Part shown: positions 1-64,000 of the stretch, piece by piece | Numbering within the stretch: the stretch's first letter is position 1 | How the letters are laid out: each line of letters starts with the position of its first letter | Assembly (NCBI RefSeq): GCF_030317145.1 | Contig: NZ_JASZYE010000006.1 | Location: 1-64,000 of the forward strand | Source of the DNA: Variovorax flavidus | Lineage (GTDB): Bacteria; Pseudomonadota; Gammaproteobacteria; Burkholderiales; Burkholderiaceae_C | Reading direction: 5' to 3' | Length of the DNA stretch: 64,000 bases | The notes under the pieces: generated by a model | What the model was told of the DNA's origin: nothing | What the model saw: only the letters and a program-made list of their open reading frames with translations | Databases searched by the model: none | Made by a program: the position numbers and the translations under genes

Positions 1-202
1 GCCCTGTGCCGGCCGTTGAGGCACCGCCGAGCAGCGCAGCGACAGGCGGATAAGGGCCGCGCGTGTTTGAGCGAAGCGAGTTTGCGCGGACCCCGCCTGT
101 CGCGAGCAGCGCAGGGAAGCCGCGAAGCGGCCGGTGACGTCGGCCAGCACAGGGCACACCGCCCGACGACGCCCCCACACACCAGAAACGAAACGCCGGA
201 TT
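1..202. other. Unassigned window-edge sequence
   Basis: I see no supportable gene here. The open frames that cross this stretch are very rich in Arg and Ala and overlap the 3' end of the hydrolase gene antisense. The sequence has short GC-rich self-complementary stretches typical of spacer DNA in this group. The start of the window may also cut off a neighbouring gene. Confidence 0.4.
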
Positions 203-976
203 TCAGTGCGCCCGATCAGGATCCGGATAAACCAACGGCCCAAACGTCCCGCGATCAAACGGCTTCCACTGCCCTTCAGCCTGAGCCAGCCGATCCGCCA
301 GCGCATACATGACAGCCGGATGCGCCCCAAGCCCCAGGTGACTCGCCACGACTTCGATGTTTTCCGACTGCGGCCCCGCCTCTTCCACACTGCAGCGCCA
401 CGCCACGACGCCATCGCTGCGACTGAAGATCGAGGTCGTCGGCACGGAAGGCGTTGGCCGCACGTGCTTCATGCGCCGTGGGTCCTCCGCACTCTGGCCG
501 CTCACGCCTTCGTAGACACGCCATGCGTTGGTGGCGCGCGCACTGCCGGTGAACGGGCTGCCCAGCGTGACCACGCTGCGTACCAACTCAGGCCGGGTCG
601 ATGCCAGGAGACGTGCGTAGACGCCGCCGAGGCTCCATCCGACGATGCTCACCTTGCGACCGCTCTTCGAATGCAGGGCTTCGAGCTTTTGCAGCATGCC
701 CTCCTCCACGCCCTTGCGCGGTCCGAGGTTGCGCCCCAGACCCCAGCCGTGCGTGTCGTAGCCGCGGCTTTGCAGATAGCGGCGCAGCAGCTTGGTCGAG
801 AGATCGCTCGCCACCAGCCCCGGCAACACCAGCACCGAATGGCCGTCGCCGCGCGGTGCCAGTTGCAACAGCGGCCACAAGGCCACGGCAGCGCCGGCCT
901 CCCAGATGGCGCGTGTCTCGGCCAGTAGCAGCAGGCGCGAAGGCGGGGCGATCGGCTCGTGTGCGGCGGTCATCAT
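203..976 (-). CDS. Alpha/beta hydrolase, lipase/esterase-like
   Basis: This 257-residue alpha/beta hydrolase probably cleaves an ester or lipid. The nucleophile elbow GWSLGG is at residues 113-118, with Ser115 as the expected nucleophile. A buried strand VLVLPGL near residue 50 precedes the oxyanion region, and a His near residue 215 (in ASHLGLG) is the likely catalytic base. The start at 976 is chosen because AAGGAG lies just upstream and because the longer open frame reads antisense through the neighbouring TetR gene. It lies 71 bp downstream of that regulator on the same strand, so the two are probably co-transcribed. The substrate is unknown; the nearby storage-lipid genes make a lipid ester plausible, but that is inference. 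Confidence 0.8.
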   Translation of the reverse strand: MMTAAHEPIAPPSRLLLLAETRAIWEAGAAVALWPLLQLAPRGDGHSVLVLPGLVASDLSTKLLRRYLQSRGYDTHGWGLGRNLGPRKGVEEGMLQKLEALHSKSGRKVSIVGWSLGGVYARLLASTRPELVRSVVTLGSPFTGSARATNAWRVYEGVSGQSAEDPRRMKHVRPTPSVPTTSIFSRSDGVVAWRCSVEEAGPQSENIEVVASHLGLGAHPAVMYALADRLAQAEGQWKPFDRGTFGPLVYPDPDRAH

Positions 977-1047
977 CGATTTCTCCTTGTCGTTCTCTTG
1001 CAATGTGCGGTCGCGATGTCCGGATACCAGTCGGACAGCAAGCTCAT

Positions 1048-1680
1048 TTATCCGAGGTATTTGCCCCGCAGGTAATCGAGGTAAGCCCTCGATTCGCGCG
1101 ATACATACGGCGCAATCAGCGTGAGCGTGTAGAAAGCCGCAAGTCCCGGGTCGGCCTGCTGCAGCGCGTCGCGTCCAGGCACCAGGCGCTCGAAGGAAAG
1201 CCAGCAGGTGGTCGTGAAGACCATCTGCAACGCCAGCATCTGCGCCTCCTCGGCCGTGGCCTCGATCACGCCGGCGGCCATCAGCGTCTCGCACAGCGCC
1301 TGCGCGGCCAGCAGGTTCTGCGCGGTCAGCGCCTGCGCACGCTCGCCGAGCGCCGGGTATTCGCTCGAAAGGTAGGCCATGTCGCGGTACACGAAGCGAT
1401 AGGCGTCGATCGCCTCGAAGCGCAGGTGCAGCGCCAGCCAGAGGTCGTCGATCGCCCGGACCGTGTCCGACGAGGCATTGAGCAGCTCCAGCCGGTCCTC
1501 GAAGCGTCTGAAAAGACGATCGACGATGAGCTGCTTGGCCTTGAAGTGGTAGTGCAGGTTGCCGGGGCTGATCTCCAGCTCGGCTGCGATGCGGTGCGTC
1601 GACACCGCCGCGAGTCCCTGCGCATTGAACAGCGCCAGGCTGGCCTGCAGGATGCGTTCTCGCGTGTTGGAGCTGGCCAC
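1048..1680 (-). CDS. TetR/AcrR family transcriptional regulator
   Basis: A 210-residue one-component regulator. The N-terminal 60 residues form the TetR helix-turn-helix: RERILQASLALFNAQG, then a recognition region ending SPGNLHYHFKAKQ. The C-terminal ligand domain is hydrophobic, rich in aromatic residues and not identifiable by eye. It ends in YLDYLRGKYLG, as in TetR proteins of fatty-acid or storage-lipid contexts. It sits between a hydrolase and a phasin gene on the same strand, which suggests control of storage-lipid turnover. No operator could be assigned with confidence. Confidence 0.85.
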   Translation of the reverse strand: MASSNTRERILQASLALFNAQGLAAVSTHRIAAELEISPGNLHYHFKAKQLIVDRLFRRFEDRLELLNASSDTVRAIDDLWLALHLRFEAIDAYRFVYRDMAYLSSEYPALGERAQALTAQNLLAAQALCETLMAAGVIEATAEEAQMLALQMVFTTTCWLSFERLVPGRDALQQADPGLAAFYTLTLIAPYVSRESRAYLDYLRGKYLG

Positions 1681-1709
1681 GGGCTGATGAGGGATCGGTC
1701 CGATGGGCC

Positions 1710-2207
1710 TCAGCGCTTGCGTTGGCCGGATTCGGCCCGTTCCAGGTGTTCGAGCACTTGCCGCATCTGCTCGCGCAGTTCCTGGATTTCCTGCGCGCTC
1801 GGCATGCCCAGGCGCTGGAGCGCGGTCGCGACGCGCTGGTCGAACACGTCCTCGAACTTGCGGATGCCGAAAGCATCGAGCGCCGGAAAGCCGCGTGCCG
1901 GGGCAGGCTTGCCGTCGGCCGACGGCTCGGCCTTGCCCATGCCGAGCAGGCTTTCGATCACGTTCGTCTGGCGCTTGACGACGTCGTCACGCACATTGCC
2001 CAAGGCCTGCAGGCCCGCGCGCAGCAGGCCCTTGGCGCCGGCCGGGCCGGAGGGCGCGGCCGTCTTGGCGGAGATGGACTCAGGAGCCGGTGCCTTCTTG
2101 GCCGCGGCCCGTTTGCGCGGCGCGGCCTTCTTGGCGGGCGTGGCCTTCTTGGCCGGGGCCGCCGACTTCTTCTTTACGCTGACAGTTTCATCGCGGCGAG
2201 TCGCCAT
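1710..2207 (-). CDS. Phasin / PHA granule-associated protein, PhaF/PhaI-like
   Basis: A 165-residue protein that probably coats polyhydroxyalkanoate granules. Residues 10-45 form a Lys/Ala/Pro-rich basic segment with repeated KKA and PAKK units, like the histone-H1-like region of PhaF proteins. The rest is helical, with a phasin-like run around LGNVRDDVVKRQTNVIESLL. The C terminus (ALQRLGMPSAQEIQELREQMRQVLEHLE) is a heptad-like coiled coil typical of PHA granule proteins that oligomerise. In known PhaF proteins the basic tail is C-terminal; here it is N-terminal. It sits 30 bp from the TetR gene on the same strand. Confidence 0.75.
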   Translation of the reverse strand: MATRRDETVSVKKKSAAPAKKATPAKKAAPRKRAAAKKAPAPESISAKTAAPSGPAGAKGLLRAGLQALGNVRDDVVKRQTNVIESLLGMGKAEPSADGKPAPARGFPALDAFGIRKFEDVFDQRVATALQRLGMPSAQEIQELREQMRQVLEHLERAESGQRKR

Positions 2208-2263
2208 GCGTTGCTCCGGAAAGACGTTTCAAAAGGAAGAAGTGCGGCGCGCCGCCATGGCGA

Positions 2264-2812
2264 TCAGGCCGCCTTGCGCGTCGTGCGAACGGCACGGCGG
2301 GTGACCGGCTTGGCCTTCGCCTTCACGGTCTTGACCACTTCGGCGGTGCCCGTGCCGGCTACGCGGCTTTCGATCTTCTTGGCGCCGGAAGCGATCGTGT
2401 CGGCGATCTTCACCGACACGGTGGCGATCGGCTGGTGCACGCGGGCGAGCGTGTTGATCACCGAGGTGCCCAACGGCGCTTCGACACGGCCCACGACGTT
2501 GGCGACCGATTCGATGCCGCTCGTGGCGCCGGTGGCGACACGGTCCATCAGGTTGACGACGCGGCTGGTGTCGATGTCCAGGCGCTTGGCCAGGAAGCCG
2601 GTGACCTTCTCCTGCGCGCCGAGGAGGCGGGCCTTGATGTCTTCGTTCAGCAGCGGCAGTTCGCGCTTGCCGAGGAATTCGCTGTAGCGCGAAGCGGCGC
2701 CGCCCAGCAGGCGATGCGCACCGGTGCGGTAGGCGCTGACGAGGGTCTTGCCTGCGTCGTTGTACTGGCCAACGACGTGGATGGCAGCGGTGGAGATGTT
2801 TTGCGTGGACAT
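2264..2812 (-). CDS. Phasin-like protein with basic C-terminal tail
   Basis: A 182-residue protein of unknown exact function. The body is a mostly amphipathic helical region (AIHVVGQYNDAGKTLVSAYR, later FLAKRLDIDTSRVVNLMDRV) without a signal peptide. The last 25 residues are basic and Lys/Ala/Arg-rich (KAKAKPVTRRAVRTTRKAA). The start at 2812 is preferred over the longer frame because AGGAA lies 8 bases upstream. Its position next to a phasin gene, and the shared basic tail, suggest a granule-associated or nucleoid-linking role. No family was recognised with certainty. Confidence 0.6.
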   Translation of the reverse strand: MSTQNISTAAIHVVGQYNDAGKTLVSAYRTGAHRLLGGAASRYSEFLGKRELPLLNEDIKARLLGAQEKVTGFLAKRLDIDTSRVVNLMDRVATGATSGIESVANVVGRVEAPLGTSVINTLARVHQPIATVSVKIADTIASGAKKIESRVAGTGTAEVVKTVKAKAKPVTRRAVRTTRKAA

Positions 2813-3116
2813 GATGATTTCCTGGAAGTTGATGGACACATGCCGCCGGGATTCGGTCCCTGCGGCACTCGCGTCATGGATTCCGACGCGATGGGGTCAT
2901 CTTCTTCTGAAAGCCCTAGGCCTGAAAAACTAGAACGGTTCGATAGTTAGTCCAACTGCCCCAATTTCCTGCCAGGGCGATGCTACGACGAGAGGCGTCC
3001 CGTGGCAGCGCCCGGGCCATCGGGGTTACCCGCTATCCGCCCCTGTGCACATTGGGGATCATTTCCCGTCGCGCCGTGCCCGACGCTGCCCGAAAACGCC
3101 AAGAGGGGACACCCGA
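2813..3116. promoter_or_regulatory. Divergent intergenic region, phasin-like gene / wax synthase
   Basis: This 304-bp gap separates two divergently transcribed genes, so it must hold both promoters. It has an AT-richer patch near 2915-2975, the most likely promoter location, but I could not define -35 and -10 boxes with confidence. The bases just before 3117 carry GAGGGG as the wax synthase ribosome binding site. Confidence 0.5.
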
Positions 3117-4682
3117 ATGAAACATCTCAGCGGCCTTGACGCGACTTTCCTGCACACCGAAACGCCCGAGACGCCGATGCACGTCGGAGGCCTTCACGTG
3201 CTGGAGCTGCCCGCCGGCTACAAGGGCGATTTCTACGAGGACGTGAAGGCGCACGTGCAGAGCCGCATGCATCTGTCCGAGGTGTTCACGCGCAAGCTCG
3301 CGCTGATGCCGTTCGAGCTGTCGAACCCGGTGTGGGTGGACGACGACGATGTCGACCTCGCCTACCACGTGCGCCGCGTCACGCTGCCGCGCCCCGGCAC
3401 CCTGCGCCAGCTCGAGCAGTACGTGGCCCGCCTGCATTCGACGCTGCTGGACCGCAGCCGGCCGCTGTGGGAGTTCTTCGTGATCGACGGACTGCAGGGC
3501 GGCGGTGTCGCGCTGTATTCCAAGTTGCACCATGCCGGCATCGACGGACAGGCCGGCGCGGCCTTCGCCGAGGCGATCATGGACCTGACGCCCGAGCCGC
3601 GGGTGATCAAGGCCCCGCGACAGATGGCGCGGCGCAACCGCTACCAGCTCGGCGTGGCCGAGCTGGCGGGCGCGGCGCTCACCAACACGCTGCAGCAGTA
3701 CGTCAAGCTGGTGAAGACCTTCCCCGACATGGCGCGCGCAGTGAAGAGCCTGGTCGTCCCGCAACCCACGAATAAGGCCGGCAGCCTGTGGAAGCTGCCG
3801 AAGAACCTCAACCTGCTCGGTCCCCGCACGCCGCTCAATGTGGCGATCACCAACCAGCGCGCGTACGCCGTGCGCTCGATTCCGCTGGCCGAAGTGAAGC
3901 TGATTGGCAAGCGCCTGGGGGCGAGTCTCAACGACGTGGTGCTGGGCCTTTGCGCGGGTGCGTTGCGGCACTACCTGAGCGACCACGGCAAGCTGCCGAA
4001 GAAGCCGTTGACGGCCGCCATCCCGGTCACGCTGCGCGAGCCGGGCGACACCACCTCGAACAACCAGGTCTCGATGACCGTCATGACCCTGGCGACCGAT
4101 GTGGCCGACCCGATCGAGCGCATCAAGGCGATCGCCGAATCGTCCGCGGCCGCCAAGTCCCTGATGGGCAACATCAAGGCGGCCATACCGACCGACTTCC
4201 CCTCCTTCGGTGCGCCGTGGCTGATGTCGGGCCTGGCCTCGATGTACGGCCGCTCGCGCTTCGCCGACCGGCTGCCGCCCGTGGCGAACGTGGTGATCTC
4301 GAACGTTCCGGGCGCGCCGGTTCCGCTCTACTTTGCGGGCGCAAAGCTGCTGACCTACTACCCGGTGTCGATTCCGAGCCATGGCATGGCGCTCAACATG
4401 ACGGTGCAGAGCTACAACGGCATGCTGGATTTCGGCCTGATCGCCTGCCGGCGCGCAGTGCCCGACGTGGACGACATTGCCGACTACCTGGTCGAGGAGC
4501 ACCGCGCGCTGCTCGCCAGGGTGAAGGCGCTCGACGCGCCGGCGACCGCTGCCGAAGTGGTGCCCGCGTCGCTCCCCGCCAAGGCCGCCGCCGCGAGACC
4601 CCGCAAGACACCTGCCCGGAAGACTGCAGCGAGGAAGACCGTGGCGCGCAAGCCTGCCGCTCGCAAGACTGCAACCGCCTGA
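3117..4682 (+). CDS. Wax ester synthase / diacylglycerol O-acyltransferase (WS/DGAT)
   Basis: A 521-residue bifunctional acyltransferase that joins acyl-CoA to long-chain alcohols or diacylglycerol, making wax esters or triacylglycerol. The active-site motif HHAGIDG (HHxxxDG) is at residues 138-144. The N-terminal SGLDATFLHTETPETPMHVG and the later NVVISNVPGAPVPLYFAGA block are characteristic of the family. The start at 3117 has GAGGGG upstream. The last ~35 residues are an unusual Lys/Arg/Ala/Pro tail (repeated ARKTAARKT units) that the family does not normally have. The neighbouring phasin-like genes fit a storage-lipid cluster. Confidence 0.9.
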   Translation: MKHLSGLDATFLHTETPETPMHVGGLHVLELPAGYKGDFYEDVKAHVQSRMHLSEVFTRKLALMPFELSNPVWVDDDDVDLAYHVRRVTLPRPGTLRQLEQYVARLHSTLLDRSRPLWEFFVIDGLQGGGVALYSKLHHAGIDGQAGAAFAEAIMDLTPEPRVIKAPRQMARRNRYQLGVAELAGAALTNTLQQYVKLVKTFPDMARAVKSLVVPQPTNKAGSLWKLPKNLNLLGPRTPLNVAITNQRAYAVRSIPLAEVKLIGKRLGASLNDVVLGLCAGALRHYLSDHGKLPKKPLTAAIPVTLREPGDTTSNNQVSMTVMTLATDVADPIERIKAIAESSAAAKSLMGNIKAAIPTDFPSFGAPWLMSGLASMYGRSRFADRLPPVANVVISNVPGAPVPLYFAGAKLLTYYPVSIPSHGMALNMTVQSYNGMLDFGLIACRRAVPDVDDIADYLVEEHRALLARVKALDAPATAAEVVPASLPAKAAAARPRKTPARKTAARKTVARKPAARKTATA

Positions 4683-4783
4683 GCGGCGCCCGAGGTTCCG
4701 GCCGCGATGCGACTGGCCTCTTGTCATGTGCATGCTGTACCGTTACGTGCCGAAAGCTCGACACCTGACGGAGGCTCCAGCCC

Positions 4784-5695
4784 ATGACCGCTACTCTTCA
4801 CCTGGTTGGCGCGCCGACCGACATCGGCGCCAGCACGCGGGGCGCCGGCATGGGTCCCGACGCACTCCGCGTGGCCAATCTTGCGGGCATGCTGGCGCGC
4901 CTGGGCTTCAACGTCGTCGACCGCGGCAACCTGGCCGGCCCCGCGACCCCCTGGGTCGTGCCGACCGAAGGCCTGCATCACCTCGACGAGGTGGTCGCCT
5001 GGAACCGGCTGGTCTACGACGCGGTCGACCAGGCGCTCGGCGCGAACCACCTGCCCATCCTGCTGGGCGGCGACCACTGCATCGCCGTCGGCTCCATCAG
5101 CGCCATCGCCTGGCACGCGCGCCGGCGCGGTCAGAAGCTGCGCGTGCTGTGGCTCGACGCCCACTCCGACGTCAACACCGAAACCACCACGCCCAGCGGC
5201 AACCTGCACGGCATGCCGGTCTCCTGCCTGCTGGGCCACGGGCCGGCGGCGCTGACGGGCTGGAGCGGCGAGCGCGCCGCATTCGAGCACGACGCCATCC
5301 GCTTCATCGGCATCCGCAGCGTCGATGCGGACGAGAAGTCCGCCATCCGCGCGCTCGGGCTCAACGTCTTCGACATGCGCCATATCGACGAGCACGGCAT
5401 GCGCACGACGATGACCGAGGCGCTGCAGGACGTCGACGAGGACACCCACCTGCATGTGAGCTTCGACCTCGACTGCCTCGACCCCGACTACGCACCCGGC
5501 GTGGGCACCGGCGTGCGCGGCGGTCCGACGTGGCGCGAGATGCAGCTCTGCATGGAAATGATCGCCGACACCGGCCGGCTCGGATCGCTCGACGTGGTCG
5601 AACTCAACCCGGCGCTGGACGTGCGCAACCGCACGGCGGAGGTGGCGGTCGAGTTGATCGAAAGCCTGTTCGGCAAGTCGACGCTGGCGCGCTGA
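4784..5695 (+). CDS. rocF: Arginase
   Basis: A 303-residue ureohydrolase that converts L-arginine to L-ornithine and urea using a binuclear Mn centre. The three metal-binding blocks are all present: GGDHC at 95-99, DAHSDVN at 125-131 and SFDLDCLDP at 226-234. The length matches bacterial arginases rather than shorter agmatinases, and the N-terminal LVGAPTDIGASTRGAGMGPDALR is arginase-type. The start has GGAGG upstream. It appears monocistronic. Ornithine would feed the glutamate-semialdehyde route also served by the PutA and glutamate dehydrogenase genes nearby. Confidence 0.93.
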   Translation: MTATLHLVGAPTDIGASTRGAGMGPDALRVANLAGMLARLGFNVVDRGNLAGPATPWVVPTEGLHHLDEVVAWNRLVYDAVDQALGANHLPILLGGDHCIAVGSISAIAWHARRRGQKLRVLWLDAHSDVNTETTTPSGNLHGMPVSCLLGHGPAALTGWSGERAAFEHDAIRFIGIRSVDADEKSAIRALGLNVFDMRHIDEHGMRTTMTEALQDVDEDTHLHVSFDLDCLDPDYAPGVGTGVRGGPTWREMQLCMEMIADTGRLGSLDVVELNPALDVRNRTAEVAVELIESLFGKSTLAR

Positions 5696-5820
5696 GGGCG
5701 TGGCGCCGCGACGCCAAGCGCCGTCAAATTCCATCGAAGCGTGAACTTTCTCCAGCCCGACGACGAATCCCAGGACCTACAGTCTTAAGTATTCGTTTTC
5801 TTGGGATCGGGGGTATCGAA

Positions 5821-6048
5821 ATGGGCATGCGCAAGATTGGATTGCTGGTGGAACAACCCACCGACGGGTCGTTCTACTGGGTGATCCATGAGGACATTCG
5901 GCGCGACGGCCGCTACGAATCGCTGCACCGCGCAGAGCGCTCGTTCGCGACCTACTCCGCGGCCCTCGCCCAGGGCTATGGCGTGATGCAGCGCCTGTGC
6001 GGGCTGACGGGCCTGCCGGCCTACGCGGCGCGCTCGGTCTCGCTGTAG
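5821..6048 (+). CDS. Small conserved-looking hypothetical protein
   Basis: A 75-residue soluble protein without recognised domains. It is rich in aromatic and charged residues (DGSFYWVIHEDI). The start at 5821 is preferred because a G-rich ribosome binding site lies upstream; ATG 5827 is an alternative. It converges with the next small gene and the two 3' ends overlap by 28 bp. I do not recognise the family. Confidence 0.55.
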   Translation: MGMRKIGLLVEQPTDGSFYWVIHEDIRRDGRYESLHRAERSFATYSAALAQGYGVMQRLCGLTGLPAYAARSVSL

Positions 6049-6281
6049 TCCGCCTCGGACAGGTCGGCGCCGGGGTCCGAAATGGGGCGCAGCTTGTCGC
6101 TGCGGCAGAAGAAGGTCCAGCCTTCGAAGGCCACGTCGTAGTAGGTGCCCGGCAGATAGGTCCAGTCGGGTGCCTCGTAGGGCGCCGACACCACCTCCAC
6201 GATCCTGCCGACAGCCTGCCGCGTGAGCGGGCTGGCCAGGCAACTCGGGACCACGTAGCACAGTGTTCCGATCTTGATCAT
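6021..6281 (-). CDS. Small hypothetical protein
   Basis: An 86-residue protein of unknown function. The N terminus MIKIGTLCYVVPSC begins the likely reading frame at 6281; the longer open frame upstream is Arg/Leu-rich and probably not translated. It contains several aromatic residues (DWTYLPGTYYDVAFEGWTFFCRSDKL) that suggest a compact beta fold. Its 3' end overlaps the convergent 75-residue gene by 28 bp. Confidence 0.55.
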   Translation of the reverse strand: MIKIGTLCYVVPSCLASPLTRQAVGRIVEVVSAPYEAPDWTYLPGTYYDVAFEGWTFFCRSDKLRPISDPGADLSEADYSETERAA

Positions 6282-6404
6282 CCCTGCAGAATCGCACAAC
6301 GCCGCTCCGAGACCAAGGGCAGGTCTCCTACACACAAAGCCGCGCTTCAGCCATTTCGCTGTCGCAGCGTCGTCCTTACATTGACGTTTTCACCGAAAAC
6401 GACG

Positions 6405-6806
6405 ATGGCATTCACAGCGAAAGAAGCGACGGACGAACGCACAGGGCGCGCCAGAGGGCTTCGCATTCTGGTCGTCGAAGACGATCCCGACGCTTTGGCC
6501 GCCACCGTCGAAATGCTCCAGTTGCTTGGCCATTGGGCTGCCGGCGTGCGGAGCGCGGAAACCGCCAAGGACCGCTATCTGGACGGCGCCTTCGACGTGC
6601 TGCTCACCGACATCGGCCTGCCCGCTCTCTCGGGCATGGATCTGGTGGAAAGCCTGCGCGCCCGCCACAAGCTGGAGGTCATCTTCGCGACCGGGCGGCC
6701 GCCGCCGCCAAGGCCCATCGAGGGCACGTTCTGGCTTCAGAAGCCCTTCACCGTCGAGCAGCTCGAAACGGCTTTGGCCCAGGCGATGAACCGCGCCGAA
6801 GCCTGA
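6405..6806 (+). CDS. Single-domain response regulator (receiver domain)
   Basis: A 133-residue CheY-like receiver protein with no output domain. The acidic pocket is E25-D26-D27, the phospho-acceptor is Asp69 in LLTDIGLPALSGMDL, the switch Thr96 is in FATGR, and the conserved Lys113 is in QKPF. It probably acts as a phosphorylation relay or protein-interaction switch. No histidine kinase is adjacent, so its partner is unknown. A longer open frame upstream exists, but the ATG at 6405 begins the recognisable protein. Confidence 0.85.
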   Translation: MAFTAKEATDERTGRARGLRILVVEDDPDALAATVEMLQLLGHWAAGVRSAETAKDRYLDGAFDVLLTDIGLPALSGMDLVESLRARHKLEVIFATGRPPPPRPIEGTFWLQKPFTVEQLETALAQAMNRAEA

Positions 6807-6814
6807 CCGGCATC

Positions 6815-7462
6815 TCAGCCGCGCGACGGCGACAAGGGCACGTCCCGCAGCGGGGTTTCGATGGGTGGCTGCGCGGGCAATACCGGCCGCGCCTCGGCCG
6901 GCGTCTCTTCCGCCGCCTCGGGCAGGAAGCGATCGATCAGCGAGAAGAAGCGGTCGTAGAAGCGCTCGTCGGTCAGCGTTTCGCTCGCCACCTTGACCAA
7001 CGCGTCGTCGCTGGACGAGAAGGGCAGCGACAGCGAACCGATCGCCCCCACGCCCACCGTCGCGGAGTTGTTGACCTTCTTGATGCCGTAGCGGTCCTGC
7101 AGCGCGCTCGCGAAGGCGATGGTGCTGCGCGGGCCGTTCCGCCCGTTGCTCTCGCGTGCGCAGACCACGCGGAATTCCACTTCCACGTGCACCTCGGAGG
7201 CAGGCTGGAAGCTTTTGCGGCCGGTGACCAGTTCGTGATTGCCGGCCGTGATCATGTAGCCCTGGCTGAGCAGGGCACGGCGGGCGGCCTCGCAGGTCTG
7301 CGCCTCGGTGGCGACGTAGGTCCGCGTGTGAGTGGTGGTGGAGTCGAACACTTCCGGCTCGTACGAAACCCGACGCGTCGCCGTGCTGCAACCTGCGACG
7401 AGAAACGAGAGCAGCAGCGCCGCAGCGGCTGCGTGAGAAATCGGAGAGCGCATGAGGGGCAT
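6815..7462 (-). CDS. DUF2242-type lipoprotein
   Basis: A predicted outer-membrane or periplasmic lipoprotein of 215 residues. The signal peptide ends in a lipobox, LVAGC, with Cys25 as the lipidated residue. The mature part resembles the DUF2242 family of betaproteobacteria: EVFDSTTTHTRTY, the AARRALLSQGYMITAGNHELVTGRK block and VGVGAIGSLSLPFSSSDDALVKVASETL. ATG 7453 is an alternative start and leaves the signal peptide intact. Function unknown. The C-terminal 25 residues are Pro-rich. Confidence 0.7.
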   Translation of the reverse strand: MPLMRSPISHAAAAALLLSFLVAGCSTATRRVSYEPEVFDSTTTHTRTYVATEAQTCEAARRALLSQGYMITAGNHELVTGRKSFQPASEVHVEVEFRVVCARESNGRNGPRSTIAFASALQDRYGIKKVNNSATVGVGAIGSLSLPFSSSDDALVKVASETLTDERFYDRFFSLIDRFLPEAAEETPAEARPVLPAQPPIETPLRDVPLSPSRG

Positions 7463-7562
7463 GGGAAGACAAGACCGGGAATGCTAGCCGCAAGAGCGCG
7501 GGCCGGCGCCCCTTTTGACATGCTAGACGGTCGGGCGTTCCCTTGGCCGCCAGCCGGGCTGC

Positions 7563-8189
7563 TCAGCCGCCCAGGCGGACCACGCGATGCGCCTTGCCGC
7601 GCGTGGCGGCGATGCGGCGCGCATTGGGTTCGTCGGTCTGCTCGACCCAGGCCAGCGCCTCCGACCGGCTGCGGCCGAACTGCTCGTGGCGCCGCACGAG
7701 CCGGTCCAGCCTGAGCGAATCTTCCACGTCGACATACCAGACCTCGTCGAGCAGCGCCGCCGCCCCGGCCCACGGGCCCTCGTCGAGCAGCAGGTAGTTG
7801 CCTTCGGTGATGACCAGTTGCGTCTGCGGCAGCACGGCGATCGCGCCGGCGATCGGCTCTTCGATCTCGCGTCGGAACTCGGGCGCGTAGACGATCTCGT
7901 CCTCTCGTTGCTCGCGCAGGCGCCGCAGAAGGGCGACGTAACCCGCGCTGTCGAAGGTGTCGGGCGCGCCCTTGCGGCCGGCGCGGCCCAGACGCTGCAA
8001 TTCGACGTTGGCCAGATGAAAGCCATCCATCGGCACCACCTGCGCGCGGCCGCCCAGAGCCTGCAGCAACGCCGACGCGAGCGTCGACTTGCCCGACCCG
8101 GGCGCGCCCACCAGCCCGAGCAGCTTGCGCCGCCCGTCGGCCAGCAGGGCTTCGATGCGCGCCAGTTCCGCGGCGGGCACCCCGGTCAT
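7563..8189 (-). CDS. Nucleoside/nucleotide kinase family P-loop protein
   Basis: A 208-residue P-loop kinase related to uridine kinase and pantothenate kinase. The Walker A motif GAPGSGKST is at residues 28-36. The substrate-binding block VPMDGFHLANVELQRLGRAGRKGAPDTFD is typical of the family often found with sugar-transport operons. The TEGNYLLL motif follows near residue 130. It lies 8 bp downstream of the glutamate dehydrogenase gene on the same strand, so co-transcription is likely. The exact substrate cannot be read from sequence. Confidence 0.82.
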   Translation of the reverse strand: MTGVPAAELARIEALLADGRRKLLGLVGAPGSGKSTLASALLQALGGRAQVVPMDGFHLANVELQRLGRAGRKGAPDTFDSAGYVALLRRLREQREDEIVYAPEFRREIEEPIAGAIAVLPQTQLVITEGNYLLLDEGPWAGAAALLDEVWYVDVEDSLRLDRLVRRHEQFGRSRSEALAWVEQTDEPNARRIAATRGKAHRVVRLGG

Positions 8190-8196
8190 GAGCGGA

Positions 8197-9468
8197 TCAT
8201 GGGTAGAGGCCGCGCTCCTGGCGTGCCATCAGGATGCGCTCGCAGGCCACCGCGTAGGTCGCGGTGCGCAGGCTGATCTTGTGGTGGTCGGCCTTGTCCC
8301 AGATCTGGTTGAGCGCATTCATCATGATGCGGTCGAGCCGCACGTTGATCTCGTCCTCGTCCCAGAAGAAGGACGAGAAGTCCTGCACCCATTCGAAGTA
8401 GCTCACCGTCACGCCGCCGGCGTTGCAGATCACGTCCGGCACCACCAGCACGCCGCGCTCGGCCAGGATGTCGTCGGCGGTCGGCACGGTCGGGCCGTTG
8501 GCGCCTTCGAGCACCAGCTTGGCCTTGGTCTTCTGCGCGCGCTCGGCAGTGACCTGCCCTTCGAGCGCGGCAGGGATGAGGATGTCGCAGGCCACGTCCC
8601 AGAAGGCCTCGTTGTCGATCACGTCGCCACCCTTGAAGGCGACGGCGCCGTCGGTGCGGGAGATCGGCACCAGCTTCGCGAGGTCGAGCCCCTTGTCGTT
8701 GAAGATCGTGCCGGTGTGGTCCTGCACCGCGACGATCTTGGCGCCGGCCTCGGCGAACAGCTCGGCCGCCACCGAACCCACGTTGCCGAAGCCCTGCACA
8801 GCGATCCGGGCGCCGCGCAGGTCGAGCCCGAGGCGCCGCGCGGCTTCGCGGCCGGTCACGAACACGCCGCGGCCGGTGGCCTTCACGCGGCCGAGCGAGC
8901 CGCCGAGGTGCAGCGGCTTGCCGGTGACCACGCCGGTGGCGGTGCCGCCGACGTTCATCGAATAGGTGTCCATCATCCACGCCATGATCTGGGCGTTGGT
9001 GTTCACGTCGGGCGCGGGGATGTCGCTGTGCGGGCCGATGATGATGCCGATCTCGCTGGTGTAGCGGCGGGTGACTTTTTCAAGCTCCTTCAGCGAGAGC
9101 TTCTTGGGGTCGACGCGGATGCCGCCCTTGGCGCCGCCGTATGGCAGGTTGACCGCGGCGGTCTTGACCGTCATCCAGGCCGACAGGGCCATGACTTCCT
9201 CCAGCGTGACATCCGGATGGAAGCGCACGCCGCCCTTGCCGGGGCCGCGCGACAGGTTGTGCTGCACGCGGTAGCCCTCGAAGTGGGCGATCGAGCCGTC
9301 GTCCATCTCGATCGGCACGTCGACGATCAGCGCGCGCTTGGGGCGCTTGAGCGTTTCCACCCAGCGGGCCAGTCCACCCAGATAGGGCACGACTCGATCG
9401 ACTTGCGACAGATAGGTGCCCCAGGGGCTGTTGGCGGTCGGCTGGACATAGGAGAGGACGGAACTCAT
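8197..9468 (-). CDS. gdhA: Glutamate dehydrogenase (Glu/Leu/Phe/Val family)
   Basis: A 423-residue dehydrogenase that interconverts glutamate with 2-oxoglutarate and ammonia. The substrate-binding run [12 protein letters not shown] and the active-site LPYGGAKGG (Lys114) are visible, as is the Rossmann motif VQGFGNVGS. The start at 9468 is supported by AAGGGAT upstream; the longer open frame has no such support. The gene follows putA on the same strand at 85 bp, which fits the proline-to-glutamate-to-2-oxoglutarate route. Cofactor preference is not clear from the sequence. Confidence 0.9.
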
Positions 9469-9553
9469 GGCGATCCCTTGTTGTTGAACGGATAGGCGCG
9501 ACGATAGACCTCGGCAGGGCGCCGCGCCATGCCTATGCACATTGCTATGGCGG

Positions 9554-12529
9554 TTATGCGATGGCGGCAAGCAGGGCCGCATTGCCGCCCGCGGCGGTGG
9601 TGTTGATAGTGAGCGTCTGCTCCGCGCAGAAGCGCAGCAGGTAGTGCGGCCCGCCCGCCTTGGGGCCGGTTCCGCTCAGGCCCTCGCCGCCGAAGGGCTG
9701 TACGCCGACCACCGCGCCGATGATGTTGCGGTTGACATAGATGTTGCCGACATGGGCCCGCGCGGCCATCGCCTGGGCGCGGCTGTCGATGCGGGTCTGG
9801 ATGCCGAGGGTGAGCCCGAAGCCGAGCGCGTTGATCCGGTCGATCACCGCCTGGGGCTCGCCGGACCAGCGCACCACATGGAGCACCGGGCCGAAGATCT
9901 CGGTCTTCACGCTGTCGATGGACGGCAGCTCGTAGGCATGTGGCGGCAGCAGGTTGGCGATCTCCTGCGCTGGCCGCAGCGGCGCGACGAGCACCTTGGC
10001 TTCCGCGTTCAGGCGCTGCAGATGGCGCTGGATGCCGTCGAAGGCCTCGCGGTCGATGACGGGGCCTACGTCCGTCGCCAGCAGCGCCGGGTCGCCCGCG
10101 GCCAATTCCTTGGCGGCGCCCTGGATCATCTCGATCACATCGTCGGCAATGCTCTCGTGGATCAGCAGCAGGCGCAGCGCCGAGCAGCGCTGGCCGGCCG
10201 AGCGGAAGGCGCTTTGCACCACGGCATCGACCACCTGCTCGGGCAGCGCGCTGGAGTCGACCACCATCGCATTGATGCCGCCGGTCTCGGCGATCAGCGG
10301 CACGATCGGCCCGTCCTTGGCGGCAAGGGCGCGATGGATGATCTTGGCGACCTGCGTCGAGCCGGTGAACACCACGCCCGCCACGCCGGGCGCCGCGACC
10401 AGCGCCGCGCCGACGGTTTCACCCGGGCCGTGCAGCAGTTGCACCGCATCGGCGGGCACGCCGGCGGCATGCAGCAGCCTGACGGCTTCCGACGCCACGG
10501 CCGGCGTCTGCTCGGCGGGCTTGGCCAGCACCGTGTTGCCGGTGGCGAGCGCGGCGGCCACCTGGCCCAGGAAGATTGCCAACGGGAAATTCCACGGGCT
10601 GATGCAGACCCACGGGCCGCGCCCCGTCAGACGCAGTTCATTGCTCTCGCCGGTCGGCCCGGGCAGCGCGACCGGCAGCATGACGCGCTCCGCTTCGTCG
10701 GCGTAGTAGCGCAGGAAATCGACTGCCTCGCGGACTTCGGCCACCGCGTCGCCCCAGGTCTTGGCGGCCTCCTTGACCAGCAGCGCGCAGAAGCGCGGGA
10801 GGGCGGCGTCGAGCGCGTCGGCGGCGTGGCGAAGGGCGGCGGCGCGCTGCGCGACGGGGGTGCGGGTCCACGAGCGGTAGCAGGCGGCGGAGGCCGCCAC
10901 GGCAGCTTCTGCGCGATGGGGTTCGAATTCCGGCACGTCCGGCACGGTGGTAGTGGCCAGCGCGTCGAGCAAGGGGGCGCGCATCGTTTCCACCGTCAGG
11001 TCGACGCCGTGGCTGTTGCGGCGCGCAGGCGGCGGTCCGTAAAGCTCGTGCGGCAGGGGCAGCGACGCCTCGCGCTCCAGCCACAGCGGGGACACCAGGA
11101 GCTGATCCATGCCCACCGATTCATCGCCCAACTGGTTCACGAAGGACGAATTGGCGCCGTTTTCCAGCAGGCGGCGCACGAGGTAGGCGAGCAGGTCCTT
11201 GTGCTGGCCGACCGGCGCGTAGACGCGCACGGGGGCGTCGGTGCTCTTCATCACTTCGCGGTAGACCCCCTCCCCCATCCCATGCAACCGCTGTAATTCG
11301 AAGGTCACGTCTCCCGCCATCTGCAGGATCGCCGCGATGGTCCCGGCGTTGTGCGTCGCGAATTGGGGATAGATCGCGTCCGGCGCCGCCAGCAGCGCAC
11401 GGGCGCAGGCCAGGTAGCTCAGATCCGTGTGGTGCTTGTGCGTGAACACGGGGTAGTACGGAAGACCCAGTTCCTGCGTCCGCTTGATCTCCGCGTCCCA
11501 GTAGGCGCCCTTCACCAGCCGGCACATCAGGCGCAGCTTGTACTTGCGCGCGATGGCGGTGACATGCTCGATCAGCTCCAGCGCGCGCGTCTGGTAGGCC
11601 TGCATCGCGAGCCCGAAGCCGCGCCATTGCGGGCGCTCGGCCGCGACCTTCGCCGCGAGGGCTTCGAAGACGTCGAGCGACAGTTCGAGCCGGTCGACCT
11701 CCTCGGCGTCGATGGTGAGATTGAGGTTGGCGTCGGCTGCCAGTTCGCAGAGCTGCCACACGCGCGGCACCAGTTCGCGCATCACGCGCTCACGCTGAGC
11801 GTCTTCGTAGCGGGGATGCAGCGCGCTGAGCTTGATGGAAATCCCGTCGTTGTGCTCGGGCGAGCCGTCTCGGTCGGCGCCCGAGGCGATGGACCGGATC
11901 GCGTTGACGTAGCTGTCGAGATAGTGAAGCGCATCCGCGTCGGTCCGCGCACCTTCGCCCAGCATGTCGTAGCTGAAACGCAGCGCCGCATGCCTGCGGT
12001 GCGCCGACCGGGCTTCGCCCATGGCTTCGTCGATGGTCTGGCCGAGCACGAACTGGCGGCCCAGCAACTGCACTGCGCGCAACGTCGCGGCCACGACCGT
12101 GCGCGCGCCCAGCCTCGCCATCAGGCCCGGCTCGGACTCCGCTTCACCCTCCGCGCCGGACAGATGCGGGAGGAATTTCTTCGACAGCGCGATGGCGGAC
12201 GACGAAAGGCGCGCCAGCGTCGAATCGGCGCTGCCTTCGAAATCGGCCCGGCCCAACTGGTCGGCAGTCAGCGCAATGGCCGTCTCGGCGTCGGGCACCC
12301 TCAGCAACGCCTCGGCCAGCCGCATCAGCGCCAGACCTTCCGCGCTGGAGATCGGGTACTCGCGCAGCAGGCTTTCCATGGCCCAGAACGGCGGCGGCTT
12401 GTCGCGCACGGCGCGGACCCACGGGGATGCGGCGGGCACGACCAGCGCCCAGTCGAGAGCGCCTTTCAACGAGGCGAGACGGTGCGAGACGATCTCGGCT
12501 TCGGGTCGGTAGGGGGTGGGGAGGCGCAT
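9554..12529 (-). CDS. putA: Bifunctional proline dehydrogenase / L-glutamate gamma-semialdehyde dehydrogenase
   Basis: A 991-residue bifunctional enzyme that oxidises proline to glutamate. The proline dehydrogenase barrel occupies roughly residues 100-490 ([13 protein letters not shown] and [23 protein letters not shown]). The aldehyde dehydrogenase half follows, with [10 protein letters not shown], the ETGG glutamate and the catalytic Cys in [10 protein letters not shown]. It lacks the N-terminal ribbon-helix-helix DNA-binding domain of trifunctional PutA and is about 300 residues shorter, so it cannot self-regulate by that route. The divergent Lrp/AsnC gene at 12,626 is the likely regulator. 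Confidence 0.92.
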
Positions 12530-12625
12530 GGCGGAGCTTATGAATAGTGAGTGGTGCTGATGCTCCGCCTTCCCGGATTGAGTTATTCACCAAAAATTCA
12601 TCTCCGACCGGATAATTCACTACCC
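12530..12625. promoter_or_regulatory. Shared putA / Lrp-family promoter region
   Basis: This 96-bp divergent gap is AT-richer than its surroundings. It has repeated half-sites of the form GAATAnTGA / TCAnTATTC: GAATAGTGAG near the putA end, GTTATTCACC in the middle and GATAATTCACTA near the regulator. This spacing on one face is what an Lrp/AsnC octamer would bind. The assignment is inference from the pattern and from the divergent gene pair. Confidence 0.45.
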
Positions 12626-13105
12626 ATGAGCGACATCCCCTCCGATCTGGACCGCATTGACATGAAAATCCTGAAGGTTCTTCAGGAAGACGGCCGGATC
12701 TCCAATCTCAAGCTGGCCGAGACGGTGGCCCTCTCCCCCACCGCCGTGCTGGCCCGCGTGCAGCGCCTGACGCGCGAAGGCTTCATCCTCGGCTACGAGG
12801 CCCGGCTGGACCCGCACAAGCTCGGGCGCGGCTTCACGGTGTTCGTCGAGGTGCTGCTCGACCGCACCACGCCCAACGTGTTCGACGAGTTCAAGGCGGC
12901 CGTGCAGGTGCGGGACGAGATCATGGAATGCCACATGGTCGCGGGTGGCTTCGACTACCTGCTCATGACCCGCATGGCCGACATGGCCGCCTACCGCGCG
13001 TTCGCCGGCACGGTGCTGTGGCAACTGCCGGGGGTGCGGGAGACCCGGACCTATGCGGTGATGGAAGAGGTGAAGAGCAGCGCGCGTTTGCCGCTCGGGC
13101 TCTGA
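12626..13105 (+). CDS. Lrp/AsnC family transcriptional regulator, probable proline-responsive
   Basis: A 159-residue feast/famine regulator. The N-terminal winged helix-turn-helix is at about residues 5-50 (DRIDMKILKVLQEDGRISNLKLAE, then SPTAVLARVQRLTREG). The C-terminal RAM domain shows GGFDYLL, typical of amino-acid-binding Lrp proteins. The start at 12,626 (MSDIPSD) gives a normal length. Because it is divergent from putA, it is probably the PutR-type activator of proline catabolism; this is inferred from position. Confidence 0.87.
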   Translation: MSDIPSDLDRIDMKILKVLQEDGRISNLKLAETVALSPTAVLARVQRLTREGFILGYEARLDPHKLGRGFTVFVEVLLDRTTPNVFDEFKAAVQVRDEIMECHMVAGGFDYLLMTRMADMAAYRAFAGTVLWQLPGVRETRTYAVMEEVKSSARLPLGL

Positions 13106-13111
13106 GCGCCG

Positions 13112-13798
13112 TCAGCGCGATCCGAAGATGGCGGTGCCGATACGCACCATCGTGCTTCCTGCCGCCACGGCGGCTTCGAGGTCTGCCGACATGCCCAGGG
13201 AGAGCGTGTCGAGTTCGATTCCCGACGCCCGGATCTGATCGAACACTGCGGCTGCGCGCAGGAACAGATCGCGTTGTGCCGCGAAATCCGGCGCCGGTTC
13301 GGGAATGGCCATCAGCCCGCGGAGCCGCAAACGTGGCAACGCCGCCACAGCTTGCGCCAGCGAAATCGCCTCCTCGGCGCCGATGCCCGACTTGTTCGCC
13401 CCGCCATCCACATTGATCTGCAGGCACACCTGCAAGGGCGGCAGATGCGCCGGCCGCTGCTCCGCCAGGCGCTCGGCGATCTTGAGCCGATCGATGCTGT
13501 GCACCCAGTCGAAATGCTCGGCCACCACCCGTGTCTTGTTGCTCTGCAGCGGCCCGATGCAGTGCCATTCGAGCTGGCTGCGCAGATCGGCCAGCGCTTC
13601 GATCTTCGCGACACCTTCCTGCACGTAGTTCTCGCCAAAGGCGGTCTGGCCGGCCGCATGGGCTTCGCGCACGGCCTCGGCCGCAAACGTCTTCGAAACC
13701 GCAAGCAAGTGCACGCTCGCAGGATCACGTCCGGCCGCTGTGCACGCGGTCACGATTCGAGCCCGAACTTGCTGGAGCTTGTCGCCAATCATCGTCAT
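13112..13798 (-). CDS. yggS: YggS family pyridoxal phosphate homeostasis protein
   Basis: A 228-residue PLP-binding barrel protein (PLPBP/YggS) that maintains pyridoxal phosphate balance without known catalytic activity. The PLP lysine is Lys36 in LLAVSKT. Further family marks are FGENYVQEG, WHCIGPLQSNK, INVDGGANKSG and the C-terminal LSLGMSADLEAAVAAGSTMVRIGTAIFG. ATG 13,798 is preferred over a TTG three codons upstream. The gene is divergent from pilT, which is the common arrangement in proteobacteria. Confidence 0.93.
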   Translation of the reverse strand: MTMIGDKLQQVRARIVTACTAAGRDPASVHLLAVSKTFAAEAVREAHAAGQTAFGENYVQEGVAKIEALADLRSQLEWHCIGPLQSNKTRVVAEHFDWVHSIDRLKIAERLAEQRPAHLPPLQVCLQINVDGGANKSGIGAEEAISLAQAVAALPRLRLRGLMAIPEPAPDFAAQRDLFLRAAAVFDQIRASGIELDTLSLGMSADLEAAVAAGSTMVRIGTAIFGSR

Positions 13799-13837
13799 AA
13801 TCTTCAAAGTCGTATCAAAACGTCACCAAGGAATTGC

Positions 13838-14881
13838 GTGGACATTACCCAACTGCTCGCTTTCAGCGTCAAGAACAAGGCGTCCGACTTGCATCTGTCG
13901 TCCGGCCTGCCACCCATGATCCGGGTGCACGGCGACGTGCGGCGCATCAATGTCGACGCGCTCGACCACAAGGCCGTCCACGCCATGGTGTACGACATCA
14001 TGAGCGACACGCACCGCAAGCACTACGAAGAGTTCCTGGAGGTCGACTTCTCGTTCGAGATCGACGGACTGGCACGCTTTCGCGTGAACGCATTCAACCA
14101 GTCGCGCGGCGCAGCGGCGGTGTTCCGGACCATTCCGTCCAAGATCCTGACGCTGGAGCAGCTCAACGCGCCCAAGATTTTCGGCGACCTCGCGCTCAAG
14201 CCCCGTGGCCTCGTGCTCGTGACCGGCCCGACCGGCTCCGGCAAGTCGACCACGCTGGCCGCGATGATCAACTACCTCAACGAGACCGAGTACGGCCACA
14301 TCCTGACCGTCGAGGACCCGATCGAGTTCGTGCACGAATCCAAGAAGTGCCTGATCAACCAGCGTGAAGTCGGGCCCATGACGCTCTCCTTCGCGAACGC
14401 GCTGCGCTCCGCGCTGCGTGAAGACCCGGACGCGATCCTCGTCGGCGAAATGCGCGACCTCGAAACCATCCGCCTCGCGATGACCGCGGCAGAAACGGGC
14501 CACTTGGTGTTCGGCACGCTGCACACCTCGTCCGCCGCCAAGACCATCGACCGGATCATCGACGTCTTCCCCGGCGAAGAGAAGGAAATGATCCGCGCCA
14601 TGCTGTCCGAATCGCTCCAGGCCGTGATCTCGCAGACGCTGTGCAAGACCAAGGACGGCCAGGGCCGCGTGGCCGCGCACGAGATCATGCTGGGCACGCC
14701 CGCCATCCGGAACCTGATCCGCGAAGGCAAGGTCGCGCAGATGTATTCGTCGATCCAGACCGGCAGCGGCCAAGGCATGCAGACGCTGGACCAGAACCTC
14801 ACGGACCTCGTGCGCCGCAGTGTCATTTCCTCCGCAGAAGCGCGGGGCAAGGCCAAGATCCCCGAGAATTTCCCAGGCTGA
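13838..14881 (+). CDS. pilT: Type IV pilus retraction ATPase PilT
   Basis: A 347-residue hexameric ATPase that drives type IV pilus retraction at the inner membrane. The Walker A motif GPTGSGKSTT is at residues 130-139, followed by the Asp box, the Walker B ILVGEMRD and the His box (HLVFGTLHTSSAAKTIDRIIDVFP). The C-terminal AIRNLIREGK is the PilT AIRNLIRE signature. The start is a GTG at 13,838 with AAGGA upstream; the length then equals the family norm. It is followed 28 bp later by pilU. Confidence 0.95.
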   Translation: MDITQLLAFSVKNKASDLHLSSGLPPMIRVHGDVRRINVDALDHKAVHAMVYDIMSDTHRKHYEEFLEVDFSFEIDGLARFRVNAFNQSRGAAAVFRTIPSKILTLEQLNAPKIFGDLALKPRGLVLVTGPTGSGKSTTLAAMINYLNETEYGHILTVEDPIEFVHESKKCLINQREVGPMTLSFANALRSALREDPDAILVGEMRDLETIRLAMTAAETGHLVFGTLHTSSAAKTIDRIIDVFPGEEKEMIRAMLSESLQAVISQTLCKTKDGQGRVAAHEIMLGTPAIRNLIREGKVAQMYSSIQTGSGQGMQTLDQNLTDLVRRSVISSAEARGKAKIPENFPG

Positions 14882-14909
14882 GCATCGGCCACCGCATTCG
14901 GAGCACGAC

Positions 14910-16046
14910 ATGGAACGCGATCAAGCCAGCCAGTTCATCAACGACCTGCTGAAGCTCATGGTGAGCCGCAACGGGAGCGACCTGTTCATCACGGCGGAGT
15001 TTCCGCCGGCGATCAAGGTCGACGGCAAGGTGACCAAGGTGTCGCAGCAGGCGCTTGGCGCGCAGCACACGCTGGCGCTCACGCGCTCCATCATGAACGA
15101 CCGGCAGACGGCCGAGTTCGAACGCACGAAGGAATGCAACTTCGCGATCTCGCCGACCGGCATCGGCCGCTTCCGCGTCAATGCTTTCGTGCAGCAAGGC
15201 AAGGTCGGCATGGTGCTGCGGACCATTCCCGCCAAGCTGCCGACCATCGACGGCCTGGGCATGCCGCAGGTGCTCAAGGACGTGGCGATGACCAAGCGCG
15301 GCCTGACCATCCTGGTCGGCGCAACCGGCTCGGGCAAGTCGACCACGCTGGCAGCGCTGATCGACTGGCGCAACGAGAACTCCTTCGGCCACATCGTGAC
15401 GGTGGAAGACCCGGTGGAGTTCGTGCATCCGCACAAGAACTGCGTGGTGACGCAGCGCGAAGTCGGCATCGACACCGACAGCTGGGAAGCCGCGCTCAAG
15501 AACACGCTGCGCCAGGCGCCCGACGTGATCCTGATGGGTGAAATCCGCGACCGCGAGACCATGGAGCACGCCGTGGCCTTCGCCGAAACCGGCCACCTGT
15601 GCATGGCCACGCTGCACGCCAACAGCGCCAACCAGGCGCTGGACCGGATCATCAACTTCTTCCCGGAAGAGCGCCGCGCGCAGTTGCTGATGGACCTGTC
15701 GCTGAACCTGCGTTCGCTGGTGTCCCAGCGCCTGATCCCGACCGAGGACGGGCATGGGCGCATCGCCGCCGTCGAGATCCTGCTGAACACGCCGCTGATC
15801 TCCGACCTGATCTTCAAGGGCGAAGTCGGCGAGATCAAGGAGATCATGAAGAAGAGCCGCAACCTCGGCATGCAGACTTTCGACCAGGCGCTGTTCGACC
15901 TGTTCGAAGGCAATGCGATCAGCTTCGAGGACGCGATCCGCAACGCGGACTCGGCGAACGACCTGCGCCTGCAGATCAAGCTCAATAGCCAGCGGGCGCG
16001 CACGACCGACCTCTCCGCAGGCACCGAGCACTTCGCGATTGTCTAG
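14910..16046 (+). CDS. pilU: PilT-dependent accessory retraction ATPase PilU
   Basis: A 378-residue PilT paralogue that assists forceful pilus retraction. The Walker A GATGSGKST is at 137-145 and the Walker B ILMGEIRD at about residue 210, followed by the His box in CMATLHANSANQALDRIINFFPEERR. PilU-specific features are the longer C terminus and the LISDLIFKGEVGEIKEIM segment in place of AIRNLIRE. The start at 14,910 (MERDQAS) matches PilU proteins. It lies in one transcription unit with pilT. Confidence 0.93.
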   Translation: MERDQASQFINDLLKLMVSRNGSDLFITAEFPPAIKVDGKVTKVSQQALGAQHTLALTRSIMNDRQTAEFERTKECNFAISPTGIGRFRVNAFVQQGKVGMVLRTIPAKLPTIDGLGMPQVLKDVAMTKRGLTILVGATGSGKSTTLAALIDWRNENSFGHIVTVEDPVEFVHPHKNCVVTQREVGIDTDSWEAALKNTLRQAPDVILMGEIRDRETMEHAVAFAETGHLCMATLHANSANQALDRIINFFPEERRAQLLMDLSLNLRSLVSQRLIPTEDGHGRIAAVEILLNTPLISDLIFKGEVGEIKEIMKKSRNLGMQTFDQALFDLFEGNAISFEDAIRNADSANDLRLQIKLNSQRARTTDLSAGTEHFAIV

Positions 16047-16080
16047 GCGCGCCCCTGGCGTGCCGAGCTAAGCTAGGGGG

Positions 16081-17001
16081 ATGAGCAGCCTCAACCCCAA
16101 AACTTACGATTCCATCCCCGCGCAAAAGGTCGCCTTCCTCGGCCTGGGCGTGATGGGCTTCCCGATGGCCGGCCACCTCGCGCTGGCGGGCCACGACGTG
16201 ACGGTCTACAACCGGACCGACGCCAAATCCATCGCCTGGCAGCAGGAATTCAAGCCCCAGTCCAAGGGCACGCTGACCCACTCGGCCACGCCGCGGGGCG
16301 CGGCCTCCAATGCGGACATCGTCTTCTGCTGCGTCGGCAACGACGACGACCTGCGTTCGGTCGTGCTCGGCGACAACGGCGCCTTCGCGGGCATGGCCAA
16401 GGGCTCGGTGTTCGTCGACCACACCACGGCCTCGGCCGACGTGGCGCGTGAACTCTCCAAGGCCGCGATCGAACGCGGCCTGCAGTTCATCGATGCGCCC
16501 GTGTCGGGCGGCCAGGCTGGCGCGCAGAACGGCGTGCTGACGGTCATGTGCGGCGGCGATTCGGCCACCTTCGACCGCGTCAAGCCAGTGACCGCCGCCT
16601 TCGCGCGCGCCGTCACCCGGGTCGGCGAAAGCGGCGCGGGCCAGCTCGCCAAGATGGTCAACCAGATCGCCATCGCCGGGCTGGTGCAAGGGCTCTCCGA
16701 AGCCATCGCTTTCGGCCAGCGCGCCGGGCTCGACATGAACGAAGTGCTCGGCGTCATCGGCAAGGGCGCGGCACAGAGCTGGCAGATGGACAACCGCGGC
16801 AAGACCATGATCGAAGGCAAGTTCGATTTCGGCTTCGCGGTCGACTGGATGCGCAAGGACCTCGGCCTCGTGCTAGACGAAGCCAAGCGCAACGGCGCCC
16901 GGCTTCCGGTGACGGCGCTGGTGGATCAGTTCTATGCCGACGTGCAGCAGTCCGGCGGCAATCGCTGGGACACGTCGAGCCTGATCACCAGGCTCAAGTA
17001 A
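16081..17001 (+). CDS. NAD(P)-dependent beta-hydroxyacid dehydrogenase (3-hydroxyisobutyrate dehydrogenase family)
   Basis: A 306-residue oxidoreductase of the 6-phosphogluconate/3-hydroxyisobutyrate dehydrogenase family. The dinucleotide motif GLGVMGFPMAG is at residues 21-31. The substrate-binding block DAPVSGGQAGAQNG and the catalytic Lys in GAGQLAKMVNQI follow. The true substrate could be 3-hydroxyisobutyrate, tartronate semialdehyde or glyoxylate; the sequence does not decide. It follows pilU by 34 bp, which is unlikely to reflect function. Confidence 0.85.
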   Translation: MSSLNPKTYDSIPAQKVAFLGLGVMGFPMAGHLALAGHDVTVYNRTDAKSIAWQQEFKPQSKGTLTHSATPRGAASNADIVFCCVGNDDDLRSVVLGDNGAFAGMAKGSVFVDHTTASADVARELSKAAIERGLQFIDAPVSGGQAGAQNGVLTVMCGGDSATFDRVKPVTAAFARAVTRVGESGAGQLAKMVNQIAIAGLVQGLSEAIAFGQRAGLDMNEVLGVIGKGAAQSWQMDNRGKTMIEGKFDFGFAVDWMRKDLGLVLDEAKRNGARLPVTALVDQFYADVQQSGGNRWDTSSLITRLK

Positions 17002-17013
17002 GGAGGCGCTGCC

Positions 17014-17784
17014 TCAGCGGACCGGCGAGGTCGTTGCACCGCCGCCGGAAGGCGTCGACGGCAGCGGCTCCATCGGCGGCAGCGGAACGCGCGACGTCGA
17101 GCCCCCGCCCGTTCCGCCCTGCGTGGCGCCGCCTTGCGAGGGCTGCTGTTGCTGCTGCTGTTGCTGGCTCTGGATGTTCGCCAGATCCTGCTCGCTGACG
17201 ATCTCCACCACGCGCACCACCTTCGTCACGCCCGACACGCCACGTGCGATGTCCGTGGCGCGATCGGTTTCGCGGCGGGTGGCAATGCCCATCAGGTACA
17301 CCACGCCCCGCTCGGTCACGACCTTGAACGAGTTCGCGAAGATGTCCTTCGCATCGAGCAGCGAAGCCTTCACCTTGCCGCTGATGAAGGTGTCGTTCGA
17401 GCGCTCCTGGAAGCTCGGCGGCGGGCCGACCGTCACCTCGTTGACGACCGAGCGCACGTTGTCGACGCGGCGCATGACTTCCTCGACCTTGAGGCGATCC
17501 GCCTCCGTGCCCACCGAGCCCGTCAGCAGAACCTGACGGTTGAAGCTCGTGATGCTCACGTACATGTTGTCGTTGGCGATCTCGCGGATGCGAGCGCCGC
17601 CGCGCAGCTCGATGCCCTGGTCATCCACCTGCGCGCCCGAGCTGCGGCGGTCCGTCGCCACCATGCCGACGCCCACGGCGGCAGCCCCTCCGACGACCAG
17701 CGGAACGCAGGCGGAAAGGCCGGCGACCAGTACGGCGCTCGCAGCCAATGCCATCGCGATGCGTTGAGTGGATCTCGTCGTCAT
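17014..17784 (-). CDS. BON-domain lipoprotein, DolP/YraP-like
   Basis: A 256-residue outer-membrane lipoprotein that probably supports envelope integrity. The signal peptide ends in the lipobox LSAC with Cys26 lipidated. Two BON domains follow at about residues 65-130 (VSITSFNRQVLLTGSVG) and 135-200 (FKVVTERGVVYLMGIATRRE). The C terminus is unusual: a run of about eight Gln, then a Gly/Ser/Pro-rich tail. In E. coli dolP lies in the rsmI-lpoA-yraN-diaA-dolP cluster; here the SIS, yraN and rsmI genes are all within 4 kb, with a patatin gene interposed. Confidence 0.85.
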   Translation of the reverse strand: MTTRSTQRIAMALAASAVLVAGLSACVPLVVGGAAAVGVGMVATDRRSSGAQVDDQGIELRGGARIREIANDNMYVSITSFNRQVLLTGSVGTEADRLKVEEVMRRVDNVRSVVNEVTVGPPPSFQERSNDTFISGKVKASLLDAKDIFANSFKVVTERGVVYLMGIATRRETDRATDIARGVSGVTKVVRVVEIVSEQDLANIQSQQQQQQQQPSQGGATQGGTGGGSTSRVPLPPMEPLPSTPSGGGATTSPVR

Positions 17785-18147
17785 AGATAGGACCTTCCAG
17801 TGCGTGTTTGTTTGAGATGGACGATGCGCAGGCCGGCCGAGGCATCCCCTTCGGAAACCTGTGTGTCGTCCTGCTGCTGGATGAGTGGGTCGGTGCGCAA
17901 AAGTTCTGCTCCGGGCTCACGCCGGCCAGTGCCTCTGCCCGCTCCCTGTCTCTGATCGCGGCGAGTTTAGCCCAGCGAATTCGCAGGCCCGTTACCGCGT
18001 GTCATCGTTCGGCTCCTACACGCGTCGGACAAAGTGCGTCCCTACAATTCTTGCTCGGCGACGGCTCGCGCACCCCTTGGTGGCGCGGTTGTTGCGAGTC
18101 GATTCCTGTCGGTTCGCAGATGTTGTTGGAACAAGGAAGGAAGCCCC
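17785..18147. promoter_or_regulatory. Divergent intergenic region, BON lipoprotein / patatin lipoprotein
   Basis: This 363-bp gap separates two divergent envelope lipoprotein genes. I found no gene in it. The last bases hold GGAAGGAAG, the ribosome binding site that fixes the patatin TTG start. Promoter boxes could not be assigned with confidence. Confidence 0.45.
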
Positions 18148-19629
18148 TTGAAGCAATCCCTCGGGTCGCAGACGCAACTTGTCCGAAAGATCACGGGCGC
18201 CCTCGGCGTGCTGATGCTGGCCGGGTGCAACTCCTTCGCGCCGGTCAATCCGCCCATCGACCATGTCGAACTGGACAGCGGCTACCGCGTCGGCAACATG
18301 CTGAAGCGCACGCACGGCGTCAAGAACGACGCGGACACGCTGTTCCTGCTGACCTTCTCGGGCGGCGGCACGCGCGCAGCGGCTTTCTCGTACGGCGTGC
18401 TCGAAGAACTGCGGCGCACGAACGTCATGGTGAAGGGCCAGCCCGTCAACCTGCTCTCGGAGGTCGATGCCATCGCCGGCGTCTCGGGCGGCAGCTTCAC
18501 CGCGCTGGCCTATGCGCTGTATGGCGACCAGCTCTTCACCGAATACGAGCCCCGCTTCCTCAAGCGCAACGTGCAGGGCGCGCTCACCTGGGGCGCGCTG
18601 AACCCCGTCAACTGGTTTGCCCTGGGCAGCGGGCTTTACGGGCGCTCCGAATTCGCGGCCGACTACTACGACAAGATACTCTTCGGCGGCGCGACCTTCG
18701 ACGACCTGATCAACAAGCCGACGCCCGTGACCGCCGTGACCGGCACCGACCTCTCGACCGGCGCGCGCTTTCCGTTCTCGCAGGACCACTTCGACCTGCT
18801 GTGCTCCGACCTGGGCAAGGTGAGGCTGGCCCGCGCCGCCGCAACGTCGTCCGCCGTGCCCGCCGTGCTGTCGCCGGTTACGTACCGCAACTACGGCGGA
18901 ACCTGCGGTGCCGTCATGCCCGCCTGGGTGAAGGATGTCACCAAGGCCGAAGGCCCCGAGCGCCCGGCGGGCCGCGCCCTGCTGCGCTACCGCGACATCC
19001 AGAGCTTCCAGGACAGCAAGAACCGGCCGTACCTCCACGTGGTGGACGGCGGCGTGTCGGACAACCTCGGCTTGCGCGGGCTGCTCGAAGCGCTGGAAGA
19101 AGTGGAAGCGAGCCCGGCCTTCCAGGAGCAGGTCGGGCTGCAGCACATCCGCCGGATCGTGGTGGTGGTGGTCAACTCGCGCTCGGCGCCGGACACCGAC
19201 TGGGACCGCAGGGCCATCGCACCAGGGATCGTCTCGCAGTTGCTGCAATCGTCCAGCGTGCCGATCGATCACTTCTCCTATGAATCGGTCGAACTGCTGA
19301 AGGACATCGCCCAGCGCTGGGCCGACAAGCGGGAACTCGCGATCGCCGAGCGCCGGCTCGCCGGGATGTCGAAGGCCCAGGCCGAAGCATCGGTGCTGAA
19401 GCTGACCTTCGACGCCATCGACGTGAGCTTCGATGAAATCCAGGACCCCGAGGAAAAGCGCTACTTCATGAACCTGCCCACTAGCTTCGTGCTGCCGGAC
19501 GAGGCCGTGGACCGCCTGCGCGCCCTCGGCGGGAAGTTGCTGCGCGAATCACCGACCTATCGCGACCTGCTGAAGCGAATCGACGCCACCAACCAGCCGT
19601 CGAAGCAAGGCGCAGCCGCCGCGCAGTGA
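18148..19629 (+). CDS. Patatin-like phospholipase lipoprotein
   Basis: A 493-residue secreted or surface-anchored lipid acyl hydrolase. A short signal peptide ends in the lipobox LMLAGC (Cys27). The patatin oxyanion loop GGGTR is at 72-76, the nucleophile elbow GVSGG at 111-115 (Ser113), and the catalytic Asp lies in VVDGGVSDNLGLRGL at about residue 310. The start is a TTG at 18,148 with GGAAGGAAG just upstream. The longer in-frame reading would disrupt the signal peptide. The gene splits the otherwise conserved BON/SIS/yraN/rsmI neighbourhood. Confidence 0.87.
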   Translation: MKQSLGSQTQLVRKITGALGVLMLAGCNSFAPVNPPIDHVELDSGYRVGNMLKRTHGVKNDADTLFLLTFSGGGTRAAAFSYGVLEELRRTNVMVKGQPVNLLSEVDAIAGVSGGSFTALAYALYGDQLFTEYEPRFLKRNVQGALTWGALNPVNWFALGSGLYGRSEFAADYYDKILFGGATFDDLINKPTPVTAVTGTDLSTGARFPFSQDHFDLLCSDLGKVRLARAAATSSAVPAVLSPVTYRNYGGTCGAVMPAWVKDVTKAEGPERPAGRALLRYRDIQSFQDSKNRPYLHVVDGGVSDNLGLRGLLEALEEVEASPAFQEQVGLQHIRRIVVVVVNSRSAPDTDWDRRAIAPGIVSQLLQSSSVPIDHFSYESVELLKDIAQRWADKRELAIAERRLAGMSKAQAEASVLKLTFDAIDVSFDEIQDPEEKRYFMNLPTSFVLPDEAVDRLRALGGKLLRESPTYRDLLKRIDATNQPSKQGAAAAQ

Positions 19630-19636
19630 AGCGGGG

Positions 19637-20272
19637 TCAGGCGGACAGGAGCGACGAATCGCTGTCCTGGTCGCCGAGCAGTTGCGCGTCGACGCCGTCG
19701 CACAGGCAATGCAGCGTGAGCAGATGCACCTCGTGGATGCGCGCCCCGCGCTCGTGCGGCACGGTGACCTGGACGTCGGTTTCGCGCAGCGCGCGGCCTA
19801 CCGCCCCACCCGAGCCTCCGCCCGCGTTGCCGGCGTTGCCGAGCAGTGCCACGACCGTCATGTCCCGTGCGTGGGCCGCTTCGACTGCCGCCAGCACCGC
19901 GGCGGACTGGCCGCTCGCGCTCAGGGCGAGCAGCACGTCGCCGGCCTGGCCTAGCGCACGGACCTGCCGCGCGAAGCGGTCGGCGTCGAGTGCATCGGGC
20001 GTGTCGGCGGCGGGATCGGTCGGGTCGCCGGGCAAGGCGATGGCGGCCAGTTCGGGCCGATCGCGCTCGAAACGGCCGACGAACTGCGAGGCGAACTGCG
20101 CCGCCAGGAAGCCGGACACGCCCGCGCCGCACGCGAGGATCTTGCCGCCGCTTGTGACGCACGCAAGCACCGCCTGCATCGCTTGCGAAATGGGTTTACC
20201 GAGAAGGGGGCCTGCCTGGTACTTCAGGTCGGCGCTGTCGATGAAATGCTGCTGGATGCGTTGCTCAAGCAT
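19637..20272 (-). CDS. SIS-domain protein, phosphoheptose isomerase / DiaA-like
   Basis: A 211-residue sugar isomerase domain protein. The phosphosugar-binding loop ILACGAGVSGFLAAQFASQFVGRFERDRP covers about residues 45-73, and SASGQS marks the second half of the site. The family includes GmhA, which isomerises sedoheptulose 7-phosphate for LPS, and DiaA, which regulates DnaA. The location beside yraN and a BON lipoprotein matches the diaA locus, so a DiaA-like role is possible. Its stop faces the patatin stop at 7 bp. Confidence 0.83.
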   Translation of the reverse strand: MLEQRIQQHFIDSADLKYQAGPLLGKPISQAMQAVLACVTSGGKILACGAGVSGFLAAQFASQFVGRFERDRPELAAIALPGDPTDPAADTPDALDADRFARQVRALGQAGDVLLALSASGQSAAVLAAVEAAHARDMTVVALLGNAGNAGGGSGGAVGRALRETDVQVTVPHERGARIHEVHLLTLHCLCDGVDAQLLGDQDSDSSLLSA

Positions 20273-20367
20273 GGGGCGGGATGATAACTGCGCGATGGAA
20301 CGCGCTCAGTGAAACAAAACGTGTAGCGACGTAGAGCCGGGATCGGCCGATGGGTTCCGCGAACGCC

Positions 20368-20724
20368 TCAACTCGCATCGAACGCGCCCTGGATCCACTC
20401 GATGCGCTCCTCGATCAGCACCACGTCGAAACGGCACGGCGGCAGCACGCGAAGCCGGCTGATGTAGTGCCGCGCCGCGAAGACGATGCGGCCCTGCTTC
20501 ACGCTCGTGATGCTGCCGCCGGCGCCGCCATGCGTGCCGCTGGCGCGTTGCCGCACCTCGACGAACACCAGCGTGCCATCGCGCGGATCGCGCATGATCA
20601 GGTCGATCTCGCCGCCACCGCGGCCGGGGGTTCGATAATTGCGCGCGACCAGGCTCAGGCCGGCCGCCTGCAAGTGGTCGAGCGCGGCATCTTCCGCCGC
20701 GTCGCCTCGCTGCTTTGTCGTCAC
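20368..20724 (-). CDS. yraN: YraN family UPF0102 endonuclease-fold protein
   Basis: A 118-residue protein with a PD-(D/E)XK nuclease fold. The N-terminal TKQRGDAAEDAALDHLQAAGLSLVARNYR is the family signature. The catalytic-like residues are Asp in GGGEIDLIMRD and Glu in LVFVEVRQRA. The precise cellular role of YraN is unknown, although it is conserved next to rsmI. Here it is divergent from rsmI, with only 40 bp between the two starts. Confidence 0.9.
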   Translation of the reverse strand: MTTKQRGDAAEDAALDHLQAAGLSLVARNYRTPGRGGGEIDLIMRDPRDGTLVFVEVRQRASGTHGGAGGSITSVKQGRIVFAARHYISRLRVLPPCRFDVVLIEERIEWIQGAFDAS

Positions 20725-20764
20725 CTGCGGCGACCTCCCTGTCGTCTTGTTCTGGAGAAACCCA

Positions 20765-21700
20765 TTGACCTCACTCGCACCCGCTTCGTTCGGCGCCGCC
20801 CTGCAGGCGGCACGCGATGCCGCGGGCGCGCAGCATTATCCGCAGGCGACGCTCTATGTGGTCGCGACGCCGATCGGCAACCTCGCGGATATCACGCTGC
20901 GCGCGCTGCACGTCCTGCAGACCGTCGATGCCGTGGCCTGCGAGGACACCCGCCACACGCAAAGCCTGCTGCGCGCCTACGGCATCGAGCGGACATCGGC
21001 CCAGCTTCTGGCGCTGCACCAGCACAACGAGGCCGAGGCCGCGCAGTCGGTGATCGCGAGGCTGGCGAACGGTGAACGCGTTGCCTACGTGAGCGACGCC
21101 GGCACGCCCGGCGTGAGCGACCCCGGCGCGCGGTTGGTCGCGGCGGTGCGCGAGGCCGGCTACCGCGTGCTGCCGCTGCCCGGTGCCAGCAGCGTGACGA
21201 CGCTGGTCGGCGCGGCGGGGCTGGTTGCGGCGGGGGACGCCGGGAGCGCGTTCGTCTTCGCGGGCTTTCTGCCCAGCAAGGCCGGGGAGCGCGATGCGGC
21301 CGTGCTGGAACTGGCCGACGAGCCGCGCAGCGTGGTGCTGCTCGAAGCGCCTCACCGCATCGAGGCGCTGGCGCGTGCGTTGGCGACCCTGGGGGATCGA
21401 CAGATCACGGTGGGCCGCGAACTCACCAAGCAGTTCGAAGAGATCGCCACCGTCACCGCGGCCGCCCTGCCCGACTGGTTTGCAGCGAGCCGCGACCGCA
21501 CGCGCGGCGAGTTCGCGCTGGTGCTGCACCCCAAGCCCGCAGCGACTGACGATGGCGTCGAAGGCGAGCGCGTGCTGCGCCTCCTGCTGGCCGAACTGCC
21601 GCTCAAGAGCGCCGTGCGCGTGGCGGCCGAGATCAGCGGCGCGCCGCGCAATGCGCTCTACGACGCGGCCCTGCGCATGCGCGAAGAGCCGAACGACTAG
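20765..21700 (+). CDS. rsmI: 16S rRNA (cytidine(1402)-2'-O)-methyltransferase RsmI
   Basis: A 311-residue tetrapyrrole-methylase-fold enzyme that 2'-O-methylates C1402 of 16S rRNA. The signature LYVVATPIGNLADITLRAL is near residue 30, followed by CEDTRHT and SDAGTPGVSDPGARLV. The start is a TTG at 20,765 with GGAGAA upstream; the open frame upstream is antisense to yraN. The length suits the family. Confidence 0.92.
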   Translation: MTSLAPASFGAALQAARDAAGAQHYPQATLYVVATPIGNLADITLRALHVLQTVDAVACEDTRHTQSLLRAYGIERTSAQLLALHQHNEAEAAQSVIARLANGERVAYVSDAGTPGVSDPGARLVAAVREAGYRVLPLPGASSVTTLVGAAGLVAAGDAGSAFVFAGFLPSKAGERDAAVLELADEPRSVVLLEAPHRIEALARALATLGDRQITVGRELTKQFEEIATVTAAALPDWFAASRDRTRGEFALVLHPKPAATDDGVEGERVLRLLLAELPLKSAVRVAAEISGAPRNALYDAALRMREEPND

Positions 21701-21719
21701 GCGCCCTCGCCCCTCGCGA

Positions 21720-22448
21720 TCAACCGTCGAGTTCGGGATACGCCCGGAAGATGCCGTCCTCGTTGAAGGGGATGCGGCGCGGGCTCTGCAGATAGTCGTG
21801 CACCCGCTGGCGGCGGCTCACGTTCGTCGCGAGCTTGGCGACGGCCGGGGTTTGCGCGAGCGCTCGCGCCGTCGCTTTCGGGAACGCATAGCGCAGGCCC
21901 GCGACGAGCTGGAACAGCGACAGGTCGGCATAGGTCAGCACATCGCTGACCAGATGCACATCGCCAGCGGGATTGCGTTGCAGGATCAGCTCGAACCAGT
22001 CCAGGAACTTGGGAATGCGCTCTTCGCGAAACGACTTGGCCCGCGCCAGCGCTGCCTCGCGCTGGTCTTCGTAATAGAGGCCCGTCGACAACGGATGGTG
22101 CGTGTCGTGCGCCTCGGCCACCACGTCGGCGATGGTGAGTTGCAACTGGTGCGCCCAGATCCCGTCGGCCTCACCGACACCTGCGAGCCCCAGGCGCGGC
22201 CCCAGATAGAGCAGGATCGCCGCGGTCTGCCCGACGACGATGTCGCCGTCGACCAGAAAGGGCGGCGCGAACGAGGGACGCGGGTTGCCCGGATCGCCGA
22301 GGCGCCGCCCCAGCGCCGATTCGCCGCCACCTTTGGAAGGCGGTTCGCGCGCCACGTCGACGTATGCCGCGCCCACGGCCTCCAGCGCCAGACGCACGAA
22401 TTCGCCGCGGCCCTGGATCGAGGGCCAATAGTGGAGTTGATAGGTCAC
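21720..22448 (-). CDS. Glutathione S-transferase family protein
   Basis: A 242-residue GST-like protein. The N-terminal thioredoxin-fold half shows YQLHYWPSIQGRGEFVRLALEAVG and PFLVDGDIVVGQTAAILLYLG, which match the glutathione-binding domain. The helical C-terminal half contains DVLTYADLSLFQLVAGLRY, the GST N-capping region. It probably conjugates or reduces electrophiles with glutathione; substrate unknown. It stands alone between rsmI and a divergent transporter gene. Confidence 0.87.
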   Translation of the reverse strand: MTYQLHYWPSIQGRGEFVRLALEAVGAAYVDVAREPPSKGGGESALGRRLGDPGNPRPSFAPPFLVDGDIVVGQTAAILLYLGPRLGLAGVGEADGIWAHQLQLTIADVVAEAHDTHHPLSTGLYYEDQREAALARAKSFREERIPKFLDWFELILQRNPAGDVHLVSDVLTYADLSLFQLVAGLRYAFPKATARALAQTPAVAKLATNVSRRQRVHDYLQSPRRIPFNEDGIFRAYPELDG

Positions 22449-22511
22449 GAGTTCGCTCCGCCAGCCTTACAGGAAGGTCGAGCATACGAAAAAGCGGAAA
22501 ATTAGCCGCTT

Positions 22512-23738
22512 ATGTCTTCCATACCCGCCCCGTCGGCGCAAGCACCGCGTCCCCTCTTCCCCGTCAATCCCAAGCCCCTCGGCATCGCAGTCCTGCTCAT
22601 CGCGCTCGGCGCGGTGTATCTCGCGCAAACCGTGAGCGCACGCCAGGCCGCGCTCTACGTGGTCGGCGCCCTGCTCGGCATCACGCTCTACCACGCGGCC
22701 TTCGGCTTCACCTCCGCGTGGCGCGTCTTCATCGCCGACGGACGCGGCGCAGGCCTGCGCGCGCAGATGGTGATGCTCGCCATCGGCGTGCTGCTGTTCT
22801 TCCCCGCGCTGTCGGCCGGGTCGCTGTTCGGCCAACCCGTGACGGGCCTCGTCTCCCCGGCGGGAACCTCGGTGATCGTCGGCGCATTCATCTTCGGCGT
22901 CGGCATGCAGCTCGGCGGCGGGTGCGCCTCGGGCACGCTCTACACCGTGGGTGGCGGCAGCACGCGCATGGTCATCACGCTGATCGCCTTCATCGTCGGC
23001 TCGGTCGTGGCCACGGCGCACATGCCGTTCTGGACGGCCATGCCGCAGCTCAAGCCCTTCTCCATGGTGCTGGCCTTCGGCGCCGGTCCGGCGATTGCGC
23101 TCAATCTCGTGGTGTTCGCGGCCATCGCCGGGCTGACCGTGCTGATCGAGAAGCGCCGCCATGGCCGCCTCGTCAACGAGCCGGACCGCGTCGCGCACGC
23201 CTCGCCGTGGCTGCACGGCCCGTGGCCGCTGATCGCGGGGGCGGTTGCACTCGCGGTGCTCAACTTCGCGACGCTCGCCCTGGCGGGCCGTCCGTGGGGC
23301 GTGACTTCGGCATTCGCCTTGTGGGGCGCGAAGGGCGCCGCTGCGCTCGGCGTCGACATCGCGAGCTGGAAATACTGGAGCGCCGGCCCCAACGCTGCAT
23401 CGCTCGCCGCGCCGCTGAACTTCGACGTGACCACCGTGATGGACATCGGCATCGTGTTCGGCGCCATGGCCGCCGCCGCGCTGGCGGGCCGCTACGCGCC
23501 GGTGTGGCGGATTCCGCTGCGCTCGATCGTGGCGGCAGTGGTCGGCGGGCTGATGCTCGGCTACGGCGCGCGCCTGGCCTACGGCTGCAACATCGGCGCC
23601 TACTTCAGCGGCATCGTCTCCGGCAGCCTGCACGGCTGGCTCTGGCTCGTCTGTGCGTTCGCGGGCAACGTGCTGGGCACGAGGCTGCGGCCGTTCTTCG
23701 GCCTCGAAGTCGAACGCGTGAAGAACACCGGCTGCTAG
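22512..23738 (+). CDS. YeeE/YedE family membrane transporter (sulfur compound uptake)
   Basis: A 408-residue inner-membrane protein with about ten hydrophobic segments. It belongs to the YeeE/YedE family, whose characterised member TsuA imports thiosulfate. The conserved cysteine motifs GGGCASGTLYTVGGGS near residue 138 and ARLAYGCNIGAYFSGI near 358 form the substrate path in that family. No partner sulfur gene is adjacent, so thiosulfate is inferred from the family only. Confidence 0.85.
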   Translation: MSSIPAPSAQAPRPLFPVNPKPLGIAVLLIALGAVYLAQTVSARQAALYVVGALLGITLYHAAFGFTSAWRVFIADGRGAGLRAQMVMLAIGVLLFFPALSAGSLFGQPVTGLVSPAGTSVIVGAFIFGVGMQLGGGCASGTLYTVGGGSTRMVITLIAFIVGSVVATAHMPFWTAMPQLKPFSMVLAFGAGPAIALNLVVFAAIAGLTVLIEKRRHGRLVNEPDRVAHASPWLHGPWPLIAGAVALAVLNFATLALAGRPWGVTSAFALWGAKGAAALGVDIASWKYWSAGPNAASLAAPLNFDVTTVMDIGIVFGAMAAAALAGRYAPVWRIPLRSIVAAVVGGLMLGYGARLAYGCNIGAYFSGIVSGSLHGWLWLVCAFAGNVLGTRLRPFFGLEVERVKNTGC

Positions 23739-23753
23739 CCGCGCCGGCCGGAC

Positions 23754-24023
23754 TTACTGCCCGACCACCGACCAGCCCGCCTGCTGGTTGGTCTTGTCGT
23801 TCTCGTATTCCCAGCGCGTGCCGCAGGCGTCGCAGCGGTAGCTGGTGAGCGTGACCGTGTGGCTGCCGCCGTCGTCGTCGCTGCGCACCGCCTTGCGGCT
23901 GGACTGCTGCACCAGCTCGGCATGCCCCGGCGCGCGGCGCCAGTTCCGCTGGATGCCGGCGCAGGAGGCGCAGAGCGTCATCTTCTTGAGCTCGGCGGCT
24001 CTCTGGTTGCTCTCGTTCGTCAT
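23754..24023 (-). CDS. Small zinc-ribbon-like hypothetical protein
   Basis: An 89-residue protein with two CxxC knuckles, Cys18/Cys21 and Cys64/Cys67 (YRCDACGTRW), which probably bind one zinc ion. The segment between them is polar. No DNA-binding or enzymatic domain is evident. It converges with the YeeE gene and lies 42 bp upstream of no clear operon partner; psuG on the same strand starts far upstream of it. Confidence 0.6.
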   Translation of the reverse strand: MTNESNQRAAELKKMTLCASCAGIQRNWRRAPGHAELVQQSSRKAVRSDDDGGSHTVTLTSYRCDACGTRWEYENDKTNQQAGWSVVGQ

Positions 24024-24065
24024 GCGGCCTCTGCTTCCCTTGGATTGATCACTGAACCGGGCATG

Positions 24066-25001
24066 TTAACGACGCGGCCCGGAGCCCAATGCCAGCGCCA
24101 GCCTGGCCCCCACCTCGGCGTTGTGCTTGACCAGCGCGATGTTGGTCGCGAGGCTGCGCCCGCCCGTCAGCGCCTTGATGCGCGCCAGCAGGAAGGGCGT
24201 CACCGCCTTGCCGGTGATGCCCTGCGCCTTGGCCTCGTCCAGCGCCTGCAGCGTCAGCGCGTCGATCTCCTCGCGCGGCATCGCGGCTGATTCGGGCACC
24301 GGCGTGCTCAGCACCACGCCGCCTGCCAGGCCCAGATCCCACTTGGTACGGATGAAGCGCGCCTGCGCCGCTGCGTCGTCGAGCCGGTAGTCCGCCCTGA
24401 AACCGCTGTCGCGCGTGTAGAAGGCCGCGAAGTTGTCCTGCTCGCAACTGAGCACCGGCACGCCGTGCGTCTCCAGGTATTCGAGCGTCAGCCCGATGTC
24501 GAGGATGGACTTGGCGCCCGCGCACACCACGGCCACCGAAGTCTTCGCCAGCTCCTGCAGGTCGGCCGAGATGTCGAAGCTCTCCGGCGCGCCACGGTGC
24601 GCGCCGCCGATACCGCCGGTCACGAACACCTCGATGCCGGCGAGCGCCGCGCAGATCATCGTGCCGGCCACCGTCGTCGCGCCGAGCCCGCCGCCGGCCA
24701 GCACGGCCGGCAGGTCGCGGCGGCTGACCTTCTGCGCCTCCTTCGAGCGGCCGAGCAGCTCCAGCTCGTCGGCGGACAGGCCGATGCGGATGCGCCCGCC
24801 CATCACCGCGATCGTCGCGGGCTCGGCGCCCAGGCCGCGGATCAGCGCCTCGACTTCGCGCGCCGTGCGAACGTTTTCCGGGTAGGGCATGCCGTGGGCA
24901 ATGATGGTCGATTCGAGCGCCACGACCGGGCGCCCGGCCGCCTGCGCCGCAGCCACGGGCGCGCTGAAAGTCAGCCAGGAGCGGGCAAGGTCGGAAGCCA
25001 T
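24066..25001 (-). CDS. psuG: Pseudouridine-5'-phosphate glycosidase
   Basis: A 311-residue enzyme that cleaves pseudouridine 5'-phosphate to uracil and ribose 5-phosphate. Diagnostic blocks are [17 protein letters not shown] near the N terminus, [25 protein letters not shown] and [26 protein letters not shown]. The start at 25,001 (MASDLAR) is chosen over the long upstream open frame, which reads antisense to the divergent hydrolase leader. No pseudouridine kinase gene (psuK) lies next to it. Confidence 0.92.
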
Positions 25002-25149
25002 GGGGGTGTTTTCTATCTCCAAAGGCCAATGCGCCGATTCGCTATCCGGAGAGGGTCGAAGTGCCCCTCGGGAGGTCGTCGCCGGCGGGGTATCCGAGCA
25101 TACTGCCGGCACCGCCATCCTCCCTCCACTCCCAAAAGGAAGCTTGACC

Positions 25150-25971
25150 ATGCCCACCATCACCACCAAAGACGGCACAGAGATCTACTACAAGGACTGG
25201 GGCCAAGGCCAACCCATCGTCTTCTCGCACGGCTGGCCCCTGTCGGCGGACGACTGGGACAACCAGATGCTGTTCTTCCTGGCGCAGGGCTACCGCGTGA
25301 TCGCGCACGACCGGCGCGGCCACGGCCGCTCGACCCAGACGTGGACCGGCAACGAGATGGACACCTACGCCGACGACCTCGCCGCCCTCACCGCCGCGCT
25401 GGACCTGAAGGACGCCATCCACGTCGGCCACTCCACCGGCGGCGGCGAAGTCGCGCGCTACCTGGGGCGCCACGGCACGAAGCGCGTCGCCAAGGCCGTG
25501 CTGATCGGCGCGGTGCCGCCCATCATGGTCAAGTCCGAAGCCAACCCGGGCGGCCTGCCCATCGACGTGTTCGACGGCATCCGCGCCGGCGTCGCCGGCA
25601 ACCGCGCCGAGTTCTACCGCGACATCACCCTGCCCTTCTACGGCTACAACCGCCCCGGCGCCAAGATCTCCGAAGGCATCCGCCAGCACTGGTGGCTGCA
25701 GGGGATGATGGGCGGCATCAAGGCGCACTACGACTGCGTCAAGGCGTTCTCGGAAACGGACTTCACGGAAGACCTGAAGAAGATCGACGTGCCGACCTTC
25801 GTGATGCACGGGGACGATGACCAGATCGTGCCGATTGCGGATTCGGCGCTGCTGTCGTCGAAGCTGGTGAAGGGGGCGGAACTGAAGGTTTATGCGGGGC
25901 TGCCGCATGGGATGTGTGCGACGCATCCGGATGTGGTTAATAAGGATTTGTTGGCGTTTATCAAGGGCTGA
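25150..25971 (+). CDS. Alpha/beta hydrolase, non-heme chloroperoxidase-like
   Basis: A 273-residue alpha/beta hydrolase close to cofactor-free haloperoxidases and aryl esterases. The nucleophile elbow VGHSTGGGE places Ser95 as the catalytic residue. [12 protein letters not shown] provides the acidic residue and [11 protein letters not shown] the catalytic His near 250. The oxyanion region is [24 protein letters not shown] precedes the ATG at 25,150. Physiological activity is probably esterase or perhydrolase. Confidence 0.88.
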
Positions 25972-25993
25972 ACGGGCGCATGCAGCCGAGCGG

Positions 25994-26665
25994 TCAGGTT
26001 CGCGCTACCACCGCTCGGCTCTCATCTTCCTGGTCTAGATAGGCACAGAGCGCGCGCCCCGTGAGAAGCACGAGGTCGAAGTTCTCTTTCTGCAATTGCG
26101 CGCGCATCTCATCCGTGTACACGGCGCGCGTGATCGCAGCGGCCAGCTTGTCGACGATCGCGGCGGACGTGCCCGGTGGAGCGTAGATGCCGTCGACCTT
26201 GCTGCCGCTATTCTTCAACCACTCGATGTGGCCTTGGAGGTCCGGCGTGGGGAGGGGTGAATTCGCCACTACCCCAAATGCCAACAGGCTGACCAGCGCC
26301 ACGGGCACGAAGTGGCCAGGCGGGTTGTCCGGGATGTCGTCGCAGAAGTACCGCGCAATCGACATCATCGTCGTGCTGCATATCAACAGCGTGTGGCCGT
26401 CCGGCGCCGCCCGCGCTGCCACCGCAAAGCCCTCAACTCCGGTGACGCTCGGCCTCTTGTCGATCACGACCGGCTGACCGAACTCGGCGCCAAGCCTGCT
26501 GGCGGCTACCCGCGCGATCGTTTCGATGGCGCCTTTGCGCAGGTATCCGACGACGATGCGGATCGACTGTGTGGGGTACGCCGCGTCAGCGGATTTAGCG
26601 GCAGAAGCTACCTGCCGAAGGGCGATCGAAATCGCGAGCGCGAAATAGCTGGACCGACGATACAT
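25994..26665 (-). pseudogene. Truncated Bug/TctC family solute-binding protein
   Basis: A 223-residue remnant of a periplasmic Bug-type receptor for carboxylates, normally about 320 residues. The first 150 residues keep the family pattern: a signal-like N terminus, YPTQSIRIVVGY, VAASRLGAEFGQPVVIDKRP and AARAAPDGHTLL. It then jumps from LQGHIEWLKNSGSKV straight to DGIYAPPGTSAAIVDKLAAAI near the usual C terminus, so about 100 residues including much of domain 2 are missing. The frame is open, but a deletion of this size probably removes ligand binding. Confidence 0.7.
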
Positions 26666-26728
26666 GTGTCTCCCTCAAGTCGTTATCTGGCGAATTTTGT
26701 ACCATAAAAGCGGGTGCATAACAAATGC

Positions 26729-27010
26729 ATGACAACGAGATTCGTTGCCATGCGATCCAACCAAGACCCCGCTCTGCTCAGAGCATTTGCCGCCGAACTG
26801 AAAGCTCGGCGTGCCGCGCTAAACATCAGTCAGGAAGCTCTCGCATATGCGTCGGAAGTGAATCGAACGTTTGTCGCGAAACTGGAGCTGGCCACCACGA
26901 GCCCCTCTCTGAGCAGCCTCTTTCGGTTGGCCAATGGTTTGCAGGTCGCGCCTTGGGAGTTGGTGCTATCTGTACAAGAGAGATACGAGAAAGAACTTGG
27001 CGCTCTGTAG
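26729..27010 (+). CDS. XRE family helix-turn-helix regulator
   Basis: A 93-residue Cro/C1-type DNA-binding protein. The helix-turn-helix lies at about residues 20-75: LRAFAAELKARRAALNISQEALAYASEVNRTFVAKLE, then PSLSSLFRLANGL. ATG 26,729 is used; GTG 26,714 and ATG 26,750 are alternatives, none with a strong ribosome binding site. It has no ligand domain. It lies close to the island's left end but outside the 16-bp repeat. Confidence 0.8.
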   Translation: MTTRFVAMRSNQDPALLRAFAAELKARRAALNISQEALAYASEVNRTFVAKLELATTSPSLSSLFRLANGLQVAPWELVLSVQERYEKELGAL

Positions 27011-27111
27011 CCCGCCCGTTTAGGCAAATGTGAGGAACTTCACGACGCGGAGACGAAATAGGAAATTCGAGGAGGTCGGATGCCCCAGCGATAGCGGACA
27101 GTTGCTGAGCT

Positions 27112-27771
27112 ATGCACAACGACAAGATCAGCAGCCTTTGGATGAACGAATCGCGCGAGCCCTTGCCGTCATGGGAGCGCGCCCTGCGGCCGCGAAAGTC
27201 GTCAAACCGCGTGCTGGTCTGGCTCGCAGCGGCAGGCGCCGCCGTGATGGTGTTCGTTGCGTTCCAGAGCTGGCAAGACCGGGACGCATTGCGAAATCAA
27301 GCTACGCGGCAGGGTGCACCAGTCGTCAGCCCGCAACCGCACGTTTCAGAGTCGCCGTCTCCAGATGCGCCGCGCGAGCAGGATCAAGGGCCTGCGCCTC
27401 GAATACAGCAGTTCGCCAAGTGCGTCTCCGCGAACGGAACGGTGACGTATTCGGATAGACCCTGCCCGTCAGGTTCAAAGACCGGCGCAGTGTCAGTGCA
27501 ACCCGATGCCAATCTGGCGGACGGGATGTCGCTGGAAGATAGAGCAGCCTCCATGCGTCGCAACAGCGCCATCACTCACGCTGCCGTCGAACATGAGCGC
27601 AGGGTAGCAATGAACGTCGACCTCGCAGTCACTGAATGCGCGCAACTAGACGCGCAGATCGCATCCATTGATGCGGCGACCCGCCAGCCGCTCAATGGTT
27701 ACGAACAGGATCGACTGAGGGATCAACGAAAGCGCGCACGGGACCGGCAGTTTGCATTGCGATGCAGGTGA
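27112..27771 (+). CDS. DUF4124-like membrane-anchored protein
   Basis: A 219-residue protein with one transmembrane helix at about residues 34-52 (VLVWLAAAGAAVMVFVAF). The segment FAKCVSANGTVTYSDRPCPSGSKT near residue 105 is the DUF4124 core, a small two-cysteine beta unit common in betaproteobacterial envelope proteins. The rest is charged and helical. Function unknown. Confidence 0.65.
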   Translation: MHNDKISSLWMNESREPLPSWERALRPRKSSNRVLVWLAAAGAAVMVFVAFQSWQDRDALRNQATRQGAPVVSPQPHVSESPSPDAPREQDQGPAPRIQQFAKCVSANGTVTYSDRPCPSGSKTGAVSVQPDANLADGMSLEDRAASMRRNSAITHAAVEHERRVAMNVDLAVTECAQLDAQIASIDAATRQPLNGYEQDRLRDQRKRARDRQFALRCR

Positions 27772-27924
27772 GGCGATCGCGCGGCTAGCGCAAGTGTCAC
27801 GCCCGCAGGCCTAGGGCCGACAAGATCAGCGCCTGATCAGCCGCTCCCTCCGTATTGCCACGATGGATGCCCCACTAAACATGCACTCATGCGTCAGATA
27901 GGGCCTGCGCGGAGGAAGAACGAA

Positions 27925-27958
27925 AAAGGCCGGAAGCACATGGATGCTTCCAGCCTTT
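27925..27958 (-). terminator. Rho-independent terminator, minus-strand oriented
   Basis: A hairpin with arms AAAGGCnGGAAGCA and TGCTTCCnGCCTTT around a six-base loop. On the minus strand it is followed by five T residues, so it stops leftward transcription. It sits directly against the 16-bp copy of the tRNA-Arg 3' segment. This is where a tRNA terminator would lie if the island had separated it from its gene. Today it could also stop read-through from the defence operon. Confidence 0.75.
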
Positions 27959-27961
27959 GAA

Positions 27962-27977
27962 GCCGCCAGGAATCGAA
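27962..27977. repeat. Left 16-bp direct repeat (probable attL)
   Basis: The 16 bases gccgccaggaatcgaa are identical to bases 59,348-59,363 within the 3' part of tRNA-Arg. A match this long to a tRNA end, 31.4 kb from an adjacent integrase, is the expected signature of site-specific integration. The copy here continues into unrelated sequence and lacks the CCA end, so the exact crossover is uncertain. Confidence 0.7.
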
Positions 27978-28692
27978 ATCTCGCTCACACCCCTTATGAA
28001 TGCTGGTAAAAGCAGAATTCACCCTTCCAGATACCGACAAAAATACCGACAGATTTCAACGTGTCGCTCGGGTGCAACGTCCACGCAAGAGGTAGGCTTC
28101 AGGCCAGGGGCTACAAGCCCATTAGCACCATTCTCAGCTGTAAGAATTCCTCTCTCGAGCGCAGTACTTGGACCGACGTGGTCGCCCCTGCGATCAAAAC
28201 GATGCAAAACCGACTGAAGGTGTGGGCAAATGCGACCCACTTCGGGTTTGCTGCCCCTTTTCGCAGCCTGACGTGCTGACTCACGTACGCTTCCCCGAGG
28301 TCGGCCGGCACAAGACCGACGGATCCGATGAAGGCCGTGATGGACAGGAGGATGTCGCCTGGACGATGGACCGCCGGATCTATCTCAAGGGCGCTGAGGA
28401 TCTCGACTACGTCGTCGGGATCATCGAGCAGCCTTACAAGAACGTCCTGTAGCTGGCAGGACGATTCCGGAACTATCCGAGCAGGCAGGCGCTACGAGAT
28501 CTTCACGAACGTCACGTTAAACTCCTTGCACTGCCTGTGTGCTGCTGAATCCGGTTGGCAAAGCTGAAGGTATCGGTTCGAAACAACTGCGCGTCGGCAC
28601 CTCTTGCATGACGCGTTCGATGGCACAGTGCTGCTCTTCGATCGACCGAAACGGAAAGCCGCCGGCCGGCCCTGGGTGGTTGACCCGAAGTG
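27978..28692. other. Gene-poor left margin of the island
   Basis: I find no convincing gene here. The short open frames present lack ribosome binding sites and family resemblance. A stretch at about 28,300-28,452 encodes a plausible-looking peptide ending in DYVVGIIEQPYKNVL, which may be a remnant of a lost gene. The region follows the end of the defence operon. Confidence 0.4.
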
Positions 28693-30153
28693 TCAGGCAA
28701 GCCCAATTGCTCGGTACTGCTCGGCCTTCTTTGCAGCCCAAGGATCGTCTGGCGCCAGTTTCTGGTACGCACGCAGGAACGCGGCAGCCTTGCCGACGTC
28801 TCGCATCTGCTCGAACACCGCAACAAGCCGGCGCAAAATCGCTGGCCGGCCTGGCAGTCTCCGGTGAAGTGCCATGAGTTCCTCCGCGGCTGCCTCGTAC
28901 TTCGCGTCGAGCGCAAGGATTGAGGCACGTTTCAATAAGAGATCCGGAGCCTCAGGGGTATCAGCGAGGCACTTGGCAGCGAAGGATCCGGCACGATCTA
29001 CTTGTCGAATCTCCAAATATGCCGACAGCGCCAAGCGTCGCAACTCCGCGCCCATGGTGGATGGCGCGTCCACCATATCGGGCCGTGACTCAAGATCGCG
29101 AATGCAATCGAAGTAGCGGCCTTCCTGGTACGACGCGTGAACCATCAGCAAGAAAGCCTGCTCATCCCTCGACGACTCGAACTCGGCGCGCGCAATCAGC
29201 TCGGCATCACGGAAATCGCCCTTCTCTACCAGGCGCACTGCCAGCGTCGACCAATCCTCTTGCGGTGTGGGTGTAGTCCCAAGGGCCCGTGTGGGCGTCG
29301 ATTGAACCTGGGCGCGACGGACGCCGCGAAAAGTCTCCAACATCACGTCCACGGTAGGCCAGCGCTCTTCCGGCACCAACCTTAGGCAACGGTCGATGAA
29401 TTCGTCGAGCGGCTGCGCGACCGAAGAGTTGACTTCACGCGCCCGCGCGAATGGCACATGGCGCGCGACCTGGCTTAAGGTGTCGTGGGGCAGTCGTGCG
29501 GTGACCAAGTGGTACAGCAGTACACCCAGGCTGTAGATGTCGCAAAGGAATCTGGCCGACTTGTCGCGAGTCGCGAGCGTTGAACCGACGACTTCCGGTG
29601 CGGAATAAAGGATCGTTCCGCCGTTCTCGCGCGTTCGGGCATACATGTCTTCAGGCAGAACGCTTGACCCAAAGTCGGTGAGCTTCACCCGATCAGCAGC
29701 GACAAGAATGTTTTGCGGCTTGATGTCACCATGCGACATCCCCACCCGATGCAGATGGGCGCAGCCGTCCAGCACTTGCTCGAACACACCTAGGAGCTTG
29801 TCGTAGCTGGCGACAAAGCCTTCTTCCCCTTTGTCGAGAAGCTGCGCGAGGGTGATGGAAGGGAAATACTCCATCTCAATCGCATACCACTCGCGCTCGG
29901 GCGGCACCCGTCCCATCCAGTGGACATCGACCACACTCGGGTGCGACAACTGCCCAACAAGCGGAGAGCCCTCGGCAAGCTCTTCGTTTCGCTTGCCCTG
30001 CGCCTTCGGGATCTTCACAGCAACAATCGCCCCGTCTGACAGACGCTGGGCACGCCACACCCAGCCGTACGAGCCGTCGCCGAGACACTCGACAAGCTCG
30101 TATCGATCACCAAGTCGTCGGTCAGCTCTCGGGACAAAGAACCTGATCGTCAT
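28693..30153 (-). CDS. Ser/Thr protein kinase with C-terminal helical (TPR-like) repeats, defence operon gene 12
   Basis: A 486-residue cytoplasmic eukaryotic-type kinase. The glycine loop GDGSYG is at 25-30, the ATP lysine at Lys47 (VAVKIPK), the catalytic loop HGDIKPQN at 141-148 with Asp143, and DFG at 160-162, followed by SAPE. The HRD arginine is replaced by Gly, so it is a non-RD kinase. Residues ~300-486 are helical pairs resembling TPR repeats (LLKRASILALDAKYEAAAEEL). It overlaps the previous gene by 4 bp and ends the operon. It may sense infection or control the nuclease by phosphorylation; that is inference. Confidence 0.85.
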   Translation of the reverse strand: MTIRFFVPRADRRLGDRYELVECLGDGSYGWVWRAQRLSDGAIVAVKIPKAQGKRNEELAEGSPLVGQLSHPSVVDVHWMGRVPPEREWYAIEMEYFPSITLAQLLDKGEEGFVASYDKLLGVFEQVLDGCAHLHRVGMSHGDIKPQNILVAADRVKLTDFGSSVLPEDMYARTRENGGTILYSAPEVVGSTLATRDKSARFLCDIYSLGVLLYHLVTARLPHDTLSQVARHVPFARAREVNSSVAQPLDEFIDRCLRLVPEERWPTVDVMLETFRGVRRAQVQSTPTRALGTTPTPQEDWSTLAVRLVEKGDFRDAELIARAEFESSRDEQAFLLMVHASYQEGRYFDCIRDLESRPDMVDAPSTMGAELRRLALSAYLEIRQVDRAGSFAAKCLADTPEAPDLLLKRASILALDAKYEAAAEELMALHRRLPGRPAILRRLVAVFEQMRDVGKAAAFLRAYQKLAPDDPWAAKKAEQYRAIGLA

Positions 30154-30746
30154 GATTCACCTCGACGAAAGATGTTTTCCAGCCGGAGCAGGCCGTCCTG
30201 GCCGGATCGGACGACGAACTGAAAGAAGATGAGCCGCGCCCTGGGGTTTCCAGGGACGCGTATGCCGCCGGGGCCCTGGAAGCCGCCCCGCACAATGTCT
30301 CTGAGCCCGTCGTGATCAGGCAGCGTGACAAGACCGTTGGTCCAGTACGCCAGAAGCAGCGTTGCATCCTCGCGATTCCAGCGGTGCTGGGCGAGACACA
30401 GCGTTTCGACCTTCGGGCTAAGGTCCTTTTGCTTGCCCGAGTAACGCTCGAACTCTGCCACTAGCACCACTCGGCGCTTCTCGCGATCGAACCACACAGA
30501 GTCCGATCGCACATCCTGATCCACCTGCGCGAGCGCACCTTCACGCGGAGCAGGCACCTCCGACACAGCGGCAAACCCAAGATCGCGCCCTACGGCCGTC
30601 AAGAAAGTGCAGCCGAGGCTGTGTACCAGGTGGCCGACATCGCGGACACCCCATTCGGTCCACATCGGGAGATGGCCTGAAGCGGCATGGAGCGTCAGCC
30701 GAGCCCCGACGTCTTCGGGCTCACCCACCGAACCTCCCCCAGACAT
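30150..30746 (-). CDS. Unknown protein, possible nuclease fold, defence operon gene 11
   Basis: A 198-residue protein without a firmly recognised family. The run SDSVWFDREKRRVVLVAEFERYSGK has a spaced Asp followed by a strand ending in Glu-x-Glu, which is compatible with the core of a PD-(D/E)XK nuclease, but the usual Lys is missing. The start is uncertain: ATG 30,746 overlaps herA by 26 bp, whereas GTG 30,728 lies just after GGGGGAGG and overlaps by 8 bp. It overlaps the kinase gene by 4 bp. Confidence 0.55.
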   Translation of the reverse strand: MSGGGSVGEPEDVGARLTLHAASGHLPMWTEWGVRDVGHLVHSLGCTFLTAVGRDLGFAAVSEVPAPREGALAQVDQDVRSDSVWFDREKRRVVLVAEFERYSGKQKDLSPKVETLCLAQHRWNREDATLLLAYWTNGLVTLPDHDGLRDIVRGGFQGPGGIRVPGNPRARLIFFQFVVRSGQDGLLRLENIFRRGES

Positions 30747-32406
30747 TAAGCACCTCAGGCGACTCACCGCCATGGACCAACGCCTTCGTGCCCACGCGCA
30801 CCAGCAGCGGAGCTGGGATCGAGCGACCGCAGATCAGCGCCTCCCCTGTCGAGAGTCCAGGGAGCTGGTCGAGATCGGCAGCACTGACCATGTCGGATGT
30901 CTTCGCGATGAAGCGTTGGTCATCAGGATTCTTCAGGCGCATCGCGATCAACGTATTGCACTGAGAGGTCACGTCAGGGTCGAGCTTCGATGGTCGCTGG
31001 CTCACGACGGCAAAGCCGACACCGAACTTGCGTCCCTCGCCCGCGATCTTTTTGATGATGCGGTGGCTCACTGCCGACTCACCGGCCGGTGCGAAGCTGT
31101 GCGCTTCCTCGTAGACCAGAAAGCACGGGCGGATTCGATCTGTCTTGCTCGAGGCGGCACGAAGAATCTCGCTGGAGATGAGCGCAGTGATGACCTGCTT
31201 CGCGGTGTCACTGAGCCCCTGAAGATCGACGATGACCAGGCGGCCTTTGCGATCGGTCGGCCTGCCGACCATCTCGTAGACGTCAGTGGCTGCGGCAAGT
31301 CCGGAGTGGTAGAAGCTCTGGGCCTCCTGCAGGACGCGCGACAGCTTCATCGAGGCCACCGCCGCGCTGCGACCGTTCAGTGCTGAGGCTTCGGATTGGC
31401 TCAACTCGTCCCACTGCCGCACGTCATCGATGCCGTCGCCTAGGTAGTGCCGTAGCCGGTTGATGTCTCTCGGCATTGCGGGCTCGTGAGCAATCCAGAA
31501 ACGGATAGCCACGTCCAAGACCCGCTGTTGCGGCTCGGTCAGGCCGGGAAGGATCTCGCTGAGATCATCCATCTCGAAGTGATCGAACTGCAACGCAAGT
31601 TCCTGGTTTGCTCCTGCGTACTTTTGCCGGAAAGAAGGGTTCTGTGGGCTGTAGATGGTGATGCCCGCTCCGGCCTCTCGAAGCCGCGTGAACGCTTCGC
31701 GGATGGCAGGCAGTGCGGCGCGATCGCGCTGGTCGTCTAGCTCGTCAGGGTGCTCGTTGAAGTGCATCTCTCCGCCGGCGAGCGCGCGTCCGTATTCACC
31801 GTGCGGGTCGAAGACAACGACTGTGCCGTTGTTGATGGCGACGAGTCGCTCGATGATGCGGCCCACGGCGTATGACTTGCCCGAGCCGGTCATTGCAAGA
31901 ACCGCAAGGTGCTCCGTTACCAGCCGGTTGACATCGAGAAACACGGGCACTGCTGAGGCACCACTTTCGTACCCAACGAGATTTCCAATGTGCAGGCTCG
32001 AGTGTTCCTGAAACTGGTAGAAGGCGCTGAGAAACTGGAAGTCCACCGGCTCCACGTGAGAACCGGGGTCGAGCGCACGCCGCGGCATCTTGATCTGCCC
32101 GCTGTCCGCTTCCCGAAAGCCGATCGCCTCCAGCTTGCCGATGATCTGCTCGCCGGTGACCTGCGCACCGGGCAGCAGCTCGAGTTCCGTTACAGCCTGG
32201 CCGAGCCCGGAGTTGTAGAGGACATTGCTACGGCTGATGCTCACGATGCGCGCCAAGACGTCGGTCTGTGCGTCGCCTTCCTGCTCGCGATGCCGAACGC
32301 GTACGAATTCGCCGCGCCGGCCCGCAAAGGACGAGTTCAGCACCATTGTCAGGTTCGTCGGGTCGCCGGTGTTGCCGACCAAGCGGCCGAGGATATGGGT
32401 CGTCAT
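30721..32406 (-). CDS. HerA-like ATPase/translocase, defence operon gene 10
   Basis: A 561-residue FtsK/HerA-superfamily motor. Residues 1-110 resemble the HAS-barrel domain (MTTHILGRLVGNTGDP, EFVRVRH). The Walker A TGSGKS is at 173-178 and the Walker B/HerA motif IRPCFLVYEEAHSFAP is near residue 445. HerA forms hexamers that translocate DNA and partner with NurA nucleases, whose likely gene lies directly upstream. AAGGAG precedes the ATG at 32,406. The 12-bp gap from the NurA-like gene supports co-translation. Confidence 0.88.
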   Translation of the reverse strand: MTTHILGRLVGNTGDPTNLTMVLNSSFAGRRGEFVRVRHREQEGDAQTDVLARIVSISRSNVLYNSGLGQAVTELELLPGAQVTGEQIIGKLEAIGFREADSGQIKMPRRALDPGSHVEPVDFQFLSAFYQFQEHSSLHIGNLVGYESGASAVPVFLDVNRLVTEHLAVLAMTGSGKSYAVGRIIERLVAINNGTVVVFDPHGEYGRALAGGEMHFNEHPDELDDQRDRAALPAIREAFTRLREAGAGITIYSPQNPSFRQKYAGANQELALQFDHFEMDDLSEILPGLTEPQQRVLDVAIRFWIAHEPAMPRDINRLRHYLGDGIDDVRQWDELSQSEASALNGRSAAVASMKLSRVLQEAQSFYHSGLAAATDVYEMVGRPTDRKGRLVIVDLQGLSDTAKQVITALISSEILRAASSKTDRIRPCFLVYEEAHSFAPAGESAVSHRIIKKIAGEGRKFGVGFAVVSQRPSKLDPDVTSQCNTLIAMRLKNPDDQRFIAKTSDMVSAADLDQLPGLSTGEALICGRSIPAPLLVRVGTKALVHGGESPEVLNVWGRFGG

Positions 32407-32418
32407 GTTTTGTTCTCC

Positions 32419-33567
32419 TTATGTCCCAAGGTCGAAGTCCGAGAGCCATACGCTCTCGATTTCACGCTGCTTGAGCTCACGCGCGACGCTTCGGCTGTAG
32501 TGCTCGAGGAATGGAGCAAGAGCGTTCAACTCTCGTTCAGCCAGTTGGACTGGCAGCGGGGCCGACGCCGTGCCCCCGACGGCCGTCAACGCCATCGTGA
32601 GGCCGACAACGTCGTCAATCACTTCGGCAGTCCACGCAGGAGCGTCGCCAACGAGTTGCATCAAGCGCGGTTCGGTCGTCTGGCCAGCACGGAAGTGCAG
32701 GCCAATCACCCCAAGGTCAACGACCGCTCCCGGCTCCATCCGCGGGGCGTGCACATTCATCCGGAACGCGGCCGTTCTCGTGAAGCTACCGAGGATCCCA
32801 TGCACGAACCTGCGCTCGCCAACACCAAGGACCGCCTCACGCATCCCGTCCAGTGCTGCGAGGTGCTCGCGTGTGATCCCCTCGGTAGGCAGTAGCTGGC
32901 TTCGCCCTTCGGGAAGCCGCAGATCCTGGTGCGCGGACTGGACAATGGCTCCGAACCGCTGAGAAGCGAGCCCGACGATGACGGGGCCACTCGGACTCCA
33001 TGGGAACAGACGTTCACGGTGCTTGGCCCAGAAAGCCTGGACGGTCGCGAGCGTGGCCTCGTATGCCGCCCGATATCCCTCGTCGCCTGCGCGATCGGAC
33101 GGGGGCACCATGCTTCGGTCCATCACCAGCGGCGTGTCGAGGAAGATCATCCGTGCGCGTTCTTCGACAACCGCTCGATCGGCCAGTTCATAGGCTTGCC
33201 GCATGGCGGCCAGCGCGAGGCGCTTCGACTGGTTCTCGAAATTGATGTCGTCGATCTCGCAGGCACTGTCCTGGCCTGCGGTCGAGACGGCGTTGTGCTC
33301 GACGAGCAGATCGCAACGGGCCGCCGCTGCACCGTACAGGAAGCCGCCGATGGTCTTGGTCGTCGCGGCGCGCGTCGCAATGCCGGACACCCGGGCATTG
33401 ATCGGACTTGGGCGCTCAACCGAGCGCACGAGACCGGCCTTCACGAACAGCGGCGCGACGCGTTCGAGGTCGCGAATTTGCTTCAACAGTCGCCCCGCGG
33501 TGCCAGGCAGATGGATCTGCGACTGGATCGCAAGCGTCTGCGCAAGTGTTGGGTTGGTGGAAGTCAT
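32419..33567 (-). CDS. NurA-like nuclease domain protein, defence operon gene 9
   Basis: A 382-residue protein that I assign to the NurA family from its position next to HerA and its layout. The N terminus is helical. The central region has RCDLLVEHNAV and then ARMIFLDTPLVMDRSMVPP, similar to the Asp-containing strands of NurA nucleases; a later RMNVHAPRMEPGAVVDLGVIGLHFR resembles the C-terminal block. The start at 33,567 overlaps the previous stop by 4 bp. HerA-NurA pairs resect or degrade DNA, so this would be the main effector candidate. The family call is moderate. Confidence 0.65.
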   Translation of the reverse strand: MTSTNPTLAQTLAIQSQIHLPGTAGRLLKQIRDLERVAPLFVKAGLVRSVERPSPINARVSGIATRAATTKTIGGFLYGAAAARCDLLVEHNAVSTAGQDSACEIDDINFENQSKRLALAAMRQAYELADRAVVEERARMIFLDTPLVMDRSMVPPSDRAGDEGYRAAYEATLATVQAFWAKHRERLFPWSPSGPVIVGLASQRFGAIVQSAHQDLRLPEGRSQLLPTEGITREHLAALDGMREAVLGVGERRFVHGILGSFTRTAAFRMNVHAPRMEPGAVVDLGVIGLHFRAGQTTEPRLMQLVGDAPAWTAEVIDDVVGLTMALTAVGGTASAPLPVQLAERELNALAPFLEHYSRSVARELKQREIESVWLSDFDLGT

Positions 33568-34382
33568 GGGGTAGATACCTTGCGAAGCGCGCCGACATAG
33601 CACGCATAGGGGCTCTCCATCACGAGCGCGACGGCCTCCACCGTCGGCTTGGCGCCAACGAGATGGCCACGTCCGCGCAGTTCGGTCATCAGTTGCCTTG
33701 CACGATCCTGGCCGAAGCGGAAGATCGACGACGATTGAAGCGCGGCAATCGCCTCCTCCTCGTCGGAAAACGATTGACCCAGTAGAAAGACGAGCATGCC
33801 GAAGTGGTCGGGCGTCAGCGCGCGCTCGGTGGGTCTTTCGACCGGCTTGCTCTCGCCTGCAAGTGCAGACAGGGCATCGATCCAACCCGCAAGCTGGTCA
33901 GCAGCATCGAGAACTGTCAGCGACCACAGCGGCAACGATGTCACAGCGAAGAGCCCGGCGGCGGGGTGCAGGCGATAGGTCCCCAGGCATACACTCAGGT
34001 CTCCCCACGTGGCTCCCGACATCGGCGGTGTCTGGAGCTTCCCGTCGAGCCGATGAGTGACCTCCGTCGCGAGTACTCTGGCGAGACCTTCGCCACCGCG
34101 CGCAGAACCGTCGATGCGCTCGGCCCTCCAGGACACCGGTACATCACACACACCGGTCTCGAACGGTGGGATCAGCAGCAGCAGGTGCCCAGGGGTACGG
34201 GTCCACTCCAACAGGCGCGCCTGTTCGGCTCTGTCCGCACCCTGAAACGATTCACCAAAGGCCATGACCACCGCGCGGCCTTCGGGCAGCACCGAAGCAG
34301 CGTCTGCTCCGAGTGCCTCTCGCAGGATTCGCCCTCGTCGATGCGAGGCGAGTGCGCCTTGAAGGATGACAAGCACCGTCAC
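33564..34382 (-). CDS. Unknown protein, defence operon gene 8
   Basis: A 272-residue cytoplasmic protein of unknown family. It begins MTVLVILQGALASHRRGRILREALG, giving a Rossmann-like first strand and helix, and has a hydrophobic LLLLIPPFE strand near residue 75. The C-terminal third (HFGMLVFLLGQSFSDEEEAIAALQSSSIFRFGQDRARQLMTELRGRGHL) looks like a winged-helix or helical adaptor. It overlaps the big ATPase gene and the NurA-like gene by 4 bp each, so it is translated with both and may link them. Confidence 0.6.
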   Translation of the reverse strand: MTVLVILQGALASHRRGRILREALGADAASVLPEGRAVVMAFGESFQGADRAEQARLLEWTRTPGHLLLLIPPFETGVCDVPVSWRAERIDGSARGGEGLARVLATEVTHRLDGKLQTPPMSGATWGDLSVCLGTYRLHPAAGLFAVTSLPLWSLTVLDAADQLAGWIDALSALAGESKPVERPTERALTPDHFGMLVFLLGQSFSDEEEAIAALQSSSIFRFGQDRARQLMTELRGRGHLVGAKPTVEAVALVMESPYACYVGALRKVSTP

Positions 34383-37300
34383 GGCAATACCCCAAGCCGG
34401 TAGGTGCGCTGCACGAGATTGCGCTTCACCAGAGCGTCGGCCTCCTGCGGCTCGAGCACAGGGTCACGCCCCGCATCGAGCGCGTGCACTATGGCACACC
34501 AGCGATCAAAGCTGAGGCCAGTGCCAGCGAGCATCCTGTAACCGGACGCTGTGTTGTCCTGAATCCGGCTGCTCACCAGCTTCTGCCCCTCGCAAAGCGC
34601 ACCCGCCTCCTCGACATCCTTCAGGCTGAGGGCTGCGGGCGCCGCGGCGCCCGTGGCCAAAGCGAGCGCTTGGAGCCCGCGGTGTGCCTTCTGCAGCTCG
34701 GCGCTCTCGAGCAGCTTCTTGCGGTACTCCGCGATCGCGTTTTCCACGGACATGACGTGTCCGATCAACAGCGTGAGGGCCGACCTCGGCTCTTCGAGCA
34801 GGTCACGTGCGCGCGACATCAGCGGCTGGAAATTGCCCAGCCGCGCAGGCGCATCAAACTCGGAGCGAAGTCGCTCGACCTCCTCGCTGCGAGCTTCGTC
34901 GAGTGCACTATCAATGAGTGCCGGGCGGCCCTGAAGCTTGTCGAGGGTGAGCACAGCCTTAGGGTAGTGAAAGTCGCCAGGCGCACCCTTGAGCACCGTC
35001 TGGAGCGTGCCGATGCGCGTGGTCGCGCCCCCAAGCTCGGTTCGCAGCTTCTCGTACACCGACTTCAGGTCGCGGAAGGTGCTCACCACAGGCCCTTCGC
35101 ACTGAGCCAGGGGAGACTCGGTCCAAGTCGCGAGGTCGACACCCACCTCGCGCGCCAAGTTCTCCAGCTGAACTGTGGCCTCAGCCACCCTCAGGTCGCG
35201 AAGGTTCTGACGCAAGGTTCCAGGCTCGGTGGCCTGTACCAGTTCGGTTGCACCTGGAACGGCACCCGGCGCGACAGCGCCATCGAGGATATGACCGATC
35301 TTCTCCAGCGACAACGTGAACAGCGCGATCGGAAAACCTTGCAGCACGCTCACCTCCTGGCGCATCTCTTCAGCCAGCGACACCGTCCGCGCGCGAGTCC
35401 GCTTCTCGGCCTTGCGAACGAAGCCCACCAACAGCGAGGCACGTCGGACACGCTGCCAAAGCGGCACATCGTCCAGACTGAAGTCGAGGGTCTTGACGTT
35501 GGCGTCCTGCTGCAGCGCGACGAAGTCCTCGCGGCGGTAGACCCAGTTGACGTTGGCAATGATGCGGCGCCGACGTTGCGCGGACGCGCGGAAGTTGTCA
35601 GCCGAGGCGGGCTGCGTCTCGGAAACGTCGAGTGAGTCAAGGTCGGTTGTGCTGTCTTTGAGCTTCTGGCGGGCCATCATGGTCTTGGTCCCGGGCAAAC
35701 CTGCGCTCTCGGGCGCGAACAGCTGCTTGACAAGACCCGCCCCAAAGACCAACTCCATCTCGGCCACGAGCGTCGGATAGTCCTTCTTCAGCCAGCTGTC
35801 TGCTTCCTGCACGGCCCCGCGCAGCTCGGAGCGCGGAATCGCCGTGTAGACGTCGGCGCTCTTGGCCCCCGGCTGCGGTTGGGCGAAGCCCAGTTCGCGC
35901 AGGACCGACATCCACTCGAAGTAGGTGTCCTTGGGCTTTACGCCTTCCCAGGTGTAGCCCCAGAACCACTCACGTTCGGCACGCGGGAACGTCCAATCGC
36001 CCCTCAGCAGAAGCCGGATCATCTCAATCAGGAACGGCGGGAACTGCGCTTCGGCGGCGTCGTCCACCCGAGAGAACAGGCCGGCGCGCTCGCTGTCGAC
36101 ATAGCCCGCCGCACGTGCCTTGGGCGTGACACCCAGTTTGGCCAGAATCGCCTTCAAGTCCTCGACATCGACGCCCGACTTGTCATCGAGCTTCGCCAAC
36201 GTAGCCGGTGCCGCCTTGTCGACGGCCAGAATGCGCCAGGCCTTGATCAGCAGATCCTGCTCCGTGTCCTTCAGCTTGCCCGACGAGCGCAGCGGCCACG
36301 CGATGCGCCCCAACTCGTTGAGCTGCTGCCGGAATCGCCCCACTTCGTCAGTGAACGGACGCACCAGGCTCTGCAGCCGGTTGTTGAATGCAGTGGTAAA
36401 GCCGTGGCCGTCGAGGGCGAAGCCGAGGCTCGCCTGTGTTGGCACGCCAATCTGGTGAAGGACGTGCTCCTCCGTCGAGCTGAGCTGATACAGCAGCAGG
36501 TAGCCTTTGGCGTCCTTGAGCGTGATGCCCGACGGTTTGGCCATGCGATCGACGAGGGCCCGCGACGATGTGAACGCGACCACGGGGGTACGGCCCTCGT
36601 CGTCGAACTGCGTGTTCGCTGCCTTGCAGAGGCGCTCGAGCTCCTCGTCGTTCTTCACCCAGGCGAAGAGCACTCGACCTTTAGGGTGCAGCTTCAGACC
36701 ATCGAAAGTGACCAGCCCGCCGGGTTGCTTGCCCTTGGCAAGCGGCGAGGTCGCAATGACCGTCAACGATTCATCACGAATGCCGGTAGGCGCGGCGTCA
36801 TAGCCCCAGTGCTGGTCGATGACCCGCATGGCGCCCACGAGGATCTGCAGCGCGCGCTGGCGTTCGGTCTGCGTGCGCAGCGTCGAAAGCGCTTTTTCGT
36901 GCGCCGCGTTCTGGTCCGGGTCGCGGAAGATCAGCGAGGTCTGCCCCTGCTTGCGGTGCCGCAAATCCAGACGCGCGATCATTTCCACGCTGGGACCCAC
37001 GTGCGTCGCAGTATCGGCCGGCAGATCTTCGGCGCCGAGGAAGCGGCGCCACAGCGCCCGCGCCGCGTCTTCGGCCGCGGCGTGCGGGGACAACAGCGAC
37101 ACGAGATGCACGAAGTCCGACTGTCGCAGCGGGACCACGAGCGTGTGTTTGCCATCGGTGCGGCGCTGGCCCTTGGTCTCGTGTATGGCATAGGTGCCGA
37201 GGTTCGAGAGCAGTTGGCGCAGATCGAGCGGCTGATCGACACCCCCGAGCCGCCACACACCGCGGTCCCGCGTGAACTTCGACGCACGCAGCGCTTCGGC

Positions 37301-38620
37301 CGCTTCGAGTTCATCCCACTCGACCCGGCGGAACAGCGTTGCGATCGGCTCGTCGTACTCGTTGCAAGCTGCCAGCAGGGCGGCGCGCTTCTCTGGCGCG
37401 ATGCTCTCCAACGCCACAGGCAGCTGGCCGTAAAGCAAGTCGCGCGCGGCCGTCGTCTGCGCCTTGTCCATCTTCAGCATGTCGAGCGCGTGGTGGTCGA
37501 GCACATGCTGCTGCACCCGCCCTGACACCCGCACCAGTTCATCGAAGAGCGCGCCGACGGTGGGCGCGTCCTTCTCACCGCGCGCACGTTTGTCGCGCAG
37601 GCGTTCGTCGATGCTGGCCATCACGACGTTGAACCAGCCGAAGTTGCCCGCGCTCATGGCGTAAGCCGCCTCGACGAGCCCTTGCGGGTAAGTCTCGGCG
37701 AGGCGCCCGTCACGTTCCAGTGTCTGCACGAAGTCGCTGACGTCAGAAAAAGCGTTCGATGACAGTTCGGCCAGCTCGAACCGGCGCGCGGTCGACTGGA
37801 TCTCGCGCAATTCGTCGCCGATCGCCGGGGAACACAGCGCCACGTACCGAAGCCAAGGCAACTTGCGGCGCGGGTCTTCCTCCTTGATGGCCTTGCCCAT
37901 CAACTTGATGGCCCGCCCGTCGAGGTGCTTGATGTCGGTCGAGTCCAGGCCGAAGGTTGCAGACTCCGCGGCCGTCTCCAGCTCGTCCAGAACCACCAGA
38001 ACGTACTTGATGCCGAGCGACTGCAAGTAGGCATATGCCGCCTGGCACAGCCTCGTGGCCAGCGTCGGGTCTTCGTAGAGCGCCTGGTCGGAGTGGTTCT
38101 GCGCGGTCTCCAGCGCGTCGGCCAGCTTCTTGGGGTCGAAGCCCGCCACCGTCAGCCGGTCACTCGCCTCCTTCGCGATCTGCCCCTGGATAGAGCCATC
38201 GAATGCGCTGCGCGCCAGCGGCAACAGCGCCTTGTACAGGCCGTAGGCAAACCAGTTGTCGACGTTGTTGTAGTCGTTGGCCACCTGGCTGTAGCGGATG
38301 TACAAGCCCAGGTACTGGCTGCGGTCCTTGTCGTCGTGGAACAGTTGCGCCTTCTGCAGCGAGCCGTCGTCGGCGCGCACCCACCAACCGCGCGAGGTGT
38401 CATTGATCTGCGCCACCAACTCGTAGCCCAGGCGCGACTTGCCCTTGCCCCACTCGCCGATGGCCGCGAAGACGTGCGCGAACTTCTCCGCCTCGTCATC
38501 GACGAGGTGGATGAAGTGGCGGAACGCCTCGAAGAAGCGGCCCTGGCCCACGACAGGGTGTGTCAGGGGGTAGCTCGAGACGCCGGTGGCGGCCCATTGA
38601 TGTTTCGCCTTGTCGATCAC
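34379..38620 (-). CDS. Very large P-loop ATPase (1413 aa), defence operon gene 7
   Basis: A 1413-residue cytoplasmic ATPase. The Walker A motif GEWGKGKS is at 55-62 and the Walker B VLVVLDELE at 207-215, so the ATPase domain is N-terminal. The remaining ~1000 residues are helical with no identifiable enzyme motif. BREX BrxC and other giant defence ATPases have this architecture, but I cannot confirm homology. The start is a GTG at 38,620 with AGGAG upstream, overlapping the previous stop as GTGA. It probably acts as the target-sensing or assembly motor. Confidence 0.8.
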   Translation of the reverse strand: MIDKAKHQWAATGVSSYPLTHPVVGQGRFFEAFRHFIHLVDDEAEKFAHVFAAIGEWGKGKSRLGYELVAQINDTSRGWWVRADDGSLQKAQLFHDDKDRSQYLGLYIRYSQVANDYNNVDNWFAYGLYKALLPLARSAFDGSIQGQIAKEASDRLTVAGFDPKKLADALETAQNHSDQALYEDPTLATRLCQAAYAYLQSLGIKYVLVVLDELETAAESATFGLDSTDIKHLDGRAIKLMGKAIKEEDPRRKLPWLRYVALCSPAIGDELREIQSTARRFELAELSSNAFSDVSDFVQTLERDGRLAETYPQGLVEAAYAMSAGNFGWFNVVMASIDERLRDKRARGEKDAPTVGALFDELVRVSGRVQQHVLDHHALDMLKMDKAQTTAARDLLYGQLPVALESIAPEKRAALLAACNEYDEPIATLFRRVEWDELEAAEALRASKFTRDRGVWRLGGVDQPLDLRQLLSNLGTYAIHETKGQRRTDGKHTLVVPLRQSDFVHLVSLLSPHAAAEDAARALWRRFLGAEDLPADTATHVGPSVEMIARLDLRHRKQGQTSLIFRDPDQNAAHEKALSTLRTQTERQRALQILVGAMRVIDQHWGYDAAPTGIRDESLTVIATSPLAKGKQPGGLVTFDGLKLHPKGRVLFAWVKNDEELERLCKAANTQFDDEGRTPVVAFTSSRALVDRMAKPSGITLKDAKGYLLLYQLSSTEEHVLHQIGVPTQASLGFALDGHGFTTAFNNRLQSLVRPFTDEVGRFRQQLNELGRIAWPLRSSGKLKDTEQDLLIKAWRILAVDKAAPATLAKLDDKSGVDVEDLKAILAKLGVTPKARAAGYVDSERAGLFSRVDDAAEAQFPPFLIEMIRLLLRGDWTFPRAEREWFWGYTWEGVKPKDTYFEWMSVLRELGFAQPQPGAKSADVYTAIPRSELRGAVQEADSWLKKDYPTLVAEMELVFGAGLVKQLFAPESAGLPGTKTMMARQKLKDSTTDLDSLDVSETQPASADNFRASAQRRRRIIANVNWVYRREDFVALQQDANVKTLDFSLDDVPLWQRVRRASLLVGFVRKAEKRTRARTVSLAEEMRQEVSVLQGFPIALFTLSLEKIGHILDGAVAPGAVPGATELVQATEPGTLRQNLRDLRVAEATVQLENLAREVGVDLATWTESPLAQCEGPVVSTFRDLKSVYEKLRTELGGATTRIGTLQTVLKGAPGDFHYPKAVLTLDKLQGRPALIDSALDEARSEEVERLRSEFDAPARLGNFQPLMSRARDLLEEPRSALTLLIGHVMSVENAIAEYRKKLLESAELQKAHRGLQALALATGAAAPAALSLKDVEEAGALCEGQKLVSSRIQDNTASGYRMLAGTGLSFDRWCAIVHALDAGRDPVLEPQEADALVKRNLVQRTYRLGVLP

Positions 38621-39690
38621 CGTGTCAGCTCCTGTCTTGTCTCGAGCACGCGCCATGCGTTGCGGAAGATGTCGTCGAATTGGTCGTGCACGACCCACCG
38701 GACGAGCTTGCGGCCGGGGTCACCAAACAGGCCGCGGCCATGGCGCGCCTGGCCCGGCTCGGCCGCGAGAAGCTCCAGGGCGCCGCGCCGCTGGGCCTGT
38801 TCGACGAGTGCATCCATCCAGCGCGCGAAGGCACCTTGGTCCGGGCTGGCCCCGAAGGCGGCGAGCAGCTCGCGCAGCACCGGCTCCGCGGCCACGAAGC
38901 CCAGCACATCGGTATGACTGCGGATCAGTTCGGTGAGGACCTGCGCCGGGCTCGACCGGCCTAGCAGGTCTGCTTGCAGCGCACCAGGCAAATTCAGCAA
39001 GCCGGTGCGCGTGAGCCAGCCCACCGATTCGAGCAGCATCAGCGGCGCAGTCAGCGGCGTGAGCGAGAGGTCGTCCTTGCCCTTCTTGCGGTGGAAGACC
39101 TCGGGCGCATAGCCCAGCGCCTGGCACTGCGCGCGCGCGAGCCACCGGCCCGCCGCCAGTTGCTCCAGCCCTGCAAACCAGCTCTCGGGTTCAGCGTTCG
39201 CTTGCAGCAACAGCGAGATACCGGCCTTCAAGCCCGTGCGACTGCTGCTCACCTCGGCCCAATTCAGCAGCATCCAGTCGCGGTGCGTCAGACGCAGGAG
39301 TAGAAGGCGCAACCATGGGCTCTCGCGTACGAGGTAGGTCGACAGCGACTCCAGGCCGCGCGACGGGTTCTCTTTCCAATGACGCAACAGAACCTGCGCC
39401 TCGTCGCTCAGGCCCCAATGGCCGGCAGCGTCGCCCTCGATGAGCCCCACACCTGGCAGCCGAACCAGGCCCGCACGGTGGAACACGCCGAAGAGACCCG
39501 CTGCCCCGCGCCACGCGATCGTACCCAGCAGGCACCGCTCGGCCACCGTGCGCGGTGTGCCGGTCTGCGGGGTCCGGAGAGCGGCCGTGGCGATGACCTC
39601 GAGCGCCCGAAACCACGCTTCGGGGTCGCTGGCCTCGGTCCAGAACGCGGGGCGCTCGAGGTGAAGAATCGGCACCTGAGCGTGCTTCAT
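38617..39690 (-). CDS. Unknown protein, defence operon gene 6
   Basis: A 357-residue protein of unknown family. It is mainly helical and rich in Leu, Trp and Arg (HRDWMLLNWAEVSSSR, ESPWLRLLLLRLTHRDW) without signal peptide or membrane segments. Winged-helix-like stretches are possible (GLFGVFHRAGLVRLPGVG, LESVGWLTRTGLLNLP). It overlaps genes 5 and 7 by 4 bp each. Translation with the giant ATPase suggests a stable partner of it. Confidence 0.6.
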   Translation of the reverse strand: MKHAQVPILHLERPAFWTEASDPEAWFRALEVIATAALRTPQTGTPRTVAERCLLGTIAWRGAAGLFGVFHRAGLVRLPGVGLIEGDAAGHWGLSDEAQVLLRHWKENPSRGLESLSTYLVRESPWLRLLLLRLTHRDWMLLNWAEVSSSRTGLKAGISLLLQANAEPESWFAGLEQLAAGRWLARAQCQALGYAPEVFHRKKGKDDLSLTPLTAPLMLLESVGWLTRTGLLNLPGALQADLLGRSSPAQVLTELIRSHTDVLGFVAAEPVLRELLAAFGASPDQGAFARWMDALVEQAQRRGALELLAAEPGQARHGRGLFGDPGRKLVRWVVHDQFDDIFRNAWRVLETRQELTR

Positions 39691-40877
39691 GCCGCCAGCC
39701 CCTCGCCCTGACGGGCTCCCGCCCGGGCGATCCGCTCACGCGCCCAGGCTTCCGCAGTGCGGCGGATGGCGGCCGTCACTGGCGCACCGAGCCGGTAGAA
39801 AGCCCGGCTGCCCAGCGCGCGGTAGCAGGCATCAGAAAACGACGGGTGAATGACGTACGCGGGACGCCGTGCACCCGAGCCGTGCTCAAAGCGCCAGACG
39901 TCGCGCTGCTGCACCGCTTCGACGACTGATGCCAGCGGGTCGTCAAGCAGGCTGGCGGTCACGCGGTGCGCGAGCACCATCACACCGAGCTGTGCGAGGG
40001 TGCGCTGGACGAGTTCGCCCAACGAACCGCAGCGAATCTCCTCGCCGCTGGGCAGCGTCACGGCCACTTCGACACGGGGCGGAGTTTGGAACAGTGACAC
40101 GTGCGCGGGCTCGAGCTCAAAGGCGATGCCGCCCGACACACGCTCGGCTTCCCACGCCTCCTTGGTGAAGACCATCTGGGCCAACAGGAAGGCCCAGGGA
40201 TGGGACAGCGCCCAGCGCATGGCGTCGCCGTCCTCGCCGCGACCATCCAGCGCGCCGCTCAACACCGCGGTGCTCGATGCTGTGTCACTCACCGCGGGCA
40301 GGCGCAGCAGCCGGCCGGGGCGCCAGCCGGTCGAAGGATTCTCGGCCGCGATCTCGGGCAGCACTGGCGGCACCTGCGCGCCACCGCGAAGAGCGGCGGT
40401 AGCGGCCAGCACGCGAAGAAGCACAGGCGCTGCGGCCGCCTCGTGTGCCGGGGCCGGCAAGGTTGCCCGCTCCAGGTCGGCATAGGGTGTTGGCGCCAGT
40501 GAAGGCGCTGTGACCGCCACGAGTTCGGCCGCCGCGGAGCCGGCGTTCGTCACGGCATCGGCTAGGCCCGCCACGTCGCCCCGCTCGCCCCCCTCGGCCA
40601 ACCGCGCACGCATGACACGCAGCCAGGCGTCGCGCACCTCGGGCAGGAGCGAGAACAAGGCTGGCACGGTTTCGGTGGAACTGGGCAGCCGGTCCGCGAG
40701 CGTCACGACCGAAGGGGTCGCGACGACGATGTCGCCGCGCTGCGTCCACAGGCCCGACGCTTCCGGTCCGTTCAGTGACTGCAGCAGCGACGAGGACACC
40801 TCGCCCTGCGCAAGCAGGTTACGGACCTCTTCAACAGCACGCAGCAGCGTGCGGGCCGAGAGCGCCGAGACCGTCAT
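39687..40877 (-). CDS. Unknown protein, defence operon gene 5
   Basis: A 396-residue protein with no recognised domain. The N terminus is helical (LLRAVEEVRNLLAQGEVSSSLLQSLNG); the middle is Ala/Pro-rich; the C-terminal third has mixed strands and helices ending in a basic helix (AIRRTAEAWARERIARAGARQG). No catalytic motif is obvious. It overlaps the HsdS-like gene upstream and gene 6 downstream by 4 bp each, so it belongs to the same translationally coupled block. Confidence 0.6.
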   Translation of the reverse strand: MTVSALSARTLLRAVEEVRNLLAQGEVSSSLLQSLNGPEASGLWTQRGDIVVATPSVVTLADRLPSSTETVPALFSLLPEVRDAWLRVMRARLAEGGERGDVAGLADAVTNAGSAAAELVAVTAPSLAPTPYADLERATLPAPAHEAAAAPVLLRVLAATAALRGGAQVPPVLPEIAAENPSTGWRPGRLLRLPAVSDTASSTAVLSGALDGRGEDGDAMRWALSHPWAFLLAQMVFTKEAWEAERVSGGIAFELEPAHVSLFQTPPRVEVAVTLPSGEEIRCGSLGELVQRTLAQLGVMVLAHRVTASLLDDPLASVVEAVQQRDVWRFEHGSGARRPAYVIHPSFSDACYRALGSRAFYRLGAPVTAAIRRTAEAWARERIARAGARQGEGLAA

Positions 40878-42382
40878 GCGGCTTCTTCCTCCGACGCGTT
40901 GATGAGTGCGCAGAGCGCATCGACGTCGGCGATGAGCGCTTTGGCGCCTGGCGCGTCACTCTGCCGGAGTGCCTTCAGGATCTCGCAGTCGGCGTTGCGG
41001 TCGCCGACCTCAAGTGCCTTCTGCGCGGCGACGAGATCGGCTTCGACGACGCGGCCCTCGATCAGATGCTCGACCAATGCGGTGGCGGCTTCCGTCAGCT
41101 CCGCGCTCGCGAAATAGCAGGCCTGCGCCATTCGAAGCAAGGCGCCCAGCGCCTGCTGATCGTCGCGCCAAGGAACAAGAAGCTCGAGGACATCCTCGCG
41201 ATCGACGCGCGGATGCGTGGAGCCGGTTGCAATGGGGTTGAGCTGACGAACGCTCGACTCGAGCTTCAGAACGCCGTAGAGAAACCAGCCATCAACGCCT
41301 TCCTTCGGACGGACCAGAAACAGTTCCGTGGATCCGATGCCCCCAGCGAAGGCCTGCGGGATGTAGGTGACCTTGTTGAGGTAGGGGCGCAGGCGGGAGA
41401 GTGCTGGCCCTTCGCGGAGAAGGCGCGCCATTCCCGCAACAGCTTCAGCCTCTGCCGTCGATGGCTTGAGCACACAGGTCACCGAGTCGATGGCGTCCAG
41501 CCCGACGTAGACGGCTCGCGGCGAGAAGCTGTCGGTGGTCGGGCTCTCGACATGTCCCAACGTATCCAGCGCCCGGCCGCCTGCCGCTTGAACCGCAGCA
41601 CGCACTGCGCGGCGGTCAGGCGTATGGACGCCAGGGTTTAGGTTTCGCCCAAGTTCGCCGCTCTTCACTCGGCTAGTCTTGCCCGCCGTCGGCGAAGTCT
41701 CAGGAACCGCCACGGCCATCTTTTCACGGAAGCAGGCCTCAAGCCGACGTGCGCGTTGTCGCAGCCTTTCGGCCTGGCGAACTTTGTCGCCGATGTAGCG
41801 CTGCGCGGCCAGATCCGGCGTGAAAACCGGAACCTGCCTGATGTGGTCGTTGACGAGGTTGAGTTGGCCGGTGCTGCCGCTGATGCCCTGTTCCAGGGCC
41901 CTTTCTCCCCACCAGCTTGATAGGAACGCGCAGACGAATGCCGCATCCGCTGCTGAGGCGACGGAAAGTTTGGCCAGGTGCTGGTTCGTCAACGGCTGGT
42001 CGGTGCCAAAGTAGATTCCGACCCGGCCGACGCTGCCGGCCCCAGTCACATTCAAAACCAGATCCTCCCGCTGGACTTGGTAGTGCGGCCAGCGCCGCGC
42101 GGCGGCAGGTTCAGCGAAGTCGACATCACCCACGTCGACAACCATTCCAAGCACATTCTTCGTCTTGAGGCACGGATGACCAACGGCCGCGAACTTCGGA
42201 TGTGGCCCTGGCCCGATGGCATTGCTGCAGATCGCTGAGAGGGGCCGCCAGGGCAAGCTTCGGATCTTCTGCAGGGCGTTAGTGACATCGGGGCGGTACG
42301 ACTGCGCAGACCAAAGGACGCCCAGGTCTTGGACGCCAATACGGTTGATATGGTGCGTTTCGCGGAGTGAGTCGACAGCCAT
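40874..42382 (-). CDS. HsdS-like DNA specificity protein (second), defence operon gene 4
   Basis: A 502-residue protein resembling the specificity subunit of type I restriction-modification enzymes. It has two half-repeats: an N-terminal recognition domain ending in the helix AAQRYIGDKVRQAERLRQRARRLEACF, and a second domain ending in QQALGALLRMAQACYFASAELTEAA. The phrase GSTGQLNLVNDHIRQVPVFTPD is typical of HsdS conserved regions. The ATG at 42,382 overlaps the methyltransferase stop by one base, so both are made together. It probably directs the methyltransferase to its site. Confidence 0.8.
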   Translation of the reverse strand: MAVDSLRETHHINRIGVQDLGVLWSAQSYRPDVTNALQKIRSLPWRPLSAICSNAIGPGPHPKFAAVGHPCLKTKNVLGMVVDVGDVDFAEPAAARRWPHYQVQREDLVLNVTGAGSVGRVGIYFGTDQPLTNQHLAKLSVASAADAAFVCAFLSSWWGERALEQGISGSTGQLNLVNDHIRQVPVFTPDLAAQRYIGDKVRQAERLRQRARRLEACFREKMAVAVPETSPTAGKTSRVKSGELGRNLNPGVHTPDRRAVRAAVQAAGGRALDTLGHVESPTTDSFSPRAVYVGLDAIDSVTCVLKPSTAEAEAVAGMARLLREGPALSRLRPYLNKVTYIPQAFAGGIGSTELFLVRPKEGVDGWFLYGVLKLESSVRQLNPIATGSTHPRVDREDVLELLVPWRDDQQALGALLRMAQACYFASAELTEAATALVEHLIEGRVVEADLVAAQKALEVGDRNADCEILKALRQSDAPGAKALIADVDALCALINASEEEAA

Positions 42383-44448
42383 CACTCCCCCCGCACGTAA
42401 GCGCCGACGATGGCGGCCATGTCGTTGGGCACACCAGCGCTGTAATCCTCGACGTTGTTCTTCACCACGTACCCGAGCGTCTCGGCAACGGCCATGAACA
42501 CGTCGGTCTGCGGCGCATCCTGGAACCTCTCCGGGTCGTCCTTGCGCGCGCGGCGCTTCTGCAGGTAGAGCACGCTGGTCTTGGCGCCCGTTCCCGAGAG
42601 TTTGAAGGCGTCGGCCGGCAAGCTGATGACGGCCTTCACGATGGCCTTGCCACCATGGAACGCGCCGGTGGCTTCGTCCTTGGTGCCCATGATGTACTCG
42701 CGCACATAGCGATCGCCCGAGTTGCACAGCACGCCGTCGGGCAGCACGATCAGCAGCCGCCCGCCCGGCTTCAGCAGTTGCAGGCAGCGGTCGATGAACA
42801 GCACCGCGGGGTCGGTGTTGGCAGAAGCCTCCTTCCAGATGCCCTTGCTGTTGGGCGAGCCGCCCATCGCCAGACCGGTGACCGTAGGCGAGTAGTCGTT
42901 GCCGCCGCCGCGGCCAGTTCGTGGCGTCAGGTCCGAGCGGTAGGTCTTCAGCATCAGCTCCATTGCCTCCTCGTGCGCCCGCTTGGCCTCTTCCTGGCCC
43001 TTGTTGAACTTGGGCGTGCCGAAGGGCGGGTTCGTGCAGATCAGGTCGAAGCTGCCGGGCTCCAGTTGCGGGCTGGTGAGCGAGTTCTGCGTATAGAAGA
43101 TGCGGGCCTTGGGCGCACCCAGCAACGCCATGTTCACGCGGGCCAACATCACCATCTGCGGTGACGCGTCCGCGCCGACGAAGCTGTGTTCGCACATTTC
43201 GGCGAACAGCTTCTTGCGCGCCTCGTCGGTGGCCGTGGCCTTGCCGCCGATCTCGTCGAGCGCGCGGCGCAGGTGACTCAGCGCCACCGACGGAAAGCCG
43301 GCGCTGCCGCAGGTGGGGTCGCAGAATCGAAAAGCGGGGCGGCCCTGGCCGTCGCGAGCGACGAGGTTGGCGGCGTCTTCGGTACTCTCCTTGATGTCGT
43401 GGAAGGCCAGCGCCAGCATGGCCTGCTTCACCGGTGCCGGCGTAAGGTAGATGCCCAGCCCGCCCTTGGACTCGAAATTGGCGCGCAGGAAAACGTCGAA
43501 GGCGCGGCCGAGTACGTCGGCCGCGATGTCTGCCAGCGTCCCTTCCTTCTTGACGACGTTGTTCTGGTTGTCGGTGACGACGCCGAGGTCCTGGATCAGC
43601 GCGAGCACCGCCGCGTAGTTGCTGGGCTGCTCCAGGCGCAAGTGGGCGTTTTTGTCAAAGATGGGGTGCTTCTCGCCGGCATCGTCGGTGACGATGTAGT
43701 CCGGGTGCTGCTTGAAGTGCTCGAACGCGGACTGGATCTCGGCCACCGCCGTCGCGCCGTGCGCCCGGACGTACGTGGTCTGGAACACATCCCCCAGGTC
43801 AAGCTTCCGGTTCTTGTGCTCGAAGATCAGCGCGCCCTTGTGGTGCAGGCGGAACGACTCCAGGAAAAGCAGCTTGGCGACTTCTTCGATGATGTCGTTC
43901 TTGCCGTTGACCTTGTCTTTGTGTGTCTGGTAGATGCGCTCGTGCAAAGCGTTGAAGCCCTTCATCAGGCGGTCGTACATGCGCATCGACCAGCGGTAGG
44001 TTGGGTCGGCCTTGATGCGCTTGTACTCGCCGATCTCGACCAGGCTGGGCAGCTTGTCGATCTGGTGCGGCGGATACGCGAGGTCAAAGAACGACTCGAG
44101 CTTGCCTTCGGCGTCGCGCACGATGGCGAACTGCGGGTACTGGTCGGCGGGGGTCTCGGGCGGGGGCAGCGTGTACGAGAGCACCTGCACGTCGTCAGCA
44201 TTGCTGCGGCTCCAAGCTCCGGCTGGCAGCACCAGCGCCAGCACGCGCGGCGTTTCCACGCCCTGATGGCGTCCCCACACCATGGCCGCGGACATGCCGG
44301 GTTCGTTGGCCTTCAGGTCGAGGGTTTGGTCGAAGCGGGCGCCGGCCAGCTTGCGCACCATCTCCTTAAGGATGTTGCTCTCGTTCGTCGCGATGGCGAT
44401 TGCGTCATTCGTCGTGCTCTCGGTCGTGGCCTTCTTGGGGCGTGCCAT
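42382..44448 (-). CDS. HsdM-like N6-adenine DNA methyltransferase, defence operon gene 3
   Basis: A 688-residue DNA methyltransferase that probably adds N6-methyl groups to adenine to mark self DNA. The AdoMet motif DPTCGSAGF is at 377-385 and the catalytic NPPF at 473-476. A helical N-terminal domain of about 350 residues precedes it, as in HsdM. The start has AGGAGG at an ideal distance. Unlike BREX PglX, it is paired with separate specificity proteins. No HsdR gene is present in the window. Confidence 0.92.
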   Translation of the reverse strand: MARPKKATTESTTNDAIAIATNESNILKEMVRKLAGARFDQTLDLKANEPGMSAAMVWGRHQGVETPRVLALVLPAGAWSRSNADDVQVLSYTLPPPETPADQYPQFAIVRDAEGKLESFFDLAYPPHQIDKLPSLVEIGEYKRIKADPTYRWSMRMYDRLMKGFNALHERIYQTHKDKVNGKNDIIEEVAKLLFLESFRLHHKGALIFEHKNRKLDLGDVFQTTYVRAHGATAVAEIQSAFEHFKQHPDYIVTDDAGEKHPIFDKNAHLRLEQPSNYAAVLALIQDLGVVTDNQNNVVKKEGTLADIAADVLGRAFDVFLRANFESKGGLGIYLTPAPVKQAMLALAFHDIKESTEDAANLVARDGQGRPAFRFCDPTCGSAGFPSVALSHLRRALDEIGGKATATDEARKKLFAEMCEHSFVGADASPQMVMLARVNMALLGAPKARIFYTQNSLTSPQLEPGSFDLICTNPPFGTPKFNKGQEEAKRAHEEAMELMLKTYRSDLTPRTGRGGGNDYSPTVTGLAMGGSPNSKGIWKEASANTDPAVLFIDRCLQLLKPGGRLLIVLPDGVLCNSGDRYVREYIMGTKDEATGAFHGGKAIVKAVISLPADAFKLSGTGAKTSVLYLQKRRARKDDPERFQDAPQTDVFMAVAETLGYVVKNNVEDYSAGVPNDMAAIVGAYVRGE

Positions 44449-44475
44449 GGGTGTGTCCTCCTGAGGTTCTGGTTA

Positions 44476-44856
44476 CTAGCGGGCGATGCGGATCAGGTTC
44501 GGGCCGAAGACTTCGAGCCCGGCGGTGCGGTGCACGATGGCGAGCACCTGCTCGTCGGTCGTGACAAGGTGTTGGGGAAGGCGGGCGCGGACGTGCACAG
44601 CCGGCACAGGGCGGCCCCCGAACGAACGCACGGCGTCGGCGATTGCGGCGGCGAGTTCGTCGTCAGCGCTCGCGGCCTGGGCCTGGAAGGCGCCCGAGCC
44701 GCCACGCTGCACGCCAGGTGCGCAGAGCAGGAAGAGTTCGAGCTGGTCGCGGGTCCAAGCGCTGCCCGAGAGGCGGACGCGTTCGTACAGCTCGTCGAAC
44801 GTGCGCGGCTTCTGTTTCAGCGCGCTGATCAGGTCTTCGGCGTGGCGGGGGGTCAT
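44476..44856 (-). CDS. Small winged-helix-like protein, defence operon gene 2
   Basis: A 126-residue protein. The first half (HAEDLISALKQKPRTFDELYERVRLSGSAWTRDQLELFLLCAPGVQRGG) has the helix-turn-helix-strand layout of a winged helix. The second half forms another small alpha/beta unit ending HRTAGLEVFGPNLIRIAR. It could repress the operon through the paired palindromes upstream, or act as a DNA-recognition subunit. It overlaps gene 1 by 4 bp and precedes the methyltransferase by 27 bp. Confidence 0.6.
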   Translation of the reverse strand: MTPRHAEDLISALKQKPRTFDELYERVRLSGSAWTRDQLELFLLCAPGVQRGGSGAFQAQAASADDELAAAIADAVRSFGGRPVPAVHVRARLPQHLVTTDEQVLAIVHRTAGLEVFGPNLIRIAR

Positions 44857-46256
44857 GGACGGCTCTCCTGTTCAGCCGCGGTAGTCGCCGCGAACGGCTG
44901 ATGGACGGCAGTGAAGACGGTCATCAACTCGCTCATCAACACCGACCATTGACGATCGAGTGCGCGACGCTGTGCGTGATAGCGGTCAACGGCGCGCTGC
45001 CAGCGATCGCGCAACTCCCGCGGCGGCACCGGCACCCGCAGCGAACGCAAGGCCTCGGGCGTGACGAACTGCTGAACGGTGCCGACGGCAAGTCGGGCGG
45101 CCTGCGAGCACAGTGGTTCGGTGGCGAGCAAGAGTGCCCATGCGGCCGGCGTTTCGCGAAAGCGCATTCGGGCCCAGCCGTCGACCGGGAAGGTGTCGGG
45201 AGGGACATCGTCGTCGACATAAGCCACGCGAAAGCTGCTGCCTAGTGTGGACAGCAGCACCTCGCCCGGTACCAGCGGCTTCGCGAGAGTGCGGCTGGGC
45301 ATGATCTCCTCGCCCGGAGCCTCTTCTGCCAGTGAGACGAAAAGGTCGCCGCCGACGTCGCGCAGGCGCAGTGCCCTGGCCCCTTCGCGGGCGTCGGTCA
45401 GTCGTGCCCGGTCATCGGACCAGGCAAGGTCGCCGACCGACACCCATCCGTGGTCTTGTTCAAGGGCCACCTGCTCGGCGCGTAGGGCCGTAGCCTCGGG
45501 CAGCCAGCTTTCGTTCGTGACAGCCTCGCGGGGGAAGAAAGCGCCGCCGGCAAGATGGAATGCGTGCGCCGCGGCGGCGTCCACCGTGTCAGCTGCCTCG
45601 CCGCGGGCGAGGTTCAGCGCCTCGCCTGCCATCGTCTTCTCATCGAGGATGTCGCGCAGCTTGGCAGACAGGCCCTCCAGCTGCGGTGGTGTTGGCGCCA
45701 CGCGGAGCGACTCCAGCGAGCCGATGCCGACGCGCTGCAGCACGCCAGACTCGACGAGCAGGAGTTGCTGGTAGCCTGGCTGGTTCAGGCAGAGCGCAAC
45801 CCACGCCGCGTCCGCGCGGGTCAGGCCACGAACGATCAGGGTGTTGCCGTCCACAGCGTGCCGCTTGGCGGCGGTGGAAACGAAAGCGGCACGTACCGGC
45901 GCGTGCTTGTTTACCACCACGTCGTCGGGCTGTACGCACCATCGCCCCGTCATCTGCGGTGCTGTCCAGTGCTGCAGCCCGAGGCTCAGGCACAGCCGGT
46001 CGATGTTGCCTTGCCTGTAGACGGGTGTGGTGGCGGCGCGGGCGTCGTAGGCCACCGCCCCCAAGGTTTCGCTGACGCGCCAGCCTTCTAAAACCTGAGC
46101 ACCCCGCTCGCCAATGGCCCACCCTTCGAGGCCTGCTCGCAGCGCAGCCGCGGCGCTGCCAACGAAGTAGGCTGGTGACCACCCGGGGGCCGACGCCAGC
46201 AGCGCAGGCACTGCGAATATTGATTGAACGTGTGAACTCACAAGCACATTGTACAT
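44853..46256 (-). CDS. HsdS-like DNA specificity protein (first), defence operon gene 1
   Basis: A protein of up to 467 residues with the two-repeat layout of HsdS. The first recognition domain ends near SLESLRVAPTPPQLEGLSAKLRDILDEK, and the second near LRSLRVPVPPRELRDRWQRAVDRYHAQRRALDRQWSVLMSEL; both pair a recognition region with a long spacer helix. The ATG at 46,256 overlaps the predicted -10 box, so the real start may be a downstream GTG (46,241 or 46,211). It differs clearly from the other HsdS-like protein, so the system may use two specificities. Confidence 0.75.
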   Translation of the reverse strand: MYNVLVSSHVQSIFAVPALLASAPGWSPAYFVGSAAAALRAGLEGWAIGERGAQVLEGWRVSETLGAVAYDARAATTPVYRQGNIDRLCLSLGLQHWTAPQMTGRWCVQPDDVVVNKHAPVRAAFVSTAAKRHAVDGNTLIVRGLTRADAAWVALCLNQPGYQQLLLVESGVLQRVGIGSLESLRVAPTPPQLEGLSAKLRDILDEKTMAGEALNLARGEAADTVDAAAAHAFHLAGGAFFPREAVTNESWLPEATALRAEQVALEQDHGWVSVGDLAWSDDRARLTDAREGARALRLRDVGGDLFVSLAEEAPGEEIMPSRTLAKPLVPGEVLLSTLGSSFRVAYVDDDVPPDTFPVDGWARMRFRETPAAWALLLATEPLCSQAARLAVGTVQQFVTPEALRSLRVPVPPRELRDRWQRAVDRYHAQRRALDRQWSVLMSELMTVFTAVHQPFAATTAAEQESRP

Positions 46257-46295
46257 TCCATGCGGATAAACGCAATATGCCTTTGTGAGTTCACA
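46231..46295 (-). promoter_or_regulatory. Defence operon promoter flanked by two identical palindromic operators
   Basis: On the minus strand, -35 TTGCGT (46,275-46,270) and -10 TACAAT (46,253-46,248) are 16 bp apart, a good sigma-70-type promoter. A perfect 12-bp palindrome, TGTGAGTTCACA read on the plus strand, lies just upstream of -35 at 46,284-46,295. Its partner TGTGAACTCACA lies just downstream of -10 at 46,231-46,242. A dimeric repressor bound at both sites would shut the promoter. The two sites are 42 bp apart. Confidence 0.7.
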
Positions 46296-46440
46296 TGTGG
46301 CGAATTAGGCTGGCCGGCGATCTGCAAAGTCCGACGGGATGGGTCCTAGCAGTCTGGGCGACATCCCAGCATCGCGGCGACGGCACAAGTGGAAGCGTGT
46401 GTGCGGAACAGTGTCACGCTGGTAGGAGATGGAGCACTGA

Positions 46441-46620
46441 CACCTGGCCGTGCTGCAAGCGGGCGACCATCGCTATGACGTGCGGTCCGATGCCGATCTG
46501 CCGGCGTCAGGCAAGGCGAGGAACTACTCGACATCGCTCGAAGGTGGCAAGTCTTTCGTCCTGGCGGACGCGTGGAGCATCGAGCCTCAGGCGCAGGTGA
46601 TGTATCGTAAGCGGTGGATC
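46441..46620 (+). pseudogene. Autotransporter beta-barrel fragment
   Basis: A short in-frame stretch encodes VLQAGDHRYDVRSDADLPASGKARNYSTSLEGGKSFVLADAWSIEPQAQVMY, which matches the outer-membrane barrel of type V autotransporters (the SLEGG...EPQAQ pattern). The flanking frames are broken and no passenger domain is present. It is therefore a relic, not a gene. Confidence 0.6.
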
Positions 46621-46650
46621 AACTACGCCCTTGCGCAGTACCCGTCCAGC

Positions 46651-46975
46651 TCAGGCGCTCAGTTGGATGCACCAGGGCAGCAGCGCCTCATAGTCGATGC
46701 TCGTCGCGCGCGGTAGCGCGACCAGCATGGCCGTGAGGTAGCGGTAGCAGTCGATCCCGTTGGCGGCGCACGTCTGCAGCAGCGAGTACAGGTTGGCGCT
46801 CGCGTTGGCGCCGGCGACGGTGTCGGCGAACAGCCGGTTCCGGCGCCCGACCACTCGAACGGTCGGATCGCATTCTCGCAGGGGGTGTTGTCGGCGGGAT
46901 AGGCGCCGTCGTCGACATATGAGCTTGGCCCACTGTGATGCAGCGACCTTGGCGCTGCGCGCGCGACTCAAGATT
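46651..46975 (-). pseudogene. IS66-family transposase C-terminal remnant
   Basis: The minus strand encodes the conserved C terminus of IS66-family transposases: GRRNRLFADTVAGANASANLYSLLQTCAANGIDCYRYLTAM and ending DYEALLPW. Upstream pieces QWAKLI and VDDGAYPADNTPCENAIRPF are also present but fall in different frames, so at least two frameshifts have occurred. The catalytic core of the element is missing. Confidence 0.82.
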
Positions 46976-47428
46976 GGTGAAAACCCGGCATAGATTTTAG
47001 AATCTTTTGGTTACATTGTGGTTGTGCCTTGAACTCGCGCGTGGGATCGGCACCTTTAGGCAGTGAGTGGAGTACCTTCGGTCTTCTCTCGACTTGCATG
47101 GATTCTTAGTCAGCGTATTCGGGCCTCTGCCCGTTGGACATTTGGGTGGACCGAGCGTGACGACGAAATCCGAAGCTGTACCTCGTGCAAAACGGAGTAC
47201 GTGCAGGTGTGCAAACACACCGGACCGCGCGCCAGCACGCTTCCCCTCATGCAAGTCCAGACATCGGTGACCGAGAGAGCACATTAAGGAAACGGCCTAC
47301 ATTGCGTTTGGCGGTATGTCCGACCTCAGAGACCGACTTCGCCGACCGGCAGCGCGAAGTTGGAGGCATTCCAGTACGACGCGAAGGCGAAGAAGTGCGG
47401 TCGAGCTGACCGTGAGCCTCTGAGAATC
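46976..47428. other. Spacer with no supportable gene
   Basis: Only short open frames occur here, none with a good ribosome binding site. The local base composition is AT-richer around 46,990-47,030. It may contain the promoter of the 324-residue gene downstream. Confidence 0.4.
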
Positions 47429-48403
47429 ATGACCCTTAGGTTTGTCCTGGCTTTGTGTGTCCATCGCGGAGAGATCGATCCGAGTTCCCCGGTTTCAAGT
47501 TCGCTGCTCCTCAAGGCGAACGCTTGGTTGTCGCGGCGGCTCGCGGGCCATGCAGATGAACTCCTCATCTGCGGGCGGGGCTTCGCCGACGTCGCACAGT
47601 TGGCCGCCGAACTAATTCCCTACGGACTCTCGGGCGCCAACCTTGTGGTGACTGACGAAGCGCCCGAGGAGCCAGATGACGCCGCGGTGGGAGATAAGGT
47701 CCGGGGGTGGTGCCGAGAACATCATCGGGCCGCAATACCGGTGGTTAGCTGGAAAGCAATGATCCCTGAAGCGCCTTATCCAACAACCGGTTGGTGGTGG
47801 GTGGGTATCGAATCCGCGAGCAGCGAAGCTGCTGCTTGGGCCGACACGCTGCGTGAGCTCTCGCCGGATTCGTTCGCGCACCAGGCGCAAACGTGGGTCG
47901 ACGTGGTCCTGGCAGATCGAGGCGCCACGATGGACGATCGGGGCGCCGACGAATACGAAGAAGCCATGTCAGTCGTAGCGCTGGCCCGATGGTTGACGGG
48001 ATTCAGCGCTGCAGCCGGAGACACTTTCTACTGCTTCTTATGCAGCGATGCCGTGGAAGCCGCTGGGATCGACCTGCTCCGGCTGGGATTTGAAGCCGGG
48101 CTCTCGCACCACGATCAACTCCAAGATGCTTTCCATGGTCTCGATTCGCCGGAGGAAGGACTGCCTGCTGCGGCCCTGCAGGTCTGCCTGGAAGGGCGGA
48201 CGGATGCGCTCAGGGACATGCTCGACAAGAAGTTCGCCGGTGCTCCGGCGCTCTTCTGGTCACTCCACTCGTGCATTTGGCCAAATTTTGAAAAGCCGGC
48301 GGTCGAAGACATGGACGATCTGCTCAACCCGCGGCGATTGGACATGGGCGATCTGGAGGTGGCCTGGCTCTTCGTCACAGACGGATGGGCGGAGGTGGAG
48401 TAG
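47429..48403 (+). CDS. Unknown protein, 324 aa
   Basis: A 324-residue soluble protein of unknown family. It is acidic and helical, with many Trp and Asp residues (WWWVGIESASSEAAAWADTLREL, DMDDLLNPRRLDMGDLEVAWLFVTDGWAEVE). No signal peptide, membrane helix or enzyme motif was found. The codon use is regular and the frame long, which supports it as real. It is in the island beside the defence operon but faces the other way. Start ATG 47,429 is used; an upstream in-frame GTG or ATG exists at 47,360. Confidence 0.65.
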   Translation: MTLRFVLALCVHRGEIDPSSPVSSSLLLKANAWLSRRLAGHADELLICGRGFADVAQLAAELIPYGLSGANLVVTDEAPEEPDDAAVGDKVRGWCREHHRAAIPVVSWKAMIPEAPYPTTGWWWVGIESASSEAAAWADTLRELSPDSFAHQAQTWVDVVLADRGATMDDRGADEYEEAMSVVALARWLTGFSAAAGDTFYCFLCSDAVEAAGIDLLRLGFEAGLSHHDQLQDAFHGLDSPEEGLPAAALQVCLEGRTDALRDMLDKKFAGAPALFWSLHSCIWPNFEKPAVEDMDDLLNPRRLDMGDLEVAWLFVTDGWAEVE

Positions 48404-48639
48404 CGGCCCGCCGCACACGAGTGCGTCCGGGCCGTAGGGCTTCGCGCCTTGTCGATGAGCGGTCGTTCGGAGCACCGGGCCGCGAGGCCCCCTTCACCGC
48501 TTCCCGCAAAGCTTGCTGCGCCTGGAGGTCATTGTCGAACCCCGCTTGCGCCCTGTCCGCCTGAAAGTCCGCATTGGCGAGACGATTCTGATCGATCTGG
48601 TTCTGGACCTCGAACGTGCGCTTCTAGCTCCATCGAGCT

Positions 48640-48972
48640 TTACCCCTGATACGGCGCCAGGTCCGCCAGCCGCTGCAGTAGCAGTTCCCCCGCCTCCGCC
48701 AGGCTCGTTGCCTGCTCGATCGCCGGCACTGTCAGGTTGTGCTGGAGGGTCACCGGATCGCGAAGTTCGATGGCCCCCGCGGCCCCCGCCAGAGGATCCA
48801 CCCACGCCCGGCGCACGTCCAGATTTTCCGCCGCCCAGTACAGGAGCGCGACCACCGCCAGTTGCCCCTCCGGTGTCACCTTCTCCTTGCGGAACAGGCG
48901 GTGGATCGCCACGCTCATCGGGAGCTGGTTCAGTGGGAGTATCAATCTCCCCGGTGAAGTCTGGTCGTTCAT
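48640..48972 (-). CDS. Unknown small protein, start uncertain
   Basis: A 110-residue protein from ATG 48,972, with no recognised family. The frame stays open upstream and includes a strongly hydrophobic segment (SAVAGLLIMFVIAAILHVLQ), so a start near 49,041 would add a membrane helix. Further upstream the better-looking peptide moves to another frame, so the 5' end may be frameshifted. The first leader-repeat copy lies about 280 bp upstream of the ATG. Confidence 0.5.
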   Translation of the reverse strand: MNDQTSPGRLILPLNQLPMSVAIHRLFRKEKVTPEGQLAVVALLYWAAENLDVRRAWVDPLAGAAGAIELRDPVTLQHNLTVPAIEQATSLAEAGELLLQRLADLAPYQG

Positions 48973-49248
48973 TGCGGATCTTTGCACGAAGGTGGTGGCG
49001 AGTTTTTGGAGCACATGCAGGATGGCCGCGATCACGAACATGATCAGCAAGCCGGCCACTGCGCTGATGATGTCCCACGATCTTCGTGTAGTTCGCCGGC
49101 AGCACGCCAGCGCTGCAGCAAAACGAGCGTCAACGACAGCCAGTACGCCCGATCCCCGCTCGCGCAGGGCAATCGTCGAGAACAGCGTCGCCGCGATGTT
49201 CGGGTCGGGGCTACCAGACGATGGACGCGAGCGGGCCCGGGCTGATCG

Positions 49249-49290
49249 GATGATTTCCGCCATCGACGCACGCGGGCACGCGGGCACGCG
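49249..49290. repeat. Leader repeat, copy 1
   Basis: A 42-bp sequence starting gatgatttccgccatcgacg and continuing into acgcgggcacgcg-type alternating purine-pyrimidine DNA. Copies 2 and 3 differ by a few bases. It lies upstream of the minus-strand gene ending at 48,640. On the minus strand it includes ATG GCG GAA ATC AT, so the copies could be short leader peptides. Confidence 0.75.
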
Positions 49291-49387
49291 AACAGCATTT
49301 CCTCAACGCGAGGACCAAGATCACCCGCAGCACAAGCCCAGCCGGGGGCCGCAGTACCCGGTTCCGCTGGCGTGCTGACAGGGGAAG

Positions 49388-49924
49388 TCAGTGGGGGTCT
49401 TGGGACGGCGCCGGTTGAACGTTCCCGACCGCATCGGGGCTCTCGGGCGGTGGCAGCGCTTCAAGCTTGTTGCGGCCCACGGTCACGAATAGATAGACCG
49501 CGAACATCAGGATCGGCGCCCAGACAAACGGGCTGACGAGCGGGTACTCAACCACTCGAAACCCGAAGCCTCCGGCCGCTCCACCCGCTGCCCCGACGCC
49601 GGCTCCGATCAGGGTCATAGCCCCTGCGCCGAGGGCCAAGCCGACACCGCCCGTGGCGAGGCCGACCGCCCCGACCACCAGAAAAGTGCCAAAGCCGATC
49701 GCACCGCCCGCCACTACACCCAGACCGATTGCACCAATGCCCGGCAAGACGAACTGCGTCATCGTGCCCGTCAGCGTTGCCAGGTACACGCCGAACGCAA
49801 AGATGATGACCGCCAGCGCTCGCGTATGAAATGCTGCCCAGCGCTCGCTCAGCACGAGCCGGCATGTAAGTGCCCCCACCGCAATTACCGCGCCGATGAT
49901 TAGCGGCACAAGCAGTGCTTTCAT
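49388..49924 (-). CDS. Glycine-rich multi-pass membrane protein
   Basis: A 178-residue inner-membrane protein with four or five hydrophobic helices. It has an unusually glycine-rich centre (GLGVVAGGAIGFGTFLVVGAVGLATGGVGLALGAG), so helices probably pack through GxxxG contacts. GGAGGAG lies 6 bases before the ATG at 49,924. A short Pro-rich cytoplasmic tail follows. No family recognised. It could be an anti-phage membrane effector or a small structural protein; there is no evidence for either. Confidence 0.65.
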   Translation of the reverse strand: MKALLVPLIIGAVIAVGALTCRLVLSERWAAFHTRALAVIIFAFGVYLATLTGTMTQFVLPGIGAIGLGVVAGGAIGFGTFLVVGAVGLATGGVGLALGAGAMTLIGAGVGAAGGAAGGFGFRVVEYPLVSPFVWAPILMFAVYLFVTVGRNKLEALPPPESPDAVGNVQPAPSQDPH

Positions 49925-50032
49925 GTCGTTCTCCTCCATTTGTATAGAGCAAGATGGTACTTGGCGACACAGCCGTGGCAGATCGAGCACCTGATCGCTT
50001 GGGCAGCGGACCCGCCGCAGCTTGATGTCCAT

Positions 50033-50074
50033 GATGATTTCCGCCATCTACGCACGCGGGCGCACGCGCGCCGG
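50033..50074. repeat. Leader repeat, copy 2
   Basis: This copy begins gatgatttccgccatctacg and runs into gcgggcgcacgcgcgc. It ends about 110 bp upstream of the glycine-rich membrane protein start at 49,924. It matches copy 3 over its first 30 bases and copy 1 with one substitution at the same span. Confidence 0.75.
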
Positions 50075-50244
50075 AAGCAAAGGTGCGGATCGGGCGGTTA
50101 TGAACACGGCATGCGGTCGAACGATTCGGGACAAGCGCTTCCGAAGCCGCTGTGAAGCGCGCGTTGGGCACCGATGACCAAGGCGCGTGCGTGTGAACGC
50201 GGAGGGGCCGACTTCGATCCTCCTACCCGACTGCCAGGACGTGC

Positions 50245-50440
50245 CTAGCGTCTCGCATAGGCGCCCCGCGGTGGCGGCTGTGCGCCCTCAAGCTCCTTCA
50301 GGTAGGTGGCGATCGTGCCCACGGGGTCATTCACGGCGTCGTCGGCTGCGATCCGTTGGATACTCATCGACGCTGCGCCTGCGGGTTGGAAGTTCCTGCT
50401 TCATTCCGTGCGTGCTCGCTCGGCGAGGTCGGCGAGGTCG
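50245..50440 (-). pseudogene. Decayed duplicate of the 70-residue island protein at 53,035
   Basis: The minus strand encodes QRIAADDAVNDPVGTIATYLKELEGA before a stop at 50,245. This closely matches HRIAADDAVIDPVGTIAAYLKGLESA at the end of the gene at 53,035-53,247. Upstream of that, DNA similarity continues (the ATGAAGCA...CGATGAG span) but in another frame, because of a one-base insertion. It is therefore a frameshifted second copy. Confidence 0.75.
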
Positions 50441-50692
50441 GCGATAAGGGCACGATCTTGTATGGCATAACAAGTCCGCCGCACAACGTCAGCGGCGGCA
50501 GCATTGGTTGCTGCAGTGGTGCGTCCATTGCCCTTATCGTACGCGCGGCCGTCAGCAATACTGATCGCCAATGCTGATCGCGACGCCTGATCTGCGCCCT
50601 CACCCCCGAGTCAGGGCTGGATCAGACCTTCCCCAGCCCAATGACGCGAGCGCAGAAATTGGCGAGCCACATCCCGAGGACATTTGTCGCGT

Positions 50693-51244
50693 CTACGCGT
50701 CGGTTGGGTCCGGAATGGTCTTGCGACGGAAAATCCAGTCACTTGGGCCAAGGGTCCAAGACGCTTCGATGCCGCGCAAGTAGGCATCCACTCGATCTTG
50801 GGACGCGTGAATAATTTGGCAACTACCGTTGCCAATGCCTAGCTGCAATTCGAGCGACCATTCGTCGCCGTCGTCGGCGTACACCATCTCCTCAACGAGG
50901 TCGCGATAGAGGTCGTACCCGCCAGTACCAAAGGCAGTCGCGGCGTCGCAGATGATGGTGACGTTGCCCTTACGCTCCCCGATGAAGCGCACTGGTGCCA
51001 GCAGGCCAGCGGCGTGCAGGCGTTCGATGACGCCCCAGATGCGCTCGTCGTGGTCCTCGTCCCAGATGACGGCCAGAGTAAGCAGTTCCAGTCGCGGGCG
51101 GCGATCGTCGCTGAAAGTTCGTACTTCGCGAGACTCGGGAACGGGAAGGACTGTGCGGACGACGGTGTAGTGGGTGCCGCGGCCCAAATTGCCGACAGGC
51201 GCGCGTTCGTCGTGGAGGACTTGGAAGAATGGCGAATAGGCCAT
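50693..51244 (-). CDS. Unknown protein, 183 aa
   Basis: A 183-residue soluble protein, acidic and rich in aromatic and Arg residues (PRLELLTLAVIWDEDHDERIWGVIERLHAAGLLAPVRFIGERKGNVTIIC). The start at 51,244 has AAAGGA upstream. It looks like a compact alpha/beta protein. No family recognised. The third leader repeat lies about 260 bp upstream. Confidence 0.6.
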   Translation of the reverse strand: MAYSPFFQVLHDERAPVGNLGRGTHYTVVRTVLPVPESREVRTFSDDRRPRLELLTLAVIWDEDHDERIWGVIERLHAAGLLAPVRFIGERKGNVTIICDAATAFGTGGYDLYRDLVEEMVYADDGDEWSLELQLGIGNGSCQIIHASQDRVDAYLRGIEASWTLGPSDWIFRRKTIPDPTDA

Positions 51245-52212
51245 AGAACATCCTTTCAAGATGCATGGTGAGGCTTTCGACCTCGAGATCGGCGACCTTT
51301 CGAGTCACCGGGTTCGTACACCGGCTGGTGCGTCACGAATTATGAACTAGATTGAGGGAGGTTGCCGCGCTGTCGAATTTGCGACTTCCATCCTGCCGCC
51401 ATCCATCGGGCTAAGCCGACCTCCACGTCCGGCTTTCAATTTCCTGATCATCAATGCGCTGCATGCAGTCCGGCGCCGCGCTGCCTTCAAGGGGGCTTCG
51501 TGATGATTTCCGCCATCTACGCACGCGGGCGCGTGCGCGCGCGGGAAGGCGTCGCTGGAAATGATGTCGGGAACCCTGCGCTCAGGCGCCTCGGCTCGAT
51601 CGATCGATCCCGCATGTCTAACCGTTAAAGCACGGTGCTCGAACCGTATGTCACCCGTGCTGTAACCGTCGCGGCCACGTTCATGGCTTGTGAGCCTCTG
51701 CGGATCGGGCGGTCGTGCAGACGCCCCCGCATGGACCACCATCCCCCTCCGAGACGACGAACGCGGCTTGTAGGCCCTTCCCGAGGGCACGTCGAGCCCG
51801 TGCCGACGGCGAAGGGTCGCCGGCGCGCGATTCTTCTTCAAGGGGATCAGGATGAGCGGATCAGGAATCAGGGACTTTCCCCTGCTTGTCGGCCGGTCAT
51901 CGCCCGATGATTGATCGATGGTCGGTTGATGATCGGTCAACGGCGGCGGAATCATGCTCGCCTTTTCCTTGCACTGCGGGTATTGGTGATTGCGAAAGTT
52001 GATGACCTGTTGCCCCAACGCCTCCACTGCTGTCGCCTGGGTCGGCCACGACACCATCGGGAAATCGAGGTGCTGACGACCCGGCTACAGTCCTGCTCTG
52101 AAATGCCCAGGCCCGAGGTGCTGATGACACGCGGGGCCCGCTGGCCGATCTACGTGACTAGGACCACGCAAATGACTGAAGCGATTCTGCGCCCTGGCGC
52201 AAGGGCGGTTGC
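51245..52212. other. Long spacer with leader repeat and short GATC-rich repeats
   Basis: No gene is supportable here, although a long minus-strand open frame exists with poor composition. The stretch contains leader-repeat copy 3 and a small cluster at about 51,905-51,945 of related units (gattgatcgatggtcggt, tgatgatcggtcaa). That cluster could bind a regulator or replication protein. Confidence 0.45.
51502..51541. repeat. Leader repeat, copy 3
   Basis: This copy begins gatgatttccgccatctacg and passes into gcgggcgcgtgcgcgcg. The last 20 bases differ mainly by purine-pyrimidine swaps from copy 2. It lies upstream of the 183-residue gene that starts at 51,244. Confidence 0.75.
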
Positions 52213-52749
52213 ATGAGCGACATCGGCACCATTGAACTGACCAACGCCGAGCGCGTGCTGCTCGACCAGATCGACTTCAGCGGCCAGACCAACGACCGCG
52301 ACCGTGTGCTGCGGTCATGCACCGCCTCGGCGCAACTGATGCGCCGGCTGATCGAACGCAAGGCGATCCCTGAACGGCGCAGCCGTATTTTTCTTGAGCC
52401 TGAGTGGGGCTACCGTGGCGAGTCGTGGCGCGATCTGTTCGTGGAACGCGGCGACCCTGGCGACGACATATTCGAGCACCCGAGCTTTCTGCAGTACCTG
52501 CGGTTTCTCATCCACGGGTCCGACTTGCCCGATACCGTGATCGAGGCCATGCGCGAGCAAGTGGGCGACCCGAAGTACTTTTCGCTAGGCGACACGCTAC
52601 AGACAGGCAAACTGGCGCGGAAGCTGGCCCGCAACCACGGCCTGGACAAGCGCCACGCCGATGCCTTCATGCACCTGTGCGCCGACCTCGGACTGACCTA
52701 CGATTGCGCCGACGCGGTTCGCCGCGCCGTGATGGAAGTCAGGCACTGA
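52213..52749 (+). CDS. Unknown protein, 178 aa
   Basis: A 178-residue helical protein of unknown family. It has a run of charged helices (NDRDRVLRSCTASAQLMRRLIERKAIPERRSRIFLEPEWGYRGESWRDLF) and no hydrophobic segment. It starts with ATG after AAGGGCGG. The frame is well used to its end. A DNA ligase fragment follows after 9 bp, which could suggest an old DNA-repair or plasmid-like unit. Confidence 0.62.
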   Translation: MSDIGTIELTNAERVLLDQIDFSGQTNDRDRVLRSCTASAQLMRRLIERKAIPERRSRIFLEPEWGYRGESWRDLFVERGDPGDDIFEHPSFLQYLRFLIHGSDLPDTVIEAMREQVGDPKYFSLGDTLQTGKLARKLARNHGLDKRHADAFMHLCADLGLTYDCADAVRRAVMEVRH

Positions 52750-52758
52750 AGGTCCGCC

Positions 52759-53034
52759 ATGAACCTCGAAGACTTCCCGCCGATGCTGCTGAGCAGCGCC
52801 CGATCGCGTTCGACGTGCCCGGCTGGATCTTCGAGATCAAGCTGGACGGCTATCGCGTCACGGCCTTGTTCGGCGACGGCCAGTGCCGCCTGCGCTCGAG
52901 CAACGGGGCCGATGCGACGGAGTGGTTCCCGGAGGTCTGGCGCAGCCTGTCGGCGATCAGGGGTGGCCCCTACATCGATGACGGCGAGGTCTGCGTGTTC
53001 GACGAGCTGGGGCGCTTGTGGGCGCATGCCGTTG
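52759..53034 (+). pseudogene. ATP-dependent DNA ligase fragment
   Basis: The coding pieces here are MNLEDFPPML followed, in another frame, by RPIAFDVPGWIFEIKLDGYRVTALFGDGQCRLRSSNGADATEWFPEVWRSL and GGPYIDDGEVCVFDELGRL. KLDG is the adenylation motif KxDG, and the rest follows the N-terminal nucleotidyltransferase domain of LigD-type ligases. A frameshift near the start and a 3' truncation at the next gene make it inactive. Confidence 0.78.
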
Positions 53035-53247
53035 CTATGCGCTCTCAAGCCCCTTCAGGTAGGCGGCGATCGTGCCCACGGGATCAATCACAGCGTCGTC
53101 CGCTGCAATCCGATGCAGCTCATCGATGATGCAAGTGCGGGTCGCAATCTCGTGCTTCATCCCGTGGGCGTGGGCGATCTGATTGATGCGACGGCGCAGG
53201 TCGCCGCGGATGGAGAGCGTGACGCGAGGGGATTTCTTTGGGGTCAT
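53035..53247 (-). CDS. Small ribbon-helix-helix-like protein, 70 aa
   Basis: A 70-residue protein: PRVTLSIRGDLRRRINQIAHAHGMKHEIATRTCIIDELHRI, which resembles a ribbon-helix-helix DNA-binding fold (short strand then two helices). It could be an antitoxin-like or mobilisation regulator. The start at ATG 53,247 is used. A frameshifted copy lies at 50,245-50,440. It truncates the ligase fragment. Confidence 0.6.
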   Translation of the reverse strand: MTPKKSPRVTLSIRGDLRRRINQIAHAHGMKHEIATRTCIIDELHRIAADDAVIDPVGTIAAYLKGLESA

Positions 53248-53351
53248 GGACTGAATTCCGACATGTACGCGCGCGACGTGCACGCGCGCGCGAGGCTAGG
53301 GTCGAGGACGGGACTGCGCTTGAACGGGAAGCGCCTCGAAACTGCGGGAGT

Positions 53352-53750
53352 TCACGGATCGGCGCTCTTGCTTGGTCGCGACGCAACGCCACAGCGAAGA
53401 CGCTTCTGAAGGCGCACGCCATACGTCCAACGAAAGTGCTCCAAGAGATCGGCTCGAAGGTGGAGCGGTGTTGCGAGGCAGTCGGCGCGCATTTCGGCGC
53501 GAGCTTCCTCGCCGTCGCCCCAGTAGTCGCAGACGGCCATGGCGGCTTCAAGCAAATCAGCCGTCGTGCCGGCCGCGACGCGGTCAGCCTCTTTCAGGAA
53601 CGTGACGATCTCCGCCTTGTTGGCACGCAGCAGTTGTCGTTCGTTTTCCCGAAGGGCGCTGGCCGGACCCACAAGAAGTCCATCACCCGCGCCGAGCATG
53701 ACCGTGAAGCCAAGGCCACGCAGCAGTTCGAGGATGGATCCTGCTTCCAT
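53352..53750 (-). CDS. TubC_N-like domain protein
   Basis: A 132-residue protein. Its first 55 residues (SILELLRGLGFTVMLGAGDGLLVGPASALRENERQLLRANKAEIVTFL) match the TubC N-terminal docking-domain pattern found in many island and phage proteins beside primases. The remainder is helical and resembles nothing recognised. It overlaps the primase stop by one base, so it belongs to the same replication operon. Confidence 0.7.
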   Translation of the reverse strand: MEAGSILELLRGLGFTVMLGAGDGLLVGPASALRENERQLLRANKAEIVTFLKEADRVAAGTTADLLEAAMAVCDYWGDGEEARAEMRADCLATPLHLRADLLEHFRWTYGVRLQKRLRCGVASRPSKSADP

Positions 53751-56224
53751 CAGATTTCCTCGATGTCCACGGCGGTGGCCGGAGGCTCTTGGACGGTGAT
53801 TTCCACTTCGTCGTGCGAACCAGGCGAACTTGGCGAAGCATCAATATCCATGCGGGTTGCAGCCTGTTCCTGCTTGTCGCGAACCATGCGAACTTCGCGA
53901 ACCAAGGTTTCGGCATCGACCTCCGTGAGGTAGGTTTCTTCGCCTGGTTCGCAATGTTCGCCGGCATGCGAATCGGGCTGCAAGGCGCGCCGTTGTTGAT
54001 CCTTCGCCACCTTCGCTTTGTTCGCATCCACCAATTGGTAGTTCTTTTTGGCACGGCCGGCGGTCGGCACCGTTTCGACCTCGATCCGCGCCGGCGTGGT
54101 CGAGAGCAACTCTTCCAGCGCCGCGTCGATCTTGTCCTTGGACAAGTGACCGCCGAAGCATTCGACCGTGATCGCCTTGCGGCTGGCGCTGCCCTTGTCG
54201 GTCAAGAACTTGATGATCTTGTCGGCGGTGGCGCTCGTCTCGGCCGCCGTCACTTCGTCCAGCGCGCTCGCGAAGACGAACTTGATGGAGTCCGTCGAGT
54301 AGCGAACCCACGCCAGTCCGGCCTCGACCTGGGGCACATCGACTTTCTCGCTCTTGTCGAAGATCGCGAACAACATCGCCAGGCGCAGCAGCATCGGGGC
54401 GCGACGTTCGACCAGTGCGTTGACGACTTCGCCGGCGCCTTGGTCGTTGAGTTCGCCGAGGTAGAGCTTTTCGTACCGCTCTTGCGCGGCCGGCGTGAGT
54501 TCCATACGGCGCACATCCGTCTCGACAGGGCGATCGGCGCCGACCGCCCTCAGGACATCGATGATACGGTCCGCGAAGTCGTCGATCTTGTCCTGCGGTG
54601 TTGGCTTGGGGAATGCCAAGAAGCGTTCGCGCTCGGCGTACACCATCATGAAGCGGTTCGCGAAGCCGTTGGTCAACTCGCGCGCCGCCATCATCGAACG
54701 CAGCTCACCGGGCGTCACTGCGCACGACAAGGCGACGTGCGGATCGGTCGTCCCCACGCGGCTGGTTTTGGTCGCCGGCCGGATGGAAACGCCGTCCCAG
54801 CAATCGCGCAGCGCGGACGACAGCGTGTTGCCCTCGCGCTTGGTCTGGCTCAAGACATTGGCGAACTCCGACTCGACCACCCACAGGCGCTTGTCGTAGA
54901 TCGGCTCGACCTCAGTCTTGCCGTCGGCGTAGCCATCGTGGATCAAGTAGGCCAGGCCCTCGCGAGTTGACAGCCCGCCGCGATGAACTTGGGGCGCGAT
55001 GTACTTGTCCTTTTCACGGATCGCCTTGTCGATGCGGTGAACGACGCTGACGGCATCACCCTTGCGGCCCCGGCCGGTACGTCCGATGTGGATCCCGAAC
55101 ACACGTGGATGGTGCCAGGTGTTACCCACGGGCAGATAAGCAACGCGGCCGACCGCGGCGCTCAGGTAGGTGATGAGGTTCAACGCCACGGCATAGGGGT
55201 TCGCCTCGGTCGTCTCTGCGGCGGTGCGGGCAATCTCGCCAATCAAGCCGTGGAGGGCGGCCGGCTCAGCACGGGGGGCATTGCGGTGAGGGTCGGGATG
55301 TTCGTCGTCGGGCGCCTCATCGACGACCTTGTCGAAGCACTTCCGCACCGCATCGAGCCCCTGCGCCTGGTGCAGGTCGTTGAAGTCAGTCTGGCCCCGC
55401 TTGCGCTCGCTGCCGAACGCCGGCATCGCGACGGTGCCGTCGACCGCCTTGGCTGCTTCCTGCGCCTTGGTCAACCCGGGGTTGCCTTCGGTCTCGATGT
55501 CGTCATCAGCGGCCAACACAATCTGGATCTCCGGGAAGCGGGCGCGCAGGGCCTTGGCCACCGGCAGCAAGTTGCCGCAGTCGAACGCGACTGCAACGGC
55601 GTGCCCGGTCGCCTTGTGAACGCTCGCGCCAGTGGCATAGCCCTCGACGATGTAGATCGTGCCCGCCGGTTTGCCGATACCGAAGTAGCACCCGCGCTTG
55701 CGGCCGTCGGGAAGGAAGCGCTTCTTGCCGTTCACGTCGATGCGCTGCACCGTCGTCAGCTTGCCTTTCATGTCCTTGATCGGGACGATCAGGTCGCCGC
55801 CTTCGACGCGCAGGCCGTAATTGTTGACTCCCTTCTTGATCAGATACGGGTGGTCGTGCGCGGCAGGTTTGGACTTGCTCCAGAGCAGGCCGGCTTCGGT
55901 CGCGGCAGCCTCGTGACGCACTTCCTCGGCCTGCTCGCGGACGCGACGGGCAGAGTCAACGCGGGCGCGTTGAGCCTCGATCTCGGCAGCGCTGAGGGTG
56001 CGGCCGGGATCGCTCTTCCAGGGCTGCCACCCGAGCCCGTCGCGGTGATTCTCGAAGCCGCCAGCCGGCACCCCGTCGAGGTGCAGGACGTAGACCGCGT
56101 CGTGTTGGCCGTTCTTGCCCTTGGCATCGCAGCGATGCAGCTCGCCATCAGCAAGGATGTCGTCGGGAGGAATGATGTCGCGAGACGCGAGCGCAGCGCG
56201 GAATTGTTGGATCGGGTCGATCAA
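53750..56224 (-). CDS. Toprim/DUF3987-type primase-helicase of the island
   Basis: An 824-residue replication protein. The toprim half includes IYIVEGYATGAS with Glu194 and VLAADDD at 240-242, which are the metal-binding residues. The C-terminal half resembles DUF3987 proteins (IGRTGRGRKGDAVSVVH as a P-loop-like stretch). It also has a 5' basic region. P4-like satellites and integrative elements carry such genes to replicate their own DNA. It is followed by the TubC_N gene and preceded by a 4-bp overlapping small gene. Confidence 0.8.
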   Translation of the reverse strand: MIDPIQQFRAALASRDIIPPDDILADGELHRCDAKGKNGQHDAVYVLHLDGVPAGGFENHRDGLGWQPWKSDPGRTLSAAEIEAQRARVDSARRVREQAEEVRHEAAATEAGLLWSKSKPAAHDHPYLIKKGVNNYGLRVEGGDLIVPIKDMKGKLTTVQRIDVNGKKRFLPDGRKRGCYFGIGKPAGTIYIVEGYATGASVHKATGHAVAVAFDCGNLLPVAKALRARFPEIQIVLAADDDIETEGNPGLTKAQEAAKAVDGTVAMPAFGSERKRGQTDFNDLHQAQGLDAVRKCFDKVVDEAPDDEHPDPHRNAPRAEPAALHGLIGEIARTAAETTEANPYAVALNLITYLSAAVGRVAYLPVGNTWHHPRVFGIHIGRTGRGRKGDAVSVVHRIDKAIREKDKYIAPQVHRGGLSTREGLAYLIHDGYADGKTEVEPIYDKRLWVVESEFANVLSQTKREGNTLSSALRDCWDGVSIRPATKTSRVGTTDPHVALSCAVTPGELRSMMAARELTNGFANRFMMVYAERERFLAFPKPTPQDKIDDFADRIIDVLRAVGADRPVETDVRRMELTPAAQERYEKLYLGELNDQGAGEVVNALVERRAPMLLRLAMLFAIFDKSEKVDVPQVEAGLAWVRYSTDSIKFVFASALDEVTAAETSATADKIIKFLTDKGSASRKAITVECFGGHLSKDKIDAALEELLSTTPARIEVETVPTAGRAKKNYQLVDANKAKVAKDQQRRALQPDSHAGEHCEPGEETYLTEVDAETLVREVRMVRDKQEQAATRMDIDASPSSPGSHDEVEITVQEPPATAVDIEEI

Positions 56225-56463
56225 GCCGCACCTCCGATCTGCACCAGGAATGCGAGCGCTGCATCGAGCGTGGGCATGGCCTTGACCATGCCGCAGCGCA
56301 TGGCGTAGTAGGCGGCTGCACCGTCCGCGGGGTTGCTACGGATCAGTTCGTGGCCCTTGAGCGCGTATTGCGCCGCCAGCGTGGCGAATGCCTTTTCGGT
56401 GTCCGCCGGCTTGAACGCGGAGGGGAATTCCCCGTCGCGGTCTTGGGTGGGGGCTATGTGCAT
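56221..56463 (-). CDS. Small unknown protein, 80 aa
   Basis: An 80-residue helical protein from ATG 56,463, which has GAGGGTGGAA upstream. An ATG at 56,502 would overlap the AlpA gene by 31 bp. The composition (AFATLAAQYALKGHELIRSNPADGAAAYYAMRCGMVKAM) suggests a compact helical protein. It overlaps the primase start by 4 bp. No family recognised. Confidence 0.6.
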   Translation of the reverse strand: MHIAPTQDRDGEFPSAFKPADTEKAFATLAAQYALKGHELIRSNPADGAAAYYAMRCGMVKAMPTLDAALAFLVQIGGAA

Positions 56464-56471
56464 TTCCACCC

Positions 56472-56762
56472 TCAGCTCGCCGCGGTTTGCGCTTTGATCC
56501 ATGCGCGGACGTCACCCACGTTCCACGCGGTGACGCGCTCGGAAAGCTTGCATGGCGCCGGGAACGTACCCGACTTCACCTTGCGCCAGAGAGTCGGCGC
56601 GCTGAAAGGCAAGGGCGCCGGCATCTCCGGTCTTTTCGGGCTCTGCACCAGTTGCGATTCACGGATGAATGCGCTGTCGGGCAGGGCGTCGAAGACCGAC
56701 GGCTTGATGGTGGGAATCGCCGCTGCGATCGCCGGGTGTGGTGGCTTGGGTTTGGGTGACAT
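56472..56762 (-). CDS. AlpA-family regulator / excisionase-like protein
   Basis: A 96-residue helix-turn-helix protein. SAFIRESQLVQSPKRPEMPAPLPFSAPTLWRKVKSGTFPAPCKLSERVTAWNVGDVRAWIKAQ has the AlpA signature, with the TLWRKVKSGTFPAP recognition turn. Such proteins activate integrase or excision genes in P4-like elements. It heads the replication operon and is divergent from nothing nearby. Confidence 0.8.
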   Translation of the reverse strand: MSPKPKPPHPAIAAAIPTIKPSVFDALPDSAFIRESQLVQSPKRPEMPAPLPFSAPTLWRKVKSGTFPAPCKLSERVTAWNVGDVRAWIKAQTAAS

Positions 56763-56852
56763 TGCGTGCCGTCCTTGAAAAGTAGACGGCGCAATGTAGA
56801 AATTGCTTCGCTAACGGAATAGGTGAAACATTCCCGGGGAATTCACCAAAAC

Positions 56853-57887
56853 CTACCCCCCCATTCTTGGTCTACCCCCGGATTTCTGCCAGTTCGCAAT
56901 CAGCGAGATGGCGTCCTTCGCGCCGTCAGAGATGTGCGGGTAGCGCGCAGCGACGAACGCAGTGATCCGCTTTTTCGGTGTGCCGCCTGCTCCTTTCCTG
57001 GCGTGGTCCCAAGCTCGGACCGCGATATGAAGAAGCTCCGGGTAGTCCTCGCTGTCCGCATCGAAGTACGGAGGTTCGGTTGCGGGCGCGTCTCGCTCAA
57101 GGAATCCTTGCTCACGCGCCCACGCAGCCCATTCGACCTCGAAGCCCCTCGATTCAGCCCAACGAACGAAGAAAGCTGGGGCGCGCCGTTGGGAAGGATC
57201 ATGCTCGCCGCTATCCCATCGTCGTTTGAGCGCTCCAACCATCTCCGCGCGCAGCCTGAGAACCTCGCTCTTGTAGTTCGAACTCTTGTCCTCTGCCCAT
57301 CTGACTTCTTCGGATAGCCGGTGGTCCAATGCTCTGTTTTCCTCTAAAGTGATTTCCCCCTTCTCGGACTTCCGGCTCCACTCCCTCAGCTCATCCGCGG
57401 AAACCTTGAAGTCATCGACTACTGGAAGGGTGTAAAGATCCGACGTGCAAGTAAACCAGTTGGCGTGCTTGATCCTAGGCGTATCGATTTCGGCCCCCAT
57501 GAAATTCCTGTAGCTCCACTCCATGACCGCGGCGCGTGGCGCGACGCCGGCCAAGATCAACATGCCGTCCGGAGGGGCCCATGTTTCTTGATCTAGCAGT
57601 TGAGGAAGATCCGAATAGAAAATCGGGTTCTTTCGTCTTTCAGCCAGCGATTCAAGAAATACCCATCTCCAGGCGTCAGCACTCAGTTGCTCTTGATCTA
57701 TCGCGTAGGATTTGAACTGTTGAACCTCTTTTTTTAGGTCATCATTTATTTCAACATTGACTATTGCCGGCTCCGACTGAGCGTATTTTTCCTGCAGTTC
57801 ATTGACTACCCGAAGTTTGTCATTAAAAAAAATTGCGTCGCGTGCTGCCTTCATTCGTCTCTCGAATTCAAAAAAATGCCGACTCAA
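56853..57887 (-). CDS. Unknown protein, 344 aa
   Basis: A 344-residue protein of unknown family. The first half is AT-richer and helical (FEFERRMKAARDAIFFNDKLRVVNELQEKYA), and the middle has an aromatic-rich patch. The C-terminal half (FFVRWAESRGFEVEWAAWAREQGFLERD) appears globular. It is encoded between the AlpA operon and the integrase, all on the minus strand, and is probably an element-specific accessory gene. Confidence 0.62.
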   Translation of the reverse strand: MSRHFFEFERRMKAARDAIFFNDKLRVVNELQEKYAQSEPAIVNVEINDDLKKEVQQFKSYAIDQEQLSADAWRWVFLESLAERRKNPIFYSDLPQLLDQETWAPPDGMLILAGVAPRAAVMEWSYRNFMGAEIDTPRIKHANWFTCTSDLYTLPVVDDFKVSADELREWSRKSEKGEITLEENRALDHRLSEEVRWAEDKSSNYKSEVLRLRAEMVGALKRRWDSGEHDPSQRRAPAFFVRWAESRGFEVEWAAWAREQGFLERDAPATEPPYFDADSEDYPELLHIAVRAWDHARKGAGGTPKKRITAFVAARYPHISDGAKDAISLIANWQKSGGRPRMGG

Positions 57888-57938
57888 TTTCAGAAAGCGG
57901 GGATTTTTTGGAGCCTGCCTAGGGTCGGCAAAACTGTC

Positions 57939-59165
57939 TTACTTTGCTGCCGTGCGCAGCGGTATCACGTCTGCACCAATGCGTAGCTTGTCCAGGTAGT
58001 CGGACCACCGCTGCATCATGTCCCGGCGTGCCGGAAGATGAGCGGTGCGGTTGTAGGCCCGCCCATTCGGATCTTTGACGGTGTGCGCGAGTTGGTGCTC
58101 GATCAGATCGGCACGTTCGCCCAGCACTTCATCCATGATCGTTCGGGCCATGGCACGAAAGCCGTGAGCGGTCATGACTTCCTTTGCATAGCCCATGCCC
58201 CGCAGCGCGGCGTTGATGGTGTTTTCGCTCATGCAGCGCTCGCCCGTGCGGATGCTGGGGAACACATATCGACCGTGCCCGCTGAACGGCTGCAAGGCCC
58301 GCAGGATCTCCACGGCTTGCCGCGACAGCGGTACAAGGTGCTCGACCTTCATCTTCATCTTGGAGGCGGGGATGCGCCATTCGGCCGCATCCAGATCCAT
58401 TTCGGCCCACTCGGCGGCCCGCAGCTCGCCGGGGCGCACGAATACCAACGGCGTCAGCTTCAGAGCGGCCACTGCCGTCGGATGCCCACCATAGGAATGG
58501 ATCGAGCGCATCAGCTGGCCCACCTGCTTCGGCTCGATGATCGCCGCATAGTTGGTTTTATCCACTGATACCAGCGCGCCGCGAAGGTCAACTGTCACGT
58601 CACGCTCCACGAGACCGATCGCCACCGCGTAACGGAACACCTGCGAGCAGATCTGGACGATGCGGTGCGCGCTTTCGTGGATGCCGCGCGCCTCCATGCG
58701 ACGAGCGACCTTGTCGAGCACATCCTTCGCCCGGATCGTCGAGACGGGCAGCTTGCCGATGAACGGAAACACATCCTTCTCGAGCCAGCTTGTGACCTTG
58801 GCCTGCGTGACCGCGGCGCGCTTGTTGGCCGTCTTGGCCAGCCAGTCACGGGCCACCGTCTCGAAGGTGTTTGTAGCAGCATCGGCCCTGTTCTGCTTTT
58901 CCTCGCGTTTGGCTACGCCAGGGTCAACTCCGTCCGCCAACAGCGTCCTCGCGTCGGCGCGCCGCTCGCGAGCCTTGACCAACGCGACATCGGGGTAGAC
59001 ACCGAGGGCTAGGGTCTTCTGCTTCCCAGCGAAGCGGTAGCTGAGCCGCCAGTACTTTCCGGTCGCGGTGACGTGCAGGTACATGCCGCCTCCGTCAGCG
59101 TACTTCTCCCCGTTGGCCGCGCCCATGTACTTGAGTTGCTTGACGCGCGTGTCGGTGAGTGCCAT
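57939..59165 (-). CDS. P4-type tyrosine integrase
   Basis: A 408-residue site-specific recombinase. The N-terminal arm-binding domain begins ALTDTRVKQLKYMGAANGEKYADGGGMYLHV, typical of P4/CP4-57 integrases. The catalytic residues are Arg244 (VRPGELR), His334 and Arg337 (HGFR), His361 (LAH) and Tyr371 (GRAYNR). It should recombine at the adjacent tRNA-Arg(CCG) 3' end. The start at 59,165 has an AGAAGGGC-like ribosome binding site. All catalytic residues are present, so the enzyme looks active. Confidence 0.93.
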   Translation of the reverse strand: MALTDTRVKQLKYMGAANGEKYADGGGMYLHVTATGKYWRLSYRFAGKQKTLALGVYPDVALVKARERRADARTLLADGVDPGVAKREEKQNRADAATNTFETVARDWLAKTANKRAAVTQAKVTSWLEKDVFPFIGKLPVSTIRAKDVLDKVARRMEARGIHESAHRIVQICSQVFRYAVAIGLVERDVTVDLRGALVSVDKTNYAAIIEPKQVGQLMRSIHSYGGHPTAVAALKLTPLVFVRPGELRAAEWAEMDLDAAEWRIPASKMKMKVEHLVPLSRQAVEILRALQPFSGHGRYVFPSIRTGERCMSENTINAALRGMGYAKEVMTAHGFRAMARTIMDEVLGERADLIEHQLAHTVKDPNGRAYNRTAHLPARRDMMQRWSDYLDKLRIGADVIPLRTAAK

Positions 59166-59340
59166 CGCTGCCCTTCTGTTGGTATCGGGTTTTCGGGATT
59201 TCAGGGATACCAACAAAAATGATGGTATTTCCGTGCGATGGGATGCTACGCGGTGAGATGGCGTGAGGCAAAGAAAAACCCGCTACGCTGGGGAAACGTG
59301 CGGGTTTTGATGCTTGGTGACACGCTGCGACTCAGGTATC

Positions 59341-59415
59341 TGGTCCCGCCGCCAGGAATCGAACCTGGATCTCAGCCTTCGGAGGGCCGAATTCTATCCG
59401 TTGAAATACAGCGAG
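59341..59415 (-). tRNA. tRNA-Arg (anticodon CCG)
   Basis: Reading the minus strand, a complete 75-base tRNA folds: acceptor arms CTCGCTG and CGGCGGG pair fully with two G-U pairs, the D loop AACGGATA, the anticodon stem around CTCCGAA (anticodon CCG), the T arm CCAGGTTCGATTCCTGG and an encoded CCA end. The D-stem has one mismatch. It reads CGG codons. It is the integration target of the island integrase. Confidence 0.9.
59348..59363. repeat. Right 16-bp direct repeat (probable attR, in tRNA-Arg)
   Basis: The bases gccgccaggaatcgaa cover the T-arm 3' half and part of the acceptor arm of tRNA-Arg and are identical to 27,962-27,977. Integration into tRNA 3' ends generally leaves this kind of repeat. 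The tRNA bases beyond it (GGGACCA) would then come from the island side. Confidence 0.72.
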
Positions 59416-59459
59416 ATGGGTGTCCTCTGACGATGTCAGAAGCCCTCCATTATCGCCTA

Positions 59460-60098
59460 TCAGCCACCGCTCGCCAACGGCCTGACAAAACCAAGCCCTG
59501 ACAGGTACACCCGGAAGGTCCGCCGCCCGGTCGACACCAGGTCGAAAGCCTCGGGGTCGAGCAGCCAGTCCTGGATCAATCCGCTGATCAGAGCATGCAG
59601 CCCCAGCGCCGCCGCCGCGGCCGGGATCGGCAGGCGGATGCGGGCGCGGCGGGCGCCGGCGAGCATGGCTTTCTCGAAATCGATCACGCAGGCGTTGCGG
59701 GCGTCCAGGTGCCGCTGGTGCACCGATTGCATGTCGTGCGTGTATTCGACCTTGTGTGTGGCGATGTCGAAAACGCGGCGTACCTGGGGGTCGCTGGTCA
59801 TCAATTTCAGCGCCTCGACCATCATGCGTTCGACGTCGTCGATGGGGTCGGCCTCGGGGCCGCCGGTCACCTGCTGCGCGGCCGCCTCTAGGGGCAGCTT
59901 GACGCGGTCCATCATGGCGTTGAAGAGGTCGGCCTTGTCCTTGAAGTGCCAGTAGATCGCGCCGCGCGTGGCTCCAGCCTGCTGCGCGATCTGCTGCAGC
60001 GAGGTCTGCGATACCCCCTGGGCCTGGAAGAGCACTTCGGCTGCATCGAGCAACCGATGCCGCGTCTCGAGCGCCTCTTCCTTTGTACGACGAACCAC
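59460..60098 (-). CDS. TetR/AcrR family repressor of an RND efflux operon
   Basis: A 212-residue TetR repressor with the efflux-type N terminus (TKEEALETRHRLLDAAEVLFQAQGVSQTSLQQIAQQAGATRGAIYWHFKDKADLFNAM) that AcrR, TtgR and MexR-like TetR proteins share. The C-terminal domain matches their multidrug-binding region (LGLHALISGLIQDWLLDP). It is divergent from the efflux genes starting at 60,259, so it probably represses them and itself and is released by toxic compounds. Confidence 0.9.
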   Translation of the reverse strand: MVRRTKEEALETRHRLLDAAEVLFQAQGVSQTSLQQIAQQAGATRGAIYWHFKDKADLFNAMMDRVKLPLEAAAQQVTGGPEADPIDDVERMMVEALKLMTSDPQVRRVFDIATHKVEYTHDMQSVHQRHLDARNACVIDFEKAMLAGARRARIRLPIPAAAAALGLHALISGLIQDWLLDPEAFDLVSTGRRTFRVYLSGLGFVRPLASGG

Positions 60099-60117
60099 TG
60101 AGTCTCCCTTCTTAGAA

Positions 60118-60159
60118 TGCGCAATTGCGCACGGCTGTCACTATACATGCATGAATGTA
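60118..60159. promoter_or_regulatory. Palindromic operators between TetR repressor and efflux genes
   Basis: Two palindromes occur in the divergent gap. One is TGCGCAATTGCGCA at 60,118-60,131, a perfect 14-bp palindrome. The other is TACATGCATGAATGTA at 60,144-60,159, whose TACAT...ATGTA arms match the spacing of AcrR/TtgR operators. Either or both could bind the adjacent TetR protein. Confidence 0.6.
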
Positions 60160-60258
60160 TGTAAGATACAGCCCTTTCCCGATGGTCATGTTCGCCGTGT
60201 TGCTTTAGGCGCTGGCGCGAACCATGCATCGTCCTCTTCCTCGCTTCAAAGGAATCGC

Positions 60259-61506
60259 ATGCCCGTCCTGCATGTCTCGCGCCAATCATTGTTCTCCCCG
60301 CGCCTTGCGGCTGCTGCCGCCGCCACCGCCGTGCTTCTGGCACTGACGGCCTGCGGCAAGGGTGCCGCCCCGGGGGCCGGAGCCGGTGGCGCCGCGCCGC
60401 CGCCGCCCGAAGTGGGCGTGGTGGTCGCCACGCCGACCAATGTCGGGCTGATCACCGAGCTGCCGGGCCGGCTCGAAGCCTCGCGTGTTTCGCAGGTGCG
60501 TGCCCGTGCGGCCGGCATCCTGCTGGAGCGGCTCTTCAAGGAAGGCAGCGACGTGAAGGCGGGCCAGCCGCTGTTCCGTATCGATCCGGCCCCCTACGCC
60601 GCCGCCCAGCGCAGTGCGGAAGCCAGCCTGGCGCGCGCCGAAGCCAATGCGGCGCAGGCCAAGGCGCTGGCCGAGCGCTACAAGCCGCTGGTGGCCGCCA
60701 ACGCGGTCAGCAAGCAGGAATACGACAACGCGGTCGCCGCGCAGAAGACGGCCGAGGCCGACGTGGGCGTGAGCCGCGCGGCGCTGACAACCGCCAAGAT
60801 CAACATGGGCTACGCCGCCGTGACCGCGCCGATCTCCGGCCGCATCGGCCGCGCGCTGGTGACCGAAGGCGCGCTGGTGGGCCAGGGCGACGCGACGGAG
60901 CTGGCGGTGATCCAGCAGATCGATCCGATGTACGTGAACTTCACGCAGTCGGCCACCGACGTGCTGCGCCTGCGCCGCGCGATGGAAGCCGGCCAGTTCA
61001 AGCGCGCCAGCGGCCCGAATGCCGCAGTTGTCCGCGTCGTGCTGGAAGACGGCACCGAATACGCCCTGCCCGGCCGGCTGCTGTTCTCCGACCTGACGGT
61101 CGACGCGACCACGGGCCAGGTCACGCTGCGCGCCGAGGTGCCGAATCCCAAGGGCGAGCTGCTGCCCGGCCTGTACGTGCGCGTGCGGGTGGAACAGGCG
61201 CAGGCCGCCAACGCCATCACGGTGCCGCAGCAAGCTGTCACGCGCACGCAGCAGGGTGACACGCTGACCGTGGTCGAAGCCGACGGCAAGCTGACCAAGC
61301 GCAACGTGAAGATCAGCGCCGCGCAGAACAACCAGTGGGTGGTGCTCGAAGGCCTGAAGGCCGGCGAACAGGTGATGGTCGACGGCTTCCAGAAGCTCCA
61401 GATGATGCCGCCCGGCACGCCCGTGAAGGCGGTGCCGTGGAAACCTTCTGCACCGGCCGCTCCTGCTGCCGCGGCAGCCGCTCCGGCTCCCGCCGCGAAG
61501 CAGTAA
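60259..61506 (+). CDS. RND efflux periplasmic adaptor (membrane fusion protein)
   Basis: A 415-residue adaptor that links the inner-membrane RND pump to an outer-membrane channel. It is a lipoprotein with lipobox LTAC (Cys32). The lipoyl/barrel-hairpin core has VRARAAGILLERLFKEGSDVKAGQPLFRIDP, and the later AVTAPISGRIGRALVTEGALVGQG is typical of AcrA/MexA. The C-terminal Ala/Pro tail is longer than usual. AAAGGA precedes ATG 60,259. The pump gene follows by 13 bp. Confidence 0.92.
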   Translation: MPVLHVSRQSLFSPRLAAAAAATAVLLALTACGKGAAPGAGAGGAAPPPPEVGVVVATPTNVGLITELPGRLEASRVSQVRARAAGILLERLFKEGSDVKAGQPLFRIDPAPYAAAQRSAEASLARAEANAAQAKALAERYKPLVAANAVSKQEYDNAVAAQKTAEADVGVSRAALTTAKINMGYAAVTAPISGRIGRALVTEGALVGQGDATELAVIQQIDPMYVNFTQSATDVLRLRRAMEAGQFKRASGPNAAVVRVVLEDGTEYALPGRLLFSDLTVDATTGQVTLRAEVPNPKGELLPGLYVRVRVEQAQAANAITVPQQAVTRTQQGDTLTVVEADGKLTKRNVKISAAQNNQWVVLEGLKAGEQVMVDGFQKLQMMPPGTPVKAVPWKPSAPAAPAAAAAAPAPAAKQ

Positions 61507-61519
61507 GGAGCGCGCCCGC

Positions 61520-64000
61520 ATGGCCAAGTTCTTTATCGACCGACCGATCTTTGCGTGGGTGATCGCGCTGTTCATCATCGTGATGGGCAGCGTGGCGATC
61601 ACGCAGCTTCCGATTTCGCAATACCCGCCGGTGGCTCCGCCGGCGATCGTCATCAGCACGGCTTACCCCGGCGCCTCGGCCCAGACACTGGAAGACAGCG
61701 TGCTGTCGGTGATCGAGCGCGAGATGAACGGCTCGCCGGGTCTTATCTATATGGAGTCGGTCGCGCAGGCGGACGGCACCGGCACGATCACGATCAGTTT
61801 CCAGACGGGCACCGATCCCGACCTCGCGCAGGTCGACGTGCAGAACCGCCTGTCGCGCGCCACACCGCGCCTGCCGGCGGCAGTGACGCAGCAGGGTGTG
61901 CGCGTGGACAAGTCGCGCAACAACTTCCTGTTGTTCACGATCCTGTCCTCCGACAACCCGGCCTACGATCCGATCGCGCTGGGCGACTACGCCTCGCGCA
62001 ACGTCGTGCCTGAACTGCAGCGCGTCGCCGGCATCGGCCAGGCGCAGCTGTTCGGCACCGAGCGCTCCATGCGCATCTGGATCGACCCGGCCAAGCTGCA
62101 GGGCTTCAACCTGTCGCCGGCCGACGTGAACGCGGCGATCCGGGCGCAGAACGCGCAGGTGTCCTCGGGCATCATCGGCGACCTGCCCAACGTGCCGGGC
62201 CAGGCGATTGCCGCCACGGTGGTGGTCAACGGCCAGCTCACGACGGCCGAGCAGTTCGGCAACATCGTGCTGCGCGCCAACACCGACGGCTCGGCCGTGC
62301 GGCTGCGCGACGTCGCGCGCATCGAGCTGGGCGGTCAGGCCTATTCGACCTCGGCGCGTCTGAACGGCGAGCCAGCCGTAGGTATCGGCGTCCAGCTCGC
62401 GCCAAGCGGCAATGCGCTGGCTTCGGCCAAGGCCATCCGCGCCAAGATGGACGAGCTCTCGCGCTTCTTCCCAGAAGGCGTGAAGTGGACCATCCCCTAC
62501 GACAGCTCGCGCTTCGTGAGCATCTCGATCACCGAAGTGGTCAAGACGCTGTTCGAGGCGGTGGCGCTGGTGTTCCTGGTGATGTTCCTGTTCCTGCAGA
62601 ACTGGCGCTACACGATCATCCCGACCATCGTGGTGCCGATCGCGCTGCTGGGTACTTTCGCGACGCTGCTCGCGCTGGGCTTCTCGATCAACGTGCTGAC
62701 GATGTTCGGCATGGTGCTGGTGATCGGTATCGTGGTGGACGATGCGATCGTGGTGGTCGAGAACGTCGAGCGCATCATGAGCGAGGAAGGTCTCTCCCCG
62801 CTCGAAGCCACGCGCAAGGCGATGCGGCAGATCTCGGGCGCCATCATCGGCGTGACCGTGGTGCTGATCTCGGTGTTCGTGCCGTTGGCTTTCTTCGCGG
62901 GTTCCACCGGCAACATCTATCGCCAGTTCTCGGCGGTGATGGTGGCGTCGATCGGCTTCTCGGCCTTCATGGCGCTGTCGCTCACGCCGGCGCTGTGCGC
63001 GACCTTGCTGAAGCCGGTGGAAGCCGGGCATCACCACGAGAAGAAGGGCTTCTTCGGCTGGTTCAACCGCGGTTTCTCGCGCACGGCCAAGGGCTACGAG
63101 AGCATCGTGGCGCGCATCCTGAAGCGTGCGGCGCGCTACCTCGTGATCTACGCGGCGATCATCGGCGCGGTGGTGGTGGTGTATCGCCAGCTGCCGACCT
63201 CCTTCCTTCCGCAGGAAGACCAGGGCAACATCATCATCAACGTGCAACTGCCGCCGGGTGCGACGCAGGAACGCATGCTGTCGGTGATCAAGGATGTCGA
63301 GGGCTACATCCTCAAGCAGCCTGAAGTGCAGAGCATGGTCGGCGTGCTGGGCTTCAGCTTCTCGGGTCAGGGCCAGAACGCGGGTCTCGCCTTCGTGACG
63401 CTCAAGGACTGGGACAAGCGCCACGAGCACAGCCAGTCGGCCGATGCGCTGGCGGGGCGTGCCTTCGTTGCGCTCTCCAGCGTGCGCGATGCCTTCATCT
63501 ATCCGCTGAGCCCGCCGCCCATTCCTGAACTGGGCAACGCGAGCGGCTTCACCTTCCGCCTTCAGGACCGCGCCGGCGCGGGCCACGAGGCGCTGGTGAA
63601 CGCGCGCAACCAGTTGCTGGGCATGGCGAGCAAGAGCCCCCTGCTGACGCAAGTGCGGCCGGACGGTCTTGAAGACGCACCGCAGCTTCAGATCGACATC
63701 GACCGCGACAAGGCGAACGCGCTGGGCGTGACCTTCGATGCGATCAACACGACGCTGTCGACCGCGCTCGGCTCGACCTACGTGAACGACTTCCCCAACC
63801 GGGGTCGTCTGCAGCGGGTGGTCGTGCAGGCCGACGCGCCGGCACGGATGCAGCCGGAGGATCTGCTCAAGCTCAACGCCAGCAACAGCAAGGGCCTGCC
63901 CGTGCCGCTGTCGGCCTTTGCGACGACGCGCTGGATCACAGGCGCGCAGCAGACGGTGCGCTACAACGGCTACCCGGCGATCCGCATCTCCGGCTCGGCG
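61520..64000 (+). CDS. RND multidrug efflux pump permease, partial (3' end beyond window)
   Basis: The first 827 residues of an AcrB/MexB-type HAE1 transporter. The N terminus MAKFFIDRPIFAWVIALFIIVMGSVAI is the first transmembrane helix and the family hallmark. The DD motif of the proton path is in GIVVDDAIVVVENVER, the periplasmic domain blocks PRLPAAVTQQGVRVDKS and SFLPQEDQGN are present, and LTPALCATLLKP precedes the central linker. It extrudes drugs driven by the proton gradient. The gene continues past 64,000; an outer-membrane gene may follow. Confidence 0.95.
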   Translation, partial: MAKFFIDRPIFAWVIALFIIVMGSVAITQLPISQYPPVAPPAIVISTAYPGASAQTLEDSVLSVIEREMNGSPGLIYMESVAQADGTGTITISFQTGTDPDLAQVDVQNRLSRATPRLPAAVTQQGVRVDKSRNNFLLFTILSSDNPAYDPIALGDYASRNVVPELQRVAGIGQAQLFGTERSMRIWIDPAKLQGFNLSPADVNAAIRAQNAQVSSGIIGDLPNVPGQAIAATVVVNGQLTTAEQFGNIVLRANTDGSAVRLRDVARIELGGQAYSTSARLNGEPAVGIGVQLAPSGNALASAKAIRAKMDELSRFFPEGVKWTIPYDSSRFVSISITEVVKTLFEAVALVFLVMFLFLQNWRYTIIPTIVVPIALLGTFATLLALGFSINVLTMFGMVLVIGIVVDDAIVVVENVERIMSEEGLSPLEATRKAMRQISGAIIGVTVVLISVFVPLAFFAGSTGNIYRQFSAVMVASIGFSAFMALSLTPALCATLLKPVEAGHHHEKKGFFGWFNRGFSRTAKGYESIVARILKRAARYLVIYAAIIGAVVVVYRQLPTSFLPQEDQGNIIINVQLPPGATQERMLSVIKDVEGYILKQPEVQSMVGVLGFSFSGQGQNAGLAFVTLKDWDKRHEHSQSADALAGRAFVALSSVRDAFIYPLSPPPIPELGNASGFTFRLQDRAGAGHEALVNARNQLLGMASKSPLLTQVRPDGLEDAPQLQIDIDRDKANALGVTFDAINTTLSTALGSTYVNDFPNRGRLQRVVVQADAPARMQPEDLLKLNASNSKGLPVPLSAFATTRWITGAQQTVRYNGYPAIRISGSA

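What the first reader, a model, noticed from the sequence alone, without database searches (positions are those of the whole stretch)
46231..46295. Operon promoter framed by a matched pair of palindromic operators
TGTGAACTCACA and its reverse complement TGTGAGTTCACA lie immediately outside the -10 and -35 boxes of a 16-bp spaced promoter. The two sites are perfect palindromes, each with a two-base centre and equal arms. Two sites on either side of a promoter are the classic looping or steric repression layout. The small winged-helix-like gene 2 is a natural candidate regulator.
Basis: partly seen in the sequence, partly recalled or inferred. Interest (0 to 1): 0.65.

Follow-up and report, generated by a model that had tools for sequence, protein, structure and literature searches.

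The report
Paired operators of a defence operon
Two matching DNA sites flank the promoter of a 12-gene operon that is probably anti-viral, and the same layout precedes the same operon in other, distant bacteria, so it is very likely a dedicated switch for that operon, although the protein that binds it is not yet known.

Summary
In detail: TGTGAACTCACA and TGTGAGTTCACA frame a minus-strand promoter. The palindrome alone is no rarer than chance in the genome (3 found, about 3 expected), but the close pair is far beyond chance and conserved: all four relatives whose operon start is available (Methylobacterium, Roseomonas, a Planctomycetota MAG, an IMG/VR contig) carry it at the same promoter. 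Comparison changes three things. (1) The conserved unit is not the palindrome (imperfect in 5 of 10 sites) but an asymmetric bipartite element, ACRTG-N5-TCACA, in inverted pair. (2) Gene 1 starts at the GTG inside the downstream site, 6 nt after the -10 box, so the mRNA is probably leaderless and that site covers +1. (3) Spacing is 52, 53 or 64 bp, near whole helical turns. The operon resembles MADS but reaches no curated MADS cut-off. Autorepression by an operon product is the best explanation. The binder is undecided: gene 2 (predicted tandem winged helix) or gene 1, an HsdS-like protein unusually conserved where specificity subunits normally vary, with a target in Type I format. No binding was tested.

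The parts
46284..46298 (-). Site A (upstream operator): ACATG-TGAAC-TCACA; contains the palindrome 46284-46295; its centre is at -48.5 from the G of the GTG start
   Evidence: present in 5 of 5 operons with a readable 5' end
46228..46242 (+). Site B (downstream operator, inverted relative to A): ACGTG-TGAAC-TCACA on the + strand; contains the palindrome 46231-46242, the predicted +1 and the GTG start codon
46270..46275 (-). -35 box TTGCGT (weak; TTGACA in three relatives, TTGACG in one)
46248..46253 (-). -10 box TACAAT, 6 nt before the GTG start
46239..46241 (-). GTG start codon of gene 1, inside site B (replaces the mechanical ATG start at 46256)
   Evidence: the five homologues share M-x-x-H-V from this GTG; in L006 and L010 it is the only ATG/GTG/TTG after the upstream in-frame stop (read by eye)
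44853..46241 (-). gene 1: HsdS (Type I specificity)-like protein, 462 aa, candidate operator-binding protein
44476..44856 (-). gene 2: 126-aa predicted tandem winged-helix protein, candidate repressor
42382..44448 (-). N6-adenine DNA methyltransferase (M, Type I-like), 83-85% identical in the four close relatives
40874..42385 (-). second HsdS-like subunit (S2), variable between the operons
39687..40877 (-). gene 5, no family, conserved in the relatives
38617..39690 (-). gene 6, no family, conserved in the relatives
34379..38620 (-). gene 7: large protein with a Walker-A-like stretch (GKGKS, my reading), perhaps an ATPase; no family hit; start chosen from the alignment
33564..34382 (-). gene 8, no family above cut-off
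32419..33573 (-). gene 9, no family above cut-off; start is my choice
30721..32406 (-). HerA-like helicase (91.6-94.6% identical in three relatives)
30150..30773 (-). gene 11, no family
28693..30153 (-). serine/threonine protein kinase, best PADLOC match mad6; last gene of the conserved run

Best explanation
The two sites are a dedicated operator pair for autogenous repression of a 12-gene, MADS-like operon (gene 1 to kinase, 46241-28693, minus strand). An operon-encoded protein binds the bipartite element ACRTG-N5-TCACA at site A (upstream of -35) and at site B (over +1 and the GTG start codon of gene 1), on the same face of the helix, and excludes RNA polymerase. When the protein is scarce, or is drawn away, the promoter opens and an mRNA starting at or next to the GTG is made. 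Shown here: the sites, their conservation as a pair, their spacing, and the start codon inside site B. Inferred: leaderless start, repression rather than activation, autogenous control, the defence role. Undecided: the binder; my estimate is gene 2 about 0.40, gene 1 (alone or with M) about 0.35, another factor about 0.25.
For: The pair is present in 5 of 5 operons with a readable 5' end: window, L004, L005, L006, L010. Over the ten sites, 9 of the 10 specified positions of ACRTG-N5-TCACA are invariant and the tenth is A in 2 and G in 8, while 12 of 16 flanking positions carry under 0.5 bit. Centre spacing is 53, 53, 52, 52 and 64 bp, about 5, 5, 5, 5 and 6 turns. In the six records searched the pair occurs once in each of the five whose operon start is held and not in that of L007, whose contig ends before it; in a phylum sample it occurs in 1 of 398 genomes, the window's own. 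No regulator gene is shared upstream: among ORFs of 100 aa or more the only match between loci is one weak pair (26% over 160 aa) in different places and strands, so an operon product is the likely binder. No Shine-Dalgarno-like stretch is seen by eye before the GTG in 5 of 5. The twelve genes are collinear in L004, L005 and L006.
Against: No binding, expression or transcript-start data exist here. Five operons are few, and the element was read off them, so its presence there is partly circular. Part of site B is coding (His-Val of gene 1), so some of its conservation could be protein constraint; site A has no such excuse. The palindrome's genome-wide count is what chance predicts and the bipartite element also occurs singly elsewhere: 8 of 10, 7 of 9, 1 of 3 and 2 of 4 matches in the four genomes are outside the operon. 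The window's promoter was not called by the scanner. Site A near -48 could serve activation. Gene 2 has a mixed pI (5.7-9.2 over six homologues) and no match to any regulator family.
Confidence: 0.7

Rival explanations
1. Gene 1, an HsdS paralogue with fixed specificity, alone or with the methyltransferase M, is the operator-binding protein. The sites are its Type I-like targets, so occupancy or methylation of the promoter reports the level of the methylation machinery.
For: The 5-N5-5 format fits two recognition domains reading half-sites 5-9 bp apart; taking the one conserved A of the first half (A1) and the one T of the second (T11), as in the table of PMC12707154, leaves 9 bp between, the Type IB value. 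Gene 1 matches Type I specificity models. Mean pairwise identity over five operons (25-residue blocks): gene 1 residues 1-200 0.57-0.78, 201-250 0.38-0.41, 251-325 0.46-0.64, 326-425 0.70-0.83, 426-462 0.29-0.48; S2 is 0.17-0.41 in all blocks except 201-225 (0.62) and 426-500 (0.52-0.66). So S2 looks like an ordinary variable specificity subunit and gene 1 nearly the reverse. Type II systems are reported to use methylation of promoter sites for control (PMC3874152, passages). In the distant relative L008 a gene-1-like S follows a methylase-like protein with VPPI in place of NPPF.
Against: No precedent was seen in the listings for an S subunit as repressor. Gene 1 profile matches are weak (best E 1.5e-05) and its AlphaFold model is poor (pLDDT 48), so which blocks are recognition domains is my reading; one of them (251-325) is only moderately conserved. 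Conservation could mean a fixed genomic target or a structural role instead.
Confidence: 0.33
2. Gene 2, the 126-aa tandem winged-helix protein, is the repressor; its two domains read the two half-sites, which lie about one helical turn apart.
For: Confident model with two winged-helix units; each unit aligns with winged-helix domains, many of them transcription factors such as TtgV, AhrC/ArgR and Zur. Present with the sites in 5 of 5 operons and next to M also in L007.
Against: The best Foldseek matches are mostly RNA- or protein-binding winged helices with low TM-scores, and pTM 0.54 leaves the arrangement of the two domains open; mixed charge; an exposed position of the first recognition helix varies (R/V/L/A at 36) although the DNA site does not. 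Gene 2 could be a structural subunit.
Confidence: 0.4
3. A host global regulator (CRP/FNR-like or a GntR-type factor) uses the sites.
For: TGTGA/TCACA arms resemble CRP half-sites (recalled).
Against: The gap is 2 bp, not the 6 of CRP (recalled consensus); only 3 exact copies in 6.6 Mb, about the chance number, and 1, 0, 0 and 0 in the genomes of L004, L005, L006 and L007, which leaves little room for a global regulon; the conserved unit is asymmetric; by record titles the hosts belong to different phyla, yet the sites go with the operon.
Confidence: 0.08
4. Not regulatory: repeats of a mobile element, an RNA hairpin, or chance.
For: The two sites form an inverted repeat; transposase-like debris (recalled resemblance) lies upstream at 46651-46971.
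Against: Same position on either side of the promoter in five operons with unrelated flanks; spacing changes by about a whole turn; site A lies upstream of the predicted +1, so the pair is not transcribed from this promoter; 0 of 3000 simulations.
Confidence: 0.03

Closest known systems
RptR, repressor of a Type I restriction-modification/DarTG2 island of enteropathogenic E. coli (PMC12255303; abstract and passages seen)
   Same: Small operon-encoded protein, repeated short palindromic sites at the promoter, two sites needed, conserved with Type I systems
   Different: RptR is the first gene, 9 kDa, all-helical, and binds TAGCTA direct repeats over the -10; here the sites are 15-bp, bipartite, inverted, 52-64 bp apart around the promoter and over the start codon
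BrxR / CapW WYL-domain regulators of BREX, CBASS and defence islands (PMC9122589, PMC9122601, PMC9122588; search listing only)
   Same: Dedicated transcription control of a defence operon
   Different: Pfam finds no WYL domain in the twelve operon proteins and no regulator gene is shared upstream
Methyltransferase autorepression and promoter-site methylation in Type II systems (CfrBI, LlaDII; PMC3874152, passages seen)
   Same: A modification-system protein acting at its own promoter
   Different: Type II enzymes with an N-terminal HTH or a methylated target; here a Type I-like operon with two S-like proteins
MADS (methylation-associated defence system; the 2024 paper is not held, seen only as a reference in PMC12904381)
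   Same: mad2-, mad5-, mad6- and mad8-like genes
   Different: NCBIfam scores are far under the curated cut-offs and no mad1, mad3, mad4 or mad7 match appears in the listed hits

Membership tests
MADS defence system | Genes pass curated MADS models | tested here: not met
   NCBIfam MADS2 126.4 bits against 720, MADS5 75.2 (S2) against 400, MADS6 122.5 against 460
MADS defence system | Methylase, S subunit, kinase and HerA-like genes together | tested here: met
   PADLOC mad2 1.8e-21, mad5 1.2e-11, mad8 1.7e-26, mad6 9.4e-44; mad6 is the kinase's best model, for the other three genes Type I or HerA models score better
MADS defence system | mad1, mad3, mad4, mad7 present | tested here: inconclusive
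   No such match is listed for 12 operon proteins, but the PADLOC lists for M, S2 and the kinase were cut at 25 rows, and that these models are in the libraries is presumed
Type I restriction-modification | HsdM and HsdS | tested here: met
   MTase_I E 9.4e-254 for M; Specificity_I E 1.7e-79 for S2
Type I restriction-modification | HsdR motor nuclease in the operon | tested here: not met
   No HsdR among the listed hits of the operon proteins (some PADLOC lists cut at 25 rows)
RptR-type regulation | TAGCTA-type repeats at the promoter | tested here: not met
   46228-46298 holds no TAGCTA, TAGATA, TATCTA or TATATA (read)
RptR-type regulation | RptR homologue | not tested
   no sequence comparison made
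CRP-type operator | TGTGA-N6-TCACA | tested here: not met
   Gap is 2 bp; CRP consensus recalled
Type I-like bipartite target | Two half-sites 5-9 bp apart, A in the first and T in the second | tested here: met
   ACRTG-N5-TCACA, 9 bp between A1 and T11 (table in PMC12707154)
Type I-like bipartite target | Adenine methylated at the site | not testable with these tools
   needs methylome data
Winged-helix DNA-binding protein (gene 2) | Winged-helix fold | tested here: met
   Predicted model and structural alignments, best Z 9.8 (1.9 A over 63 residues); a prediction, not a solved structure
Winged-helix DNA-binding protein (gene 2) | Sequence-specific binding to the sites | not testable with these tools
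   needs gel shift

The most novel reading that the evidence does not exclude
The operon is controlled by its own Type I-like recognition machinery: gene 1 is an HsdS paralogue frozen to one bipartite target, ACRTG-N5-TCACA, which forms a close pair only at its own promoter and start codon, so that a specificity subunit (with or without M) has become a transcriptional repressor, possibly methylation-sensitive, in a defence system whose other specificity subunit keeps changing.
Probability: 0.3. Interest if true: 0.75.

Novelty: new variant of a known kind. Interest (0 to 1): 0.5.

Why it matters
How large defence operons are kept quiet is known for only a few systems. This gives a small, conserved, testable switch for an uncharacterised MADS-like operon found in distant bacteria, with two named candidate binders. 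If gene 1 is the binder, it would show a restriction specificity subunit turned into a repressor and would couple control to DNA recognition.

Tried and rejected
More homologues: a genome-contig scan with gene 1 found none, with M five loci; viral scans with M, the gene 1 alignment and the M alignment found only one record. Plasmids gave nothing for genes 1, 2 and 7 and only distant methylases for M (44 records, all under 60% identity, at most 31% in the 15 shown). Gene 2 in 399 family genomes gave itself and two marginal matches (E 8e-4 and 9e-4, not followed); gene 7 gave only itself in 369 class genomes; the gene 2 alignment gave only the known genome among 250 of another order.

The viral scan for the pair pattern gave three stretches: one is the L010 record; L012 and L013 have no operon gene by tblastn and are taken as chance.

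L007 (68% M) could not be used: its contig ends about 170 bases upstream of gene 2, apparently inside gene 1. L008 (39% M) lacks both the palindrome and the bipartite element over the 19.5 kb held; it has two 25-nt direct repeats 65 bp apart around a promoter-like stretch: one example, not used as proof.

The third exact genome site (C12:915935) lies 23 bp upstream of an unrelated 234-aa ORF; with about 3.2 sites expected in the genome I treat it as chance.

A motif-I difference in the window's methylase (CGSAG) looked like damage but L010 has the same; dropped. The gene 1 model was too poor to use. No solved relative was found for the gene 1 and gene 7 alignments at E 0.01; the gene 2 alignment at E 1 gave three hits that look irrelevant (best E 0.48). 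Paper searches listed no paper on this operator; the listings were capped and the MADS paper is not held.

Full report
What is there. With one mismatch allowed, 27 of 100 shuffles of the window have two or more sites. The pairing is what stands out: none of 3000 simulated windows has two exact sites within 100 bp. The promoter is weak by consensus and is supported mainly by the relatives.

The operon. Downstream on the minus strand run twelve closely packed genes: gene 1 (HsdS-like), gene 2, an N6 methyltransferase, a second HsdS-like protein, genes 5 and 6, a large protein with a Walker-A-like stretch, genes 8 and 9, a HerA-like helicase, gene 11 and a serine/threonine kinase. PADLOC and NCBIfam show resemblance to MADS genes 2, 5, 6 and (PADLOC) 8, but every NCBIfam MADS score is far below its curated cut-off and no mad1, mad3, mad4 or mad7 match is listed (three PADLOC lists were cut at 25 rows). 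I call it MADS-like, not MADS. A defence role is inferred from gene content; nothing here tests it.

Relatives. The methyltransferase led to four close relatives (83-85% identical) in records titled Methylobacterium oxalidis (L004), a Planctomycetota MAG (L005) and Roseomonas (L006) and in an IMG/VR contig (L010), plus two more distant ones, L007 and L008. All twelve genes are collinear in L004, L005 and L006; L010 is cut by its contig end in gene 6. I did not check the MAG for mis-binning, so the Planctomycetota label is the record's own.

The sites are conserved, but not as a palindrome. Each of the four relatives has a pair of sites in the same places. Lining up all ten sites gives ACRTG-N5-TCACA: nine of the ten specified positions are invariant and the R is A in 2 and G in 8; the five middle positions carry 0.6-1.3 bits, and 12 of 16 flanking positions carry less than 0.5 bit (raw values, ten sequences). 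The arms of the palindrome are perfect in five of the ten sites (both window sites, L004_A, both L010 sites) and imperfect in the other five (L004_B, L005_A, L005_B, L006_A, L006_B). The window's perfect palindromes are thus one case of a broader asymmetric element. The pattern was read off these ten sites, so finding it at them is not independent. What is independent is that both copies agree with each other in every operon while the flanks do not, and that the pair is absent from 397 other genomes of the phylum sample. Counted from the GTG without gaps, 10 of 15 columns of site B are invariant against 1 of 59 from -60 to -2; that stretch includes site A, which falls out of register there because the spacing differs. 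Single matches to the element do occur elsewhere: 10, 9, 3 and 4 in the genomes of the window, L004, L005 and L006, two of each in the operon.

Start codon inside site B. The five gene 1 homologues share a start M-x-x-H-V read from the GTG in T-GTG-A of site B. In L006 and L010 this GTG is the only ATG, GTG or TTG after the upstream in-frame stop (read). A fair -10 box ends 6 nt before it in the window (TACAAT) and L010 (TATATT); in L004, L005 and L006 the -10 box is poor, although the -35 box is good (by eye). No ribosome-binding-site-like stretch precedes the GTG. So +1 probably falls on or beside the G and the mRNA is leaderless; this is inference. Site B would then cover +1 and the start codon, the position expected of a repressor site. 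Site A is centred at -48.5, -48.5, -59.5, -47.5 and -47.5 in the window, L004, L005, L006 and L010.

Spacing. Centre to centre 53, 53, 64, 52 and 52 bp in the same order. At 10.5 bp per turn these are about 5, 5, 6, 5 and 5 turns, so both sites face nearly the same side. This fits co-operative binding or simply polymerase occlusion from both edges.

Who binds? No regulator gene is shared upstream: among ORFs of 100 aa or more the only match between loci was one weak pair (26% over 160 aa) in different positions and strands. An operon product is therefore likely. Gene 2 is predicted with good local confidence (pLDDT 87.4, pTM 0.54) as two winged-helix units; structural matches are to many winged-helix proteins, DNA-, RNA- and protein-binding, and Pfam, PADLOC, NCBIfam and PHROGs assign no family. 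Gene 1 is HsdS-like by weak but repeated matches. Over the same five operons, S2 behaves as an ordinary specificity subunit: 0.17-0.41 identity in all 25-residue blocks except 201-225 (0.62) and 426-500 (0.52-0.66). Gene 1 is nearly the reverse: 0.57-0.78 in 1-200, 0.38-0.41 in 201-250, 0.46-0.64 in 251-325, 0.70-0.83 in 326-425 and 0.29-0.48 beyond. Caveats: domain limits are my reading, L007 was left out of the S2 profile, and S2 of L005 was aligned from an over-long mechanical start. A protein of fixed specificity and a fixed 5-N5-5 target in the same operon are suggestive; the implied A-to-T spacing, 9 bp, is the Type IB value (PMC12707154, section 22 read).

A distant parallel. In L008 (Actinacidiphila alni, 39% methylase) a methylase-like protein with VPPI in place of NPPF precedes a gene-1-like S. 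In front of them two 25-nt direct repeats lie 65 bp apart around a TTGACT-containing stretch, and their shared sequence occurs only there in that genome. It suggests that paired sites of other sequence may serve related systems, but it is one case, found by looking at two stretches.

Known comparisons. RptR (PMC12255303; abstract and passages) is the nearest described case: a small repressor of a Type I island with repeated sites. WYL regulators are another (listing only). Promoter-site methylation control exists in Type II systems (PMC3874152, passages). The paper searches named under Tried and rejected listed no report of this operator.

Verdict. Real, conserved and dedicated to this operon as a pair; a new variant of a known kind (autoregulated defence operon). 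The binder, repression and the leaderless start remain to be tested.

Noticed in passing
window 28693-46241 (-): A 12-gene operon that resembles MADS but reaches no curated MADS cut-off, and whose genes 2, 5, 6, 7, 8, 9 and 11 have no family above cut-off; same gene order in Methylobacterium, Roseomonas and a Planctomycetota MAG, HerA-like protein 91.6-94.6% identical.
   Followed up: partly
window 44853-46241 and 40874-42385: Two HsdS-like genes with nearly opposite conservation: gene 1 conserved over most of its length except a linker and the end, S2 variable except in two short regions.
   Followed up: partly
L008 4696-4785: Two 25-nt direct repeats 65 bp apart around a promoter-like stretch in front of a distant relative of the operon; their shared sequence is unique in that genome.
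   Followed up: partly
L008 4790-6076: Methylase-like protein with a degenerate catalytic motif (VPPI for NPPF) followed by an S-like gene: a possible inactive M-S pair.
   Followed up: no
window 46651-46971 (-): ORF that looks like a remnant of an IS66-type transposase (recalled resemblance, not searched) upstream of the operon.
   Followed up: no
L010 (IMG/VR contig, 25.9 kb): The operon start sits on a contig classed as viral, so it may travel on phage-like or other mobile DNA.
   Followed up: no
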